From NCBI GenBank assembly GCA_026388315.1, contig JAPLKA010000043.1:1-64000 (forward strand): a stretch of 64,000 nt of DNA. Direction: 5' to 3'. Below are positions 1 to 64,000 of this stretch, one piece after another. Position 1 is the first letter of the stretch. Every line of letters begins with the position of its first letter. A program made the position numbers and the translations under genes. Source of the stretch: Pseudomonadota bacterium (GTDB taxonomy: Bacteria; Desulfobacterota; Syntrophorhabdia; Syntrophorhabdales; Syntrophorhabdaceae). Under the pieces are notes generated by a model that was not told where the DNA came from, searched no databases, and saw nothing but the letters and a program-made list of their open reading frames with translations.

Positions 1-1
1 A

Positions 2-133
2 GCCGGAGAGAATGCCTGTTACCTGCTCCTGGCATTTATCTCACTGAAGATGGAGATGAACTGGAGAACAACGAAAATAGGGAAGGTACGTCCTAATTTG
101 CCCCTCTATAAAAAATTTACACAATTATGTTGA
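2..133 (+). pseudogene. C-terminal end of a transposase-like ORF, cut by the window edge
   Basis: The second frame is open from base 2 to a TGA at 131-133, giving 43 residues that end in a basic segment (WRTTKIGKVRPNLPLYKKF). The style, an alpha-helical stretch followed by W-R-x-x-x-I-G-K-V-R, is one I associate with transposase C-termini, but I cannot assign an IS family. It overlaps the end of the kinase gene on the other strand by 17 bases. It could be intact upstream of the window. Confidence 0.3.
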
Positions 134-1736
134 CAGTACCGAAATAAAACGTTGCACCGGCGTTTACCTTCGCCTCAGCCCACACCTCTCCGCCATGTCG
201 ATTGATAACACGTTTTACAATTGCCAATCCAATACCCGTCCCTTCAAACTCGTCAGAGTTGTGAAGCCGTTCAAAAACTTCGAATATCTTTTGGGCATGA
301 TCCATTGAAAAACCCACTCCGTTGTCTTTGACATAATAAACATGTTTTTCAGGTTCAACCCGTCCTCCCACCTCTATGAATATTTTACCCTTGGGTTTAC
401 TATACTTGATAGCGTTGCTTAAGAGATTGGAAACAACCTGTCTCACCATCGCACCATCTGCACGTGACTTTGATAATGGTTTTATGTTCAGTTCGATTTC
501 ACATTCCGTGTATATCGCCTTGAGCTGTTCAAAAGCCTCTCTTACAATTTTATCCATATCAACAGACGAAATCTCGATATTTTTACGCCCTAAGCTGAAA
601 AAAGCAAGGAGATCATCAATGAGCTCTCTCATTTGTATCGAACTTTTGTTTATCATTGCGAGGGACTGCTGTCCTTTTGTATCCAGAATGCTGGTATATT
701 GCCTGAGCAATCTGTGGGAGAGGCCTTCGATTGCAATGACAGGCGTCTTCAGGTCATGAGATACAGAGTAGTTAAAGGTTCTCAATTCCTGATTGATAGT
801 TTCGGTTTCTTTGATATGTTGTCCGAGTTTCTCATTTAAACTTTCCAGTTCTGCCGTTCTTTCCCTGACCCTCCTTTCCAGTTCATCATGGGCTTTCTTA
901 AGCGCCCTTTCTGCACGTTTTTGCTTTGTAATATCAGAGAGCATCACAATATATCTGCCCTCATCAAGGTAATATGGTCTGAATTCAACCTCTTTTTTCT
1001 TTCCATTTTTACACACAATAGTGAATATCTGTAAAACACCTTTTCTGGTAATATCGTTCTTCCATGCCCGGATAACATTTTCTCTGTAGTTTTCGTCGGG
1101 ATATACCTTACGAAACCAGTCACGCCCTGTGGGGACATCTTCAAACGTATAACCTGTAATCCTCGTGAATTCCTCATTCATGTAAAGATACCTTCCATCC
1201 CTATCCATCATTACAACACCATAAGGCGCCTTCTGTAAAATTGAGAAAAAGGTTTTTCTTTCCTTTTGGAGAAGTATATCTAACTTCTTCTTTTCGGTAA
1301 TATCATCGACCATCTCAATCGCTGCAACAATATTACCATCATTATCTTTCAGAGGGGATGAAACGATCCTGTAACGTATGCTTTCTTTTCCCGCAGGAGT
1401 ATCGGTAACTGACTCGTAGACCTGACCGTCCAAGAGCGTTTTATACGTCGGACAGTAAGAACAAATGGCATCTCTCGGTGGATTATTGAATGCCTTATAA
1501 CAAACCGGATTTTTTGAGGTATCGATATCTGGGAACCACTTCTTCATCTGATTGTTCAGGGAGAGGATTTCCATGTGCGGGCTGATGAGTGCAACGCCTA
1601 CGCCTATATTGTCGATAACACCACTGTATCTCTCTTCTAACTCCCTCAGCCCATCTACTGCACTTTTTCGCTCAAGGCCAAGCCGTTTTATCTCACATAT
1701 AAGCTGTTCTTTTGTCTTATCTTCATAGCCCATCAC
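117..1736 (-). CDS. PAS-domain sensor histidine kinase
   Basis: Cytosolic hybrid-free sensor kinase of 539 residues with no membrane segment. Two PAS domains (about 35-150 and 160-275) are followed by a coiled coil (275-318), a HisKA domain with phospho-acceptor His327 in SVSHDLKTP, and an HATPase domain with N box NLLSNAIKYS, G1 DNGVGF and G2 GTGIGLAIV near the C-terminus. The first PAS holds C79, C92 and C95 in a C-x12-C-x2-C pattern that recurs in anaerobe PAS proteins and may bind metal or sense redox. GTG at 1736 and ATG at 1733 are both possible starts behind a weak AGGA. No response regulator is adjacent, so its partner is unknown (orphan kinase). Confidence 0.88.
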   Translation of the reverse strand: MMGYEDKTKEQLICEIKRLGLERKSAVDGLRELEERYSGVIDNIGVGVALISPHMEILSLNNQMKKWFPDIDTSKNPVCYKAFNNPPRDAICSYCPTYKTLLDGQVYESVTDTPAGKESIRYRIVSSPLKDNDGNIVAAIEMVDDITEKKKLDILLQKERKTFFSILQKAPYGVVMMDRDGRYLYMNEEFTRITGYTFEDVPTGRDWFRKVYPDENYRENVIRAWKNDITRKGVLQIFTIVCKNGKKKEVEFRPYYLDEGRYIVMLSDITKQKRAERALKKAHDELERRVRERTAELESLNEKLGQHIKETETINQELRTFNYSVSHDLKTPVIAIEGLSHRLLRQYTSILDTKGQQSLAMINKSSIQMRELIDDLLAFFSLGRKNIEISSVDMDKIVREAFEQLKAIYTECEIELNIKPLSKSRADGAMVRQVVSNLLSNAIKYSKPKGKIFIEVGGRVEPEKHVYYVKDNGVGFSMDHAQKIFEVFERLHNSDEFEGTGIGLAIVKRVINRHGGEVWAEAKVNAGATFYFGTVNIIV

Positions 1737-1797
1737 ATGTTCCTATACCAAAGTATAGCATATTTATTATGTTTTAGGATTTTAAGAAATGAATGTC

Positions 1798-2562
1798 TTA
1801 CTTCATATCCCAGTCGTTCACATAGAATGGATTAAACTGGTCTGATGGGATCTGAACAGGCTTCATATGTGAGGATCTCCATTTCATCCAGAACCTTCCC
1901 GATACAACAACACCGAGTGCAAAGAAGGCCTGCACACTATACTCAACAAGCTGACCAGGGTTATGGAATATCTTTTCCACCATCGGGTCTTCCATAATCA
2001 TGCTGCCCGCAACTTTACCGAGAATAGCGGCTCCAATCCATATAATAACCGGGAATCTTTCCATAAGCCGTGAAAGGAAACTGCTCGCAAGAATCACAAT
2101 GGGGATGCTCATGCCAAGTCCGATAACAAGAAGGGTGAGATTCCCCCTGCTTGCCCCGGCCACAGCGAGAACATTGTCTACGCTCATGACAAGGTCGGCA
2201 ATGAGAATTGTTGTTATAGCTTTCCAGACATTTTTTACATTATTTTCTGCATTTCCCTCAGCGCCTTCTTCCAGGAAAAGTTTTACTGCAATCCAGGCAA
2301 CAAGGATACCACCTGCAAGCTTCATAAAGGGAATATCAAGGAGCTTTGCCGCAAAAAAGGTAAGCACAATGCGCAGCAGCACCGCAATGCCTGTACCATA
2401 GAGAATCCCCTGCTTTCTCTGCTTATCCGGAAGGGATCGTACTGCCATGGCAATGACTACTGCGTTGTCTCCAGAAAGGACAATATTAACAAGCATAATG
2501 CTCAGAAGCGCAACAGCAAATTCCATATTAAAGGAGAAGTTGAAAAGGTGTCCTATATCCAT
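1798..2562 (-). CDS. TerC/YjbE-family integral membrane protein
   Basis: 254-residue multi-spanning inner-membrane protein of the TerC family, whose characterised members handle Mn2+ or other metals. Both acidic family motifs are present: SGDNAVVIAMA near residue 30 and SVDNVLAVAGA near 125, related by the internal duplication typical of the family. About seven hydrophobic segments are visible. The ATG at 2562 has a strong GGAGG six bases upstream. TerC genes are often under the yybP-ykoY Mn riboswitch; I looked for its conserved loops in 2563-2760 and did not find them. It stands alone between the kinase and the integrated elements. Confidence 0.85.
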   Translation of the reverse strand: MDIGHLFNFSFNMEFAVALLSIMLVNIVLSGDNAVVIAMAVRSLPDKQRKQGILYGTGIAVLLRIVLTFFAAKLLDIPFMKLAGGILVAWIAVKLFLEEGAEGNAENNVKNVWKAITTILIADLVMSVDNVLAVAGASRGNLTLLVIGLGMSIPIVILASSFLSRLMERFPVIIWIGAAILGKVAGSMIMEDPMVEKIFHNPGQLVEYSVQAFFALGVVVSGRFWMKWRSSHMKPVQIPSDQFNPFYVNDWDMK

Positions 2563-2814
2563 TATATCCTCCGTAGGATGCGAATTAACTTATTCATGCA
2601 ATAGTTATAACCGCTTTGCAGTTTTTTATGAATCGGGCGATTCCTGATTAAAGTGCGGGATTTACCTGAAACTAAGGGTGTATAAGGAGGAGTATAGGTA
2701 GGGGAAAAGATAGCGTTGCATATCAAATGCAAGTGCTATACGAAAAGATTCTTTGAAAAATTATATTTTAAAGATTTATAAAATATGATGAATGCTTGGA
2801 ATCATTAAAGAAAA

Positions 2815-2842
2815 ATGGCGGAGGGAGTAGGATTTGAACCCA
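2815..2842. repeat. att core copy 1 (tRNA-Ser 3' end)
   Basis: 28 bases identical to 20054-20081, i.e. the complement of the tRNA-Ser T-loop through the encoded CCA plus two flanking bases. The rest of the tRNA is absent here, so this is the displaced original 3' end (distal att site). Identity to the copies at 14341 and 20054 was read directly. Confidence 0.9.
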
Positions 2843-2881
2843 CTTTACCCCTTGATATCATTGACTCTACGAGTGAAATAA

Positions 2882-2898
2882 AACAGAAATAGAACAGA
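2882..2898. repeat. Left arm-type direct repeat of element 1
   Basis: The 17-mer AACAGAAATAGAACAGA recurs exactly at 14284-14300. It lies 39 bases from the end of core copy 1, mirroring the 40-base gap on the other side. In the excised circle the two copies would flank the core in direct orientation, as arm-type integrase binding sites do. Confidence 0.65.
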
Positions 2899-3191
2899 GT
2901 GTGGTTAACCTGTTTTTATGTTTCGTAAAGAAATAGAGAAGAAAACAAATTTTTGGAAAGTAGTCAATGTCACCCGCACCTACTGGGGGAATACATCACC
3001 CACGCACTATAAAAATATAATTATTTAGAACACCTACAACTAAACAGATTCAGTTAAATAAAATGCTAAGGATTACCGATTGAAACGAAGCATAACGCCT
3101 TTTTTATATCCAGATTCTAACATAGAAACTGGACCGGTTTTGTGGGGCAGGTCGCTTGACATATAAAAATGACATAGGGTAATCTGTAGTT

Positions 3192-5333
3192 ATGGACCTC
3201 ATACAAAACTGTGACAGGGCGGATACCCCCGACAAATGCTCAGGGGAAACGCTCTTCATAAGGGATATGCAATTTCCGGGGGTGCTCGATGCAGTGACCG
3301 TCTGCTCCGCTTCACGAAGGGCGAACATACTTAAGGTAGAACTGCCGGAGATGCCGAAGGGATACTTCACGGTTGACGCCTCGGATATCCCGGGCAGAAA
3401 CCATGTCGTTTACTTTCGCGACCCCTGTCCTTATTTTGCCGAAGGCCGGGTCAACTACATAGGACAGCCGATTATGCTGGTGGTTGGTCCAGATATCCGT
3501 CTGGTGCGCAAACTGGCCGGGGAAGTCTGTATCGAATACGACGAGATACCGCCAATCAAAACTATAGACGATGCCCTTTCGGGTAATTTCCCCCCTTTAC
3601 ACAAAGACAATAATGTATATGCAGAAGAGGCGTTCCATTACGGGGAGGTGGAACAGGCATTTTCCGAGGCCGCGGAGATTTTCGAGACTGTAACCCTGAC
3701 CGGCTATCAGGAACATCTCTACATGGAACCGCAAGGGGTCGTAGCCGTGCCTGATGGCGACCGCATTACGGTCTATGCCTCAACCCAGGGACCGCACGCC
3801 GTGCGTTTGACCCTTGCCGGGGCATTCGGGTGGGACCCGGGACGGTTTCGCGTGTGCCAGACCCCTGTTGGCGGGGGGTTTGGAGGAAAGATAGAGCTGC
3901 CGCTCATCCTCGCGGGGCACGCCGCCTTTGCCGCCCTGAAATGCGGCAGGCCAGTCAGGTTGGCATATTCACGGGAAGAGGACATGCTTGCGACCACCAA
4001 GCGCCATCCGTCCAGAGCGGTTGTCCGCACGGCCCTGAATAAAGAAAAACAGATAACTGCCATTGACATCGATGTGGTTTTCCAGGCCGGCGGATATGCC
4101 TTGTCCTGCGGAATGGTTCTTGACAACGGGTTGAAAAAGGCGACCGGCGTCTATCATTTTCCAGCCGCCAGAGTCAGAGGCCGGGCAGTGGCGACAAATA
4201 ACCCCATGGGCGGAGCATTACGAGGGTTTGGCGCGCCGCAGATTTTCTTTGCCCTTGAGACCCACATGAACGCCCTGGCCCGTAAATTAGGTGTGGATCC
4301 GTTGGCCTTCAAAGCAAATTATTTCATTCGTCAGGGCAACCCTACCCTGACCGGCGGCACGTATCACTTCCATGTTTCGCTTCCTGAAGTTGTGGAAGCG
4401 GTAAAAAAAATATCCGATTACAAGAACAGGATTACCTCGCTGCCCAGGGCTCATACCAGGCTATTCGGCATAGGCCAGGCATTGTTCAACTTTGGTGCCC
4501 CATTTTCCATAGATTCCAAAATGCCTGCAGGAAATCGGTCAGGCACAATCATGTCCTTGGGATTACTCAAGTGTGAAAACGGGACAATAGAGATTCTTTC
4601 AGAATTGGTAGACATGGGCCAGGGCCTTCACACCGTCTTTCGCAAGATTGTTGCAAAAACACTTGATATTCCTATTGAACGGGTTGCATACGACAATGTT
4701 GATACGGATCACGTGCCTCCATTCACCATCACAGGCGCATCCATGTCTGTGGTAGCCATCGGGCGCACACTCAAAAATGTAGCGGAAAAACTAAAACCTC
4801 GCCTGAATGAGCCTGGCGAGATACGCATAATCGAACAATATCAGCAACCTCCCCATGTAAATTGGGATGCGGCAAAACAACAGGGCGATCCCTTCCATTC
4901 ATATGTATGGGGGGCGGTTATCGCCGAGGTGGAGGTGGACACCGTCACCTGGCAGGTCCTGGTGCGTCATCTCTGGATGGCTATTGATATAGGAACAGCC
5001 ATAGACAGACGCATCGTGCGCGGGCAGATAGACGGCGGCGTTATGCAGGGATTGGGCTATGCCCTACTCGAATCGATCCCTCCGGATACGATGATTGCAT
5101 CTTTGGCCGATTACATTATTCCCACATCTCTTGATGCCCCGGCTATTGAAAGCATCCTTGTGGAAAATCTTTATCTGGAAGGGCCTTACGGCGCGAAATG
5201 TACAGGCGAACCTCCCCTTGTCGGAATGGCCCCGGCCATAGCCGATGCTGTTGCCAACGCTTGCGGTGTTGAGATTACACAATTGCCGATTTCCCCTGAA
5301 TATTTGATGAAAAGGGTGATTGAAAAACCATGA
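3192..5333 (+). CDS. Molybdenum hydroxylase large (Moco) subunit, xanthine dehydrogenase family
   Basis: 713 residues covering the aldehyde oxidase/xanthine dehydrogenase a/b hammerhead (about 15-125) and the Moco-binding domain. GGGFGGK (227-233), ALRGFGAPQ (342-350, Arg344, Phe346) and GEPPL with the base catalyst Glu673 are present. From the GGGFGG motif to RGFG the comparison with bovine xanthine oxidase (recalled from memory) needs no gap over 110 positions; in it Glu802 becomes Ile234 and Arg880 becomes Asn312. Both residues orient purines, so xanthine is an unlikely substrate and a different N-heterocycle or aldehyde is more plausible. It is a little shorter than typical 750-780-residue relatives. 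First gene of the element 1 operon; overlaps the 2Fe-2S subunit gene by four bases (ATGA). No sulfurase or XdhC gene is adjacent. Confidence 0.9.
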   Translation: MDLIQNCDRADTPDKCSGETLFIRDMQFPGVLDAVTVCSASRRANILKVELPEMPKGYFTVDASDIPGRNHVVYFRDPCPYFAEGRVNYIGQPIMLVVGPDIRLVRKLAGEVCIEYDEIPPIKTIDDALSGNFPPLHKDNNVYAEEAFHYGEVEQAFSEAAEIFETVTLTGYQEHLYMEPQGVVAVPDGDRITVYASTQGPHAVRLTLAGAFGWDPGRFRVCQTPVGGGFGGKIELPLILAGHAAFAALKCGRPVRLAYSREEDMLATTKRHPSRAVVRTALNKEKQITAIDIDVVFQAGGYALSCGMVLDNGLKKATGVYHFPAARVRGRAVATNNPMGGALRGFGAPQIFFALETHMNALARKLGVDPLAFKANYFIRQGNPTLTGGTYHFHVSLPEVVEAVKKISDYKNRITSLPRAHTRLFGIGQALFNFGAPFSIDSKMPAGNRSGTIMSLGLLKCENGTIEILSELVDMGQGLHTVFRKIVAKTLDIPIERVAYDNVDTDHVPPFTITGASMSVVAIGRTLKNVAEKLKPRLNEPGEIRIIEQYQQPPHVNWDAAKQQGDPFHSYVWGAVIAEVEVDTVTWQVLVRHLWMAIDIGTAIDRRIVRGQIDGGVMQGLGYALLESIPPDTMIASLADYIIPTSLDAPAIESILVENLYLEGPYGAKCTGEPPLVGMAPAIADAVANACGVEITQLPISPEYLMKRVIEKP

Positions 5334-5806
5334 CTGTATCCATACCATTTGAGCTGAATGGCGTTCCGGTAGAGGCCGATGCCTCTCTGGAGACACGTCT
5401 GGTGGATGTACTACGCGAACAGTTCAAACTTACCGGAACAAAAGAGGGCTGCGGCGAGGGTGAATGCGGAGCATGTATGATCCTGCTCGACGGCCAGCCG
5501 GTTCTTTCCTGTATTACAGCGGTGGGCGCTGTGCGCGGCAGGCAGGTAACCACAATCGAGGGGTTGAGATCAACAACGGGCTTTGCCGTGCTTTCCCAGG
5601 CCTTGAATGATGCCGGGGCAGTTCAATGCGGATTCTGCACACCGGGGACGATTGTTACTGCATACGCATTGTTGAGGGATTTTCCGATGCCTGATGAAAA
5701 GACCATCCGTGAGGCTCTTGCGGGCAATCTCTGCCGCTGCACCGGGTACAACATGATCGTGGAGGCCGTCACTTTGGCGGCCCAAAAAAGGGGAGATGCA
5801 TGGTAA
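5330..5806 (+). CDS. Molybdenum hydroxylase small subunit, two [2Fe-2S] clusters
   Basis: 158 residues, the usual length for the separate iron-sulfur subunit (XdhC/CoxS/HcrC type). The plant-type ferredoxin cluster ligands are C41, C46, C49 and C61 (CGEGECGAC); the helical C-terminal cluster is bound by C100, C103, C135 and C137 (CGFC and CRC). It passes electrons from the molybdenum site to the FAD subunit. The start overlaps the large-subunit stop as ATGA and its end overlaps the FAD-subunit gene, so the three are translationally coupled. The gene order large-small-FAD differs from the commoner FAD-small-large order. Confidence 0.93.
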   Translation: MTVSIPFELNGVPVEADASLETRLVDVLREQFKLTGTKEGCGEGECGACMILLDGQPVLSCITAVGAVRGRQVTTIEGLRSTTGFAVLSQALNDAGAVQCGFCTPGTIVTAYALLRDFPMPDEKTIREALAGNLCRCTGYNMIVEAVTLAAQKRGDAW

Positions 5807-6669
5807 CCGGCACAACTTCATGCCCGGAGACAATCGAGGCAGCGGCCAAAGCTAAGGCGGACGGAGCTATATTGTACGCCGGGGGTACGGATGTCATGCT
5901 GCGTTATGCCCAGGCTATACGAACCGGCCAGACCGTCCCATTTGTTTTCCTGAATGTGGTGAACGGGCTTAAAGACGTGGTGGTCGGCGGATCGAAAACC
6001 CGTATCGGCGCGATGATTACCATGTCCAAAATAACACGGCATCCGGACATCCCCGATCTGTTGAGGCAGGCCTGCGGTGTGGTAGGCTCTCCAGCCCTGC
6101 GCAACGTTGCAACTCTTGGCGGCAATATCTGCACGGCCTCGCCTGCAGGCGACAGTCTGCCAGCATTGTGTGTCCTTGAGGCCCTTGTGGAACTGCGGTC
6201 GCCGACAAAAACACGGATTGTGCCCATTGATAAATTTATTTCCGGCCCCAAAGAAACAGTTTTGGCGCCGGACGAACTTCTTGTCGCCGTAATAATCCCG
6301 GATAACAACCTGAAATGTTTTTATCACCGCAAGGTCAGTTCAAGAACGGCAAACGCCATAACAAAGGTCTCCATTGCCGCGGCAACAACGATAGAGGACG
6401 GAATAATAAAAGACATTCGCCTGGCCTTTGGGGCAGTCGGCCCGACAGTCATCAGATGTACCTCGCTTGAACAGGAACTTAAAGGCATATCTGCAGACAA
6501 GCTTCCCAAAACGATGCCGCATTGGAAACACCAGGTGGCGAAACTGATTGAGCCGATAGACGATCTACGATCAACCGCTCAATACCGCTGCATCATTGCA
6601 TCAAACCTTTTTGAGGAAATAGTGAATGCCATAAATAAACGAGTGCCGGAGCATTCCGGCTTAATATGA
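5800..6669 (+). CDS. Molybdenum hydroxylase FAD-binding subunit
   Basis: 289 residues of the CO dehydrogenase/xanthine dehydrogenase FAD-subunit family. The FAD pyrophosphate loop AGGTDVMLR lies near residue 28 and the second FAD motif TLGGNICTASPAGD near 106, both well conserved; the C-terminal CO-dehydrogenase flavoprotein domain spans about 175-280. It would transfer electrons from the 2Fe-2S subunit to NAD+ or another acceptor. Overlaps the small-subunit gene by seven bases and the MFS gene by four. Confidence 0.92.
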   Translation: MVTGTTSCPETIEAAAKAKADGAILYAGGTDVMLRYAQAIRTGQTVPFVFLNVVNGLKDVVVGGSKTRIGAMITMSKITRHPDIPDLLRQACGVVGSPALRNVATLGGNICTASPAGDSLPALCVLEALVELRSPTKTRIVPIDKFISGPKETVLAPDELLVAVIIPDNNLKCFYHRKVSSRTANAITKVSIAAATTIEDGIIKDIRLAFGAVGPTVIRCTSLEQELKGISADKLPKTMPHWKHQVAKLIEPIDDLRSTAQYRCIIASNLFEEIVNAINKRVPEHSGLI

Positions 6670-7841
6670 CACATCCCAAAAGCCTTTACAGCAAAGAATT
6701 TATAGTCATAAACATCATTTTTTTCATTACCGCAATGGTAATGGCAATCTTTTTTCGCCTTCACCCTTACCTTGAATCCATTAATATCAACCCGGCATGG
6801 ATCGGCCCCATAATGTCTGCAGATTCCATGGCGGGGATGTTTCTGCAGCCTGTCTTCAGTTTGATGCTCACCGCAGGCAATTCAAAGAGATGGATGTACC
6901 TCGGCATCTCATGGATAATAGTTTCCTTGTTGCTTTATAACATCTATTTTACCGCGCCCGCCCTTATTGCGATAAGGATACTTCAGGGAACAGGGTTTGT
7001 CTGCGTGTCATCGGCAATAATGGCCCTTATAGCAGAATACATCCCCGTAGAAAAAAGCGGGCAGGCATTCGGTTTTATTACATCAGCGAGGCTTCTGCCG
7101 TTTGCCCTTATGCCGCCCGTGATGGGCTATTGCTTCAGCGGGACAGACGGCTTCATCACAGCGCTCAGGTATTCCGTTGTTATTATGGCATGCGCAATGG
7201 CGATACTTTTTTTGCTTAAACCCGCTTACTCACCGGGTGAAAAACAAAGAGCCTCCAAACGCCTGACCAAAGAAGAGATACTGGGCAATTTCGGGGACCG
7301 GGGCGTCCTGATGCTGCTTTTGATAAACATATTGCTCTACACCGGCTATTCAATGGCGTTCTTCTTTCTGGCGGGGTACTGCAGTTCTAAAGGGATAGCA
7401 AATCCCGGCCTGTTTTTTACCATAGCGGTATTAGTAATGATCGCGGTCAGGTTTTCCTTCGCCGTATTGTTTGACAGATTCAGCAAGTTTGCAATAACGG
7501 CCGTCTGCATGGTAGGTCTTGCCGCATGTTATTTATCTCTGCCTTTTGTTACAGGAAAGGCCGGTTTTTACACAATCGCTTTTTTTACAGGTCTCGGATG
7601 GGGGATCGCCATGCCTCTCCTTCTGGCTGTAATGTTCGACATATCGCCGCCGTCTTTCAGAGGTCTCAACTTGAACATGTCGGTTGCCATGGTGTTTGTG
7701 GGTTTTTTTGTCAGCCCCCTTGCGGGCGGCTTTATACTTGAAAGATCGGGCTACGATATGCTCTTTTATTTCTGCGGGATATTGAGCGTTATTGCCTTCC
7801 CTCTGATTATGCTTGCAAGGAGGAGTCGTGTCATCGGATGA
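6666..7841 (+). CDS. Major facilitator superfamily transporter
   Basis: 391 residues with about twelve hydrophobic segments and the central basic loop near residue 190 (EKQRASKRLTKEE), typical of 12-helix MFS permeases. No sequence feature fixes the substrate. Its ATG overlaps the FAD-subunit stop (ATGA), so it belongs to the same unit and plausibly imports the hydroxylase substrate or exports its product. No signal for a drug-efflux subfamily is clear. Confidence 0.85.
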   Translation: MTHPKSLYSKEFIVINIIFFITAMVMAIFFRLHPYLESININPAWIGPIMSADSMAGMFLQPVFSLMLTAGNSKRWMYLGISWIIVSLLLYNIYFTAPALIAIRILQGTGFVCVSSAIMALIAEYIPVEKSGQAFGFITSARLLPFALMPPVMGYCFSGTDGFITALRYSVVIMACAMAILFLLKPAYSPGEKQRASKRLTKEEILGNFGDRGVLMLLLINILLYTGYSMAFFFLAGYCSSKGIANPGLFFTIAVLVMIAVRFSFAVLFDRFSKFAITAVCMVGLAACYLSLPFVTGKAGFYTIAFFTGLGWGIAMPLLLAVMFDISPPSFRGLNLNMSVAMVFVGFFVSPLAGGFILERSGYDMLFYFCGILSVIAFPLIMLARRSRVIG

Positions 7842-8871
7842 AAGATACGAAATAGAAGAAGGGCAGAAATTTGTAATAGATATGTTCCGGAACGAAGACG
7901 CGGAGGGCGTCTCGCGCCTTTTCAGGACCGTTTATGGCGAGGACTATCCTGTAAAACTTGTTTACAATCCGGCAGCACTTATAGAGGCGCTCGATAAAAG
8001 GGAGAATATACCTGCCGTTGCCCGCACCGGAAAAGGGGATATTGTCGGCTATAGCGCGCTTTACCGGTCTGCGCCCAACCCCGGTCTTTACGAGATCGGC
8101 CAGGGCCTGGTGCTGCCTTCCTATCGCAGTGGGGGCATAATTTCAAAAATAAACTTTTTTCTCTACGATGCCTCCTCGAGACAAAACATAGATGCCGTAT
8201 TCGGCGAGGCGGTCTGTAATCATGTATATATGCAGAAAAGCGGGGCAGGTGTTATCGGAAACGATACGGAAACCGCGATCGAGATCGATCTCATGCCTGC
8301 CGAGGTATATGTCGCAGAAAAAAGCTCCTCGGGCAAGGTGGCGGCAATATCTATGTTTGCGATTTTTAATCAAAGTCCACAGACCTTATATATCCCGAAG
8401 ATATATAAGGCACCGTTTAACTACATTCTCTCTACAAAAAACATCAGGCTAAACGATAAGCATACATTTCTTGAATCCTCCGGGGTTGCACCTGTGGATA
8501 TAATATCCGAATATAAATCTCAGACCTTCGATTTTGCAAAAGTAGCTCGCATCGCTTTTTTTGAGGCAGGCGGGGATTTTGAAACAATCTTTGAAAAGAT
8601 CGAGGAAGATATACTGCTTCAGCGCATTATGGTAATCCAGGTATGGCTTAAGCTAACAACCCCCTGGATAGGCAGCATTGTCGATATGTTAAGGGGAAAG
8701 GGGTACTTTCTGGGCGGGATTCTGCCCAGGTGGTTCGGAGGCGACGGCATGCTCATGCAAAAGGTCATAGGGCGACCGAACTGGGAGGGGATTAACCTGT
8801 ATTCGGAACGTGCCCGGCAGATATTGCGTTTCATAAAAGATGACTGGCAGAAGACTTCTGCCGGTCAATAA
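7828..8871 (+). CDS. GNAT-family acyltransferase-like protein
   Basis: 347 residues from the GTG at 7828, chosen because AAGGAGG sits just upstream; a TTG fifteen bases earlier is in frame but poorly placed. The N-terminal 170 residues match the GNAT fold: FRNEDAEGVSRLF, then a motif-A-like strand-helix QGLVLPSYRSGGIISKI near 105-122 that should hold the acyl-CoA pyrophosphate. The C-terminal half has no motif I recognise. The gene overlaps the MFS stop by 14 bases. Within the operon it would acylate the product, an intermediate or a carrier. Confidence 0.7.
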   Translation: MSSDERYEIEEGQKFVIDMFRNEDAEGVSRLFRTVYGEDYPVKLVYNPAALIEALDKRENIPAVARTGKGDIVGYSALYRSAPNPGLYEIGQGLVLPSYRSGGIISKINFFLYDASSRQNIDAVFGEAVCNHVYMQKSGAGVIGNDTETAIEIDLMPAEVYVAEKSSSGKVAAISMFAIFNQSPQTLYIPKIYKAPFNYILSTKNIRLNDKHTFLESSGVAPVDIISEYKSQTFDFAKVARIAFFEAGGDFETIFEKIEEDILLQRIMVIQVWLKLTTPWIGSIVDMLRGKGYFLGGILPRWFGGDGMLMQKVIGRPNWEGINLYSERARQILRFIKDDWQKTSAGQ

Positions 8872-8887
8872 ATTCAGGAGGATATCC

Positions 8888-9679
8888 ATGCAGAATTTTC
8901 TTGATCGCACATTTCCTATACTGGGAGAGGAAGGGCTTAAGGCGCTTTCGACCCCGCTTATCACCCTTTCGGGGCTTGGCGGAGTCGGCGGCGGAACATT
9001 TTTGAATCTTGTCCGCTGCGGGGTAAAAAGGTTTCGGCTGGCGGAAAACGGTATTTTTGACCCCCCTGACATGAATCGTCAGGCAGCGGCTTTCGCTTCG
9101 ACTATCGGAATGCCCAAGATTGAGGTATACGAAAGGCTTGCCCGCGAGATCAATCCTGAGATCGAACTCGAACTCTTTCCCGAAGGACTAACCGTCCGTA
9201 ATATTGAGCGGTTTCTCGAAGGCAGCGATGTCCATGTGGGTGTGATAGATGTAGAAAAAGGCACGGATGTAAAGGCGATGGAATCCGAACTTGTCAGAAG
9301 ATACAATATTCCTCTGTTTACTGCCGGGGTCTTTGGATTCGGCGCTACAATGATTGCATATCACCCTGAAGGCATGCCAGCTACTGAATTCTGGGGATTG
9401 ATGGCGAAAAAAACTACAGGGAATTCTGTTTTTCCATCCTTTCTCATTGACAGGTTCGATAAAACCGTGATGGAGCGGGTGAAAAACGCTGTCAAAACGG
9501 GTAAAATAGCCACAACAAGCGTCGGCGGCACACTGTCGGGAACCATCCTTGCATCGGAGGTATTGGCATACCTCCTGCGCGGGACAGATATTGTAAACCG
9601 CGAGATTATCTTTGCCCCCAAGTTCATTGTAATTGATCTTTTGCGGCTTACTATGGAAGTAGTTGATATTACTAAATAA
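8888..9679 (+). CDS. ThiF/MoeB/HesA-family adenylating (E1-like) enzyme
   Basis: 263 residues from ATG 8888, which has AGGAGG at the right distance. The Rossmann nucleotide loop GLGGVGGGTF is near residue 30 and the family D-x-x-N-R-Q signature (PPDMNRQ) near 62, so ATP-dependent adenylation of a C-terminal carboxylate is expected. The paired CxxC zinc site of MoeB/ThiF is not seen and I find no clear catalytic cysteine for sulfur or ubiquitin-like transfer. No ThiS/MoaD-like small carrier is encoded beside it. The next gene is a PP-loop ATPase, making two adenylating enzymes in a row. It might also act on a peptide, as MccB does. Confidence 0.8.
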   Translation: MQNFLDRTFPILGEEGLKALSTPLITLSGLGGVGGGTFLNLVRCGVKRFRLAENGIFDPPDMNRQAAAFASTIGMPKIEVYERLAREINPEIELELFPEGLTVRNIERFLEGSDVHVGVIDVEKGTDVKAMESELVRRYNIPLFTAGVFGFGATMIAYHPEGMPATEFWGLMAKKTTGNSVFPSFLIDRFDKTVMERVKNAVKTGKIATTSVGGTLSGTILASEVLAYLLRGTDIVNREIIFAPKFIVIDLLRLTMEVVDITK

Positions 9680-9690
9680 AGGAGAGATCC

Positions 9691-11160
9691 ATGAACTTAC
9701 CGAAATACCCGGCCTTACAATACCGCTGGCAGATTAAAGACACAGACACAGGGGCGCAACTCGTATATTTCGGCCTGCGTAACCCGCCCAACCATACGAA
9801 AAACATAATACCCCTGCCGAGTGAGCTTGCCGACAGTCTGCGGTTGCTTAACGGCAAGACCGCGAGCAATGATCTGCCGTCTTCCCTTACCGGCAGTGAA
9901 ATATATGCCCGACTGGTTTCTGAAAAGATTGTTGTGGAGGCGGATAAAGTACACAAGCCATCCTCAAAAGAACATTACCGGGAGTGTGTGCGCTGCGTTA
10001 CCAACGACTACATCCTCCCCGGATTGGAGTTTGACGAAAACGGGCTCTGCGCATTCTGCCAGTGTTATGAACAGGCGGAAAAATCAGGCCGGGGGTCGTT
10101 GATGCAGGAAGGCGCGACAGACGATGAATTGCTCAAAATTGCCGCTGAAAACACCCGTTCGCGCTTTGATGTCATGGTTTTATATACGGGCGGCAAAGAC
10201 TCCACATACCTGCTCTGGTATCTGGCCAAAAAGCTCGGGCTGCGCGTGCTTGTCGCTTCGTGGAATATGCCATACACCAACGATACGTGCAGAGAAAACA
10301 TGCGCCGGGCCATGCGTCTCCTCCCGGATACGGAATTTATTGAACGTACCATGCCCTGGAATGTCGTCCGGCAGGCAATGCACAACCAGTTTGAATATAC
10401 CGGCCTCCCATGCCTCTGCCCTATGGCTGCCCATGCGCTCTTTTATCCCCTCGCCGCACAGGAAAAGATACCTGTGATTATGCACGGGGTCGAAGAGGTG
10501 CAACTGGCTGTGATGAATTATGTGATGACAGAGATCAAATCGGGACAGCCCCAAAAGGAACAAGCCCCCGATTTCCGCGCCAATACGCTGAACTTTCTGC
10601 GGCTCCTAACTAAACAGCCTGTCCATGCACAACCCTACGCCCTGAATGCCGATCTCTTCCGGTACATGCCTTCCGTCAAAAAACAATTACCCGCTGTGTA
10701 CATGCCGCTGGACGATATTGTAGCGCAGGCGGAAAATAATCCGGATATGTCTATCCCTGAATTGCGCCGCCTTAAAACCAACACCACCTACGGTTCGTGG
10801 GCCGAGGTTGCCGAGCTGATAAAAAAGGAGATGGACTGGCAGATGCCGTCGGAGCAAAAAGCATTGCTCCATACCAGCTGCCGCATAGAAAAGGTCAAGG
10901 ATTATTGCCAGTTCCAACGCTTCGGGGCGGCTCGAAGCGTCACATTCCCCCAGTCGGTTGTAGAGCTTGGCGCAGGCGTCTATTTCGGACTCATCTCCCG
11001 GCAGGACGCATTGATGGAGTTGCAGGAGACAGGTTATTACAACAAGCCGGAGATTCTTTCATCACTACTTGATGATCTGGGTATTGACGCCGATCGGGCG
11101 TCCGGCGAGATCCCCTGGTCTCTGGGCAGATGCGCCGGGTGTTCCCAACAGGGTTCCTGA
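9691..11160 (+). CDS. PP-loop ATPase, N-acetyl-sugar amidotransferase (WbpG/PseA)-like, with RRE-like N-terminus
   Basis: 489 residues behind AAAGGAGAG. The PP-loop is TGGKDS (166-171), preceded by a zinc-ribbon pair C99-x2-C102 and C120-x2-C123 in the layout of WbpG/PseA/LegA amidotransferases. Those enzymes adenylate an acetamido group and install an amidine using ammonia. The N-terminal 90 residues instead have the pattern of a PqqD/RRE winged helix (IIPLPSELADSLRLLNGK then EIYARLVSEKIVVE), which in RiPP enzymes binds a precursor peptide. A final CxxC (RCAGC) is near the C-terminus. Function in this operon is unknown; tRNA-type thiolation or peptide modification are alternatives to sugar amidation. 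Confidence 0.72.
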   Translation: MNLPKYPALQYRWQIKDTDTGAQLVYFGLRNPPNHTKNIIPLPSELADSLRLLNGKTASNDLPSSLTGSEIYARLVSEKIVVEADKVHKPSSKEHYRECVRCVTNDYILPGLEFDENGLCAFCQCYEQAEKSGRGSLMQEGATDDELLKIAAENTRSRFDVMVLYTGGKDSTYLLWYLAKKLGLRVLVASWNMPYTNDTCRENMRRAMRLLPDTEFIERTMPWNVVRQAMHNQFEYTGLPCLCPMAAHALFYPLAAQEKIPVIMHGVEEVQLAVMNYVMTEIKSGQPQKEQAPDFRANTLNFLRLLTKQPVHAQPYALNADLFRYMPSVKKQLPAVYMPLDDIVAQAENNPDMSIPELRRLKTNTTYGSWAEVAELIKKEMDWQMPSEQKALLHTSCRIEKVKDYCQFQRFGAARSVTFPQSVVELGAGVYFGLISRQDALMELQETGYYNKPEILSSLLDDLGIDADRASGEIPWSLGRCAGCSQQGS

Positions 11161-11176
11161 TAAAGAGGAGAGAAAG

Positions 11177-12844
11177 ATGAAAAAGACCCTGCTACTACTC
11201 ATCGGGTTCGGTTTCCTGATATTTCAAACCGGCATCGGTGAGGCAACAGCCGGTTCACGCTGTACCGATCCCAACAACGCTGTGTCAGCCTATTTTCAGG
11301 CAATTAATGCAGCGCCGCAGGAATTGAAAGATAGAATCCGCAGCTTTCCGAAGGGTGCGGATATTCATAATCACCTGCCTGGTTCAGTCATGCCGGAAAC
11401 CTATATCAATATGGGTATAAAAGACCGTAATTGCTATGGAACCGATCTAAATGACAAGACTATGCTCAGGATCATCCCCAATACCGGGACGCCCGATTCA
11501 TGCCCTCCGGGAAGTTCCCCTTTATCCGGGATAAATGCTGCCGATCATCAAAGGCTTGTAAGATCGCTTTCCATGTACAAATACCCTTATACCGACATCC
11601 AATCAGGCCACGACCAGTTCTTTGCCGCATTCGGCCGTCTTGGGGTGGGATACGGCTCAAAAAATATAAATATCATACTGGGAGACATGCTGGCAGAGAT
11701 GTTAAGGCACGCCAGAGCGGACAATATATCATACGTGGAGACGATGACGTATTTTCAGACGGGGGCGATAGCTGGCCTTGCGGATAAGCTAAGGCAAAAA
11801 TATCCCGGCAACTCTTACTATACCGGGACTGCCCATTATGGCGAAATGCTTGATTTTCTACAGAAATCAGGGCTGCCGGATGCCGTCAACGCGGCAAGGT
11901 CGGATATTGCGACATATATTGATAACGCAAAAAATGCTCTCAGATGCGGTTCCCCGGAGCAGGACAAGGCATGCCTTGTCTCTTATGCCCTCATCGCGGC
12001 TGTCAACCGCGCTAGCAGCATAAGAGGCAACCCCGGAACGCCCGATCTGCCCGGGATATTCACCCAGACGGCGTTCTCTTTCCTTCTGTCTCTTAAAGAT
12101 AAAAACGTCGCGGGTATAAATCTGGTGGGTGCGGAAGATTCACCAATTTCCATGCAGACATTCAAGACAGTCATGCAGTTCTTCAGCTTCTTCAATTCCA
12201 GATTTAAGGATGTAAATATCGCCCTTCATGCAGGCGAACTTACCCCATGTTTTATAGAGGCTGGAAACCCGGCATTTAAGGAACATCTTGCCGGCTCTAT
12301 CAGGGCAGGGGCAAAGCGACTGGGACATGCCGTATCTATTGCATACCTGAACCCGGCTGACATGAAAGAGGTCATCGACTTGATGAAGGTAAAAAACATT
12401 CTTATAGAGTCGCCGCTTACAGTCAATGCGCAGATATTGGGCGTTGCCGGCAACGAACACCCCTTTTCCTCATACTGGAGGCACAATGTCCCTGTAGCAT
12501 TCGCAACGGACGATGAGGGTATTTCATATGCTTCCTCCACAGATACCTGGGTTTACTCATTTATGCAATATGATTTTATGGACTATAACAGCATGGTCAG
12601 GCTTGCCCGTAGTAGCCTCCAGCATAGTTTCGCCCCCGGCGCCCCGCTTTGGCAGGACGTGCCTGCGGCAAAGATCGCCCCTCAGTGTCAGGGCGCATCG
12701 CCGGGCATCCCCAATCCGCCGGAGCCGTGCAGATCATTTCTGGCCGACAGCAAAAAGGCAAGGTTGCAGTGGAATTACGAGGCGACCCTTAACGATTACA
12801 CGAAACAATACGGCAAAGATCTGAAAAAAACCAACAATTACTGA
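11177..12844 (+). CDS. Exported adenosine-deaminase-family protein
   Basis: 555 residues from ATG 11177 (AGAGGAGAG upstream), beginning with a signal peptide: MKKT, a hydrophobic core and a small-residue end near ATAGS, about residue 25. The metal-dependent deaminase TIM barrel shows HxH (H64, H66 in DIHNHLPGS), HAGE (H351, E354), GHA (H384) and the paired aspartates D445-D446 in ATDDEG, so the active site is complete. It resembles secreted ADGF/ADA enzymes and is longer than cytosolic ADA (about 340 residues) because of inserts around residues 90-130 and 245-290. It would act in the periplasm or outside, on adenosine or a related amino-purine. Last gene of the element 1 operon. Confidence 0.85.
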   Translation: MKKTLLLLIGFGFLIFQTGIGEATAGSRCTDPNNAVSAYFQAINAAPQELKDRIRSFPKGADIHNHLPGSVMPETYINMGIKDRNCYGTDLNDKTMLRIIPNTGTPDSCPPGSSPLSGINAADHQRLVRSLSMYKYPYTDIQSGHDQFFAAFGRLGVGYGSKNINIILGDMLAEMLRHARADNISYVETMTYFQTGAIAGLADKLRQKYPGNSYYTGTAHYGEMLDFLQKSGLPDAVNAARSDIATYIDNAKNALRCGSPEQDKACLVSYALIAAVNRASSIRGNPGTPDLPGIFTQTAFSFLLSLKDKNVAGINLVGAEDSPISMQTFKTVMQFFSFFNSRFKDVNIALHAGELTPCFIEAGNPAFKEHLAGSIRAGAKRLGHAVSIAYLNPADMKEVIDLMKVKNILIESPLTVNAQILGVAGNEHPFSSYWRHNVPVAFATDDEGISYASSTDTWVYSFMQYDFMDYNSMVRLARSSLQHSFAPGAPLWQDVPAAKIAPQCQGASPGIPNPPEPCRSFLADSKKARLQWNYEATLNDYTKQYGKDLKKTNNY

Positions 12845-13478
12845 CACAAGGAAATAATATGACTGACAACACCGCATAGTCCGGCGGCAGGGTGGAAACT
12901 AAAGCACGATAGAGCATATTGCCTGAAGTGCACGCTCAGAATTGATACGTTCATTCATAAAGACACCTTGAACTTGTTGTCATATGGTATTTAGACCTTC
13001 TTTGTTCACTTCGTCTTTAATTCTTCACATTTAATATAACTATATGGTTTTTTTTCTAAAATCTCATACCATACCAATGCTAAAAACATCCAAAATACCC
13101 CTTTATAATGGGTATTTTTACTTTTCTAAATGGTATTTGTTGATATTATGCAAAATAACCAATTTGTCATAATACAGGTTTTTCTGCACTTGGGCCAATT
13201 AATTTATAGTGATCCCCTGTCATACGAAAAACCTTAAAACCGAGACGGTTATGTGTTCACTGACGCTGATTGATCCACCCCAAACACTTTATATTGTATC
13301 CAGAATGTGCTTTTATTAAAGAAAATAATTATGCTTGTCATTGCGGAAATGCCTTTGGTGAGGATTACCGAACGAAAGCACAGACAATTCGTTAAATATC
13401 AAAGTTGAGACTTTCAGGAAGACAGCATCAGTTTTTTAGCATCTTCACTTACCTGCAACTTGAAATGGCAATCACTGT
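12845..13478. other. Gene-free AT-rich region of element 1
   Basis: No ORF with coding character on either strand. It contains one strong hairpin (13092-13118) and marks a sharp drop in G+C after the cargo operon. A short open stretch around 13341-13397 is cysteine-containing and might be debris of the missing N-terminal part of the integrase, but I could not align it. Confidence 0.5.
13092..13118. terminator. Hairpin, probable operon terminator
   Basis: AAAATACCC (13092-13100) and GGGTATTTT (13110-13118) form a perfect 9-bp stem with a 9-base loop; the A/T-rich arms give a U-tract in either direction. It is 250 bases after the adenosine-deaminase-like gene and before the integrase. Confidence 0.5.
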
Positions 13479-14317
13479 CCTGAGTATGTCCGTGTCCTTA
13501 AAACCTACAATAGAAAATGGTAACATTGAAAGATAGGGATGTGAGGGACATCAAGAAGGTGAACATCAAAGAACTGTCAGATTCAATAAACACAAAGAGC
13601 AAAACCCAGAAGAACATAATGGATGGTCTAAGGGCATTTATGAACTGGTTACACTATAACGGCATAATTGAAACAGTTCCGCCCTTCCCTTCCATTGAAA
13701 TAGACGATGCAGATGTTAAATATGCCCTCGATGTTTCTACGCAGATGGAACAACTAAATAAGATACCAGAAATGCACAGGGATATATTTATATTTGAAGC
13801 TGATACAGGATTACGTCCAAGCGAGGTATGTGCGTTGAAGGTTAAAGACTTCAGCATTGCACAGGGTGTTGTTTTAATACAGAGAACATTCAGCGGTAAG
13901 CATTTAAGAGAAAAAACAAAGCAGAAAAAAAAGAAATTATTGCCCCTTACAGAACGACCCTTAGAAATAGCAACAAAGCACTTACAGGGAAAACACCCTG
14001 ATGCATTTTTGTTTATCAACCCTATAACGGGTAGGCATTATACCCGACATACTCTGGGAGATTATTGGAACAGGTATGTTGACGTACCTCTTTCGCATTA
14101 TGACGGCACTCGTCATAGTTTTTGCACTCAACTTGTTGATGCTGATGTGAACCCATTACAAGCGAAAGAACTTATGCGTCACTCATCCCTGAAGTCGACC
14201 GAAAATTATTATCATGGCAATATAAATGTACTTAGATTAGCACTAAATAAAAGAGCAAAAATCATATCCCTGAGCATGGATAGAACAGAAATAGAACAGA
14301 AGGTTGGCAAGGGTTAA
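13479..14317 (+). pseudogene. Tyrosine recombinase of element 1, N-terminus lost
   Basis: The intact reading frame from ATG 13517 gives 266 residues: part of the core-binding domain and the full catalytic domain (Arg in TGLRPSEV, GTRHSFCTQ, LMRHSSLKSTENYYH with the nucleophilic Tyr). It aligns throughout with the element 2 integrase, which has about 130 more N-terminal residues (zinc-ribbon and arm-binding region). Bases 13479-13520 in another frame encode PEYVRVLKTYNRKW then a stop, matching PEYYRIIKNYHKNYF in element 2, so a frameshift has split the gene here. The stub lacks the arm-binding domain and is probably inactive alone. Its 3' end overlaps the right arm-type repeat. Confidence 0.75.
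14284..14300. repeat. Right arm-type direct repeat of element 1
   Basis: Exact 17-base copy of 2882-2898, located inside the last codons of the integrase and 40 bases before core copy 2. Confidence 0.65.
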
Positions 14318-14340
14318 CTTATTGAAATTACTATAATAGA

Positions 14341-14367
14341 ATGGCGGAGGGAGTAGGATTTGAACCC
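14341..14367. repeat. att core copy 2 (junction of elements 1 and 2)
   Basis: 27 bases identical to the tRNA-Ser 3' end (20054-20080), again without the rest of the tRNA. It is simultaneously the right end of element 1 and the left end of element 2. Confidence 0.9.
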
Positions 14368-14406
14368 TCTCCGATGCCCTATTATCAACGTTTTCCTTTA
14401 AGCTTA

Positions 14407-14425
14407 GAAACGGAAAGGAAACGAG
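14407..14425. repeat. Left arm-type direct repeat of element 2
   Basis: GAAACGGAAAGGAAACGAG, recurring exactly at 19999-20017. It is 39 bases from core copy 2. Its internal GAAAC/GAAA pattern resembles the element 1 repeat. Confidence 0.65.
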
Positions 14426-14473
14426 ATCATTTAAGTAAATTAGAAATAACGCACAAAAAAAGACAAATAGAAA

Positions 14474-14506
14474 GCCACCGGGACTCTTTGGCGGGTGTCC
14501 GGTGGC
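14474..14506. promoter_or_regulatory. Hairpin in the leader of the rep gene
   Basis: GCCACCGG (14474-14481) and CCGGTGGC (14499-14506) make a perfect 8-bp stem with a 17-base loop, 40 bases upstream of rep. It is the only GC-rich spot in the region. It may be the Rep nicking site, a copy-control element or an attenuator. Confidence 0.4.
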
Positions 14507-14546
14507 CTGTTGAAGGGCTCCACAATCCTGACATGGGGGAAAGGAA

Positions 14547-15737
14547 GTGGAGACCATGTCAAGTATAACATGCTTTCCCAATCTGTCAACAACCATTTCA
14601 GACTCTAAACCATCGATACAAGAAAAAAACAAGGAAACCTTTTCATACCCTTCAAAAAGGCATAGGGGTGAAAAGAGGTCCGTTCCTGTAGTGGACGATC
14701 ATGATGGTAATAGTTCCCACGCAAGCACTGTGCCGGAGGTTTTTACCTCGGCGCGGGGCTTGCCGGGGGTGAACGCTGCCAACGTTAAGAAGGTCTTTAC
14801 TTCACTTGATTATAGGAACACTCAAGCAGAACAACGTGAAAAAGCAGAACAACGTGAAAAAGATTATGCAAAATATTTTTCTAAAATAAAGCCTGATGTC
14901 GATTTATATAAATTCAAAACTATTCTTTCTGGTGATGTATTAGAGCTTTATGAATATGAAGGTCTTCAAAGAAACAAAAAAGGTAAGGCAAAGAAACACA
15001 AAGAAAAAGAAGAAGAAAGCATTGAGGAGAAGACAGAAGAACAAAAACAGGAAATAAGAAAAAAGAGCATATCAAGGGCAAGCAAACATATAAAACGGAC
15101 TATAAATGCAAATGTGGGTAAATGGGGGCCTGAATTACCTAAGTTTCTTACCCTTACATTCGAGGATCATATAACCGATTTTGAGACAGCTAACTACGAA
15201 TTTAAAAAGTTTCATCAACGGCTATCGTATCGTATTGGCTATAAGCTCATATATACTGTTGTCGTTCAATTTCAAGATGGAGAAAGAAAGGGAGGTATAG
15301 AGGGCGGTCGCGGAGGTGTCATTCATTTTCATGTTGTGCTGTACAATATGCCTTTCATACCTTTCGAAAAACTTAAAGAGTTATGGGGTCAAGGTTTCCC
15401 CTTTATTAATGCTATCCATCACGTAGACAATTTGGGGGCCTATGTTGTGGGGTACATGTGTAAAAAACTTGATGATGTGCGTTATGACGGACAAAAGCGG
15501 TATTTTTCAAGCCGGGGGCTTCATGAACCGTTAGAGATTAAATCATCACGTCCTATTGACCTTGGAGAATTCACAGAAGATCATAAGGTTTATGAAACGT
15601 CCTTTGAGAATGAGTATACAGGCGTTATTCATTACAAACAGTACAACCTTAAAAAGAAGCTTGTATGTAGAAAATGTGAGGTGTTAGGTTCAACATCAAT
15701 AGAAAAAGATACCTTACGGTTTAACGGCTGCATGTAG
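14547..15737 (+). CDS. HUH-endonuclease replication initiator (Rep, G2P/ORF2-like)
   Basis: 396 residues from GTG 14547; ATG 14556 is an alternative. The C-terminal half has the three motifs of rolling-circle initiators: FLTLTF (200-205), the metal-binding HFH of the HUH motif (H260, H262 in IHFHVVLYN) and two tyrosines in YVVGYMCKK (Y299, Y303), either of which could be the nicking nucleophile. This motif set matches the replication-associated ORF2/G2P group of filamentous phages and small plasmids. The N-terminal 180 residues are low-complexity, with a charged Lys/Glu stretch at about 135-180 and a short in-tandem duplicated AEQREK. Large hairpins follow directly downstream. Confidence 0.82.
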   Translation: METMSSITCFPNLSTTISDSKPSIQEKNKETFSYPSKRHRGEKRSVPVVDDHDGNSSHASTVPEVFTSARGLPGVNAANVKKVFTSLDYRNTQAEQREKAEQREKDYAKYFSKIKPDVDLYKFKTILSGDVLELYEYEGLQRNKKGKAKKHKEKEEESIEEKTEEQKQEIRKKSISRASKHIKRTINANVGKWGPELPKFLTLTFEDHITDFETANYEFKKFHQRLSYRIGYKLIYTVVVQFQDGERKGGIEGGRGGVIHFHVVLYNMPFIPFEKLKELWGQGFPFINAIHHVDNLGAYVVGYMCKKLDDVRYDGQKRYFSSRGLHEPLEIKSSRPIDLGEFTEDHKVYETSFENEYTGVIHYKQYNLKKKLVCRKCEVLGSTSIEKDTLRFNGCM

Positions 15738-15845
15738 GCGGGCGTTTATACCGTTAAAACTTTTTGGGATAAAAACATAAGGATAATTATAAAGGTTTAT
15801 TTTATTGTTATCCGTTTTTATAAAAGTTTTAATTGTATGCCCGCC
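15737..15845. repeat. Long imperfect hairpin directly after rep
   Basis: Nested arms pair in order: 15737-15743 with 15839-15845 (GGCGGGC/GCCCGCC), 15754-15764 with 15822-15832 (11 bp), 15769-15776 with 15814-15821 (8 bp), 15781-15786 with 15808-15813 (6 bp). Two four-base bulges lie on the left arm and the terminal loop is 21 bases. About 32 paired bases starting at the rep stop codon suggest a replication origin rather than a simple terminator. Confidence 0.65.
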
Positions 15846-16190
15846 GTAATCGAGCCGTTTAAGGTATCTACCTTATAAAAAGGTCTTTATGGTTTCATCG
15901 CTTTAATTCGTTTACATACAGGGTATATGGAGAGTTGGAAACGATTTAAAGCGATGTCCGTCCGGATTTTGATAATGATAATTCAACAACAAGTTGGTTA
16001 AATAAACAAAAATAATCTCGCGTGTGTTGCACCTACAGACAAATGGCCTGCATGAACGTGAAGGCCAAGAATTGCGCTTTGAAAGTAAATACGCTCATGG
16101 GCTCTGAGAATAATCAAATGTGAAGATGTATATGTTGTCCTGCTCACCCACCTTTACTCCCTCAGTTACATAGATGCGCTGTCGTGGTAA
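15846..16190. other. Non-coding region with two further inverted repeats, candidate origin
   Basis: AAGGTA-TC-TACCTT (15861-15874) is a short palindrome, and 15896-15913 pairs with 15939-15956 over 18 bases with one mismatch. Together with the long hairpin before it, three structured segments occur within 220 bases. The remainder to 16190 shows no gene. Confidence 0.55.
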
Positions 16191-16691
16191 TTATCTTTTC
16201 ATGGCCTCATATAAACACTGAATCACGTCTTTACCACTTTTGTAGCAATCAATAATCTCATTTATTGTTAACGTTGGATAACCGCTATGCACATATTTAT
16301 GCCTACAAGTAATAAGATTTCCATAGTCAGTTGAAATACTAATTCTTGAAGTAGAAAAGACGCTGCTTTCCTTACCCTTTAGCTTCTGATTGAATTTTTT
16401 TAAGTATTTATCTCCGAAAAGCTTTACATGTTCGCCTTTTAAATCGTCTATTTTTATCCTTCCATTTAACCTTCTAAAGTGCTTTTCAATTACAGTTCCG
16501 AGCACTTTATGTTTTTGTGAAGCAAATTCATTAAATATGTCCTTTATTGCTAACTCATAGACCGTAACACTGCTGACTGATAAGAAACCAGTGTAGTCAG
16601 CTGCTATCGCCGGATCGGTAATTGTTCCAATAACCGTTTTCAAATGCGCAATAAGATTATCTGTAGCTACGAATCTATCTGTATAACTCAT
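16191..16691 (-). CDS. HEPN-domain protein, putative effector of a DUF262-HEPN pair
   Basis: 166 mostly alpha-helical residues ending in the HEPN ribonuclease signature R-x4-H (Arg130 and His135 in RHKYVHSG), in the position seen in RiboL-PSP/MAE-type HEPN proteins. HEPN proteins of this kind usually cleave RNA in abortive-infection or toxin systems. Its ATG overlaps the last base of the upstream DUF262 stop codon (TAATG), so the two are translationally coupled. It might alternatively be inert and serve as the partner of the DUF262 enzyme. Low G+C like its neighbours. Confidence 0.7.
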   Translation of the reverse strand: MSYTDRFVATDNLIAHLKTVIGTITDPAIAADYTGFLSVSSVTVYELAIKDIFNEFASQKHKVLGTVIEKHFRRLNGRIKIDDLKGEHVKLFGDKYLKKFNQKLKGKESSVFSTSRISISTDYGNLITCRHKYVHSGYPTLTINEIIDCYKSGKDVIQCLYEAMKR

Positions 16692-17779
16692 TATCGGCCA
16701 ATCAACTTGGTTTTTACATATGCAAATCTATCTTTTACAGTTTTTGCATCTGTTGTACCCAGGCTAGTGTAGTCGACAAAATTTCCGTCAGGTACTAGCT
16801 TTTTATACCTATCTCTTACATCACCAGGTATAGAATCTAAATTATTTAAGATTGTGCAGAAAACCGAATCCAGGGCTGATGTATTCAAGGGCCCACGTAC
16901 GTTGAATGGTTTTGCTCCGAGACTTTCGTGTATTATTCCACAGGTTTTAGAAAAATTAGTTGTGAATTCATCAATTAAACGCGATTCAGAGTTCTGATAT
17001 TTTTTTGTAATTGAATTAAGGAACTCATTCATTGGCTTTTCGTAAGTATTTAAGTGGTTAGCTAAACCAAAAATTCTCAAAATCAATTCAATATCTTTTT
17101 GATGCTTATCTTGAACCTTTTTCCCAATGATCAATCGCCAGTTTACATCGTTATTCAATGTTTTTAATTTTTTTAGAAATTTGCCCCTAAACACAACATT
17201 TCTAATCTCCTGGGAAGTTAATGGAGTCCCACCAGTATTTAATCTTTCAAAGATGTGATAAACGCTTGTGTTTTCCTCCTTTGGAGATAATTGACGAATA
17301 TTGATTGCCCTCAAAACAGAACCATTAAGTTTTCTTATCTCGGTTTCACTCAAGTCTGTAAATTTTTTATTGTAGAATGGACTTTTAGGATTTAAACCGG
17401 TCAGTTTGAACACTTGTCTTCTACCTCTAACATTTTCGTGACCGAAATAACCTTCGAAAAAGAACACAATACTCAATATTCTTTGTTGACCATCTACTAC
17501 TAGATTCTTATTTTCTTTATCTATGTAAAAGAAGACGGGAGGGACAGGAAGACCAATCAGAAAGGATTCGATAAGTTTAGATGATTGTTCTATGGTCCAA
17601 ACAAATCCCCTTTGAAAATCTGGTATTGTGATATCTTTTTTACCATCGCCCCACATTTTATATAATACTTCAAGAGTATTATCCGATGGGTATGTTGCAA
17701 TATCATACTCTACAAGCACTTCGTCTGCCTGTTCGTTTTCGTCTTCAACTTCTAATATGTCAGTTTCTAATTTTGTCAT
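16691..17779 (-). CDS. DUF262 (ParB/GmrSD-N-like) protein
   Basis: 362 residues. IPDFQRGFVW (52-61) and DGQQR (96-100) are the hallmarks of the DUF262 domain, a ParB/Srx-fold NTP-binding module found in the GmrS half of GmrSD type IV restriction enzymes and in other anti-phage proteins. The C-terminal DUF1524 His-Me-type nuclease of GmrD is absent; the C-terminal 180 residues are helical without recognised motifs. The stand-alone DUF262 plus HEPN arrangement suggests a two-gene system in which DUF262 senses or controls and HEPN kills. Transcribed away from the gene at 18142. Confidence 0.8.
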   Translation of the reverse strand: MTKLETDILEVEDENEQADEVLVEYDIATYPSDNTLEVLYKMWGDGKKDITIPDFQRGFVWTIEQSSKLIESFLIGLPVPPVFFYIDKENKNLVVDGQQRILSIVFFFEGYFGHENVRGRRQVFKLTGLNPKSPFYNKKFTDLSETEIRKLNGSVLRAINIRQLSPKEENTSVYHIFERLNTGGTPLTSQEIRNVVFRGKFLKKLKTLNNDVNWRLIIGKKVQDKHQKDIELILRIFGLANHLNTYEKPMNEFLNSITKKYQNSESRLIDEFTTNFSKTCGIIHESLGAKPFNVRGPLNTSALDSVFCTILNNLDSIPGDVRDRYKKLVPDGNFVDYTSLGTTDAKTVKDRFAYVKTKLIGR

Positions 17780-17870
17780 GTTAACCCCTTTTTTATATAG
17801 TTAGAGTTTAGTTAAGTGCGGGAATTGGAGAATGTCCATAAAATAGTAAATAACCTCCTTCAGCCAAAAA

Positions 17871-17893
17871 TGTTTAGTATTGAACGCTAAACA
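17871..17893. promoter_or_regulatory. 23-bp palindrome upstream of the DUF262 gene
   Basis: TGTTTAG (17871-17877) and CTAAACA (17887-17893) are perfect arms around nine bases whose centre is also partly symmetric. It lies 90 bases before the DUF262 start and is a plausible operator. Confidence 0.4.
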
Positions 17894-18076
17894 AAGCTCT
17901 TGATCAAATCGGCGCTTTTTTACATTTTCACCCTGTTCAGATAAGTTGTCAAGCGGTTTTTTTCAATACTGCATGCTACAGCATCGAATGCGGACTGAAG
18001 GTAGCATATATGGTATTTATGACAAATCAACGATTTCATGAAGAACGAGAGAAACGATAGTCATTTAAAAAATATC

Positions 18077-18116
18077 TTGACAAGTTTTAATTAATGATCT
18101 ATATAAGTTCTTATAT
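18077..18116 (+). promoter_or_regulatory. Promoter with overlapping operator-like palindrome
   Basis: TTGACA (18077-18082), a 17-base spacer and TATATA (18100-18105). ATATAA-GTTC-TTATAT (18101-18116) is a perfect inverted repeat sitting on the -10 box and start site. This placement fits autorepression by the ribbon-helix-helix-like product of the gene 25 bases downstream. Confidence 0.55.
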
Positions 18117-18141
18117 AAGCTATTAGACAAGGAGGCAAAAT

Positions 18142-18750
18142 ATGTCAAAGGCCGTGAAGTCATTCAATGTTGAAAAAACAATATACGACTCACTTATTAA
18201 ATTATTCAAGAAGTATGAAGCGTCAACGAGCGTATCGTTTTTCGTTGAGCAATGTCTTTCCAAGCTATTGAAGAACCTGTCAGAAGTCGAAGAAGTTTTG
18301 AAGAAGACGGATTATTATCCGGACATTATGAAATTTATTATTGAGAGATCATGTAACGAGGTAATAGTTACAACGGCTGGAACACGGGCTGTTCCTGAGG
18401 GACTCATGAATAGAGACATTACAACTGACCCGTATTCATCAATCGTACCGCTTTACGTGAATAACGAAGATGATTTGCAACCTTTGAAGTATAATCCAGA
18501 TAATTGGGAAGAGGACGAAAGGCCGGAATACTTAGAGGGTGTTTACTGGGTCGAAGAGTACGAGGCATACAAGCAGGGTTTACCAGTTGTGTTTGTTCGA
18601 CTTTTGAAGACTGGAAAATTCGAGTTGTCGCGGGACAAAAGGGTTCTGATTGAAAAAGAGACTGGTAAGCGATTCATAGAATTTTATGGAACGCAAGTGA
18701 TACAAGTTGCCACCAATGCAAAGGTTATCAGTACAAATGATGAAAAATGA
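18142..18750 (+). CDS. Ribbon-helix-helix-like protein of unknown function
   Basis: 202 residues; ATG 18142 has an ideal AAGGAGG seven bases upstream. Residues 5-45 (VKSFNVEKTIYDSLIKLF then VSFFVEQCLSKLL) have the strand-helix-helix pattern of RHH/MetJ-Arc DNA-binding domains. The remaining 150 residues are acidic and match nothing I know; YWVEEYEAYKQG is the most distinctive piece. An operator-like palindrome covers its promoter. It may regulate the element (copy number, excision or the divergent defence genes). Confidence 0.6.
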   Translation: MSKAVKSFNVEKTIYDSLIKLFKKYEASTSVSFFVEQCLSKLLKNLSEVEEVLKKTDYYPDIMKFIIERSCNEVIVTTAGTRAVPEGLMNRDITTDPYSSIVPLYVNNEDDLQPLKYNPDNWEEDERPEYLEGVYWVEEYEAYKQGLPVVFVRLLKTGKFELSRDKRVLIEKETGKRFIEFYGTQVIQVATNAKVISTNDEK

Positions 18751-18847
18751 TGTTCGGTAAATACAGAGGTAATAAAAAGCTTTGTTGACAGAAATTAACG
18801 AGCAAAATATAATCTCTCAAGATCAATTCAATCCTTGGGGGATAGTC

Positions 18848-20023
18848 ATGAAAAAAGGAGCAATACTTTGCAACAAGTGTAAAAAACATATGAAAGGGCC
18901 GGTATGCAGTACAAGTAAATGTGAGAACACAAATTGTTACATAGCTATTTATTGGGAGGGAAAGCACTACTGCTTCAGAAGGGATAGCAGGAACGAGGTC
19001 TACGATTACAGAGAGGCGTTTAAGAGTCTTGCAAAAATAAATGCAGCTATGGAGGATAAAAAACACAAGTTTGACCCCACGCAGTGGACAGATTCCAGCA
19101 TTAAGGCGCGAAGATTTGACAATCAAATCGAGGAGTATTACCAGGAAAAAGATGATGAAGTTAAATCTGACGAACTAAGTCCAGAGTATTACAGGATAAT
19201 AAAAAACTACCATAAAAACTATTTCAAGTACTTCAATGACTGGGATGTGAGGGGGGTAGACAGAGAAGCTCTCCATAAGTTCAAAAGGGAGTGTCTGGAC
19301 GGTCTAAAAATCAAATCAAGAAAAAATATTCTTAACGCTCTCAGGGCCTTCTTTTCTTGGCTCTACGAAAACGGCGTCATACTTCAAATGCCGGTTTTCC
19401 CGAAGATAAAAGGGGATGATGCAAGCCCAAGAAGAGCACTGAGAAAAGAAGAGCAAGACGAAGCATTAAAAAGGATTCCGGATGTGTTCCGGGACCCGAT
19501 AGAATTCAGCATGAAAACTGGGATGCGTCCAGGCGAACTGTGTGCTGTTCTTGTGAAAAGTGTTGATATCGAAGTTCGGGTTGTTTGGGTGGAGCGTACA
19601 CTGTCCGGGTCAACATACAGGGAAACAACAAAGAATAAGAGTAAGTTACCCATTCCGTTGAATGACAAAGCGTTAGAAATAGTTGAACGAAACATAAAAG
19701 GGAAGCTTAAAAATGCCTTCGTGTTTATAAATCCGGTTACTGGCCGTGGTTACACCAGGAAATATTTGGGTGAAACGTGGAATAAGTATTCAGGCACGGA
19801 TGTGACGTATTATGAGGCAACGAGACATTCGTACTGTACACATATTGTACCGCTTACGGGTTCCTTAAATGCTCAGAGGCTTATGAGGCATAAGGACAGT
19901 AGATCGACAAATAACTATTATCATGCTTTTAATGAAACGCTGCTTGATGTAGTGCAAAGAATGGACGATAACGTCATTGAATTGAAGGAAGTAAAAAGGA
20001 AACGGAAAGGAAACGAGTTTTAA
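18848..20023 (+). CDS. int: Tyrosine recombinase (integrase) of element 2
   Basis: 391 residues from ATG 18848, preferred over an in-frame TTG at 18782 because GGGGG lies just before it. The N-terminus is a zinc-ribbon-like CxxC...C-x4-C segment (CNKCKKHMKGPVCSTSKC), followed by an arm-binding-like region, a SAM-like core-binding domain (about 105-195) and the catalytic domain. Catalytic residues: Arg227 (TGMRPGEL), Arg326 (EATRHSYC, where the usual HxxR His is replaced), His in LMRHKDS and Tyr in STNNYYH. It lies 31 bases from the tRNA-Ser core, as expected for an integrase acting there, and its last codons contain the arm repeat. Confidence 0.9.
   Translation: MKKGAILCNKCKKHMKGPVCSTSKCENTNCYIAIYWEGKHYCFRRDSRNEVYDYREAFKSLAKINAAMEDKKHKFDPTQWTDSSIKARRFDNQIEEYYQEKDDEVKSDELSPEYYRIIKNYHKNYFKYFNDWDVRGVDREALHKFKRECLDGLKIKSRKNILNALRAFFSWLYENGVILQMPVFPKIKGDDASPRRALRKEEQDEALKRIPDVFRDPIEFSMKTGMRPGELCAVLVKSVDIEVRVVWVERTLSGSTYRETTKNKSKLPIPLNDKALEIVERNIKGKLKNAFVFINPVTGRGYTRKYLGETWNKYSGTDVTYYEATRHSYCTHIVPLTGSLNAQRLMRHKDSRSTNNYYHAFNETLLDVVQRMDDNVIELKEVKRKRKGNEF
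19999..20017. repeat. Right arm-type direct repeat of element 2
   Basis: Exact 19-base copy of 14407-14425, inside the integrase 3' end and 36 bases before the core at 20054. Confidence 0.65.
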
Positions 20024-20054
20024 ATGAAATTAGTCAATAATATCAGGTATAATA

Positions 20055-20144
20055 TGGCGGAGGGAGTAGGATTTGAACCCACGGGACGCGTAAACGTCCA
20101 ACGGTTTTCAAGACCGCCGCTTTCAGCCGCTCAGCCATCCCTCC
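20055..20144 (-). tRNA. tRNA-Ser (anticodon UGA)
   Basis: 90-base class II tRNA with encoded CCA. The acceptor stem GGAGGGA pairs with TCCCTCC, the anticodon loop is CTTGAAA (UGA), there is a long variable arm with GGACG/CGTCC, and the T-loop is GTTCAAATC. Its 3' end faces the two integrated elements and has been regenerated by the element 2 core. It is the only tRNA in the window. Confidence 0.95.
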
Positions 20145-20153
20145 GGTTTAACT

Positions 20154-20241
20154 ACAGTTTTTAGTTATGAGTGCTGAGTTATGAGTTAAAGGGCTTATAG
20201 ATTCAAAAAACAACAACTTAAAACTCAAAACTAAAAACTGT
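20154..20241 (-). terminator. Inverted repeat after fabH
   Basis: ACAGTTTTTAGTT (20154-20166) and AACTAAAAACTGT (20229-20241) are perfect 13-base arms. They lie just beyond the fabH stop on the minus strand and before the tRNA, so a terminator or insulating hairpin is likely. The filler has repeated GAGTTATGAGT-like words seen in other intergenic gaps here (about 34210-34255). Confidence 0.45.
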
Positions 20242-20246
20242 CTTTA

Positions 20247-21236
20247 TTACCAGCGTATCAAAGAACTGCCCCATGTAAGGCCACCGCCAAAAGCAGTCAG
20301 AAGTACTAATTTATCTTTAGCAATTGTTCCATCTCTCACTGCTTCATCAAGCGCTATAGGCACTGTGGCAGATGATATATTACCATATTTTTCAATCGTC
20401 ATATAGAGCTTATCCATAGGAACTTTCAGCTTTTTGGCCATACCCTGGAGAATCCTTAAATTTGCCTGATGTGGAATAATCACATCAACGTCTTCGATGG
20501 TATAACCATTTTCTGCAACCGCCTCTTCACATGCCTCAGCGAACCTGCTTACCGCAACCTTGAAAGATTTGTTTGCCTCTATCATTTTTAGAAAATGAAG
20601 CCCTTTATCAACACTTAGATGTGATATGGGGGTTGTTTTTGAGCCACCACCTGGCATCAGTAACGTGTCACCGCTTTCCCCATCAGTATGAATGTGGGTA
20701 GACATAATCTCAGCGCCTTCATCAGTTTCCGTGATGACCGCTGCACCAGCTCCATCTCCCCAGAGGATACAGCTTTCTCTCTCCTTCCAGTTAACTACCC
20801 TGCTCATAATTTCACCTGCCACAACAAGCGCCTTTTTATTTGCACCACACCTGATCATCCTGTCTGCCACATGCAGAGCAAAAATGAAACCTGAACATGC
20901 TGCTGTTATGTCAAAAGAAACGGCATTATTACATTTTAATTTGGCTTCAAGCCAGTTCGAACCTGCGGGGCAATGCGTATCAGGCGTGATTGTGGCAAGG
21001 ATCAACAGGTCGATATCATCAGGCTTTACGCCAGCCATCTCCATAGCCCTTTCGCAGGCTATCTTACACAAATCAGAGGTTCCGGCGTTCTCGTCAGCAA
21101 TTCTTCTCGCTTTGATGCCTGTCCTCGTAAAGATCCACTCATCCGATGTATCCAAAAATTTCTCAATATCAAAATTTGTCACAATTTTTTCTGGGAGATA
21201 TGAACCTGTTCCGACAACACCAATTCTCTTCATCAT
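20247..21236 (-). CDS. fabH: 3-oxoacyl-ACP synthase III (KAS III)
   Basis: 329 residues, normal FabH length. The Cys-His-Asn triad is complete: Cys114 (AACSGFIFA), His256 (IPHQANLRI), Asn286 (YGNISSAT). It condenses acetyl-CoA (or another short acyl-CoA) with malonyl-ACP to start fatty acid synthesis in the cytosol. AGGAG precedes the ATG at 21236. No other fab genes are adjacent, so it is a stand-alone copy next to the redox operon. Confidence 0.93.
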   Translation of the reverse strand: MMKRIGVVGTGSYLPEKIVTNFDIEKFLDTSDEWIFTRTGIKARRIADENAGTSDLCKIACERAMEMAGVKPDDIDLLILATITPDTHCPAGSNWLEAKLKCNNAVSFDITAACSGFIFALHVADRMIRCGANKKALVVAGEIMSRVVNWKERESCILWGDGAGAAVITETDEGAEIMSTHIHTDGESGDTLLMPGGGSKTTPISHLSVDKGLHFLKMIEANKSFKVAVSRFAEACEEAVAENGYTIEDVDVIIPHQANLRILQGMAKKLKVPMDKLYMTIEKYGNISSATVPIALDEAVRDGTIAKDKLVLLTAFGGGLTWGSSLIRW

Positions 21237-21438
21237 AAACTCCTGGTTAAAAGTCGACGGGTTCTGATGTTTATAGAACCCTTAGTTTTTCTTTTTGTGC
21301 TTTAGTAGAACAATAAAGGGTCAGGATTGTCAAGGAGAAAGATACTCGCACAAGGCAATAACAAAACACCAAGTTCCAAATACCAAATTAAAATTCAAAA
21401 AATGGAATTTGTTTATTTGAATTTGGAATTTGCAATTA

Positions 21439-22275
21439 TTAGATTTCTGCCCGATATTCTTTAAGCTGGGCAAGAGAAAAGACAGGACCGTCTTTACAGA
21501 TATATTTTGAACCGATATTGCAGCGGCCGCAGATACCGATGCCGCATTTCATTCTTGCTTCCAGCGTGGTGATGATATTCTCATCTTTAAAGTTCAGTTT
21601 CGCAAGGTTTTGAAGGACAAATTTAATCATGATGGGCGGACCGCAGGTAATGGCGATGGTATCCTCAGGCGACGGGGCAATCTCGTTAAGAACGGTAGGC
21701 ACAAAACCGGTTCTCTTATCCCATCCGGGATATTCCGTATCAACAGTAAGGATCAAACTAACATCCGACCGTGATTCCCACTCCTTCAGGTCATCTTTAT
21801 AGCAGAGGTCAGGGGGTGTTCTTGACCCGTAGAGAATCGTTATATCACCATAGTCGGCCCGGTTGTCGAGCATAAAAAGGATAAGCGTTCTCAGCGGGGC
21901 TAATCCAATACCTCCACCGATAAAAAGTATCTTTTTGCCTTTCATCTCTTCATAAGGGAACCAGTTGCCGAGAGGGGCTCTTACCCCGATCTGGTCGCCT
22001 TCGTGGAGCTCATGGATAACAGAGGTTACTTCGCCAACCCTCATAACGCTGAACTGTAAATAATCCATCCGCGTAGGAGGAGAATTGATGACAAATGTTG
22101 ATTCACCCACACCAAAAACAGATAACTGTCCCACCTGTCCAGGTTCATAGAAAAACGTCTTCATCTTCTCAGGGTCATTCAAAATGACCTGATAAGATTT
22201 TATATTCGGTGTCTCATCTATGACCTTTATGACAGTAGCCAGGTCGGGTAGATAGGGATTCTTGTTTTCTGTCAT
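21439..22275 (-). CDS. flxA: FlxA-like FAD/NAD(P)H-binding subunit
   Basis: 278 residues of the ferredoxin-reductase type found in PyrK, hydrogenase gamma and FlxA: an FAD-binding barrel, a nucleotide loop FIGGGIGLAPLRT near 113, and a C-terminal [2Fe-2S] site CGIGICGRC plus a later Cys (YICKDGPVF). In the Flx-Hdr complex it takes electrons from NADH. It is the last gene of the seven-gene operon, 11 bases after flxB. Confidence 0.87.
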   Translation of the reverse strand: MTENKNPYLPDLATVIKVIDETPNIKSYQVILNDPEKMKTFFYEPGQVGQLSVFGVGESTFVINSPPTRMDYLQFSVMRVGEVTSVIHELHEGDQIGVRAPLGNWFPYEEMKGKKILFIGGGIGLAPLRTLILFMLDNRADYGDITILYGSRTPPDLCYKDDLKEWESRSDVSLILTVDTEYPGWDKRTGFVPTVLNEIAPSPEDTIAITCGPPIMIKFVLQNLAKLNFKDENIITTLEARMKCGIGICGRCNIGSKYICKDGPVFSLAQLKEYRAEI

Positions 22276-22286
22276 TGTTTCTGCTC

Positions 22287-23381
22287 CTAACTGTTAGTAT
22301 CGGTCCCTATGCTTTCCGGGGGCTCATTCGTAAATTCGAACCGTGAACCTCTCAGATAAGAAACTATTTCACTGATATCCACCGAGACAGGACAATGCCT
22401 TATGCACCTTCCACATCCGCAGCAGGCAATCACACCATTATATTTCTCAGGGTAATAGAGAAATTTATGCCCTACCCTGTTTTTGAAGCGTTTAAACTTT
22501 GTCGGTCTTGGATTGTGACCGCTGCCCTCTAATGTAAAGTGAGGAAACATGCAGCCATCCCAGCTTCTGATTCTCTCGCCAATATCAAGCGACTGCTCGT
22601 CGGTAATGTTAAAACAGTAGCAGGTCGGGCACAAGTAGGTACATGCACCGCAGCTTAGACATTTACTTACCACATGTTCCCAGAACTCATCGAGGTCAAA
22701 GAGCGACCTGGATATCTTTGGCAGGCCATCTTCTGCAAAGGGATTCCTTACAAGGTCATGTGATTCAAGTTGTCTTTTGTGAGCCTCTTCCGCATACTGT
22801 GCCCCATCCTCAATCTGGGGAGCATTCAGAATTGTCTTCCCCTTTTCTGTTACGGGTTCTATGAAATACCCCTTTTCAAACTGAGTGATGAGAACATCGG
22901 AACCTTCCCTGTGCGCTGGCCCGCCTCCAACAGCCACACAGAAACATCCCGGAGAAGGTGCGGAACAACATAACGTAGCTATCATGGTCTTTTCACGGCG
23001 TCCCTGATAATAAGGGTCCGGCGTGTTTGTGTCCATATAAACCCTGTCATATATCCTGAAACCCTTGGCATCACATGGCCGGGCGCCAAAGATAATAGCA
23101 CGTGGAAAATCCGTGTTTGCTTCAAGCTCAACGGACATTTTTCTGGGGTCCTCAGCATCCTTTTTGTATTTGAAGGAAAATAATGTTTCACTCTGGGGGA
23201 AAACAGCCAATTTTGGCGGATTGTTGGCCGGCCTATCAAGACACAGGGTTGTGCCGGGATCAAAAGTCTTAAAGATAACCGTATCCCCTTCAAGGCAGGG
23301 GGCATAGACAACTGCATCTTTGCTCAGTTCTCTTAAAAATTCTTCCAGTTTTTCCTTTTGAACAAAACCGGTATCAGCCAT
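22287..23381 (-). CDS. flxB: FlxB-like iron-sulfur subunit
   Basis: 364 residues related to the 4Fe-4S dicluster subunits of hydrogenase beta/FlxB type. Two ferredoxin clusters are visible in the C-terminal third: CLSCGACTYLCPTC and CCGCGRCIRHCPV. The N-terminal 220 residues contain the family's conserved GARPCD motif. It would bridge electrons from FlxA toward the Hdr module. Its ATG overlaps the FlxC stop by one base. Confidence 0.82.
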   Translation of the reverse strand: MADTGFVQKEKLEEFLRELSKDAVVYAPCLEGDTVIFKTFDPGTTLCLDRPANNPPKLAVFPQSETLFSFKYKKDAEDPRKMSVELEANTDFPRAIIFGARPCDAKGFRIYDRVYMDTNTPDPYYQGRREKTMIATLCCSAPSPGCFCVAVGGGPAHREGSDVLITQFEKGYFIEPVTEKGKTILNAPQIEDGAQYAEEAHKRQLESHDLVRNPFAEDGLPKISRSLFDLDEFWEHVVSKCLSCGACTYLCPTCYCFNITDEQSLDIGERIRSWDGCMFPHFTLEGSGHNPRPTKFKRFKNRVGHKFLYYPEKYNGVIACCGCGRCIRHCPVSVDISEIVSYLRGSRFEFTNEPPESIGTDTNS

Positions 23382-24337
23382 TAAATTTTGTGCTCCTTTA
23401 TCGTTGCCTCATCTACTTTAAATGTATACAACGGAGGTTTATCCTCAGGATTAATACCCGGCTCATAGCCAAATAGTTCTTTCATATCAAGGTTGATCTT
23501 CCTTTTGAGTTTGTTTACAGGGATTCCCATAGGACATGCCCTTTCACATTCACCACATTCAACACATCTTCCGGCAAGGTGGAGCGCATGTATCATATGA
23601 AACATGAATTTTTCAGAAAGTGTTGATCGCTGGCTTATCCAGTGAGGATCACGGGTCTCTGCTATACAGCTGTCCTGACATATGCACATGGGGCACGCAT
23701 TTCTGCAGGCATAGCAACGGATACAGCGGTCGAATTCCTGTTCCCAGTATTGTAAACGCTCTTCCAGGGTTTTATTTTCAAATTCTTTTATATCAGCATA
23801 AACACTGTCAGGAGATTTATCCGACGTTATGGGATCACCCACAAGGCGGTCATATACGATAGGGGTTGGGTACTGGCAGGTTTTACACTTATCAGGACAA
23901 ACATCCGACAACAATAACGTTTTCTCGCCTTTTAATGTCTTTACTGAGATTTCACCATTTTCTCCGAAGGTAATATCTTCGATGGGTTCATGATTCGTCT
24001 CATGCAGCACTTTGTTAACACTTATAACGCCATTGCAGGGGATACCGATAATCACCACATTTTCCCTGTTGATTAAGCCTTCCTCCATGAACTGTACGAT
24101 TGTTCTGCTGTCACACCCCTTAACGACCACTGCAACCTTCTTTTTCTTTAAAGAAGGCAGGTAGCTCGTCAGATTATGCGCACACAGGGGGTTCCATACG
24201 AGCTTATTAATCTCCTCAGGCATGGTCATAAAACACGGTGTTACATGGAGCTTGTCAAAACCCTGTTGATAGGCGAGTACCACATCAACTTCACTGAATA
24301 CGCCGGCAATTACCTCCCGAAGCCTTTGAGAAATCAA
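23381..24337 (-). CDS. flxC: FlxC-like iron-sulfur subunit
   Basis: 318 residues. An N-terminal coenzyme F420 hydrogenase beta-like region with VVKGCDSRT and IGIPCNG motifs is followed by a cysteine cluster CPDKCKTC and two ferredoxin-type sites (CIRCYACRNACPMC, CVECGECERACPM). It probably carries ferredoxin-side electrons in the Flx complex. Start overlaps the FlxD stop by four bases. Confidence 0.82.
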   Translation of the reverse strand: MISQRLREVIAGVFSEVDVVLAYQQGFDKLHVTPCFMTMPEEINKLVWNPLCAHNLTSYLPSLKKKKVAVVVKGCDSRTIVQFMEEGLINRENVVIIGIPCNGVISVNKVLHETNHEPIEDITFGENGEISVKTLKGEKTLLLSDVCPDKCKTCQYPTPIVYDRLVGDPITSDKSPDSVYADIKEFENKTLEERLQYWEQEFDRCIRCYACRNACPMCICQDSCIAETRDPHWISQRSTLSEKFMFHMIHALHLAGRCVECGECERACPMGIPVNKLKRKINLDMKELFGYEPGINPEDKPPLYTFKVDEATIKEHKI

Positions 24338-24765
24338 GGAGTAGCCTCCTTTCTTGCGTGCAGCGGACCCAGTTCATGGACCCGTTTCGTAAAGTCTGTC
24401 ACCGTCTGCTGCCATCTCGCCCCTTCTGAGGCAGAAATCCACGTGTAATGGAATCTCCTCTCGTCAATACCGAGAAAAGGCAGGAGTCTCTTTAACATTT
24501 CAAGTCTTCTTCTCGCATAAAAATTTCCATCAGTATAATGGCAATCTCTTGGGTGGCATCCCGAGACGAGCACACCATCGGCACCATTCAGAAGAGCTTT
24601 CACTATAAACAGTGGGTCTACCCTGCCGGAGCATGGAACCCGTATAATACGCAAATCGGTAGGCTGTTTAAAACGGCTTACACCGGCAGTATCAGCGCCG
24701 CCATATGAACACCAGTTGCAGAGAAACCCGACAATCCTCAATTCCCGGGCAGCTATGTCAGACAT
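24334..24765 (-). CDS. flxD: MvhD/FlxD-like electron-transfer subunit
   Basis: 143 residues of the MvhD family (methyl-viologen hydrogenase delta subunit), which links an electron donor module to HdrA through one [2Fe-2S] cluster. Conserved cysteines are in CNWCSYGGAD, VPCSGRVDP and SGCHPRDCHY. It overlaps HdrA by 13 bases, and in many genomes these two are fused. Confidence 0.88.
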   Translation of the reverse strand: MSDIAARELRIVGFLCNWCSYGGADTAGVSRFKQPTDLRIIRVPCSGRVDPLFIVKALLNGADGVLVSGCHPRDCHYTDGNFYARRRLEMLKRLLPFLGIDERRFHYTWISASEGARWQQTVTDFTKRVHELGPLHARKEATP

Positions 24766-26714
24766 ATGGCATTAACCTCCGCTAAGAGTTGGTTATCGGT
24801 AAAATGCTGCAACTGTATAGCCCCGCAAGGGCATGTAGATGTACAGACTCCGCAGCCTGCACAAACCGTCTCAATAACATCAGCTACAACCCGGCCGTCC
24901 CGTAATTCTTTTTCTTTTATTGCCTGGAACGGGCAGGTTTTCACACATTTAAGGCATCCAACGCAGGCATTGATATTCACCTTTGCCACAGCAGGATCAG
25001 ATTCAAGCATGTCCTTTGAGAAAAGCGCCTGTACCTTGCTTGCCGCAGCACTCCCCTGGCTTACCGAGGCAGGGATATCTTTTGGTCCCTGACATGCACC
25101 GGCAAGAAATACGCCAGATGTATTCGTCTCCACCGGTCTTAATTTTGGATGACTCTCCACATAAAACCCGAATGTGTCATAGGAGATATGGAGCTTTTCC
25201 GCCATATGTCCGGCATCAGAGTTTGAAATAACAGCAGTGCCAAGAACAACGAGATCTGCCTCAACCTCTACCTGGGTCCCGAGGAGCGTATCGGCCCCTT
25301 TGACGATCATCTTATTCCCTTTCGGATAAATCCTTGATACTCGACCCCGTATATATTTCACCCCGTATTCTTCCTGAGCCCTTCTGGTAAATTCATCATA
25401 GCCTTTACCGGGGGAACGGATATCCATGTAAAAGACATATGATTGGGAATCGGGGACATGATCCTTTGTGAGGATAGCCTGCTTTGCAATGTACATACAA
25501 CAAAAGTTGGAGCAGTACGGGATACCGATTGATTTATCACGGGAGCCTGCACATGCCACAAAAACGACTGTTTTTGGTTCAACATGGTCTGATGGCCGCA
25601 CGATATGGCCGGAAGTCGGGCCTGAGGCATTGAGTATACGCTCATACTGGATGCCTGTTATCACATCGGGATAGCGTCCTCCGCCATACTCGGGAAGCCT
25701 CTCAATGTCAATAAGGCTATATCCGGTTGAAACAATGATTGCTCCGACTTCTTCGGTAATGACCTCATCCTGCATCTCATAATTTATCGCCTTTGTGGGA
25801 CATACTTTTGCGCATACACCGCATTTCCCCTTTACAAACTGGCGGCAGTAATTCGGATCAATTTTTGCCTTCTTCGGGATAGCCTGAGGGAATGGGATAT
25901 TGATCGCCCGCGTCGGCGCCACGCCAAAGTTAAAATGATCGTAGGAATTTTTGGATGGGCATTTCTCCATACAGGTACCGCAGCCGGTACATTTTGTCCA
26001 GTCTACATAGGTGGCTTTTTTACGGATTTTGATTTGGTAATTTCCAACATACCCTTTTATCTCGTCTATCTCTGAATAAGCATGGAGTTTTATTTTGTCG
26101 TGCTGCGCCACATCAACCATTTTCGGACCAAGAATACAAATCGAACAGTCTATGGTGGGGAATGTTTTGTCGAGGCGCGACATCATACCGCCCACACTGG
26201 GGCTTTTTTCGACAAGGAGCACTTCGAGACCGCCGTCAGCACAGTCAAGCGCTGCCTGCATACCTGCCACTCCGCCCCCGATAACGAGTACCCTCTTATT
26301 AACTTTAAAAGATGTGGAATAAAGCGGTTTATTCTGCTTTACCTTTTCAACAGCCATTCTCACTATTTCTATTGCTTTGTTTGTGTTTGCTTCCTTTTTT
26401 TCACCAACCCACGATACATGCTCTCTGATATTTGCCTGTTCAAAGAAATAACGGTTCAAGCCCGCCTTTGCTACTGTACGCCTGAATGTCAGCTCATGCA
26501 TACGCGGCGAACAGGCAGCAACAACAACCCTGTCAAGATTTTCGCTTTTTATAGCCTTTTGAATTTCTTCCTGACCTGGTTCAGAACAGGTATACATATA
26601 GGTTGTCGCATAGACAACGCCGGGCAGTTTTCTCGTCTCTTCGGCAACTTTTGCGACGTCAATTGTTCCCGCAATATTGTTTCCACAGTGGCAGATAAAC
26701 ACGCCAACCCGCAT
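24753..26714 (-). CDS. hdrA: Heterodisulfide reductase subunit A
   Basis: 653 residues, standard single-FAD HdrA. An N-terminal domain with a Cys-rich start (ICHCGNNIAG) precedes the FAD loop VIGGGVAGMQAALD near 145 and the cluster segment FPTIDCSICILGPKM, with Cys rather than selenocysteine. Four ferredoxin-like sites follow (CTGCGTCMEKCP, CGVCAKVCP, CVGCLKCVKTCP, CAGCGVCTSTCP). HdrA is the flavin-bifurcating centre that splits NADH electrons between ferredoxin and the disulfide-reducing HdrB. It directly abuts hdrB. Confidence 0.93.
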   Translation of the reverse strand: MRVGVFICHCGNNIAGTIDVAKVAEETRKLPGVVYATTYMYTCSEPGQEEIQKAIKSENLDRVVVAACSPRMHELTFRRTVAKAGLNRYFFEQANIREHVSWVGEKKEANTNKAIEIVRMAVEKVKQNKPLYSTSFKVNKRVLVIGGGVAGMQAALDCADGGLEVLLVEKSPSVGGMMSRLDKTFPTIDCSICILGPKMVDVAQHDKIKLHAYSEIDEIKGYVGNYQIKIRKKATYVDWTKCTGCGTCMEKCPSKNSYDHFNFGVAPTRAINIPFPQAIPKKAKIDPNYCRQFVKGKCGVCAKVCPTKAINYEMQDEVITEEVGAIIVSTGYSLIDIERLPEYGGGRYPDVITGIQYERILNASGPTSGHIVRPSDHVEPKTVVFVACAGSRDKSIGIPYCSNFCCMYIAKQAILTKDHVPDSQSYVFYMDIRSPGKGYDEFTRRAQEEYGVKYIRGRVSRIYPKGNKMIVKGADTLLGTQVEVEADLVVLGTAVISNSDAGHMAEKLHISYDTFGFYVESHPKLRPVETNTSGVFLAGACQGPKDIPASVSQGSAAASKVQALFSKDMLESDPAVAKVNINACVGCLKCVKTCPFQAIKEKELRDGRVVADVIETVCAGCGVCTSTCPCGAIQLQHFTDNQLLAEVNAICLT

Positions 26715-27695
26715 TTATTCGTTCTCCTCTGGTTTTGCTTCTTCTTTTACCGGCTTTTTCTCCGGCTTTTTAGCCTTTACCTGTGCTTCCGTCTCTTCCC
26801 TCTTTTTCAGTTCTTCAACGGTGATCCGTGAACGGATTATCTGTTCGGCGCTGACAATTAGCTTGTCCATTCCCAGCGCTTTCGGGGAAAGACCATAGGT
26901 AAGGCCAATGATCTGCGTAAAATAAAGAATTGGTATATTAAAGTTAGAACCCATGGTGCTGTTCACCTGACCCTGACGAAGATCAAGGTTCTGCTGGCAG
27001 AGGGGGCATGCGACTGCAATACAATTTGCCCCGGCATCAAGGGCCATGGACAATACTTTATATGTAAGCTGATTCACCATCTCCCGCTTTACAACACCAA
27101 AGGCCGCACCACAACATTCAATCTTAAAGGCAAAATCACGGACGTCAACACCGGCAGATAATAGTATTTTATCCATGGAAATCGGGTTTTCCGGGTCGTC
27201 AAACTGTGCCACTTCAGGTGGCCTGTTTAAAATACATCCATAATAAGGCGCCACCTTAAGGCCAGGGAGGGCGTGGGTAACCCTTTGAGAAACCGCATCA
27301 AGGCCGATATCCTCATACATCACCTGAAGCGCTGACTTAGATTCAACTCCACACTCGTAAGGCTCGTCCAGGAGTTCATTTACCTCATTCTTAAAGGACT
27401 CACTCTTTGTCATTCCATGCTGTGCCTTTTTAAACGCCATCATACACGATGGACATGGCGTAATAATCGTATTGAGACCTATTTTTTCAACTAAAGCAAG
27501 ATTTCTTGCGGCAAGGGCTGCTGCGAAGACATGATTCACTGTGTGTGCCGGCGTTGAGCCGCAACAACTCCAGTCATCGGGTTCTCTGAAATTCACATCC
27601 AGTTCTTTGAGGACAGCCCTCATTGATGCATCATATTCACTCGCTGTTCCTTCGAGGGAGCAACCTGAATAATACGCATATTCACGTTCAGTCAT
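26715..27695 (-). CDS. hdrB: Heterodisulfide reductase subunit B
   Basis: 326 residues with both CCG domains complete: GCSLEG / WSCCGST / PCPSC, and YGCILNRPP / ECCGAAFG / CPLCQQN. These bind the two non-cubane [4Fe-4S] clusters that reduce the disulfide, which in non-methanogens may be DsrC or an unknown thiol pair. A C-terminal tail of about 35 residues rich in Lys, Glu and Pro (from about 290) is not part of the catalytic domain. Overlaps hdrC by eight bases. Confidence 0.92.
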   Translation of the reverse strand: MTEREYAYYSGCSLEGTASEYDASMRAVLKELDVNFREPDDWSCCGSTPAHTVNHVFAAALAARNLALVEKIGLNTIITPCPSCMMAFKKAQHGMTKSESFKNEVNELLDEPYECGVESKSALQVMYEDIGLDAVSQRVTHALPGLKVAPYYGCILNRPPEVAQFDDPENPISMDKILLSAGVDVRDFAFKIECCGAAFGVVKREMVNQLTYKVLSMALDAGANCIAVACPLCQQNLDLRQGQVNSTMGSNFNIPILYFTQIIGLTYGLSPKALGMDKLIVSAEQIIRSRITVEELKKREETEAQVKAKKPEKKPVKEEAKPEENE

Positions 27696-28254
27696 GCTTT
27701 TTAACCTTATCTTGAAATCTTTCGAAAATCTTTGCTACCTTATCTCTGCCTTTAATCTTTTTCGGGAAGAAATGAATCTTTCCGTGACTCATAACTTTCG
27801 GTCCTAAATCTGAATCTGCAAGAAAATGACCTGATTTGAGATTATATGCAAGAAGGATTCCTACTTCATATATCCTGCCAAACTGTTTCATCGAATCGAG
27901 GAAGGTATCATAAAATAATTTAATATCCTTTTCCGATACCCTGTTCTCTCTCCGGGCTATAATCCGGAGCGTATCCATTATGTGGGCAACGTCTATTTCG
28001 CAGGGACATCTTGTTGTGCAGGTTTCGCAGGTAGCGCAGAGCCAGATAGACTTTGAATTCAGTATGGTGTCTTTCTGACCCGACTGAAGTAATCTCATGA
28101 CCTGACTTACCGGATAATCAAAATATTGGGTATAAGGACAACCTGCTGTGCAGTTACCGCACTGGTAACATAATGAAGGGTTTTGGCCGCTTTCTTTTGC
28201 AACCTCTTCTATGAAATTCCAATCAACATTACAACTGAGGTTAATGACGTCCAT
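27688..28254 (-). CDS. hdrC: Heterodisulfide reductase subunit C
   Basis: 188 residues with two [4Fe-4S] sites, CYQCGNCTAGCPY and CATCETCTTRCPC, connecting HdrA to HdrB. First gene of hdrCBA-flxDCBA (28254 down to 21439), in which every junction overlaps or is shorter than 12 bases. The cluster lacks a hydrogenase or formate dehydrogenase, so NADH through FlxA is the predicted donor. Confidence 0.92.
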   Translation of the reverse strand: MDVINLSCNVDWNFIEEVAKESGQNPSLCYQCGNCTAGCPYTQYFDYPVSQVMRLLQSGQKDTILNSKSIWLCATCETCTTRCPCEIDVAHIMDTLRIIARRENRVSEKDIKLFYDTFLDSMKQFGRIYEVGILLAYNLKSGHFLADSDLGPKVMSHGKIHFFPKKIKGRDKVAKIFERFQDKVKKHD

Positions 28255-28297
28255 TTTCTTTCACCTAAGCCGACTATGCGTAACATCGACTATGTAC

Positions 28298-28327
28298 TTT
28301 TTATCACAATTGCAAAATTATTGTCAA
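28298..28327 (-). promoter_or_regulatory. Predicted promoter of the hdr-flx operon
   Basis: Read on the minus strand: TTGACA (28327-28322), an 18-base spacer and TAAAAA (28303-28298), ending 44 bases before the hdrC start. The -35 box is perfect and the -10 weak. No Rex-type palindrome was found around it. Confidence 0.45.
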
Positions 28328-28509
28328 CAATTATTAAAAAAAAAATCGTTTTCCATGATGAACATTACCTCAACTATTGTCAATCCAACAGGTTACAACA
28401 TCTTTGTTTAGCTCAACAAAAAAAGCATCTATTTAATAGTGAAAAAATACACTAAATTAACAGCTCACTCTCAAATAATTCACTATAGTGAAAGGTATAA
28501 AAACGTCAT

Positions 28510-29157
28510 TTACAGCCTGAACCACTTCGGTTCGTCAAACCGTTCTGTACTCCTCAGTATGCGGTTTGTATAGTTAATCACAAACTCCTTTTTGAGCTTA
28601 CGTGTAACTCTTCGAAACTCTTCGTTTTTCATGAGACGGCCAATATCTTCAGGATCTTTAAAGGTAAATTCGGCGACAATTTCACAAAAACCACCGAGAA
28701 CTACATTCCAGCCCCCCGTTACCTCTATATATTCAATTTTTTGCATTGCAGGCAGATGCTCATTAATGACAAATTGTGCATATGCGCTTTTCATCCCAGG
28801 CCTTAAATCATAATACTGATTGTATTTCCATACCCCTTTCTGAATGGGATATCTTCCCCGTTTTACCGCTCCCGTAGACTCCAATACGGTATTTCTGTAG
28901 TTACATACACAATTTTTCAAGGCAAGGGTGAGATCTTTGAAACCTTTACCGGTGATGATTTTTGAGATATCGTCCAGGCTTTCCGAAGCGAATACAGCAA
29001 GGATTCTCGGGCCAAACCCCACTTCAACGTAATACCCCCCTACAGGGATAAAACCAAGGGTTGTTATTTCGGGAAGGTATGTGTCATTAACATATCGTAC
29101 ATATTCGTCCTCTTTATCTTGGATAACATCCCAGTTTTGAATAAATAAAAGGGACAT
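28510..29157 (-). CDS. Duplicated dimeric alpha/beta-barrel-like protein of unknown function
   Basis: 215 residues made of two copies of one domain of about 100 residues. Copy 1 (3-95) has YVNDTYLPEITTLGFIPVGGYYVEVG and copy 2 (108-205) has FVINEHLPAMQKIEYIEVTGGWNVVLG in the same register, and both end in a basic helix (NYRNTVLESTG and NYTNRILRSTE). The pattern is like EthD/NIPSNAP dimeric barrels, which suggests binding of a small hydrophobic molecule. AAGGAGG precedes ATG 29157. It is the third gene after the PaaK-type ligase and a small gene, so a role in the same acyl-CoA pathway is inferred. Confidence 0.65.
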   Translation of the reverse strand: MSLLFIQNWDVIQDKEDEYVRYVNDTYLPEITTLGFIPVGGYYVEVGFGPRILAVFASESLDDISKIITGKGFKDLTLALKNCVCNYRNTVLESTGAVKRGRYPIQKGVWKYNQYYDLRPGMKSAYAQFVINEHLPAMQKIEYIEVTGGWNVVLGGFCEIVAEFTFKDPEDIGRLMKNEEFRRVTRKLKKEFVINYTNRILRSTERFDEPKWFRL

Positions 29158-29167
29158 CTTGGCCTCC

Positions 29168-29347
29168 TTAAAAAATCTCTTTTACATCACATACATTGAG
29201 TTCAAGCATGGTAATGCTTGCAAGAATCCTTTTAGCATTTCTCTTTACCGCTTCGATTTCCGCACCTTCTATCATAATGTCTTCGGCTATTTTTCGGAGT
29301 TCTCTTATCATTGTATCAAGCATTTCTATCTCTTTCATTCCTTTCAA
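29168..29347 (-). CDS. Small helical protein between the ligase and the barrel protein
   Basis: An unlisted reading frame of 59 codons from TTG 29347, or 56 residues from ATG 29338 (MKEIEMLDTMIRELRKIAED...). The TTG overlaps the ligase stop and has GGAGG just upstream, so it is probably translationally coupled. Composition is highly helical and charged, with one Cys near the end. The next gene starts ten bases after its TAA behind its own AAGGAGG. The tight packing on both sides makes it likely real; function unknown. Confidence 0.6.
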   Translation of the reverse strand: MKGMKEIEMLDTMIRELRKIAEDIMIEGAEIEAVKRNAKRILASITMLELNVCDVKEIF

Positions 29348-30693
29348 TGCCCTTCCTCCCTCGTTAGTTTCCTTAAATCTTTAAACCTTTTTGCCTTAAC
29401 TTCATAGCGGGGCAGGCTTCCGAACGGATGAATGCTGACCCTGAATCCAAGATTTAACCGGATTCTCAATTGGTCTTTCAGACGGTTTAGCACCATCTCC
29501 TTCTTATCTTCATATCCCGGCAGGAATTCAATTTCAAGGAGAATATCATCGATATTACCCTTTTTGCTAACTACTACCTGATAATCATTACCCAATTCAG
29601 TTATACTTCTTACGACCTCTTCTATGACCGTTGGAGCAAGCAGTACCCCTTTTACCTTCGTAATGTCATCGGTCCTGCCTGAAACCCCGCCATCTGCTAT
29701 CCGGAAGGTACGCCCGCAGTCACACGCATAACCGGCCCAGCGGATTACATCTTTGGAATCGAACCGGATACATGGCTTGCCGGTCCTGTCAAGGGCAGTA
29801 ATAATCATTTTACCGTTTTTTCCAGGTGTGTCGATGATCCCACCTGTCTCAATATCTTCAATCTCTACAAGGAAAAATGCCTCATTCACGTGAAGGCCTC
29901 CTGGCTGGGAAGCACATTCATAGCTCCAGGCTCCTATCTCAGTTGCTCCAACATGGTCATAGACCTTAGCACCCCAAGCATCTTCCATGCGTCTTTTCGT
30001 GGTCAATATACTTGCTCCCGGCTCACCCGCACAGGTTATTTTCCTGATACAAAGGTCTCTGCGGGGATCAATACCCATTTTTTTTGCAGTATCTGCCATG
30101 CCGAGTACATAAGTCGGCGTTGCCATAAAGGCGTTACATTTAAGCTCCTTCATCTTCAGGATTCTTGCTTCGGTATCAAGCACACCCCCTGGAACAACCT
30201 CGCACCCGATCTTTTCTGCTGCATAATGTCCTGCCCAGAAAGCAACAAAGATATTATAACCGAATGGTATAAATACTCTGTCACTATCCCTGTATCCCTG
30301 TGAGTAGAGGACATACGACCAGCATTCCGACCACCACTCCCAGTCCTGCCAGGTATCTGCCTGATAAACGGGGACACCGGTGGTACCGCTCGTCTGGCGG
30401 AACTCGGTCACTTCACTAAGTGGTACGGCAAGCATATTCCCGTAAGGAAAAGGCATCCCGGCCTGTACATCCCTGAGCATCCCTTTATCGGTTTTAGGTA
30501 CCTTTTTGATGTCATCAAAAAACTTAATATCCCCGGGCTCAAACCCTGCGTCCTTATAAAGTTTTCTATAGAACGGAGAATTGTTATATGCCCATTCAAC
30601 GATTCTCTTGAATTTCTTAAACTGAAGCATACGAAGCTTTTCAATTGGAAGGGTCTCGAGGATGGGGTTCCAGTAGATATCGCGTTCAGGCAT
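29344..30693 (-). CDS. Phenylacetate-CoA ligase-like AMP-forming enzyme
   Basis: 449 residues of the PaaK family. The ATP/AMP motif is RQTSGTTGVP near residue 105, followed by the acyl-adenylate motif YDHVGATEIG near 240 and the C-terminal region with SGRTDDITKVKGVLLAPT (the family's hinge and lid). The PaaK-type fold activates an aromatic or other carboxylic acid to its CoA thioester in the cytosol. The exact acid cannot be read from sequence. Lies upstream of the small and barrel-protein genes in one apparent operon. Confidence 0.85.
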   Translation of the reverse strand: MPERDIYWNPILETLPIEKLRMLQFKKFKRIVEWAYNNSPFYRKLYKDAGFEPGDIKFFDDIKKVPKTDKGMLRDVQAGMPFPYGNMLAVPLSEVTEFRQTSGTTGVPVYQADTWQDWEWWSECWSYVLYSQGYRDSDRVFIPFGYNIFVAFWAGHYAAEKIGCEVVPGGVLDTEARILKMKELKCNAFMATPTYVLGMADTAKKMGIDPRRDLCIRKITCAGEPGASILTTKRRMEDAWGAKVYDHVGATEIGAWSYECASQPGGLHVNEAFFLVEIEDIETGGIIDTPGKNGKMIITALDRTGKPCIRFDSKDVIRWAGYACDCGRTFRIADGGVSGRTDDITKVKGVLLAPTVIEEVVRSITELGNDYQVVVSKKGNIDDILLEIEFLPGYEDKKEMVLNRLKDQLRIRLNLGFRVSIHPFGSLPRYEVKAKRFKDLRKLTREEGH

Positions 30694-30812
30694 GTTTTAC
30701 TCCTGAACATTATATACCATGAAAGGAATTTTTATCATCAAAAAGGTGAGGTCTGGCCTGAATCGCCGGAACATCGCGATTAAAGAAGGTTGAGTTGCTG
30801 TCCCGTAGGAAT

Positions 30813-30968
30813 CTATTTGCTTGTGTTGAGAGAGGCAATAAGGAGCGTAATGATATCGTTTATCTCAACAAATAATTCACCTGCAATCTCATCTTTTTCG
30901 GCTTTCTGTTCAACATACGTTGAGCAAGAATCTTCAATCATCCGGGCTTCCATAGCCTCATGACTCAT
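30813..30968 (-). CDS. Possible small protein
   Basis: An ORF of 51 codons from ATG 30968 (MSHEAMEARMIEDSCSTYVE...) to TAG 30813, with GGGGGTG upstream. Acidic and helical with a hydrophobic C-terminal stretch (DIITLLIASLN). It lies between the ligase and the single-domain response regulator. Coding is plausible from codon use, but no homologue is known to me. Confidence 0.4.
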   Translation of the reverse strand: MSHEAMEARMIEDSCSTYVEQKAEKDEIAGELFVEINDIITLLIASLNTSK

Positions 30969-31044
30969 TTGACACCCCCGTGTTTGATTTATTTAAAATT
31001 ACCAAAGCGCCTCGTTCTTGCAATACTGTTAAATCATTTAAAGA

Positions 31045-31129
31045 CCCCCTCCCCATTTATTGCCCTCGAACCACCTACAGGGGGGGGAAGGTAGGTGCAT
31101 GGTTAAGGGCGGAGGGGGATGGGGAGGGG
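31045..31129. repeat. C-rich/G-rich inverted repeat
   Basis: CCCCCTCCCCAT (31045-31056) faces ATGGGGAGGGG (31119-31129), with further matches inside: TGCCCT with AGGGC, and ACCACCTAC with GTAGGTGCATGGT. The imperfect stem ends ten bases from the receiver gene stop and may be its terminator or a MITE/REP-like repeat. A run of eight G (31080-31087) lies near the loop. Confidence 0.45.
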
Positions 31130-31138
31130 AATTTTTAT

Positions 31139-31522
31139 TCATTGCTTTGCTGCCTTTTTAAATAAAAACATGCTATCTATAAGTGGCATGACGTTTAAAG
31201 CAAAATCAACCTTGCTTATAAATCCATCAGCGCCGGCATCTATAGCTAATGTCTTGTATTCGTTGCCGTTATGGTACGAAACAATAATAATAAACGGCGA
31301 ATCAGGCTGCATTTTTACATGGCGCGTAGCTTCAAGACCATTCATTTCCGGCATATCAATATCCATAAGAACAAGGTCAGGTTTATATTTGTCTATCTTT
31401 TCAATCGCTTCGCTTCCTGATGTAGCTTTGTCAACCACCTGGACATAAGGAAAGGTTGACAGATAATATTCAACAGATTCGAGAAAAATATTGCTGTCAT
31501 CAACGATAATCGTTCTAATCAT
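31139..31522 (-). CDS. Single-domain response regulator (CheY-like)
   Basis: 127 residues, receiver only. Acidic pocket DD (in IVDDS), phospho-acceptor Asp in LVLMDIDMPEMNG near residue 54, and Lys in the C-terminal FISKVD motif are all present. No output domain, so it must act by protein contact. It lies 73 bases after the NarL-type regulator and may share its kinase. Confidence 0.88.
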   Translation of the reverse strand: MIRTIIVDDSNIFLESVEYYLSTFPYVQVVDKATSGSEAIEKIDKYKPDLVLMDIDMPEMNGLEATRHVKMQPDSPFIIIVSYHNGNEYKTLAIDAGADGFISKVDFALNVMPLIDSMFLFKKAAKQ

Positions 31523-31595
31523 TTATATGTAAGAATATATTGACTAATAAAAGAATAAAATCAGGTAAAAACCTTAGATTCTGATAAAAAAAACC

Positions 31596-32246
31596 CTACT
31601 GCGGTCTGATCAACCCTACCCTGATAGCATACCTGACCAGGCCTGCGATATCGTGGATATTAAGACGCTCCATCATTTGTGTTCTATGCGTCTCAACAGT
31701 TTTAATTGCTACCTTGAGAATAGATGCAATTTCTTTAGTCGTACGTCCTTCAGCAATGAGTTGCAGGACTTCACGCTGGCGGGGAGTGAGTTGTTCAACC
31801 GGTTGCTGGTCAGTCAAAATACGTTTCCTGTATGAATCTATGACATGCTTTGAGACCCCCGGACTCAAGTACGTCTCATTACGGGACACGGCCCTCACAG
31901 CGAGTTCGAGTTCCAAAGTTGCAGCATCTTTTAAAAGATATCCTGATGCACCAGCCTGAAGTGCCTGCAAAACATATTCCTCATTCGAATACATGGAGAG
32001 GATGATAACCTGTATGTCCTTGTAAGCCTTTTTTATCCGGCCTGTTGCCTCAATCCCGTTCATCTGCGCCATGGCAACATCCATCAATACAATATCAGGT
32101 CTTAATTGCCTGATAAGCTTCACAGCCTCACGGCCATCTCCGGCTTCACCGACTACTTCAATCCCGGACATTTGTTCTAAAAGCGATCTGATACCGGCTC
32201 TTACGAGCACATGGTCATCTGCAAGCAGTATACGGATCTTTTTCAT
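31596..32246 (-). CDS. NarL/LuxR-family response regulator
   Basis: 216 residues. Receiver domain 1-120 with DD at 10-11, Asp in IVLMDVAMAQMNG near 55 and Lys in LLKDA near 105; then a LuxR-type HTH at about 148-205 (LTPRQREVLQLIAEGRTTKEI, KTVETHRTQMMERL). It binds DNA as a transcription factor when phosphorylated. Four bases separate it from the upstream kinase gene, which is its evident partner. Confidence 0.92.
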   Translation of the reverse strand: MKKIRILLADDHVLVRAGIRSLLEQMSGIEVVGEAGDGREAVKLIRQLRPDIVLMDVAMAQMNGIEATGRIKKAYKDIQVIILSMYSNEEYVLQALQAGASGYLLKDAATLELELAVRAVSRNETYLSPGVSKHVIDSYRKRILTDQQPVEQLTPRQREVLQLIAEGRTTKEIASILKVAIKTVETHRTQMMERLNIHDIAGLVRYAIRVGLIRPQ

Positions 32247-32250
32247 AAGA

Positions 32251-34203
32251 TTAACCTTTTTTGCCCCTCTTGTTTCCGGCAGGAAAAAACTCCAGAGGCA
32301 AGTATACGTGAATCTCCGTTCCCAACCCTCGCTCAGATTTAAATTCTATCCGTCCACCTGCAAGCAAAACCCTCTCCTCCATTCCGAGCAAACCGAGGCT
32401 TTTCCCTTTTAACGCCTTCTCGCGGGCCTTTCTGACATCAAAACCAATCCCATTATCTTTCACCTTAAGATGGAGCTCCCCGTTGTATTCGCCGAGTTCA
32501 ACAAGCACATTCTTTGCCTTTGCATGACGGAGAATATTCGTTAATGCCGCCTGGGCAATGCGAAAGCATGTTGCCTCAGAAACAGGCGATAAATGTTCGT
32601 TCGTAAATTTCGTTACAAATTGCCCCCTTAATCCTCCCTGCTGGGATATCCAGTCTATGTGCCATCTCAATGCAGCGAGGAGGCCAAGGTCATCGAGTAT
32701 TGAAGGGTGAAGTTCAATTGACAGACTTCGTACCTGTTGAAGGAGCCTGTCAACAATCTTGATGCTTTCTTTCAGAGGTACCATAACTAACGATTTTGTA
32801 TCACAGGAGCGTTCGGCTGCCTGCAGGTTAATCTTTACTGCTGTGAGAACCTGACCTATTTCGTCATGCAGTTCACGTGCAATATGCCGGCGTTCAGCCT
32901 CCTGGACTTCCAGAAGGCGGCGGGAGAGTGTCTTCAGTTGTTTCATGGTATTCTGCAATTTGTCTTCAATTACCTTATGTTGTGTAATATCCTCAATAAA
33001 GCCATCCAGGTGGTGCGGTCGACCATTTTCATCATGAATAACGCGTATTGTAAGTTTCCCGGACCATTTTTTACCGTCCTTCATAAAAAATTGGCTTTCA
33101 AATCTCGCTGCTTCAGGGGTTTCCTTAATGATTTTAAAAAGATCATCCCGGCGCTGAGGGTCCACATAGATCTGTTTGGCGATGTTATGTATCGACTCAA
33201 TAACCTCTTGTGGTGAATCGTACCCCATCATACGTGCAAGAGCCGGATTAACATCAATAAACCTCCCATCAAATGTCGACTGAAATATCCCCATAGGAGA
33301 CTTCTCGAAGATGTTCCGGTATTTTTCTTCCGATTTATTTAACTCTCCTTCAACCCTTTTCCTCTCGGTAATGTCGGTCAGGCCTGCGATCGATCCACGG
33401 TAATTCCCCTGTTCATCAAAAATTGGTGCAGCCTCAAGGGTAGCGTAAATCCTGTTCCCATCCTTCTTAACAAATTCAAAATCATGGCTTTCCTTGATGC
33501 CCTGTCGACGACGCTCGAGGTTTATCTTGCATAGTTTTACACCTTCCTGATCCATAAATGAAAACAGATGTCTCCCGTGCATTTCATTCACTGTATACCC
33601 AAGCATCTCCGCCATGCGAGGGTTAACAAATGTTGTATTGGCTTCTTCATCAATAACCCAAACGCCCTCCTGAAGCGTATCGATAAGCTGGCGATACCTC
33701 AGCTCGCTTGCACGGAGTTTCTCCTCTGCCTCTTTTCGTTCAGTAACATCCCTGAAAATTCCCTGCACAATACTTTTCCCTGCATATCGGACAACACTTC
33801 CGGTAATATCTACAGATACCAATGTACCGTCCTTCCTTAAAACATAACCATTGCTCAAGGCGCTCGAGCCTTCCCGGATCATATCCTTAAAGGCTGTGAC
33901 TGTTCTTTTAAGCTCCTCTTCCGGATGTATGTGCACAATATTTTTATCAAGGAGTTCTTCCCTTGGATACCCAAGGAGCTCCTCCATGCGCCTGTTTGCA
34001 TCGAGGATATAGCCATTCTCATCTGCTAACATGATCGCATCGCTGGCATCGTTTATTAAGGTACGGTATTTTTCTTCCGATTCTTGGAGTGTCTCCTCTA
34101 CCTGTCTGTGTCTTTTTTCAGACTTTTCCAACTCAACGATGCGTTGACGCAACTTTTTCAATTCAGCAATAAGTTGTTCTTTTGGTTTGTCCTGATCTCT
34201 CAT
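32251..34203 (-). CDS. Multi-PAS sensor histidine kinase (NarX/DegS type)
   Basis: 650 residues, no membrane span. A short coiled coil (8-40) leads to three PAS/PAC domains (40-155, 165-282, 290-412), a HisKA_3 dimerisation domain with His446 in RELHDEIGQ and an HATPase domain with DNGIGFD and the G2 loop GLLGMEER. It autophosphorylates and donates to the LuxR-type regulator just downstream. What the three PAS domains sense cannot be told; no heme or flavin signature is obvious. Confidence 0.92.
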   Translation of the reverse strand: MRDQDKPKEQLIAELKKLRQRIVELEKSEKRHRQVEETLQESEEKYRTLINDASDAIMLADENGYILDANRRMEELLGYPREELLDKNIVHIHPEEELKRTVTAFKDMIREGSSALSNGYVLRKDGTLVSVDITGSVVRYAGKSIVQGIFRDVTERKEAEEKLRASELRYRQLIDTLQEGVWVIDEEANTTFVNPRMAEMLGYTVNEMHGRHLFSFMDQEGVKLCKINLERRRQGIKESHDFEFVKKDGNRIYATLEAAPIFDEQGNYRGSIAGLTDITERKRVEGELNKSEEKYRNIFEKSPMGIFQSTFDGRFIDVNPALARMMGYDSPQEVIESIHNIAKQIYVDPQRRDDLFKIIKETPEAARFESQFFMKDGKKWSGKLTIRVIHDENGRPHHLDGFIEDITQHKVIEDKLQNTMKQLKTLSRRLLEVQEAERRHIARELHDEIGQVLTAVKINLQAAERSCDTKSLVMVPLKESIKIVDRLLQQVRSLSIELHPSILDDLGLLAALRWHIDWISQQGGLRGQFVTKFTNEHLSPVSEATCFRIAQAALTNILRHAKAKNVLVELGEYNGELHLKVKDNGIGFDVRKAREKALKGKSLGLLGMEERVLLAGGRIEFKSERGLGTEIHVYLPLEFFPAGNKRGKKG

Positions 34204-34253
34204 ATTTTAGTGTTTAGCGTAGAACTCATAGCTCACGGCTCATAGTTTATAGT

Positions 34254-35024
34254 TTATATCTCCCGGCTCTCTGCCCTCAACTTTCTCCCAAAAACAAGGT
34301 AACCGGTGTGGGCAACCATCCTGTCAAACGGTCTTACCCTCTCCGCAACTGTCTTATATTTTCTTAACATAATTTCAATTACCTCAATATCGCTGAAAAA
34401 CCTGGGCGCCTCTTTTAAAATATCTGAAATCTGGTTTGCTGTAGGAACTATCATACCCAATAATCCACTCTCTTTTAAGAGGTTATAAGATTTTTCGAGA
34501 TGCATCCATGGCTCCCTCACATCAATGAAGGCTGCATCAAATCCCTCCTCCGCACAATCTACTTCTTCATTGTGATAGAGTTCTGCGTTATTCCACTCGG
34601 CAAAACGTTCCATGTTTTTTTTAGCGTTTTTATAATGTCTCTCTTCTTTCTCGAAAGAAACAACCTTTCCATGCGGACCAACGATACGTGAAAACATAAA
34701 GGTGAGCACGCCACTCCCGGTACCGATTTCAACAATCCTTGAGCCGTTTTTCAAACCCAATTTGAAACAAATAAATGCGGCATCCTTCGGAAAAACTATC
34801 TGGGTCTCCCTCCTTAGCCCATACATCACAATATCTTCCAGAGACGGCTCGAATATCTCGTATTGTCCGAACCTTATGCCGTAGGTTTTTCCAATCAGCT
34901 CTGAATAGCTCAGAATGCCTCCTTTCCCATGGAATGCCTGTCCCTGAGATATTCTTTTCAAATACTTCCTATCCTTATACATAATAAGAATTAAACTATC
35001 CCATTCAATTGTTTTCATATTCAC
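34254..35024 (-). CDS. trmI: tRNA (adenine-N1)-methyltransferase TrmI-like
   Basis: 256 residues. The N-terminal beta domain (Y-x-E-L-I-G-K-x-Y-G, about 40-55) and the class I SAM fold with EIGTGSGVLTF near 96 match bacterial/archaeal TrmI, which methylates A58 (and A57) of tRNA. The EPSLEDIVMYGLRRETQIVFPKD region contains the family's RxTQIxYPKD motif. GTG 35024 or ATG 35018 may be used; AGGTG lies just before. Single-gene unit between the kinase and a lipoprotein. Confidence 0.85.
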   Translation of the reverse strand: MNMKTIEWDSLILIMYKDRKYLKRISQGQAFHGKGGILSYSELIGKTYGIRFGQYEIFEPSLEDIVMYGLRRETQIVFPKDAAFICFKLGLKNGSRIVEIGTGSGVLTFMFSRIVGPHGKVVSFEKEERHYKNAKKNMERFAEWNNAELYHNEEVDCAEEGFDAAFIDVREPWMHLEKSYNLLKESGLLGMIVPTANQISDILKEAPRFFSDIEVIEIMLRKYKTVAERVRPFDRMVAHTGYLVFGRKLRAESREI

Positions 35025-35229
35025 CTGTTTTTATCATCACTATTCTGGAATTTTAAAATTAACAAACTTTGGGATTTTGGAATGAATTCTCAATTCCTGA
35101 ACTCCTCAATCCCTCACAACCCCCCTTATATTACGTTTAATGTATAATAAATCCGAAAAGTTGTCAAAAAGTTAACATACGTGTTGCATTGATGCCGAGG
35201 TAGCCACAACAGTCAATATTATACATAAG

Positions 35230-35634
35230 CTATTCCCAGCCAATTACCTCATAGCCTTTTTCCCGCAGGCACTTCTCTACAAAACTTTTATATAAGGGAC
35301 TTGGCTGCGAGCCTTTGGCTATGCCATACAAGAGTCCAGATGCTGCGCCTGTAGCAGCTCCTACCCCGGCACTTCCTGCTATATCGCCGGTAACTGCCCC
35401 CGCAGCTCCACCTATTACTGCTCCGGCAGCGCTTCCTACCACTGTGCTTTTTGCTGCTTCCTTGCCGGCGCTTGACGTAATGTATGTATCAGCACTACTC
35501 TTACATTCATCAATGTCACTAAAAGCTTTTTCTTCTCCTACCGATTTCAGGTATGCATTCGGATAAAGGGCTGGCCCCTTGGTAGCACAACCGAACAGAA
35601 GCAGAGCAAAAATGAAAATAAATAAGCATTTCAT
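35230..35634 (-). CDS. Glycine-zipper lipoprotein
   Basis: 134 residues. A lipobox LFGC with Cys16 after a short hydrophobic leader marks it as a lipoprotein; residues 60-105 are a glycine zipper with repeated GxxxG and AAGAVIGGAAGAV, which pack as helical hairpins in membranes. The C-terminal helix ends KCLREKGYEVIGW, a motif common in small lipoproteins of this class. Probably an outer-membrane structural or stress protein. Ideal AAGGAGG before the ATG. Confidence 0.75.
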   Translation of the reverse strand: MKCLFIFIFALLLFGCATKGPALYPNAYLKSVGEEKAFSDIDECKSSADTYITSSAGKEAAKSTVVGSAAGAVIGGAAGAVTGDIAGSAGVGAATGAASGLLYGIAKGSQPSPLYKSFVEKCLREKGYEVIGWE

Positions 35635-35979
35635 TTTATATCCTCCTTGTTTTTATTTTAAAACTATCATTGCGTATATTCAAGGATCTCCCTACCCTTC
35701 TCCTCTTAATGGTCCCGGAATGCCTGATCATTGGTCATGAAATTCCGGCGTCTTCGAGACGTTTTGCTACTTCTTTTATGATGTTTACCATCCTGCCACC
35801 ATTTTAAATGCTCGATAAGTCATCAAATATTATTACATTCTTCTTGCAGAAAAACCATGCAAAATGTTGCATTGCAATGCTGTGTTGATTCGGCTAAATT
35901 TAACTTTAAAATATTCCCACCATTTGTTATAAAACAGTATATTATTACAGAATCAAAACTTACACGCAGGGGGAATAAT

Positions 35980-36780
35980 TTGGACAAGATTGGAATCATA
36001 GGACTGGGGAACATGGGAGAGGCAATATTAAAATCCCTGCTCAAAAACAACATACAAAAAGAGCATATGGTCTGCTCGGAGGCGAAAACAGAAAGGGCTG
36101 ATTTCATAGAAAAAACATATAACATAAAGATAACAAAAAACCCCGAAAAGTTAACAGGGCAGGCAAAATATATCATTCTCGCCATAAAACCTCAGGATTC
36201 AAAAGAACTTATGAAGGATATTGCCAAACACCTTAACGATAGCACAGTTCTCATATCCATTATGGCCGGCGTCACCATTTCAAATATCACTGCCGCCATA
36301 GGTAAACCCATAAAAATAATCAGGATAATGCCCAACATCTGCGTAAAGGTTGGAGAGGGTATAATGGGCTTAACGTGTAATAACCTGGTGGAAAATAATG
36401 AGCTTGACGAAGTCCGAAGATTCATGACACCCCTTGGAAAGATTATCGAAATAGGTGAAGAACTTATGAATGCCGTTACTGCGATGGGTGGAAGCGGACC
36501 GGCCTTTTTCCTCCTTTTCCTGGAAGCGATGATCGACGCCGGCGTAAAAATGGGCATACCGAGGGATAAATCAAAGATACTCAGTTTTCAGGTCGTGAGG
36601 GGTACCCTGAAGATGCTTGAAGAAGAGGGACTGCATCCCACGATATTGAAAGAGATGGTTGTGTCCCCCGGCGGCACCACCATATCCGGGCTTGCACATT
36701 TAGAAGAGAAGGCATTCAAGGGTAACATTATAAAAGCAGTTGAAAAGGCAGCAAAAAGGGCTAAAGAACTCTCACTATGA
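35980..36780 (+). CDS. proC: Pyrroline-5-carboxylate reductase
   Basis: 266 residues if begun at TTG 35980, which directly precedes [15 protein letters not shown] and has a GGGGG ribosome site; longer upstream reading has no homology. The Rossmann loop GLGNMG binds NADPH; the C-terminal signature [12 protein letters not shown]...AGVKMGIP and PGGTTISGL are standard ProC. It catalyses the last step of proline synthesis. The stop overlaps the pcm start (ATGA), so it heads the proC-pcm-rpoS-like-murJ-ubiE string. Confidence 0.92.
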
Positions 36781-37430
36781 TACTCAACGAATACTCAAGC
36801 AAAAGACTGAAAATGGTAGAAACCCAGATCATACCGCGGGGCGTAAAAGATGTACGGGTCATCAATGCCATGAAAAAGGTGCCGAGGCATCTCTTTCTCG
36901 ATGAGGCACTGTGGCCACAGGCATATGAAGATTATCCCTCTCCTATTGGCGAAAAACAAACAATCTCACAGCCTTACATCGTTGCCCTCATGACAGAACT
37001 GCTTGATCTAAAAGGACACGAGAGAATCCTCGAAATAGGAACAGGCTCGGGCTATCAAACGGCAATACTTGCAAAGGTTGCAGAGCAAGTATATTCAATA
37101 GAAAGGATCCCGGCGCTTGCAAAAAGAGCGAGAAAAATATTAGATGACCTGAAATATACAAATATAATTATAACAATCAGTGACGGCACATTAGGGTGGA
37201 GAGAATACAGTCCCTTTGATGGCATCATTGTTACTGCCGCTGCACCGATAGCGCCAAAAACGCTTCTTGCACAGTTAAAGCCTGGTTCCAGACTTGTTAT
37301 TCCCGTTGGGGAGGAATTTGTACAGGATTTAATAGTATATACAAGAGAAGATGGAGACTCGTTCAGCAAGGAAAATTACGGCGGGTGCAGATTTGTGAAA
37401 CTCATAGGGGAACAGGGGTGGAGAGGTTGA
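36777..37430 (+). CDS. pcm: Protein-L-isoaspartate O-methyltransferase
   Basis: 217 residues. [16 protein letters not shown] near 61 and the SAM loop [15 protein letters not shown] near 84 are diagnostic. It repairs isoaspartyl residues in aged proteins. Coupled to proC in front and overlapping the sigma factor gene behind; the pcm-rpoS adjacency is conserved in many Proteobacteria, though nlpD is missing between them here. Confidence 0.93.
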
Positions 37431-38293
37431 AGGAAGAAGGAAGGCAGTATAAACTTCCGTACTATGAAGAATTTCAGGTAGAAAATCTTTACCTCAAAGA
37501 ACTGAGGAAACTTCCCGTTCTGTCCTTGAAAGAAGAGTTGGAATATGCCAGGAAGATAGCCCTGGGAGATACCGAAGCAAGACGAAAGCTTATAGAAGCC
37601 AATTTGAGGCTCGTCGCAAAGATAGCAAGAAAATATACAAGCCAGGGCGTCTCCACACTTGACCTCATCGAAGAAGGTAATATCGGTCTGATGAGGGCTG
37701 TTGAAAAATATGATCCTGCGAGGAATTGCAGATTCTCAACATATGCAACATGGTGGATAAAGCAGTCCATCGAAAGGGCGATAGCAAATTATTCAAGAAC
37801 GATAAGGTTGCCCATCCATATCTCTTCAAGAATTTACAAAATATCAAAAACCATAAGCGGCTACACGGAAAAGGGAGAAAATGAACCGACATCTGAGGAT
37901 ATTGCTTACCAGACAGGTCTTCCCTTGGAATTTGTAAAAAATCTTTTTTCCGTAGTAATCAGAACCTACTCTCTCGAAACCCTCATTGGTGATGATAGCA
38001 AACTCACCCTGGAGGATATTCTGCCAAATACATATTTTGAGGAACCTTTATCAGCATTTGAGCATGTAAAGAGAGTTGAAGAGGTCGCTTCATGGCTTGA
38101 TGCATTAACAAACGACGAAAAAAAGGTTATCATAATGAGATACGGTCTCGATGGAGAGGAACCACAAACGCTCGAGGCTATAGGAAAGGTATTTGGAGTT
38201 ACAAGGGAAAGGATAAGACAAATAGAACAAAAAGCCATTAACAAACTGCGGAAAACGGTTAAGAGAAAAAATATTGAACGAGAAAATATCTGA
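37418..38293 (+). CDS. rpoS: RNA polymerase sigma factor, RpoS/RpoD family
   Basis: 291 residues from GTG 37418, the best-placed start; TTG 37427 overlapping the pcm stop is an alternative. Region 1.2 ([13 protein letters not shown]), 2.1-2.4 ([43 protein letters not shown]), 3 and 4.2 ([19 protein letters not shown]) are complete. The short N-terminus without region 1.1 and the pcm context favour an RpoS-like stationary-phase sigma over RpoD; the name is given on that basis. Overlaps murJ by 20 bases. Confidence 0.85.
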
Positions 38294-39806
38294 AGAAGCT
38301 TCCCATAAAAACCCCACAATCGACATAATCAAAAAAGGGTCAGTAATCACAATGATTACTTTAATCAGCAGGCCCCTCGGGTATGTAAGGGAGGCAATAC
38401 AGGCATATCTTTTTGGTGCAACGCTTTTGGTGGACGCCTTTATCGTGGCATTCAACTTCCCGGAGTTGATACAAACCCTCTTTTTCTCCGGGGCTACAAG
38501 TGCCTTCCTCGTGCCTGTTTGCTCAAAATACTTACACGATGATAAGGATTACTCCGCAATATATTCGACTTTTATCAATCTTTCCATAATTATAACAATT
38601 TTTATATCGCTCATATTTTTCATCTTGAGTTCAACAATCGTAGATTTGATAGCCCCTGGGTTCAACCCTGAAGCAAAAGATGTCACAAAAAAACTGTTTA
38701 TCATTATGATACCTGTTATCAGTCTACATACAATACTTTCAGTCATGAAGGCCTTTCTCAATGCAAAGGAGCATTTTGCAGCCCCTGAAATGTCAGGGAT
38801 CATATGGAATATTATTTTTATTCTTGCAGCGCTCCTATTAAGTAAGACCTATGGCATATACAGCCTCGCCATCGGCGTTACAATAGGTTCTGTTCTTCAG
38901 ATTATGGTCCAGTATCCCTATCTGAGAAAGTTTAATATCAGATACAAAGTTTCCCTGGCCTTCAAACACCCTGCGGTATGGGAAGCAAAAAGACTTTTTC
39001 TGGGTGCCCTTATCGCTACATCTATTGTTCCCATAAACAGTTTCGTTGGAAGGATCATTGCATCGTATCTCCCGCAGGGAGAAGTAGCCTCCCTTTCATA
39101 TGCCTTCCGGATTTTTATACTTCCGTTCAGCCTCTTCGCTGTCCCCATCTATACGGTTACATTCTCAAAACTATCCAGGCTCTACCACAAAGATGACTGG
39201 AAGGGTATTTACGCGAACATAGACAGTTCCATAATTCTGCTCTGTATCACGCTTATTCCTGCATCGATTTTTCTCTGCTCAATGGGTGATATCTGCATAA
39301 AGATTCTCTACGAAAGGGGGGCGTTTACCCCAAAAGAAACACTCCTTACAAATAAGGCCCTTTTCGGGTACAGCACAGGACTCCTCTTTTATGCACTGTC
39401 AATCTCACTTGTGAGAATTTTTAATGCCTTCCATAATATGAAAACACCTGCCATTATTGGCATAACATCAATTGTAATAAATGCAATCCTTGCAGCATTC
39501 CTCATGGCCCCATTCGGCAACCTCGGCATTTCCCTTGCCACTTCCATTGTCTCTCTTTACAATTTTTTCATGCTCTTCATATACCTAAAGAAAAAAATCC
39601 ACTATCGGTTAATGAGAAAAACTGTGAGGGATATAATAAAATCTTTATTGGCCGGGTTTGTTCTTCTTATATTGCTGCTTATGTGTAAATATATTACGGA
39701 TGGCAAGGTTTATATATCCCTGCTGATAGGTATTTTACTCACCATTATCGTATATGGTGTGGTTTTCAAAAAATATTATCTTTTCTATCTAAAACAAAGG
39801 GGTTAG
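38274..39806 (+). CDS. murJ: Lipid II flippase MurJ
   Basis: 510 residues, about fourteen hydrophobic segments, MviN/MOP exporter superfamily. [18 protein letters not shown] near the start and the [15 protein letters not shown] segment are the characteristic MurJ N-terminus; a charged loop near residue 235-260 follows. It flips lipid-linked peptidoglycan precursors across the inner membrane. A TTG at 38274 inside the sigma gene is the start given; a later start near KKGSVITM is possible. Confidence 0.9.
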
Positions 39807-39822
39807 ACATAAAGTTATTTAA

Positions 39823-40599
39823 ATGGAAAAACGTTTAAAAAAAAAATACCCCTCTGTCAGTACCATTACTCAAACAGAGCATATAAGAATTGTGAAGGAA
39901 ATCTTTTCTACCGTAACAAAAAGATACGATTTCCTCAACCATTTCCTCAGCATGCGCCGGGATATTGCCTGGCGACGTTTTGCCGTTAAAAAAATGCATT
40001 TTTTTCACACTCACAGACTGCTTGATGTAGCATGTGGAACGGCAGACCTTGCACTTATGGCAGCGGCGAGGCATCCCGAAATTAACGTTACAGGAATCGA
40101 TTTTGTGCAAGCAATGCTTGACGCCGGGCAAAGGAAAATCAATAATAATAATCTTTCAGTCAGAATAAAACTTGTCCGCGGTGATGCCCTTTCTTTACCC
40201 TTTAATGATAATACTTTTGATGTTGCAGGCATTGCTTTCGGTATAAGGAACATCCCCGACAGAATATCTGCACTTGAAGAAATGTTACGGGTTATAGTTC
40301 CCGGTGGTCAGATAACGGTTATCGAAATGACATTTTCCAGAAATTCGATATTAAGGAAACTTTACCATACTTATTTAAACCGTATTTTGCCGCACCTTGC
40401 AAAAAGGTTTTCCATGAACACAGGCGCTTATTATTATCTTGCTGATTCTATTATGAATTTTCCTGCACCTGATGAATTCACACAGATAATGGAAGAAATT
40501 GGCTTCGAGCAGGTAAAAAAATACAGGCTGACTCTTGGTATAACCTACCTGCATACAGGAATAAAACCTGGATTGCCACACCCTTCAGGTTTACAATAA
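39823..40599 (+). CDS. ubiE: Demethylmenaquinone/ubiquinone methyltransferase
   Basis: 258 residues. Family signatures: FSTVTKRYDFLNHFLS near 32, DVACGTADLALMAA SAM loop near 67, and AFGIRNIPDR near 140. It performs the last methylation of menaquinone (MenG activity), expected in an anaerobe lacking ubiquinone. Ends before a short gap and the GH13 gene. Confidence 0.92.
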   Translation: MEKRLKKKYPSVSTITQTEHIRIVKEIFSTVTKRYDFLNHFLSMRRDIAWRRFAVKKMHFFHTHRLLDVACGTADLALMAAARHPEINVTGIDFVQAMLDAGQRKINNNNLSVRIKLVRGDALSLPFNDNTFDVAGIAFGIRNIPDRISALEEMLRVIVPGGQITVIEMTFSRNSILRKLYHTYLNRILPHLAKRFSMNTGAYYYLADSIMNFPAPDEFTQIMEEIGFEQVKKYRLTLGITYLHTGIKPGLPHPSGLQ

Positions 40600-40651
40600 C
40601 TTCGTTAAATATTTTTGTTTTCTTTTCGTGAGTTGACTCAAATTTTTCCTT

Positions 40652-43600
40652 GTGTTAGCATGTGCTGGTATAATGTCTCCTACGCATATAATGGAATTTC
40701 ATATTTCCCGCAAAGCAAGAGACCTTTACCGGTTCGATGATGCCCTTTTTTCTTTGAGCGGTAACGTTGTCTTTGCAAACTTTCATGCTGCACGCATGTT
40801 CGCACAAAAAATTAACCAGAAAAAAGACCTTGTTGCTTTTCCGGAGCAGTCAGTCAAGGCAGGTCAGATTAATGCAATGGGTCTTATCGATGAAGTCCTC
40901 CATTACGTTGTGGCCTTATATCGGGAAGAAATCGACCCGCAAATAACGGAAAAAGCCCTTGGCTGGCTATATGAAAAACTCGGAAAAGCAACAGTTGACA
41001 CAATGCTTTACAGGTTTACTGACGAATTTCCACCGGTATCGGTGTATAAAAACCAAGCAGATATTGAACACTACCTTGAAAGTAGCACGTCGAACATTCC
41101 TAACAGATTGATCGTTCTGGAGGAAATGATCCTGCTCTGGCTCACCAATATAAATCCGGCGTTCCTGCCTTTTGGTGAACTCTTCGATGATACGACCCTG
41201 AAAAAGGAGACGGGCTATCTCACAGCGATAAAAAGCTTAAAGGACTTCTTCGAAAAGGCTCCGCCTTTTGGTCCCGATAACCAAAACCTTATCGATATGC
41301 TCCGCAGCCCGGCTGTGGCAGTACCTTATTCTCTGCCGGGGCAGATCGAATACATCAGGGAGCACTGGGGTTTTCTATTGCGAAAATTCCAGTATCGAAT
41401 CCTCGGGAGTCTTGACCTGATAAAAGAAGAAGAGAAGATCACCTTTGCAGGGCCGGGGCCTATGGAAGTCCTGAGCATGGAAGCCTTGAGGCTCATCGGA
41501 ATTGATCTTGAAGCTGAACATTTCAGTCCTGATCTTGACTGGATGCCACGGCTTGTTTTAATTGCCAAGAATATCTATGTCTGGATAGACCAATTATCAA
41601 AAAAGTATGGACAAAATATAACACGCCTTGACCAGATCCCGGATGGTGAACTCGATATGCTTCAAAAACAGGGCTTTACAGGATTGTGGCTCATAGGGGT
41701 CTGGGAAAGGAGCCCCTCATCACAAAAGATCAAACAACTATGCGGTAATCCGGAGGCTGTATCTTCTGCATACTCACTGTTTGACTACACTATCTCGAAT
41801 GACCTTGGGGGCGAAGAGGCTTACCAGGCATTAAAAGACAGGGCCTGGAAGCGGGGCATCCGCCTTGCCAGCGATATGGTGCCAAACCATACCGGTGTTT
41901 TTTCAAAATGGACAGCAGAACACCCGGACTGGTTTATTTCCCTGAACCATAACCCTTTCCCGTGGTATTCATTTAATAAATATGACCTTTCACCGGACAG
42001 GCGGATTGGCATCTTCATTGAAGACCATTATTTCAATCGTACCGATGCGGCGGTAGTGTTTAAAAGGGTTGACCGGGAAACAGGCGAAGAAGCATATGTC
42101 TATCATGGGAACGATGGAACGAGTATGCCCTGGAACGATACGGCACAACTCAATTATCTTAAACCGGAAGTCCGTGAAGCTATGATTCAGACTATTCTCC
42201 ATGTTGCCCGCAAATTTTCAATCATCCGTTTTGATGCGGCCATGACATTGACGAAAAAACACTATCAGCGGCTCTGGTTTCCCGAACCCGGCAAAGGGGG
42301 AGCAATACCGACCAGGGCAGAATATGGCTTAACAAAAGATGCGTTTAATAAACTTGTACCGAACGAGTTCTGGCGGGAGGTTGTGGATAGGATTGCCGTT
42401 GAGGCGCCTGATACATTGCTCATGGCGGAAGCGTTCTGGCTGCTCGAAGGTTACTTCGTTCGCACCCTTGGGATGCACAGGGTATACAACAGCGCTTTTA
42501 TGAATATTTTGAGGGATGAAGACAATGCAAAATACCGCACCGTCATGAAAAACATTCTTGAATTTGATCCGGAAATCCTCAAAAGACTTGTAAATTTTAT
42601 GAATAATCCAGATGAAAAGACTGCCGCTGAGCAATTCGGTAAAGATAAGAAATATTTTGGCATCTGTACTATGATGGTAACCATGCCAGGTCTCCCGATG
42701 TTTGGCCATGGTCAGGTCGAAGGATACACGGAAAAATACGGGATGGAATACAGCAGGGCCTATTGGGATGAAATACCTGACGCATATCTTGTCCAGCGTC
42801 ACGAAAAAGAAATATTCCCTCTATTGCATAAAAGGCACCTTTTTGCAGGTGTAGAAAATTTTCTTTTGTATGACTTTTTTTCAGATAATGGAAATGTCAA
42901 TGAGGATGTCTTTGCATTTTCTAACAGATACAACAACGATCGCACTATTGTTGTATACAACAATAAAAATGGTAATACAAAGGGGTGGATAAAGACTTCT
43001 GTTGCCTATTCAGCGAAAAAAGGACCGGATGGAACACGGATACTGTCCCGGGAAAATTTAGGAAATGGACTAAATTTCAATGATGGTGACAATTATTTCA
43101 CTACTTTCAAAGATCATACAACCAACCTTGAATATATCAGAAAAAACAGAGAACTCTTTGACAAAGGCCTTTTCATGGAATTGGGACCCTACGATTATCA
43201 TGTATTCATTGATTTTTACGAAATTCAGGACAACGAAAGGCAGCATTATGCATCCCTCGCCTCGTATCTCAAGGGACGGGGTGTTCCAAACATAGATGGG
43301 GCGCTCCATGAGGTATTTCTGCAACCGGTTCACCGTAGCTTTGGCGAACTGGTAAATGCTCACACCTTGAGGAGATACATTGAGATCTATGATGATTTTT
43401 CTGACAAAAAACTTAAAAAGGTTCCTGAAGAATTCATGAACGAGATTGAAGGAAAAACAATAGACCTCCTTCGCGAAATCACGTTCTTCCTTAACATTTC
43501 GGGTGATGAGTTAAAGATTGCCCGGGACATAACACATATTGCAGAAGTAATTCTTGGGTTATCCCACATAAAGAAAAACCTCACCTCATCACAAGACAAG

Positions 43601-44188
43601 AAAAGCAAAGACGTAATCACATATGTTCAATCTTACTTAAAAGACAATCAGGGCTTCCTTTACACCATTTTCGGATGGTTGTTTGTCCACAGGTTAGGAT
43701 ATATCGTTGATCATGAACCCGAACAGTCTGCCTTAAGCCGGAGTTGGATTGACGAATGGAAGCTCGGTCTCATTATCACCGATACACTCATGGAATGCGG
43801 CTACGATGAACAGCAAAGTACATGGTCTCTGCTAACGACAAAAATCCTGACAACCCACCAATCCTGTCTTATTAAATCAAAGGAAGGGCACATTCTTACA
43901 TTACTCGAATCCCTGTTTTCGGACCTGGAAGTTCAGCACTTTCTGCAAATAAATCGCTACAAGGAAGCCCTCTGGTTTAATAAAGAATCTTTCGAGCAGC
44001 TTATGAGATGGATTTTTATCGTTTCAATTATTACGCTCTTTTCAGACCCTTCCCTGTCAGCACGTGACGCAACAAACAAGATCATTTCGCATTTCAAAAC
44101 AGTTAATCAACTCCTGAATATATCAGAACAATCGAATTACCAAGTCGAAATGCTGCTGGAAATAGCAAAGACTAAGGAAATCCAATGA
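40652..44188 (+). CDS. Very large GH13 (alpha-amylase superfamily) protein
   Basis: 1178 residues from GTG 40652; ATG 40691 may be the real start because an extended -10 box lies at 40666. An N-terminal domain of about 330 residues with no known motif leads to a GH13 barrel (about 340-760) with region I DMVPNH (408-413), nucleophile Asp528 (RFDAAMTL) and acid/base Glu593 (MAEAFW). The C-terminal 400 residues are helical and unassigned. No signal peptide, so it is cytosolic and may act on glycogen or trehalose-type glucans. It faces the aldolase gene tail-to-tail with a four-base gap. Confidence 0.8.
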   Translation: MLACAGIMSPTHIMEFHISRKARDLYRFDDALFSLSGNVVFANFHAARMFAQKINQKKDLVAFPEQSVKAGQINAMGLIDEVLHYVVALYREEIDPQITEKALGWLYEKLGKATVDTMLYRFTDEFPPVSVYKNQADIEHYLESSTSNIPNRLIVLEEMILLWLTNINPAFLPFGELFDDTTLKKETGYLTAIKSLKDFFEKAPPFGPDNQNLIDMLRSPAVAVPYSLPGQIEYIREHWGFLLRKFQYRILGSLDLIKEEEKITFAGPGPMEVLSMEALRLIGIDLEAEHFSPDLDWMPRLVLIAKNIYVWIDQLSKKYGQNITRLDQIPDGELDMLQKQGFTGLWLIGVWERSPSSQKIKQLCGNPEAVSSAYSLFDYTISNDLGGEEAYQALKDRAWKRGIRLASDMVPNHTGVFSKWTAEHPDWFISLNHNPFPWYSFNKYDLSPDRRIGIFIEDHYFNRTDAAVVFKRVDRETGEEAYVYHGNDGTSMPWNDTAQLNYLKPEVREAMIQTILHVARKFSIIRFDAAMTLTKKHYQRLWFPEPGKGGAIPTRAEYGLTKDAFNKLVPNEFWREVVDRIAVEAPDTLLMAEAFWLLEGYFVRTLGMHRVYNSAFMNILRDEDNAKYRTVMKNILEFDPEILKRLVNFMNNPDEKTAAEQFGKDKKYFGICTMMVTMPGLPMFGHGQVEGYTEKYGMEYSRAYWDEIPDAYLVQRHEKEIFPLLHKRHLFAGVENFLLYDFFSDNGNVNEDVFAFSNRYNNDRTIVVYNNKNGNTKGWIKTSVAYSAKKGPDGTRILSRENLGNGLNFNDGDNYFTTFKDHTTNLEYIRKNRELFDKGLFMELGPYDYHVFIDFYEIQDNERQHYASLASYLKGRGVPNIDGALHEVFLQPVHRSFGELVNAHTLRRYIEIYDDFSDKKLKKVPEEFMNEIEGKTIDLLREITFFLNISGDELKIARDITHIAEVILGLSHIKKNLTSSQDKKSKDVITYVQSYLKDNQGFLYTIFGWLFVHRLGYIVDHEPEQSALSRSWIDEWKLGLIITDTLMECGYDEQQSTWSLLTTKILTTHQSCLIKSKEGHILTLLESLFSDLEVQHFLQINRYKEALWFNKESFEQLMRWIFIVSIITLFSDPSLSARDATNKIISHFKTVNQLLNISEQSNYQVEMLLEIAKTKEIQ
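40666..40674 (+). promoter_or_regulatory. Extended -10 promoter element
   Basis: TGGTATAAT is a perfect TGnTATAAT extended -10 box without a good -35 hexamer. Transcription would start near 40681, leaving a ten-base leader before ATG 40691 and excluding the GTG at 40652. Confidence 0.4.
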
Positions 44189-44192
44189 AAAA

Positions 44193-45719
44193 CTAATCTG
44201 CCAAATCGCTGGTATCTTCTTTACCACTTGCAGCAGAAGAAGTTCCTACCTCTTCCGGGTACGCCAGATGAAAATCATGGAGTGTAGTATGCTTGGCAAT
44301 TAAATCTTTTGTATCAACTACCCCAAGTTGTCCAAACAAGAAAGCAAACTGGTCATATAGATTCTCTGCAACTTTTGCCCGGACATCTTCCGGCATAGTC
44401 CATATCATCCATTTGAAAGGACCTGTCGCTTGTTTACGCGTGCTGTATGCAAACTGTGCAAAAGTCTTACCGGCTTTCCAGTCTCCTCTAAATTTGTCAG
44501 CTAAAAACTGTTCTATTTCACTCTGTGCACCTTTTACTTTATAGATTCCGTTATCAAAGGTGATGTTTTGAAAACCGGTAGCAAGATGTACTTCTACAGC
44601 TTTATTTTGAGGAAACAAGCTAAAGGCATTATTCGGTAAAGTTGATGCCCCATGCTGAACTGAACCAGCCCATCCGTATTTTTTACCAAAATCTGTTGCC
44701 ATCCTCAATATTTCAAAAGCTATAGAAACATCGGCTACTGATCCATCTGGAAGCGGGGTGCCTCCGTGGGCAGTACCATCATTTACAGCTATCTTACGAA
44801 TACCAAGCGCAGGGTCAATTCCCAACCGTTTCATATTTGCAATAATACCTTCAGCATAGGCTTCAAGGTCTTCCTTCCTGGTATTCATCTTACCGACCTC
44901 GCCAGTTTCTCCACCCAATAACACTGTCCAGGGAATTCCAAGCTCTTTTTCCAGTGCCCTTACATCAGCAATTTTCTCGGCAGTTAATCTGGCATTTTCT
45001 GCTTGCTGCTCTTCAAAAGATAGATTTTCTTCGGTTCTTCGCTCAAAAGGAGACATGTCAAGATCGATTGACCCAAAACCTGCTGCCAATAATTCCTGAA
45101 TAAGCTTTCTGTGTGTATTTATTTCCTTTGCGGCCGGAGTTCCGCCTTCTCTGACCGGTGCGGATTTTAACTGCACATGATCGCCTTGCAAGAAAAGCGG
45201 ACCCTCAAAACCTTCCAGCATTGCCGCAGCTTGAAGGACCGCGGCATATTCCGCCGGGCTTTGATTGGTATAGCCCATTTCTGAACGGGCGATCTCAGTG
45301 ATAAGTGCCCCGACTTTGTTATCATTGGCAGCCTTGAACAGCGCTCTTGCACAATCTAACGTGCCTACGCGAATATTGACTGCAGGAAAAGACATTTCTC
45401 TATTTATTCGGCCCTCCGCTATGGCAACATACGCTTCCTGCGGTGAGGCCAGCTTTACATTCAGTTGTTGTGCGCCTTCGCCTATTATCCATCTGGACAA
45501 TGCCTGCACATCCGCTGGAGCGCTCCTGTCACCAAAATCCGCCGCATTAGCCGCCAATGTCGGCAATGAACCCTTAAAGGCATCAACATTATCTATATGA
45601 AGCGCACCCTTACTGATAGTTGCACCTCTTAAGCCATTACTCATTATATCTGCTCTATTTGTAAATACTTTTATCGCTGATGTTTGATGAACCATATTCG
45701 CTCCAATTCTTGCTGCCAT
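44193..45719 (-). CDS. Class II (zinc) fructose-bisphosphate aldolase-like enzyme
   Basis: 508 residues from ATG 45719, chosen because AAAGGAGG precedes it. The class II aldolase core is seen as FLQGDHVQLK (catalytic/zinc region near 185), SIDLDMS, GGETGEVG, NDGTAHGGT near 330 and VQHGASTLPNN near 375, the histidines being probable zinc ligands. It is longer than E. coli FbaA (about 360 residues), with extra N-terminal sequence. It follows fbp by 22 bases, so the pair would run triose phosphates to fructose-6-phosphate. Assignment to FBP rather than tagatose-bisphosphate rests on context. Confidence 0.78.
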   Translation of the reverse strand: MAARIGANMVHQTSAIKVFTNRADIMSNGLRGATISKGALHIDNVDAFKGSLPTLAANAADFGDRSAPADVQALSRWIIGEGAQQLNVKLASPQEAYVAIAEGRINREMSFPAVNIRVGTLDCARALFKAANDNKVGALITEIARSEMGYTNQSPAEYAAVLQAAAMLEGFEGPLFLQGDHVQLKSAPVREGGTPAAKEINTHRKLIQELLAAGFGSIDLDMSPFERRTEENLSFEEQQAENARLTAEKIADVRALEKELGIPWTVLLGGETGEVGKMNTRKEDLEAYAEGIIANMKRLGIDPALGIRKIAVNDGTAHGGTPLPDGSVADVSIAFEILRMATDFGKKYGWAGSVQHGASTLPNNAFSLFPQNKAVEVHLATGFQNITFDNGIYKVKGAQSEIEQFLADKFRGDWKAGKTFAQFAYSTRKQATGPFKWMIWTMPEDVRAKVAENLYDQFAFLFGQLGVVDTKDLIAKHTTLHDFHLAYPEEVGTSSAASGKEDTSDLAD

Positions 45720-45741
45720 TTTATTTCCTCCTTTAAAATTT

Positions 45742-46728
45742 TTATCGTTTCTTGAGTACCTCAACGATCTCATCCACCAGCGGCTTTGAACCGACATAAA
45801 GTGCAGTCCTTTGATGTTGTTTCTTCGGCTGAATTTCAAGTATCGGTGTTCCTGTTTCATCCACAGCATCTCCACCAGCCTCCCGGCACATGAAGGCGAC
45901 AACAGCAGCCTCATACATCAACCGCAGTTTCCCTTCAGGCCTGTTTTTCTTTGGATTCGGATGGTTCACAATAGCAGGATACATGAACATACCACCGTTG
46001 GAAAGGGTCCGATGGAAATCCCCTGCCAGGGCGCCGAGGTATCTATAGGAATATTTATTTACGTTTCCGCTTATCCACTCCTGGATCCGATATGCATAGG
46101 TAGAATGGTTGGCAGCGTTAAATGACAATTCCCAGCTCTTTTTATCCTTCGGGAGAATCATACGGACAGGCTTGACATAATTCATTGTATCATCTATATG
46201 GAATCTCCATGTTCCGGCTTCTTTCAATGCAAGTGTAAATGTGCCTGTGGGTATCACAAACATGCCCGCTGCTATATAATCTTTTCCTGCCCTCAAATGG
46301 CAGTCCTCAGATCCATTGAGGTTTCTCTTGGCAATGCCGAAGAGAAAACCGACAGGCAGTCCGTGGGCAACATTTGATGAACCATCCAGTGGGTCAAAAT
46401 AGACAAAATAACGACCGCCCTCTTCATTAAGCGGTATAATATCATCAACTTCCTCGCTGACCGCATGGATTACCCTGTTCGTACTCTTCAGGTAATGGAT
46501 TGCAATCTCATGGGCAATCTGATCCATGCGCATCACATCTTCGCCCTGCACGTTGATTGTGTTTGCAAGCCCCAGGTTTCCTTTTAAGGCGCCTGTCAGG
46601 TAGTAGTGCTGAATATGCTTCGCTGCGCTTACAAGGGCATCCATCAGAATAAGAAAGTGGTAAGTACGGTTATATTTTTCCTGATGATCAAGTAAAAAAT
46701 TCAAAAAGGTTTGTTCAAGTTGTATCAT
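45742..46728 (-). CDS. fbp: Fructose-1,6-bisphosphatase class I
   Basis: 328 residues from ATG 46728 (AAAGGAGC upstream), the normal length. The metal-binding motif is FDPLDGSSN near 118, with the substrate loop SNGGMFMYPAI near 250 and the C-terminal GGDAVDETG. It dephosphorylates fructose-1,6-bisphosphate in gluconeogenesis and is co-transcribed with the aldolase. Confidence 0.95.
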   Translation of the reverse strand: MIQLEQTFLNFLLDHQEKYNRTYHFLILMDALVSAAKHIQHYYLTGALKGNLGLANTINVQGEDVMRMDQIAHEIAIHYLKSTNRVIHAVSEEVDDIIPLNEEGGRYFVYFDPLDGSSNVAHGLPVGFLFGIAKRNLNGSEDCHLRAGKDYIAAGMFVIPTGTFTLALKEAGTWRFHIDDTMNYVKPVRMILPKDKKSWELSFNAANHSTYAYRIQEWISGNVNKYSYRYLGALAGDFHRTLSNGGMFMYPAIVNHPNPKKNRPEGKLRLMYEAAVVAFMCREAGGDAVDETGTPILEIQPKKQHQRTALYVGSKPLVDEIVEVLKKR

Positions 46729-46912
46729 GTTAGCTCCTTTAAAAATTGATATTAATATTTTTATATTCATTTACTATAAAAGAATCTGTTAAATCAATAA
46801 AATCCTTAACAATATAAAATAGCTTCCATCCGGGGTCAAAGGCCTTTTATCACGTTGCTTCACGCGGCAATGCGGGGGATATAGATTAGCCTTTGCCATT
46901 AAAAACTAAGTG

Positions 46913-46941
46913 TTGAAATAATATTATAGCAAAGCTATCCT
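46913..46941 (+). promoter_or_regulatory. Promoter of the phosphofructokinase gene
   Basis: TTGAAA (46913-46918), a 17-base spacer and TATCCT (46936-46941), about 50 bases before ATG 46990. It lies in the divergent gap shared with fbp. Confidence 0.5.
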
Positions 46942-46989
46942 ATGAGCAATGAATTACAACTTTTCTGTTGAGTGGAGGGAGAAAAAATC

Positions 46990-48093
46990 ATGAAACTGAA
47001 AATAGCTATTTTAACAGGTGGAGGAGATTGCCCCGGCCTGAACGGTGCAATCAAATGGGTAACAAAAACCGCTCTTGATCCAAAGCTCGCTGAAAAGCGA
47101 TCTGTTTCTTTTGAAGTTATCGGTGTTGCTGATGGCTGGAGGGGATTGGTAGAGGTTGACCCTGATGATCCGAAAAGTTGCGATCGATACCTCAGGTATC
47201 TGGATGGAGAGATTGTTCGGGCATGGGACCGTTATGGTGGAACAAACTTAGGAACCTCACGTACAAACCCGTTCAATCCAAAAAATGATCGTTCTGATAA
47301 ATTAATTGATAATATTAAAAGGCTTGGGATAGACGTACTTGTTGCGATTGGTGGAGAAGATACGCTTGGTGTTGCCTATAAATTACACAAACTGGGTATC
47401 AAGACGGTAGGTATTCCCAAAACTATTGACAATGACCTTGTAGGAACCGAATATTCGCTCGGTTTTGATACCGCTGTTAATGTAATTATGGAGGAAATTG
47501 ACCGGCTGAGAACCACTGCAGGTTCTCACGGCCGGATCTTTGTTGTTGAAACAATGGGACGCCATGCAGGATGGCTCGCCCTCCACGGAGGTGAATGCAG
47601 CGGTGCATATATCATTTTGATACCTGAATACCTTTTTGATATGAACCAGGTATGCGAACTCCTTCGTGAGCGAAGGGGACGGGAAATAAATTATTCAATT
47701 ATTGTCGTTTCTGAAGGGGCAAAACCTTCGGGACAGCATGAATTTCTAAGAGATGGCAAGATAGATGACTTCGGACACACCTCACTTGGAGGAATAGCAA
47801 GTTATGTAGCCGGTGAGATTGAAAAACAAACAGGATTCGAATCGCGCAGTCTCATCTTGAGTCATTTACAACGGGGAGGCACGCCATCCGCACATGATCG
47901 TTTAATGGCCAGATGGTTTGGCATTGCCACTGTTGATATGATTATCAACGAGGATTTTGGACGCATGGTAAGCCTTGTACAGGGTGAAATCAGAAGCGTT
48001 CCCATGAAAGAGATCCTCAATAAATTGAAACTTGTTGACGTGGAAAAATATTATGATACCGAACGGTACAATGGCCGCAGATCAATAATGTAG
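46990..48093 (+). CDS. pfp: PPi-dependent 6-phosphofructokinase
   Basis: 367 residues from ATG 46990 behind GGAGGGAG. The nucleotide-site motif is GGEDT, with Asp where ATP enzymes have Gly, and PKTIDND has Lys where ATP enzymes have Gly; both mark pyrophosphate as phosphoryl donor. GGGDCPGLN at the N-terminus and METMGRHAGWLA are standard. The enzyme is reversible and sits opposite fbp/aldolase, so flux through this node can run in either direction. Confidence 0.9.
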   Translation: MKLKIAILTGGGDCPGLNGAIKWVTKTALDPKLAEKRSVSFEVIGVADGWRGLVEVDPDDPKSCDRYLRYLDGEIVRAWDRYGGTNLGTSRTNPFNPKNDRSDKLIDNIKRLGIDVLVAIGGEDTLGVAYKLHKLGIKTVGIPKTIDNDLVGTEYSLGFDTAVNVIMEEIDRLRTTAGSHGRIFVVETMGRHAGWLALHGGECSGAYIILIPEYLFDMNQVCELLRERRGREINYSIIVVSEGAKPSGQHEFLRDGKIDDFGHTSLGGIASYVAGEIEKQTGFESRSLILSHLQRGGTPSAHDRLMARWFGIATVDMIINEDFGRMVSLVQGEIRSVPMKEILNKLKLVDVEKYYDTERYNGRRSIM

Positions 48094-48100
48094 ACAAATC

Positions 48101-48967
48101 TTAACCTATATTGCCGGCAAATCCATATGTATCAACCTGCCAGCCTTCAGCAGGCATTCGCACACCGTCAATATAGACCGTTCTGTCATCAAGCGCAACT
48201 CTCCCTTTTGCAATCAGCTCATGTACCACAAAAGGATATATCTGCCAGTCTCCTTCCGTCCTGAGCACTTCCTGAATACTGGCAGAAACCTGCTCCAGCG
48301 ATGTGTAAAGCATATTCCTTTCTCTTTGCGCGGCCTCCCGAAATTGCGGGAGGGTTCTTGCATCTGTTTTCTCCGCAAACCTTCTGATATCGCGCAACTC
48401 ATCATCCCACGTTGAGAGCGGCAGGGATCGTGATTGGACCAATATCGGACCTCCATCATCACTTGCATCAACAAAAAATACTGTTGATTTCACACTGTTT
48501 TCTTCAGCCAGTATTGCTTTGGCAGTAGGCCTCCACCCAAGCCCTACGTATTTTCTCGCATCACCAGGATGGACATTGAGAATGTGCGGAAAGTATCTAT
48601 TGGCCATCCAGTCCCCTATCCACAGGTCGTATCCGGCCAGGCATATGAGATCCGGTCTGCCGTTCAACCCCTGCTCCATAAGCGTCATGATTGCCATGTC
48701 ATAGCTGTTTCTCTCAATACCGTACCTGGGAATCTTTTCAAGTCCCCACATCTCCCTGAAATATCTCGCAGAATCCAGCAAGGCTACAGGAACACCACGG
48801 TCTTTTGCTTTCAATACCCCTGCACAAAGAGGTGCGTTACTGAAAACGAGGTGCTGTTTATCGGGGTCCCGCTCGTATATTTTATCATAATTGGTTCCCG
48901 AGCCAGAAACGCCGCAGGCGTACCTGATTGGCCCGGATGATGGATCGTAAATCAATTTCACTGTCAT
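48101..48967 (-). CDS. purN: Glycinamide ribonucleotide formyltransferase-like protein
   Basis: 288 residues, longer than usual PurN (about 200). The phosphate loop is GVSGSGTNYDKI near 19, the catalytic region DLICLAGYDLW...NVHPGD carries Asn and His, and the Asp motif is DASDDGGPIL. A central insert of about 50 residues (about 180-230) and a PurN-like end (QIYPFVVHELIAKGRV) account for the length. It follows purL on the same strand, supporting a role in purine synthesis, though another formyl or carbamoyl transfer cannot be excluded. Confidence 0.75.
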   Translation of the reverse strand: MTVKLIYDPSSGPIRYACGVSGSGTNYDKIYERDPDKQHLVFSNAPLCAGVLKAKDRGVPVALLDSARYFREMWGLEKIPRYGIERNSYDMAIMTLMEQGLNGRPDLICLAGYDLWIGDWMANRYFPHILNVHPGDARKYVGLGWRPTAKAILAEENSVKSTVFFVDASDDGGPILVQSRSLPLSTWDDELRDIRRFAEKTDARTLPQFREAAQRERNMLYTSLEQVSASIQEVLRTEGDWQIYPFVVHELIAKGRVALDDRTVYIDGVRMPAEGWQVDTYGFAGNIG

Positions 48968-49009
48968 TTCTCATACCCCCTTTATTTTCCGGGCTTACAT
49001 CACCCCTCG

Positions 49010-49065
49010 TAACCGTTCAAGCAGTTCAAATCATTCAAGCAGTTCAAACGGGTTAAACGGGTCAG
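49010..49065. repeat. Phased short repeats between purL and purN
   Basis: Five or six units of about ten bases share the word GTTCAA or its variants (TTCAAGCA, TTCAAATCA, TTCAAACGG, TTAAACGG). A similar array lies beyond the other end of purL (53031-53085), and both are preceded by a GGGCTTAC-type motif. Confidence 0.6.
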
Positions 49066-49068
49066 AGT

Positions 49069-52000
49069 TCATTTTACCACATCGCACCATTCCCTCGCAT
49101 TCTGGAACATTTGCATCCACGGGGATGCCTTGAGCTCATCGTTCAGATTGGAGGGCATCCACGGCCATTGCCATTTCAGAAACGCCCGCTCCGGATGAGG
49201 CATTATTGCGAGATGTCGTCCATCCTGTGTGCAGAGTCCCGTAATCCCGAAAGGTGAGCCGTTTGGATTAAAGGGATAGCTTTCCGGATGCCGCCCGTCA
49301 ACCCGGCCCTCATCGTCCACAAAGACGAGCGGAACAAGCCTTTTCGTGCGTACCTCGTCCATAAGTGTCGGGTCAGGAAAGTATAGCCTGCCTTCGCCAT
49401 GAGCTACCCAGACTCCAAGTGTTGAATCGGTCATGCCTTTGAACATTATTGCCGGACTTTCTATGATCTTGACCATCACCCAGCGCGATTCAAAACGCCC
49501 GGACAGATTTTGAATAAAGCGCGGCTGTTTATTGTCAGAGATGCCCGGCCAGGGCACCCACCCGAGCAGCCCAAAAAGCTGGCAACCATTGCACACGCCC
49601 AAAGAAAATGTATCGGAACGCGCATAAAAATCATCAAACATTCGCCTCAACTTTTCGTGAAACCTGATAGCAGCAGCCCACCCCTTGGCGCTTTCAGGAA
49701 CATCGGCGTAAGAGAATCCTCCAACAGCAACCAGACCCCTGAAACGTTCCAGGGTAATGTGTCCGCTGATCAGATCAGTCATCGTCACATCCCACGGGCT
49801 GAAACCTGCCTGATAGAAAGCTGATGTCATTTCGCGGTCGCCGTTACTGCCCTCTTCCCGGAGAATGGCAATCTCCGGTTTGTCTTTCACTTCGAGAATA
49901 TGTGCTGGTGTGGGTTTTGGTTCAAAAGGGATGGTATAGCACGGAACTTTGCGGTCAAAGATATTCCCTCTTTCCTGATCGGCACAGAGAGAATTCATCT
50001 GAAGGCGCTCGATCTGATAGGACGTTTCTTCCCACCATTCACGAAGAACGCACATACTATTTTCAAGTACCTTCTGTGAGTTATAGGTTACAAGAATCTT
50101 CTTTTCCTCAGTTGTTTCTCCGATAACGCTGGAGCGCAGACGGAAGGAATCAAGTATCTCCATCACCTGCGGAACATCGCTCGGATTACACTCGATAACT
50201 GCTCCCAGTTCTTCAGCAAAAAGTCTTTCAAGGGGGCTTGATGGATCATCCATTCGTATGTTCAAACCACAGTTTCCTGCAAACGCCATTTCCAGAAGTG
50301 TTGTGATAATGCCCCCATCGCTCACGTCGTGCCCTGCGAAAATGAGATTTTCCGATATCAGTTTCTGGATTGCGTTGAATGCAGCTTTGAGCGTTTCGGG
50401 ATTATCCACGTCAGGTGATTCGTCTCCGACCTGCCCGTAAACCTGCGCCAGAACCGAACCCCCAAGTCGGGCTTTATGCGGAGCGATTTCAATGAAAATT
50501 AGCCGGCTGTTGCCCGGGTTTTTTATATCAGGGGTCACAACCCTCGTAATATCCGGCATTGTCGCGTATGCAGAAATAACAAGCTCGCGGGGAGATTTCA
50601 CTATTTCGTCTCCCACACGGGTTGCCATGGAGAGGCTGTCTTTTCCGCCATCAACCGCAATACCCAATCGAATCATCAGATCCCGCATAGCACAAACAGC
50701 ATCATAAAGCGCCGCACCCTCTCCGGGCAACTTTGGCGCCCACATCCAGTTGGCCGAACACTTTATATCCTGCAGGCTGCTGATCTGCGCCCACACAATA
50801 TTGGTCAGCGCTTCTCCAACTGCCATCCGCGCGCCTGCTTTTGCATTAACCAGCATTTTAATCGGCTGCTCGCCTATGGACGTGGCTGCACCAGTTAATC
50901 CAAAATGGCTCTGGGCTATCACAGCCACATCACCAACCGTTAACTGGAGCGGGCCGCAGCATTGTTGTTGCGCGATTAAACCGGTAACGCTTCTGTCCAC
51001 CTTATTCGTAAGAAATCTCTTTGAACCGACTGCAAGATTGCGAAGCACACGGGACAATGCTGCTTCCACCGACACATCAGCCGGCAATTCAACGGGTTTT
51101 AGTGCATATTCGAGCCTTTCATCTGTGAAGGTTTTCTGCGGCATATTGCCGAGTACCTTCGAAAGATCGAGATTTACAGGTGTTGAATCATCTTTCTCAT
51201 CATGCACAACAAAGCGGCCGTCTCCTGTAACCGTCCCGAGAACTTCGCAATTTACCTTTTCCCTTTCACAGATCGACTCAAATTCTGCAATCCTCCCGGG
51301 TTTAATCAGAAAACCGCATCGCTCCTGGAATTCGGCAATCCAGGTTTTAAGCACCGAAAGAGTCGGGTCTCCCAACCTGATACGCCGCAGCTCAATTTTG
51401 CCCCCTGCCTTTTCGACAAGCTCTTTGAGAACGTTTGCCGGACCGCCTGCCCCCTGGTCATGGACGCTTACGATAGGATTGCTATCTCCCATTTCAATAC
51501 ACGCCCTGATGACGCGGTTCATCTTTTGTTCCATCTCTGCATCGCCACGCTGGACAGCATTGAAATCCAGCTCTTCCGCATTTTCGCCCTGAAGCTTACT
51601 GGAAGCCGAACCGCCGCCGACGCCAATACCGTAAGCAGGGCCGCCTACCTGGACAATGAGCATTCCTGTTTCAGCTTCGTCCTTTTCAACATGCCTTGCA
51701 TCGATTTGTCCGATGCCGCCCGTAAACATGATTTTCTTTATCCATCCCCAACGTTCTCCGGTGGGAAGCTTCTGGTCAAAGGACCGCGTAAACCCGAGTA
51801 CAACCGGTTCGCCAAACTTATTTCCGTAATCGCTGGCGCCATCGCTTGCCCGTATCTCCATCGCCAGAGAAGAAGCGAGACTCGACGGATAAGCAAAAGA
51901 TTCAGTTTCCCATGGCAGGTCATATCCGGGGATAAGCAGGTTTGCGGTACAATACCCGGCCGTTCCGGCAACCACCAGACCGCCTCTACCTGTTGCCTGA

Positions 52001-52896
52001 ACATCGCGGATCCTCCCGCCCGTACCTGTTTCGGCGCCGGGGAAAGGAGCAACCCCGGTGGGAAAATTATGTGTCTCAGCAGTAAAGATGATGTGGTAAC
52101 GAACCTTCTTTTGATTGAAAGGCGCCGGTTTTCCGGGTTGTTCAGGGACGATAGTCCAGCAGTCATAGCCTTCAATCCCGCTTGAATTATCCTTAAAGGC
52201 GATGATGCTGTTTGACGGATTCGCTTTTAGAGTTGATTTTACAATATCCATAAGCGTTTCCGGCATAGCAATACCATTTATAACCTGTTTTCCTCTGAAG
52301 TAGCCGTGCCGCGAGTGTTCACTGTTTGCGTTATCCAGATCCCTTATTTCAACAATTGTTGGATTTCTTCCCTCTTGCTTCACAAAATAATCGTAATAGA
52401 GATTCCTGTCCCACTCATCCATGGCAAGCCCCGGCACCTCCAGGAGGGCATCCGGGCCCTTTTCTGACATAGGAACCTCAAAAACAGGTTCCGGCAGAAT
52501 CCCGGTTTCAAACGTCTGCAACGGTTGAACATACAGGTATTCTGTCATTCGATCATGATTTTCCCGAACAAAGCAGTCCCTGTCAATCCCTGAAGCAAGG
52601 AGATACCGTCGGGAACGTTCTATGCGGGTAACCTTTTCAAGCCCGCAGGTCTGGCAGATGGCGACGATATTAGTTGAATAGGCTGTCGCGAAATTCATCC
52701 GCGGGCCAAGCTCTACCACATCGACTCCATCAGGGTTGACCGGCTTCGTGGAAACACTTTCCGTTATAAAACCGTCGGCTAAAAGCTGCCTCAAAATCAA
52801 AAGTTCCTGGGCATTCAAGGGCCCGGAAGTTTCCACGTTAAAGCAATATTCGAGGTTTCCATTTCTTTCCAAAAAAAAGTGTAGCATCATTTCCAT
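49069..52896 (-). CDS. purL: Phosphoribosylformylglycinamidine synthase, single-chain type
   Basis: 1275 residues, the large proteobacterial form that joins synthetase and glutaminase. NSEHSRHGYF near 195, ETHNFPTGVAPFPGAETGTGG near 275 and HDVSDGGI near 860 mark the ATP-binding synthetase; the C-terminal glutaminase has the nucleophile Cys in GVCNGCQL and the His/Glu of HPERAF. It makes FGAM in purine synthesis. The start at ATG 52896 is followed by a second ATG two codons later. Confidence 0.94.
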   Translation of the reverse strand: MEMMLHFFLERNGNLEYCFNVETSGPLNAQELLILRQLLADGFITESVSTKPVNPDGVDVVELGPRMNFATAYSTNIVAICQTCGLEKVTRIERSRRYLLASGIDRDCFVRENHDRMTEYLYVQPLQTFETGILPEPVFEVPMSEKGPDALLEVPGLAMDEWDRNLYYDYFVKQEGRNPTIVEIRDLDNANSEHSRHGYFRGKQVINGIAMPETLMDIVKSTLKANPSNSIIAFKDNSSGIEGYDCWTIVPEQPGKPAPFNQKKVRYHIIFTAETHNFPTGVAPFPGAETGTGGRIRDVQATGRGGLVVAGTAGYCTANLLIPGYDLPWETESFAYPSSLASSLAMEIRASDGASDYGNKFGEPVVLGFTRSFDQKLPTGERWGWIKKIMFTGGIGQIDARHVEKDEAETGMLIVQVGGPAYGIGVGGGSASSKLQGENAEELDFNAVQRGDAEMEQKMNRVIRACIEMGDSNPIVSVHDQGAGGPANVLKELVEKAGGKIELRRIRLGDPTLSVLKTWIAEFQERCGFLIKPGRIAEFESICEREKVNCEVLGTVTGDGRFVVHDEKDDSTPVNLDLSKVLGNMPQKTFTDERLEYALKPVELPADVSVEAALSRVLRNLAVGSKRFLTNKVDRSVTGLIAQQQCCGPLQLTVGDVAVIAQSHFGLTGAATSIGEQPIKMLVNAKAGARMAVGEALTNIVWAQISSLQDIKCSANWMWAPKLPGEGAALYDAVCAMRDLMIRLGIAVDGGKDSLSMATRVGDEIVKSPRELVISAYATMPDITRVVTPDIKNPGNSRLIFIEIAPHKARLGGSVLAQVYGQVGDESPDVDNPETLKAAFNAIQKLISENLIFAGHDVSDGGIITTLLEMAFAGNCGLNIRMDDPSSPLERLFAEELGAVIECNPSDVPQVMEILDSFRLRSSVIGETTEEKKILVTYNSQKVLENSMCVLREWWEETSYQIERLQMNSLCADQERGNIFDRKVPCYTIPFEPKPTPAHILEVKDKPEIAILREEGSNGDREMTSAFYQAGFSPWDVTMTDLISGHITLERFRGLVAVGGFSYADVPESAKGWAAAIRFHEKLRRMFDDFYARSDTFSLGVCNGCQLFGLLGWVPWPGISDNKQPRFIQNLSGRFESRWVMVKIIESPAIMFKGMTDSTLGVWVAHGEGRLYFPDPTLMDEVRTKRLVPLVFVDDEGRVDGRHPESYPFNPNGSPFGITGLCTQDGRHLAIMPHPERAFLKWQWPWMPSNLNDELKASPWMQMFQNAREWCDVVK

Positions 52897-52910
52897 CCTT
52901 TCTATTTATG

Positions 52911-53088
52911 GGGCTTACGTCGCCCCCTCTGTCAGCAAAGCTGCCAGAGACTTCCCCTCTCGCTCACTGTGTGAGCTAAATGTACACTGGCTTACGCCTG
53001 TCCCCGTAAGGGGGTCGCCCCCTCTTTTCTCAAATGTTCAAACGGTTCAAACAGCTTGAACGGCTTAAACGACTTGAACGGTTCATCT
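52911..53088. repeat. Repeat module downstream side of the purL start
   Basis: GGGCTTACGTCGCCCCCTCT (52912-52931) is echoed by GTAAGGGGGTCGCCCCCTCT (53015-53034), then follow about six units of ten bases (GTTCAAACG, GTTCAAACAG, CTTGAACGG, CTTAAACGA, CTTGAACGG, TTCATC). It mirrors the module at 48994-49065. Confidence 0.6.
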
Positions 53089-53759
53089 TGTAATATTGCA
53101 TAATTCTTTCGAAAGGTAAATTGAAGAATTGAAGGATGTCCTTATTTTCCACATACCACTTTGTTACAAATTGCCCCCAAAAACAGCATATACCGGGTTG
53201 ACGGGATGCCCGTTACCCTCCAATGTCAAGAATAAAGATTTGACCCCAAGTTTTTTTGATTGGTGATGGCTGATCGCTAATATATTTAAATTATTGGTTT
53301 TCTGACCATTTTAAAAGTTACGGCAACTGTTGCCGCAAATGTTTCTTTGCCCCGTCCTTTTTTACCGCTTTCGCGATTGCACTTTCTCATTTCCCGCTCC
53401 TCGCCCCCTGCCCTGCATTTATGAGTGACTTAATCACAGGCCCAAATCCTTTTTCAGGTCATCGTGGGTGGTCCAGGTTTTATTTCCCTTTTTTACTGCC
53501 AAAGCCAAATGGTAATCTTTGCTGCCCTGCTCAATCTCTTTGGGTCGTGCGCTTGCCTGTATATTGCAAACGGTTCATCTGTTATATTTGTCCCCGCGAA
53601 TTCTGACATAAAGAGTCAAATCCTATTCTCGAAAGCGCTTTTTGTCAATGATAAAAAGGTTATCATACGACCAATCACTATTTGTTTCTGTTTGAAACAC
53701 AGCATGAATTGGTCATTTATAAAAAACTTGACAACAGGAAGACAGCGCCACAACAAAAA

Positions 53760-53781
53760 CCCCACCTATTTCTAAGTGGGG
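53760..53781. terminator. Hairpin in the gene-poor region
   Basis: CCCCAC (53760-53765) and GTGGGG (53776-53781) pair over six bases with a ten-base loop, preceded by AACAAAAA. No gene clearly ends at it. Confidence 0.3.
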
Positions 53782-54157
53782 CCATGTTGATTCTTCTGTA
53801 TTTGCCCATAAACGTCTTACTCCTGATATTTATAAGGGGAAAGCCTTGAAAATAGCGCAAGCATATCATGGGAAAGCGGACCGGAAAGATTGTTTATCAT
53901 GGTTCGGTAAACGATGAAGGATAAAGGATAGCCCACCTTGACAAATTCGGTATCTTCTGCTATAAGAGTAATAACATCTACCGGAAGGCGGTCCACCCAC
54001 CATTAGACTGGTGATGTTGAAAGAGAGTGGAGTCGGTGGAAAAAATTCTCTTTGGGGCTTGAGTTGTAAGTCTGCGATCGGAAAGGCCCCTCGGGTTTGA
54101 CTCTGGTGTGATAAACACCGGGCAGAAAATTCTGAGGAAGAAGCCTCGCTCTCCAGA

Positions 54158-54256
54158 TTGAACGATTCGGGCCTTTTCTTTTTCATTCCTCTCAACCATG
54201 GACAATTCTTTTGCCATGTCGAGGGTAAGATAGTAGTCAAGACCATCCTCATTTTT
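54158..54256 (-). pseudogene. Remnant of a phage AntA/AntB-type antirepressor
   Basis: 33 codons on the minus strand read KNEDGLDYYLTLDMAKELSM then VERNEKEKARIVQ. This is close to the antirepressor signature (DYxLTLDMAKELAMVERNEKG). Frame is lost on both sides: an upstream frame ends in a stop at about 54254 and the downstream frame continues without similarity. A dead prophage fragment is the simplest reading. Confidence 0.5.
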
Positions 54257-54628
54257 GAGTAAGCATTACAAAGTATGGAATGGTATTTTTTACACTCCCC
54301 ACGATGGCGAGAGTAACTTGGCCCTCAATCAATTCTACTTTCTTTACTTTGATTTTATCATAAAAGATACCACTTCTAATCTTGCATTGTGAAGGGCACA
54401 GCCAAATGCACGACTACAGGGAGAACACCCAGACTTTTCGGGAACAGAAAACAATCTGTCAAGTGTTTGCACATTTCATCCGGCATTCAATAAGCTATCT
54501 CGAATGTGCATGATGCAGGTAGTATTTGAAATAAGTATCCAATGATAAGTTGGACTTATTAATATGGGAAGATATGTTTGTTTTATAAGCTATTCTAATG
54601 AATGAAGTCTTTGATAACCTGCAGAAAC

Positions 54629-55807
54629 CTATCTCGTCATGTTTCTTCCCATGGTCTTACCGAATTCATTTGCTTCGAGGATTGCTGCTCTTAATAAGCT
54701 GTGCGTTATTTCAAAAGGCTCGTATCGTATAAAAAATACATTAAGACTGTGCTGAACAATGTTGTCCAGTTCGGGTCCTCGTTGTAGTGGATCAAAACCC
54801 AACTGAGCGAGATGCAGCGGCAAGCCTACGTCTTTGAAGAATCGGGCTGCCTGCTCAGCCTCATCCATTCTTTTTTCCATTATGAGTTGCGTCATGGTAC
54901 CTATTGCCACGAGCTCTCCATGAAGACAGTTTGTGTGCAAATCGTCGCAAGCCGTCAATCCCTGTGCCACACCGTGCGCACCTGCAAGGCCGCCGCTTTC
55001 GAAACCAAGTCCGCTGAGAAGAATATTTGCCTCCACAATACGGGCAAGAGAATTCCCCGTTTGGTGGTCCCTGATCTCGTCCAGAGCTGCCACACCGTAA
55101 TCAAGAAGCATGTCACGGCATTGCCGGGCAATAGCCATGGCCGCCATGGTAGGTCGGGCGCCTCTTGCGGTTCGGGCTTCAGGATTTTCCATACAGCAAC
55201 GCGCCTCATAGAATGTGGAAAAGGCATCCCCCATACCAGCGACAATATAGCGAATCGGGGCATCAGCAATAATATCAAGATCAGCCAGAACCATCAGGGG
55301 GCTTGTTGCGCTGAATTCTACGCTGACAAAAACCCCTTTCTCGTCATAGATAACGGAATGTGCCGCTGTAGGTGCATCAGTCGAAGCCGTGGTAGGAATT
55401 GTGACGGCAGGCACACCAAGCCTTGAAGCTGCCATTCTTACAGTATCAAGGCATTTGCCTCCGCCGATTCCGATGAGCACATCTGCAGGACTTGGGCCCT
55501 CAAAAGAGGTTGCAACTCTTTCTACCTCACCCAGAGTCGATTCACCCTGAAAGATCGTCTTTTTTACTGTAAATCCGGCAGTTTTCAGACTCCTATCAAC
55601 AATATCACCAAGTGCAAAATTGCGCCCCGGGGTAATGAGTACGCCTGCACAGCCCGATACGCACAGAGACAAATACTCTCCGAGCAGATTAATAACACCC
55701 CGGCCCTGGATGTATTGAGAAGGAGATACAAAAAGCTGTATAGGTTCCATATTGTCCAAGAGCTTTTTATATATTGTGTTGGGGTCTAAAGCGCCTCGAT
55801 TCTTCAC
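54629..55807 (-). CDS. Glycerol dehydrogenase-like iron/zinc alcohol dehydrogenase
   Basis: 392 residues from GTG 55807 behind AGGAGG. Group III ADH/GldA family: GIGGGKCLDT nucleotide motif near 110, PTTASTDAPTAAHSVIYDEKG near 135, and metal ligands in GMGDAFSTFYEAR (Asp), GAHGVAQGLT (His) and LHGELVAIGT (His). GldA oxidises glycerol to dihydroxyacetone with NAD+; a related polyol or hydroxyketone is possible. Its first 20 residues are extra compared with GldA. Stands alone in a gene-poor stretch. Confidence 0.82.
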   Translation of the reverse strand: MKNRGALDPNTIYKKLLDNMEPIQLFVSPSQYIQGRGVINLLGEYLSLCVSGCAGVLITPGRNFALGDIVDRSLKTAGFTVKKTIFQGESTLGEVERVATSFEGPSPADVLIGIGGGKCLDTVRMAASRLGVPAVTIPTTASTDAPTAAHSVIYDEKGVFVSVEFSATSPLMVLADLDIIADAPIRYIVAGMGDAFSTFYEARCCMENPEARTARGARPTMAAMAIARQCRDMLLDYGVAALDEIRDHQTGNSLARIVEANILLSGLGFESGGLAGAHGVAQGLTACDDLHTNCLHGELVAIGTMTQLIMEKRMDEAEQAARFFKDVGLPLHLAQLGFDPLQRGPELDNIVQHSLNVFFIRYEPFEITHSLLRAAILEANEFGKTMGRNMTR

Positions 55808-55991
55808 TTGTTTTCCTCCTGATAGATAATGTTGTTGACTGGTCTAAGGTTAGTTACTCTACTACAGAATTATTGAATGCCATTTGAAATGGTCAAGCAG
55901 ATATTTCAGGGGTAGATTTATAACAATCCTGTGGGGACGGGCGGAAGGAGTAAAGCTGTCCCCTTGGTTCAATCTCCTTGGTCTAACCCTC

Positions 55992-56192
55992 TTATCTTTT
56001 AAAAATAGCCATATCGCTATACACTTGAACAAACTCCCATCCTTCAGATCCCATTTTATTAAATATAGCTTCTATGTTGGCAGCAGGCTCAGCTTCAAGC
56101 TGGCCTATAATCTTATATTGCATTTGTCGTGCTGCAAACAGCGTGCTTTTGGTGGCTACCACCAAACTGTAGACTATACTAACCATTAGCAC
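55992..56192 (-). CDS. Small DUF4177-like protein with N-terminal membrane segment
   Basis: 66 residues from GTG 56192. The C-terminal 40 residues (YKIIGQLEAE...MGSEGWEFVQV...IFKR) match the DUF4177 pattern with G-x-E-G-W-E and a final hydrophobic-K-R. The N-terminal 18 residues are hydrophobic and could anchor it; in-frame ATT codons upstream leave the true start uncertain. Function unknown. Confidence 0.55.
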   Translation of the reverse strand: MLMVSIVYSLVVATKSTLFAARQMQYKIIGQLEAEPAANIEAIFNKMGSEGWEFVQVYSDMAIFKR

Positions 56193-56802
56193 TATTAAAA
56201 TGATCCTTTTTATAATCCTTCCGTGTATTTCGACCTCCCTTAACCCTTTATTGATATGTGGGCACCGGGGTGGTGCGTTCTTAAAAAAGTAAATAACTTT
56301 TCCTCTTCCGGAATATACATAATTATTACCCTCTTAAGCCCCCATATCTTTTTTCATTATCTTGCGACTTAGCTGCACTGTCAAGCGATTATTTATAAGT
56401 GATATTGGGCTGGGCATGATTTAATACTGGTTGAAGTATCAACGGCCTGTTGCCCAAACACACATACAACCAATAAGATTGGAATATGAGCAGGAAGAAC
56501 TTTTCGCGAGTCGCGCCTTCGAGCATTTTTGGGTACCCACTCGGCAAGAATAAACGTCCCGAAGGGCAATTCGCATGTCTGAGTCCCGGTATTTTGGGAC
56601 GATTGCGGTAGCTCTCTTTCAGGAAGTTGCATTTGATTCTATCCCCTGTGAGCGGCAAAGAATCAGGGACGTGTTATCGCCTCCTCGCACTTCTTGACGT
56701 ACTTCTGCGTTAGCCTGCGTCGGCTCGTCGTTACTGCCCGGATACCCTTTGGTAACGCATTTGAATGCAGTTTGGCATAAGAGTACAGCCTGCCTGATCT
56801 TC
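56193..56802. other. Intergenic region without a recognised gene
   Basis: Two overlapping minus-strand frames of 79 and 89 codons (56389-56658) lack ribosome sites and family patterns, and each other's frame is equally open. Nothing else stands out. Confidence 0.4.
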
Positions 56803-58131
56803 CTATTTTCCGATCAGAATAGCATGCAGATGCATAACTATGTCTGTAATTTGGGAATTATCAACCAAAAAGGCAATATTTATTTCCGATGCGCTTTGAG
56901 AAACCATTCTTGCCTTGATTTCAGTTTTGCCAACAGCAGTAAAAATATCCCCTAAAACTTTTGAATTTCCTTTAAGCTCCTCTCCAACAACACAAATCAG
57001 GGTTTTCTCTTTTTCAATAGAGACGGCGCCGATTTGTTCCAGGTTTGTAGATACCCGGCATAAAACCTCTTCCGGATAGGATTGATTGGTGACAAAAGAC
57101 ACGCTTGATTCTGACGTAGCGGCAATGTGAATCCCGATATCCTGTTGATTGAGAATCTCCAGAGCCGATGACAGCAGTCTTGCAGTAGAGTTAAACTTTT
57201 GGGAAACGATGTTGATCAGACAGAGGTCCTCTTTGTAAACGATTGATTTTGCAATACGGTTCACCAATTGAGAATCTGCCAGAATCATGGTCCCCGCTTC
57301 TTCCGGCTTAAGAGTATTTGCCACTTTTACAGGGATCTTCTTTTTCATGGCAGGAACCAAAGTGGACGGATGGAGGACTTCTGCACCGTAATAGGATAAT
57401 TCACTGGCTTCACTAAAGGACATTACCGGGATATTCTGGGCGCTGCTGCACACAAAAGGGTCGGCTGTCATGACACCATCCACATCTTTCCAGATCTGAA
57501 TTTCTTCCGCATGAACTGCCGCACCGATAAGGGATGCGGTAAAATCGCTTCCGCTTCTCCCTAACGTGGTGATGTTACCCTTTTTATCCTTGGCGATAAA
57601 GCCTGTAACGACTGGAACACCAGAAAGGTTCACAATATTTTTGTTGATCTCTTCTTCTATGCCATTTAATGGGGTGGCGCTGCCGAAGCAGGAATCAGTC
57701 AATAAGCCGATATCATAAGAATTTACAGGAATTGCCCAAATACCTTTGTTAATCATCGCTGCCGCAAAGATCAAGGAAGAAATCCGTTCTCCGAAAGACA
57801 TCACATGATCCAGGGTTCTCGGTGTTAATTCTTTTATGAGGCTGATGCCACGTAGCAGGTTCTCTAAATCGCACATTAATGGATCTATAAGTACTCGTTC
57901 TATCCCTAAACCTTCGGCAAGCCCTTGATGATAGTGCCGGATATTTTCTGTCTCCACTGTGCCGGTAAGGGCCTTTTTTGCCGATTCAATCAGGTTGTCT
58001 GTGGTCTTGCCGTGAGCAGAGACCACAATAACGGGCTTTCTGTCGATCTGGTTTTCTACGATATTAATGCATCTCTTTATTTTATCAGGAGTCCCAACAG
58101 AGCTGCCACCAAATTTCATAACGATCATCAT
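56803..58131 (-). CDS. lysC: Aspartate kinase
   Basis: 442 residues, monofunctional. MKFGGSSVG at the N-terminus, SFGERISS near 135, TTLGRSGSDFTASLIGAA near 208 and the WKDVDGVMTADP motif near 235 define the kinase; two ACT domains (about 305-440) would bind lysine or threonine for feedback control. It phosphorylates aspartate at the start of the lysine/threonine/methionine pathway. ATG 58131 has GGAG close by. No other aspartate-family gene is near. Confidence 0.93.
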   Translation of the reverse strand: MMIVMKFGGSSVGTPDKIKRCINIVENQIDRKPVIVVSAHGKTTDNLIESAKKALTGTVETENIRHYHQGLAEGLGIERVLIDPLMCDLENLLRGISLIKELTPRTLDHVMSFGERISSLIFAAAMINKGIWAIPVNSYDIGLLTDSCFGSATPLNGIEEEINKNIVNLSGVPVVTGFIAKDKKGNITTLGRSGSDFTASLIGAAVHAEEIQIWKDVDGVMTADPFVCSSAQNIPVMSFSEASELSYYGAEVLHPSTLVPAMKKKIPVKVANTLKPEEAGTMILADSQLVNRIAKSIVYKEDLCLINIVSQKFNSTARLLSSALEILNQQDIGIHIAATSESSVSFVTNQSYPEEVLCRVSTNLEQIGAVSIEKEKTLICVVGEELKGNSKVLGDIFTAVGKTEIKARMVSQSASEINIAFLVDNSQITDIVMHLHAILIGK

Positions 58132-59119
58132 TTCTCCTTTAGCACGCTGATATTTTGTCTTGCATGATTAAATTACCTATAATGTAATAGATTTTTCTTT
58201 TAAAATAAAGCTGATCATTAACCTGACTAATAAACTCCCCTGGGGGAGCTGGAATTATCCATCCGGTGGCGTATACCTTGAGCTAAAAGGCAGGATCCTA
58301 ATCTTATATGAATATTTTAAAGATCGATTCTACAGTTATATCACCTTCACAAGATCTGCTTTACTCAGGAGGAACTCTGGCGGATAGAATTGACAGGATA
58401 CGACAACCACATTGACCGACCGGCGAGGAAATATATACCTGTTTGCCTGACACTATTTTTAAGCATACAATCTATCAATTATCACCACTATTGGTGTATT
58501 TCAAGAATAATTTCATAGTGCTCTTCTTCAGGAAGACGTCGATAAAATTTCATACTCCTATTTTCATCAAAAAAATGAGAATGGTAAAATTGCGCTCAAC
58601 ACAAAAAGAGCATGGAGCACTAAATATGAAAGCGTGGATGATGGTTTGAAATGGCGCATAAAATGGGAGTCATCTGGAGACGGGCGCCGTTACCCGCCAA
58701 CCCGGTGAACCACCTTGTTGGTATGAGCCGGTACCAACGGCAATGAGATCATTTTGATCGTTATTAAGTTCAATCCTCGTAACGGCAACTTTATTTCCCG
58801 TTCTTAAAGCATGGGAAACGATAAAGCATTTACAGAGGGTTTTTAGAAATAAACCGGTCCTCATTGACACTAAAGCAGGAAAAGATGTAAGGTAAATACT
58901 ACCAGAGCTACCCGAAGGCTTTTGCAAAATAGAAAAGTGAAGATAAGGGAAAACTCACGAAAGGCGTTATAATAGTGATCCGACCTATGGCAAGAAAGTG
59001 GTCGACAATCGGGAAACGGTTCATAATCATATTTGTCAAGTTGCTATTGTTTGTAGTCCTTCCGATTGGTGAATTATGCTTCTTCAAAAAGCATTCAATT
59101 GTAAATATATAGGTTTTTT
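58132..59119. other. Gene-poor region with one gene remnant
   Basis: No intact gene in 990 bases. A plus-strand frame at 58443-58649 has no ribosome site and no family features. A thioesterase-like remnant is listed at 58670-58927. Confidence 0.5.
58670..58927 (-). pseudogene. Remnant of a PaaI/YigI-like hotdog thioesterase
   Basis: The C-terminal half reads LRTGNKVAVTRIELNNDQ then NDLIAVGTGSYQ, very close to the last two strands of PaaI-type acyl-CoA thioesterases (xxRxGxxVAxxxxEx...DxxLxAxGTGxY). The N-terminal half with the active-site Asn/Asp is missing or scrambled, so it cannot be functional. No start with a ribosome site. Confidence 0.42.
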
Positions 59120-59773
59120 ATGACGCCTTCCCGCTGTTGCACGCTTTGTCGATCCGATAACACCTATGAGTTTTTCTGTGGCGGAAAGATTTACTATCGC
59201 TGCCGGCAATGTCGATTGGTGTTCCTTGATCCACAGTTCTACCTCGATACTATTGAAGAAAAGGCTCGTTACGATCGTTACGAGAACGATGTAGGGGACC
59301 CGGATTATCGTTCCTTTTTGTCACGCTCTTTTAATGAGGTGATCCAGCAAATCAGACCGCCGGCAAGAGGTCTGGATTTTGGTTGTGGAAATGGCCCGGC
59401 GCTGGCGGTCATGGCCCGCAAAGCGGGTTATATAATGAAAGTCTATGATAAGTTTTATGCTGATGATCGTGACGTCCTCGGCCTGACCTATGATTTTATA
59501 ACCTGTACCGAGGTGGCCGAACACCTGGCGGACCCGGCAAAAGAATTGGGCCGCCTGTGGCATCAGCTTGAACCGGGAGGCCTGTTGGTCATACAGACCA
59601 AGCGCGTACTCGACGACGAACGGTTCAAGGCCTGGTTTTATCGCAACTATCCGACCCACATTACCTTCTTTGCGCAAGCATCTTTTGAGTGGCTTGCAGA
59701 ACAATGGTGGGCAGTTGTGTATTTTCCGCATGACGATGTGGCTGTGTTCGTCAAAAAGGCAGACCCCACCTGA
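59120..59773 (+). CDS. Class I SAM methyltransferase with N-terminal zinc ribbon
   Basis: 217 residues. The N-terminus has four Cys in two pairs (CTLC and CRQC) forming a zinc ribbon, followed by a Methyltransf_23-like domain with GLDFGCGNGPAL near 87 and TCTEVAEHL near 135. The layout is common in small enzymes that methylate sugars or other small metabolites, but the target cannot be told. The ATG at 59120 has no strong Shine-Dalgarno. Isolated gene. Confidence 0.75.
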   Translation: MTPSRCCTLCRSDNTYEFFCGGKIYYRCRQCRLVFLDPQFYLDTIEEKARYDRYENDVGDPDYRSFLSRSFNEVIQQIRPPARGLDFGCGNGPALAVMARKAGYIMKVYDKFYADDRDVLGLTYDFITCTEVAEHLADPAKELGRLWHQLEPGGLLVIQTKRVLDDERFKAWFYRNYPTHITFFAQASFEWLAEQWWAVVYFPHDDVAVFVKKADPT

Positions 59774-60076
59774 TAAGAAGTAGGTTTTACTCGTAACCGC
59801 ACCCCCTGCAATAAAATGGAGGTACCGAATTTAATTGAAATATATCAAAAATATTGCTACATTATAAAAGCCATGCAGAACCATCACCACATTCCAATCA
59901 GACAATCTGGTCTGATACATGTATTCAAAGCGCTTTTTTCTCTGACGCCGCCTTGAGAAAATAGTCCAGCAGTCAAATAGCTAAGGTTGCAACATCCGGA
60001 CACTGATTTTCTGCTCGAATATTGCAGTTTATCTTTTATGAGCCGATTACACTGTTAAAACAACGAGAGGAACAAT
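59774..60076. other. Intergenic region before prfC
   Basis: A 46-codon plus-strand frame from ATG 59817 has no ribosome site and is not called. ATCAGAC (59897-59903) and GTCTGAT (59910-59916) form a perfect 7-bp-arm palindrome 160 bases before prfC, an operator candidate. Nothing else is seen. Confidence 0.4.
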
Positions 60077-61690
60077 ATGGAAAACGCGGTTGATATATCA
60101 CCAAGGAACGGGTCCCGTCAGGCTCAGATAGAGCGTCGTCGCACCTTCGGTATCATAAGCCATCCTGATGCGGGTAAAACCACCCTGACGGAAAAACTAT
60201 TGCTTTTTGGCGGGGCCATCCAGATGGCAGGTTCCGTCAAGGCACGCAAGACCGGCCTTCACACCACCAGCGACTGGATGTCCATCGAGCAGGAGCGCGG
60301 CATTTCGGTCACAAGTTCAGTGATGAAATTCAATTATCGGGGTTATGAGATCAACCTGCTTGACACACCGGGCCACCAGGATTTCTCTGAAGACACTTAC
60401 CGGGTGTTGACCGCTGTTGACAGCGCGGTCATGGTCATCGACAACGTCAAGGGGGTCGAGCCCCAAACCCGTAAGCTGATGGAGGTCTGCCGGATGCGCA
60501 ATACCCCGATCCTGACCTTCATCAATAAACTCGATCGCGAGGGCATGCCTCCTCTGGATATCCTTGCTGATATAGAGGAGACCCTGCAGATCGAGTGTGC
60601 ACCGATGTCCTGGCCCATCGGTATGGGCAAGAGCTTCAAGGGCACCTACGATCTTTACCGAAGAGAACTGACCCTTTTTACCCCCGGCGAAGATTATCTT
60701 ACCGATGGCATGGTGACCATTCACGACATCGAAGATCCTTTTCTTGATGAAACATTGGGTAGCCAGGCGGAGGTGTTGCGTGAGAATGTGGCCCTGCTCG
60801 AGGGAGCTGCAAACCCCTTCAACCTGCAGGACTTCCTCAATGGGAGTCAAACACCGGTCTTTTTCGGCAGCGCGATCAACAATTTCGGTGTGCGGGAACT
60901 GCTCGATGTCTTTGTGGAGATCGCCCCTGCCCCGCTGCCGCGACCGACCACCACACGAATGGTGTCACCCGGTGAGGATGCCTTTTCTGGTTTTGTATTT
61001 AAAATACAGGCCAATATGGATCCGGCTCACCGCGACCGTCTCGCCTTTATGCGCATATGCTCAGGCTGTTTTTCTCGGGGCATGCGGGTCCGTCATCATC
61101 GCATAGGCAAGGATATACTTGTTTCTAACCCACTCATCTTCATGGCCCAGGAGAGGGAGTTTGTTGAGAAGGCCTGGCCGGGAGACATAATCGGCATTTA
61201 CAACCATGGCACGATCAAGATCGGCGACACGTTTTCGGAGAAGGAGCCCCTCAAATACATCGGTATTCCAAATTTCGCCCCGGAACATTTCCGGAGAGTA
61301 CATTTAAAATCAGCCCTGAAGGCAAAGCAGCTCAAAAAAGGCCTGCTCCAACTGGCCGAAGAGGGAGCAGTGCAATTGTTCCGTCCGGTGATGGACAACA
61401 CATATGTCCTTGGGGCGGTGGGTGTTCTTCAGTTCGATGTTGCGATCGCGAGGCTTAAGGCCGAGTATGGCGTCGACGCAGTTTATGAAACAGTTGGTTA
61501 CATTACCGCCCGTTGGGTAAACAGCGATAATAAGAAACGACTGGCCACTTTTGAAAAGACGAATCGGACGAATCTGGCGCTTGATATAGATGGTAATCTG
61601 ACATACCTTGCGACCAGTGAATGGCGGCTCGAACTTGCGGTTAAAGAATGGCCGGAGATCACTTTTATGAAAACCCGTGAACATGACTAA
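60077..61690 (+). CDS. prfC: Peptide chain release factor 3
   Basis: 537 residues, the normal length. GTPase motifs [13 protein letters not shown] (G1), [14 protein letters not shown] (G3) and NKLDREG (G4) are complete, followed by the EF-Tu-like domain II and the RF3-specific C-terminal domain ([18 protein letters not shown]). It recycles RF1/RF2 from the ribosome after termination. AGGAAC lies eight bases before the ATG. Confidence 0.95.
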
Positions 61691-61921
61691 GTTCCTGTAC
61701 AGAATTACTTAATACCGCTTGTAATGTTGTATGTCAGATGAAAACGGAAAATTATCGCTTTCAGGAAGCATATTCGTACCATGTAGTATCATAAAACAAG
61801 TCACCGAGCACCTGTATATTTCATACAGTTATTGACAAATCCGGGAAGTATTTAACAAGGATTATGAAAATAAAGAAAGGTCTAACCAGATCTCTGATGA
61901 ACTTTTATTTTTTACACTCCA

Positions 61922-62995
61922 TTAAAAACTATATTGCAGGGTCAGTGAGAGACCTATCTGATCCGACCAGACCTTGACCCCGTTACCACAGCTTACGTCA
62001 AAGCCTTCGGAACGGATTAACCAGCGATGTGAACCGGTTGTATATATACGGAGATAATCCATTTCGGCGCTCAAAGAGAGGTTTTTTGTCAAACCTTTCT
62101 TCAGACCGATAGAAGCATACCATGCATCACCATACGTATCCTCATAGGTGAACCGCTTACCACCATTTCTGAGCAGATGGGTGTCTTCGTTGCTGCCTTC
62201 CACGTAAGCCCAGTTCAATTGAGCATTGAATTTGAGGTCTGGTACCCCAACATATTGTCCCAGGTCTGTACCCGAACGTACTCCTATAAAGTATTGCCAG
62301 TATGTCTGTTTAAAGCGGATGCCATTTTGCGGCATGTTTATATTGGGCTTCCCTGTCCACAAGTCGTATTGTATTCCGTTGTGGGCAACCAGGCGGAAAT
62401 ACTGATAACGTAGTCCTATCATAGGGCGCAGACTGAACCAGGAAGGCAGCCCCAGCCAGTCGGAGACTTCCATATCTATATCACCCTGGGTCATGTAACT
62501 GGGCTCCATACGGCATCTCGAAACACTATAGGTGGTTTTCATGGTAATGTTATTGTCATCCTCCCAATCAGAATCTCTGAAACGCCCGCCGACATCCCCC
62601 AGGGCATTTGTGAGCACTTCAGCGCCCATGGAGAACCTGGGAAAATTCAACCTCATCACTCCCCCGCCCCACCACGAGTCCAGTGGAAACTCCAACTTGC
62701 TGAGAGGTGCCTGATAGGGAGGATAGGGGTTGCCGAATTCGTAGGAGGTGTGGCTGTTTAAGAGGCGCTTTACTTTTACACCCAGCGAGAGATGCTCAAA
62801 AAACTGGACAGTTCCTTCTTTTTGGAAAGCCGAGGTTTCTTTACTTACAGGTAGTACGGTCTCTTCTTTTTCATAGGCGTAAACTATTGAAGCCATAACA
62901 TGAAGAACAAGAAGAATAGCGAGGCATAACATGCTCAACAAAAACGGCGGGCCGTAGATATGTGTTCCCGGAATATTATATATCTTGATCCACAT
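61922..62995 (-). CDS. Omptin-family outer-membrane protease
   Basis: 357 residues with an N-terminal hydrophobic signal (about 15-42, cut near VYA), then a beta-barrel that ends in Phe as BAM substrates do. Omptin signatures: FRDSDWEDD corresponds to the Asp83-x-Asp85 pair of OmpT, and VEGSNEDTHLL...GKRFTY corresponds to the Asp210-x-His212 segment of OmpT, so the active-site residues are kept. It is some 40 residues longer than mature-plus-signal OmpT (317), mostly near the N-terminus. Expected to cleave peptides at the cell surface. The start could be a later Met (residue 22). Confidence 0.72.
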   Translation of the reverse strand: MWIKIYNIPGTHIYGPPFLLSMLCLAILLVLHVMASIVYAYEKEETVLPVSKETSAFQKEGTVQFFEHLSLGVKVKRLLNSHTSYEFGNPYPPYQAPLSKLEFPLDSWWGGGVMRLNFPRFSMGAEVLTNALGDVGGRFRDSDWEDDNNITMKTTYSVSRCRMEPSYMTQGDIDMEVSDWLGLPSWFSLRPMIGLRYQYFRLVAHNGIQYDLWTGKPNINMPQNGIRFKQTYWQYFIGVRSGTDLGQYVGVPDLKFNAQLNWAYVEGSNEDTHLLRNGGKRFTYEDTYGDAWYASIGLKKGLTKNLSLSAEMDYLRIYTTGSHRWLIRSEGFDVSCGNGVKVWSDQIGLSLTLQYSF

Positions 62996-63191
62996 AAGAT
63001 AGTGTTTATTGTACCATACTAAAGTTTAGATATTTTCCCCGAAGGGCGATTGCTTTTCAAGAAAATAATCATTCCTAACATTATAATAATGACCACATGA
63101 AAGCATGGACAGGTCGTTGGATATGGTAACTATTTAGTTCAGGAAGGAAACCAGCGGTTGTGGATGTCACCTTCCCTCTTTTGAGTACAGC

Positions 63192-63440
63192 TCATGGCTC
63201 ATAGCAATCAGCAAAGAAGTTGTAAACGCGGTAAACAGGGAGTGTCCCTTCCATACGGTTTAATCCCGACAGCGGAGGGACAATTGCCGTCCGAATCTCA
63301 GGAAGATTTTTCAAAAGTGAAATAGCGTTATACAGCGCCCGTATTGATTTTCCGGAGATATCAGCAGTTGTAGACACTGTGTCTACAATTTCCTTGGATA
63401 GGTCTTCGGGCCTCCGATCGTAGTTCACCAACTCGCTCAT
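63192..63440 (-). CDS. Hypothetical small protein
   Basis: 82 residues from ATG 63440 (AAGGTTGAAGG region upstream is weak). It has a helical N-terminal half and no family motif I recognise. GC content and codon use are normal for the window, so it may be real. Confidence 0.35.
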   Translation of the reverse strand: MSELVNYDRRPEDLSKEIVDTVSTTADISGKSIRALYNAISLLKNLPEIRTAIVPPLSGLNRMEGTLPVYRVYNFFADCYEP

Positions 63441-63764
63441 AAGGAAGGTTGAAGGTGAATGGTGAATAAGATGAACTGTTCACTATTCACTAACGACTAT
63501 TCACTGAAGTAACACAGCACTTTAAGCCCTGAAATTGGCCATTTTCCATGCATAAAAAGACTTATTTCAATAGGTTGGTTTGGTTCGACCCCAATTATTA
63601 TTCCGCTAAGATGGTGCAAAAAAACAAGACCCCTTTACCACACTGGACATTTTCGTTGGCGAAACGAACTACCCCGTGGTTTACCGCGGGGCAATCCGTC
63701 CCCGTCCCCTCTATTCATCGTAAAGTGAGAGGAACGGGCCGCGAAAGACCAACCTTTATTGGTT
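63441..63764. other. Intergenic region before the TRAP permease gene end
   Basis: No gene. A plus-strand frame at 63548-63805 runs over the convergent TRAP permease stop and is judged spurious. A hairpin lies at 63672-63691. Confidence 0.4.
63672..63691 (-). terminator. GC-rich hairpin after the TRAP permease gene
   Basis: CCCCGTGG (63672-63679) and CCGCGGGG (63684-63691) form an 8-bp stem with one G-U pair and a four-base loop. This CTACCCCG...CGGGG word is common as a REP-like element between anaerobe genes; here it may terminate the permease transcript. Confidence 0.45.
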
Positions 63765-64000
63765 TTATTTTAAGAAGGCAAGGCTCAGCCAGGGAAGATA
63801 GGTGATGATCGCAAGGCCGATGAGAAGGATGCCGATGAATGGAAGTGAAGCAAAGTAGAGGCTTAATATCGGTTTGTTGAAGCGGATGCTGGAGATGAAG
63901 AGGTTGATCCCCAGGGGGGGTATGGAGGCCCCGATCTCCAGATTAGTCAGGAAGATGATCCCCAGGTGAATAGGATGAATTCCATAGGCCTGGGCGACAG
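63765..64000 (-). CDS. TRAP transporter large permease (DctM), C-terminal part
   Basis: Only the last 78 codons are in the window, up to the TAA at 63765-63767. The visible part (LGIIFLTNLEIGASIPPLG, INLFISSIRFNKPI, then two hydrophobic helices ending LPWLSLAFLK) is the classic DctM C-terminus. It is the membrane channel of a Na+-driven uptake system for organic acids, working with a small permease and periplasmic binding protein that would lie outside the window. Confidence 0.85.
   Translation of the reverse strand, partial: VAQAYGIHPIHLGIIFLTNLEIGASIPPLGINLFISSIRFNKPILSLYFASLPFIGILLIGLAIITYLPWLSLAFLK

What the first reader, a model, noticed from the sequence alone, without database searches (positions are those of the whole stretch)
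3192..12844. Undescribed cargo operon: Mo-hydroxylase, E1-like enzyme, PP-loop ATPase, acyltransferase and exported deaminase
Eight plus-strand genes with overlaps or gaps of under 20 bases combine enzymes not known to me in one pathway: a three-subunit molybdenum hydroxylase, MFS carrier, GNAT acyltransferase, two different adenylating enzymes in a row and a secreted adenosine deaminase-like protein. The mixture of redox, adenylation, acylation and transport looks like assembly or dismantling of a heterocyclic (possibly purine-derived) molecule carried on a mobile island.
Basis: partly seen in the sequence, partly recalled or inferred. Interest (0 to 1): 0.75.

Follow-up and report, generated by a model that had tools for sequence, protein, structure and literature searches.

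The report
Mosaic enzyme operon in tRNA island
A small DNA island inserted in a tRNA gene carries eight tightly packed genes, seven of which form a recurring, undescribed enzyme set (two ATP-activating enzymes, an acyltransferase, a molybdenum hydroxylase and an exporter) that probably builds an unknown small nitrogen-rich molecule.

Summary
In detail: eight + strand genes (3192-12844), overlapping by 4-14 nt or 11-16 nt apart, on a tRNA-Ser island bounded by repeats at 2816-2844 and 14342-14370. Its integrase lacks about 150 N-terminal residues. The E1 and PP-loop genes form a near-inseparable pair: 14 of 15 other genomes with a full-length PP-loop relative also hold an E1 relative. In L096, L097 and L099 the pair sits with close orthologues (59-66%) of this molybdenum hydroxylase plus an MFS carrier and a GNAT. 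Those MFS and GNAT proteins belong to other clades than the window's, so the functional set is kept while parts change: the operon is a mosaic. The exported deaminase is not part of the set. The PP-loop protein has the N-acetyl-sugar-amidotransferase fold plus an extra N-terminal domain; the E1 is TcdA/MccB-like, not ubiquitin-type. Best guess: biosynthesis and export of a small N-heterocyclic or amidine metabolite; product unknown. A sister cassette, often with partner-switching regulators, is widespread in the phylum.

The parts
2816..14341 (.). Element 1, the cargo island: from the left tRNA-Ser repeat to the base before the middle repeat
   Evidence: Direct repeats of the tRNA-Ser 3' end at 2816-2844, 14342-14370 and 20055-20083
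3192..5333 (+). Molybdenum hydroxylase large subunit (713 aa), xanthine dehydrogenase family
   Evidence: MoCoBD_1, MoCoBD_2; GGGFGG and GEPP motifs; 59-66% to L096, L097, L099
5330..5806 (+). Hydroxylase [2Fe-2S] subunit (158 aa)
   Evidence: Fer2, Fer2_2; cysteine motifs; 70-76% to L097, L099
5800..6669 (+). Hydroxylase FAD subunit (289 aa)
   Evidence: FAD_binding_5, CO_deh_flav_C; 49-54% to L097, L099
6666..7841 (+). MFS carrier (391 aa), of the lineage of the sister cassette
   Evidence: MFS_1; sister to the own-genome cassette copy, support 96/92
7828..8871 (+). GNAT-fold acyltransferase (347 aa, GTG start) with a further C-terminal half
   Evidence: AF2 pLDDT 89.5; GNATs at Z 13.2 over residues 19-191 of the model; groups with sister-cassette GNATs
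8888..9679 (+). E1-like (ThiF-fold) adenylating enzyme (263 aa), no CxxC, one non-conserved Cys
   Evidence: ThiF E 3.3e-25; PRK08223 136.6 bits; nearest solved TcdA; motif check
9691..11160 (+). PP-loop ATP pyrophosphatase (489 aa): extra N-terminal domain 1-87, tetracysteine C99/C102/C120/C123, PP-loop TGGKDS 166-171
   Evidence: WbuX 101.6 bits; invariant columns; 8wex at Z 20.4, 308 aligned
11177..12844 (+). Exported adenosine-deaminase-like protein (555 aa), probable passenger
   Evidence: A_deaminase E 3.5e-14; catalytic motifs; paralogue alone at G000:C13
13517..14317 (+). Integrase of element 1, lacking about 150 N-terminal residues relative to the element 2 integrase
   Evidence: Phage_integrase; tblastn aligns element 2 integrase residues 151-382 only
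14342..20054 (.). Element 2, in tandem: Rep-like protein, GmrSD_N/HEPN pair, full-length integrase 18782-20023
   Evidence: Repeats; PF23343, PF03235, PF18735, PF00589
20055..20144 (-). tRNA-Ser (tga), integration target
   Evidence: ARAGORN

Best explanation
A mosaic, horizontally acquired operon for making and exporting one small nitrogen-rich (probably heterocyclic or amidine-bearing) metabolite. Shown: the seven-gene functional set (hydroxylase trimer, MFS, GNAT, E1-like, PP-loop) recurs around an almost inseparable E1 + PP-loop pair. Inferred: the GNAT acylates an amine (at related loci perhaps supplied by a HisC-type aminotransferase); the E1-like enzyme adenylates a carboxylate, as TcdA and MccB-type enzymes do, for amide formation or ring closure and not for a ubiquitin-like carrier; the PP-loop enzyme adenylates an amide carbonyl and replaces its oxygen with ammonia, giving an amidine or closed ring; the molybdenum enzyme hydroxylates a C-H next to ring nitrogen; the MFS exports the product. 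The exported deaminase is an add-on.
For: Same set in L097 and L099, most of it in L096. E1 relative in 14 of 15 PP-loop genomes, even where the genes are unlinked; best E1 match in 197 other sampled phylum genomes is 37%. Best hydroxylase match reported in 394 other phylum genomes is 41%, and the 59-66% orthologues were found only in genomes with PP-loop and E1. MFS and GNAT of the window belong to other clades than those of L096, L097 and L099, so the combination was kept while parts changed. PP-loop fold equals N-acetyl sugar amidotransferase 8wex with its tetracysteine and PP-loop. E1 lacks CxxC and a conserved Cys.
Against: No substrate or product is known. E1 and PP-loop genes also occur without the rest nearby in six syntroph-type genomes (L091-L095, L101), so the pair has a use on its own or with distant partners. 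HisC is not in the island, and no ammonia-supplying glutaminase is among the eight genes. Amidation is extrapolated from a distant family (17% identity over the fold match). Only four loci have the full hydroxylase type.
Confidence: 0.45

Rival explanations
1. Peptide modification (a RiPP-like path): residues 1-87 of the PP-loop protein act as a PqqD/RRE-type peptide-binding domain, and the MccB/PaaA-like E1 and the PP-loop enzyme modify a small precursor peptide.
For: The AF2 N-terminal domain has a strand-strand-strand-helix order like PqqD; hhalign puts it in the expected register; E1 profile also matches PaaA and MccB; an NHLP-leader gene lies near the Thiodictyon cassette.
Against: The PqqD Pfam family has no match in the own genome; hhalign score 15.7 is exceeded by two of 50 shuffles; no small ORF is conserved across the divergent loci.
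Confidence: 0.12
2. Nucleic-acid modification: the TcdA-like E1 and the PP-loop enzyme modify a tRNA, and the other genes are unrelated cargo.
For: Nearest solved E1 is the tRNA enzyme TcdA; the PP-loop fold is shared with TtuA, NcsA and MesJ/TilS; the pair stands apart from the other genes in some genomes.
Against: PP-loop nearest fold is the sugar amidotransferase, Z 20.4 against 11.2 for the next entry; the pair is linked to GNAT and exporters at many loci; patchy distribution, 2 of 395 phylum genomes.
Confidence: 0.1
3. Detoxification or catabolism of an imported N-heterocycle: hydroxylation, acetylation, efflux and (outside the cell) deamination.
For: MFS carrier, GNAT and hydroxylase are typical detoxification parts; the L099 carrier is of the EmrB efflux type; sister cassettes carry a sensor-regulator set.
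Against: Two ATP-consuming activating enzymes of synthetase type; no ring-cleavage genes among the eight; efflux fits synthesis equally well.
Confidence: 0.18
4. The eight genes are chance cargo with no common function.
For: Phylogenies of the parts differ; the deaminase is an outlier.
Against: Seven functional parts recur together at L097 and L099 with different MFS and GNAT clades.
Confidence: 0.08

Closest known systems
N-acetyl sugar amidotransferase (WbuX/WbpG/LpNASAT, PDB 8wex, PMC10607449)
   Same: Fold (Z 20.4, 308 residues), TGGKDS for SGGxDS, tetracysteine motif CxxC...GxCxxC
   Different: Extra 87-residue N-terminal domain, half the curated score, no sugar or LPS genes in the operon, linked to E1, GNAT and hydroxylase
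TcdA (tRNA t6A dehydratase) and MccB/PaaA E1-like enzymes
   Same: ThiF adenylation fold; chemistry without a ubiquitin-like carrier is expected
   Different: Closer to the uncharacterised PRK08223 family, paired with a PP-loop enzyme, no tRNA context; far below the TcdA cut-off
Three-subunit xanthine-dehydrogenase-family hydroxylases (e.g. PucCDE, 4-hydroxybenzoyl-CoA reductase)
   Same: Subunit make-up, Fe-S cysteines, GEPP Glu
   Different: Misses every equivalog cut-off; GGGFGGK is followed by I; close relatives found only with PP-loop + E1
Sister cassette found here: HATPase-GNAT, HisC-type aminotransferase, another Mo hydroxylase trimer, MFS, GNAT, often STAS, RsbW-like, NMT1-type SBP, Cache-HAMP-SpoIIE
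   Same: MFS and GNAT of the window come from this lineage; same order Mo-FeS-FAD-MFS-GNAT; a copy lies at G000:C72
   Different: No E1 or PP-loop; its hydroxylase is only 28-30% identical; its regulators and HisC are not in the island

Membership tests
N-acetyl sugar amidotransferase (NASAT) | PP-loop SGGxDS | tested here: met
   TGGKDS 166-171 invariant in 15 rows; T in place of the first S
N-acetyl sugar amidotransferase (NASAT) | Tetracysteine CxxC...[GN]xCxxC | tested here: met
   C99, C102, G118, C120, C123 invariant; definition from PMC10607449
N-acetyl sugar amidotransferase (NASAT) | NASAT fold | tested here: met
   8wex_B Z 20.4, rmsd 5.0, 308 aligned; next entry Z 11.2
N-acetyl sugar amidotransferase (NASAT) | Curated TIGR03573 score (203.2 bits) | tested here: not met
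   101.6 bits; so a relative, not filed as WbuX
N-acetyl sugar amidotransferase (NASAT) | Forms an acetamidino group on a sugar | not testable with these tools
   Needs biochemistry
TcdA | ThiF-fold adenylation domain of this type | tested here: met
   Best solved match of the E1 profile, E 9e-19
TcdA | Curated NF011696 score (304 bits) | tested here: not met
   47.1 bits
Ubiquitin-like-protein activating E1 (ThiF/MoeB/UbaA) | CxxC zinc site and catalytic cysteine | tested here: not met
   No CxxC; the sole Cys44 is not conserved
Ubiquitin-like-protein activating E1 (ThiF/MoeB/UbaA) | ThiS/MoaD-type carrier gene in the operon | tested here: not met
   None among the eight genes; the rest of the genome was not checked
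Xanthine-dehydrogenase-family molybdenum hydroxylase | MoCo-binding domains, Fe-S and FAD subunits, catalytic Glu | tested here: met
   Domains and motifs
Xanthine dehydrogenase proper (XdhA/PucD) | Equivalog cut-offs | tested here: not met
   383.9 of 783.65 and 368.1 of 780 bits
Exported adenosine deaminase | HxH, HAGE, GH, DD residues | tested here: met
   HNH 65, HAGE 352, GH 384, DD 446 (numbered from codon 11174)
Exported adenosine deaminase | Signal peptide | tested here: inconclusive
   Hydrophobic start MKKTLLLLIGFGFLIFQTG read by eye; no predictor available
PqqD/RRE-containing peptide modifier | RRE domain recognisable by profile | tested here: inconclusive
   PF05402 no match in G000; hhalign not above shuffles; order of elements alike
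PqqD/RRE-containing peptide modifier | Conserved precursor peptide nearby | tested here: not met
   No small ORF shared across divergent loci
tRNA-integrated genomic island | Flanking tRNA repeats and tyrosine integrase | tested here: met
   integrase truncated

The most novel reading that the evidence does not exclude
The E1-like and PP-loop enzymes with a GNAT and a molybdenum hydroxylase define an undescribed biosynthetic route to a new amidine or heterocyclic metabolite, spread by islands among Desulfobacterota and present also in Lentisphaerota and Planctomycetota, with related cassettes switched by a periplasmic sensor through STAS/RsbW/SpoIIE partner switching, including an acyltransferase fused to an RsbW-like domain.
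Probability: 0.35. Interest if true: 0.72.

Novelty: new variant of a known kind. Interest (0 to 1): 0.5.

Why it matters
If one pathway, it pairs two ATP-activating chemistries known separately (TcdA/MccB-type carboxylate adenylation and NASAT-type amide amidation) with hydroxylation and export, and would add a metabolite class to anaerobic sulfate reducers and syntrophs, whose small molecules are little known. No paper found in the held library describes the combination. Strains with culture-collection numbers, Desulfogranum marinum DSM 2058 and Solidesulfovibrio alcoholivorans DSM 5433, carry the E1 + PP-loop cluster, so it can be tested.

Tried and rejected
Close relatives of the PP-loop protein in viral contigs and plasmids: none full length. 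GNAT in viral contigs: none. The first phylum search with the PP-loop protein gave only distant WbuX-type proteins. PqqD/RRE idea: not supported statistically; the first attempt used wrong-strand sequences and is void. Precursor peptide search: nothing conserved across divergent loci. The first GNAT tree used a wrong reading frame for the window row and was replaced. The first alignment of PP-loop proteins failed on a stop codon and was redone. Deaminase as part of the set: dropped, because no relative was found at the PP-loop/E1 loci and the paralogue is alone; a cytosolic deaminase does sit in one sister cassette (L061), so a looser link is not excluded. The VIA-align list for the GNAT tests only residues 18-191; the C-terminal half had no tested fold match.
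Full report
OBSERVATION. The eight genes are present as described, all on the + strand, with overlaps of 4, 7, 4 and 14 nt and gaps of 16, 11 and 16 nt. Families: molybdenum hydroxylase large, Fe-S and FAD subunits, MFS, ThiF and A_deaminase by Pfam; WbuX-type PP-loop by NCBIfam below its cut-off; GNAT by predicted structure. The GNAT starts at GTG 7828 behind AAGGAGG; the deaminase at ATG 11177.

ISLAND. The 3' end of tRNA-Ser (20055-20144) is repeated at 2816-2844 and 14342-14370. So two elements lie in tandem: element 1 (2816-14341) with the operon and an integrase, and element 2 (14342-20054) with a Rep-like protein, a GmrSD_N/HEPN pair and a full-length integrase. The element 1 integrase matches the other only from residue 151 on, so element 1 is probably no longer mobile by itself. 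G+C: operon 0.507, element 2 0.374, flanks 0.415 and 0.444.

RECURRENCE. A pattern-and-tblastn scan of 84,980 species genomes with the PP-loop protein found 15 full-length relatives, 46-74% identical over the best segment, mostly Desulfobacterota, one Lentisphaerae and one Phycisphaerae MAG; the scan needs exact peptide patterns, so this is a lower bound. A profile search found one more among 394 other phylum genomes (G406). An E1 relative is in 14 of the 15 genomes, at 48-72% in 12 of them and 31-33% in two. E1 lies beside or within the PP-loop cluster in the window, L091, L093, L096, L097, L098, L099, L100, L103, L105 and L159, and apart from it in the genomes of L092, L094, L095 and L101. 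In 197 other sampled phylum genomes the best E1 match was 37%.

WHAT TRAVELS WITH THE PAIR. GNAT-type proteins: window, L096-L100, L105, L159, and an RsbW-like-HATPase-GNAT fusion at L102 (fragment), L103 and L104. Hydroxylase: window, L096 (contig ends inside the large subunit), L097, L099. MFS: window, L096, L097, L099, L102, L104. HisC-type aminotransferase with a HATPase-GNAT gene: L096, L098, L105, L159. Carboxyltransferase (PF01039): L102, L103, and the E1 loci L080 and L137. The exported deaminase: none of them. Close hydroxylase orthologues (59-66%) were found only in genomes with PP-loop and E1; in 394 other phylum genomes the best reported was 41% (only two first-look candidates per genome were scored there).

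MOSAIC. Trees: the window hydroxylase groups with L096, L097, L099 (100/100). The window MFS groups with the sister cassette of its own genome (96/92). The window GNAT groups with sister-cassette GNATs, apart from those of L096-L100 and L105 (100/99). Window E1 and PP-loop lie with L091 and the Syntrophorhabdus-type genomes, apart from L097 and L099. So the functional set is shared while the parts have different histories. This is read as selection for one function; replacement in place is an alternative to independent assembly, and the two were not told apart.

SISTER CASSETTE. GNAT searches led to a widespread cassette: HATPase-GNAT, HisC-type aminotransferase, another hydroxylase trimer (28-30% to the window's), MFS, GNAT, and often STAS, RsbW-like kinase, NMT1-type binding protein and Cache-HAMP-SpoIIE phosphatase. 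A copy without the regulators is at G000:C72 (L045). The L099, L103 and L105 PP-loop loci carry such regulators too. One cassette (L061) has a cytosolic adenosine deaminase in place of the hydroxylase.

ENZYMES. The PP-loop model (pLDDT 81.8) matches LpNASAT 8wex at Z 20.4 over residues 88-472, well above the next entry (Z 11.2), with the family's PP-loop and tetracysteine. Residues 1-87 form an extra domain with a PqqD-like order of elements; profile tests did not confirm this and no precursor peptide was found. The E1 profile is nearest TcdA, then ThiF, MoeB, UBA5, PaaA and MccB; it has no CxxC and no conserved Cys. The hydroxylase has its Fe-S cysteines and GEPP Glu, but Ile where xanthine oxidase has the purine-contacting Glu after GGGFGGK (sequence; the comparison rests on general knowledge), so xanthine is an unlikely substrate.

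MECHANISM. Shown: recurrence, fold, motifs, mosaic origin. Inferred: N-acylation by GNAT, carboxylate adenylation by E1, amide-to-amidine conversion by the PP-loop enzyme, hydroxylation, export. The order of steps is a guess. Rivals are peptide modification, tRNA modification, detoxification and chance cargo.

LIMITS. Many loci are MAG contigs cut at their ends; gene calls in G+C-rich loci rest on tblastn. GNAT and MFS are large families, so their linkage counts less than that of E1 and the hydroxylase. No co-occurrence probability was computed.

Noticed in passing
L045 (G000:C72), L051, L053, L056, L057, L063, L064, L022: Widespread cassette HATPase-GNAT, HisC-type aminotransferase, Mo hydroxylase trimer, MFS, GNAT, often with STAS, RsbW-like, NMT1-type SBP and Cache-HAMP-SpoIIE genes; looks like a sensor-controlled small-molecule module.
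   Followed up: partly
L053:13672-15006, L080:165-1733: Acyltransferase-like proteins with an N-terminal RsbW-like HATPase domain; the first lies in a cassette with STAS and SpoIIE genes: possible direct partner-switch control of an enzyme.
   Followed up: partly
window:16191-17779: GmrSD_N protein (PADLOC NsnA 215.9 bits, PD-T4-2_A 157.9 bits) with a RiboL-PSP-HEPN partner on element 2: likely anti-phage defence pair.
   Followed up: partly
window:14342-20054: Second tandem element in the same tRNA-Ser with a REP_ORF2-G2P replication-type protein and a full-length integrase.
   Followed up: partly
L022:11074-13142: In the Thiodictyon syntrophicum plasmid the cassette's Mo subunit gene is interrupted by an IS607-type element.
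   Followed up: no
L061:6855-7832: Cytosolic adenosine deaminase between HisC and MFS-GNAT in one cassette, in place of the hydroxylase.
   Followed up: no
L080, L103, L137: E1-like gene with HATPase-GNAT and a methylmalonyl-CoA-decarboxylase-like carboxyltransferase: another variant of the cluster.
   Followed up: partly
L079:2086-3825 (G000:C13): Paralogue of the exported deaminase (53%) standing alone in the same genome.
   Followed up: partly
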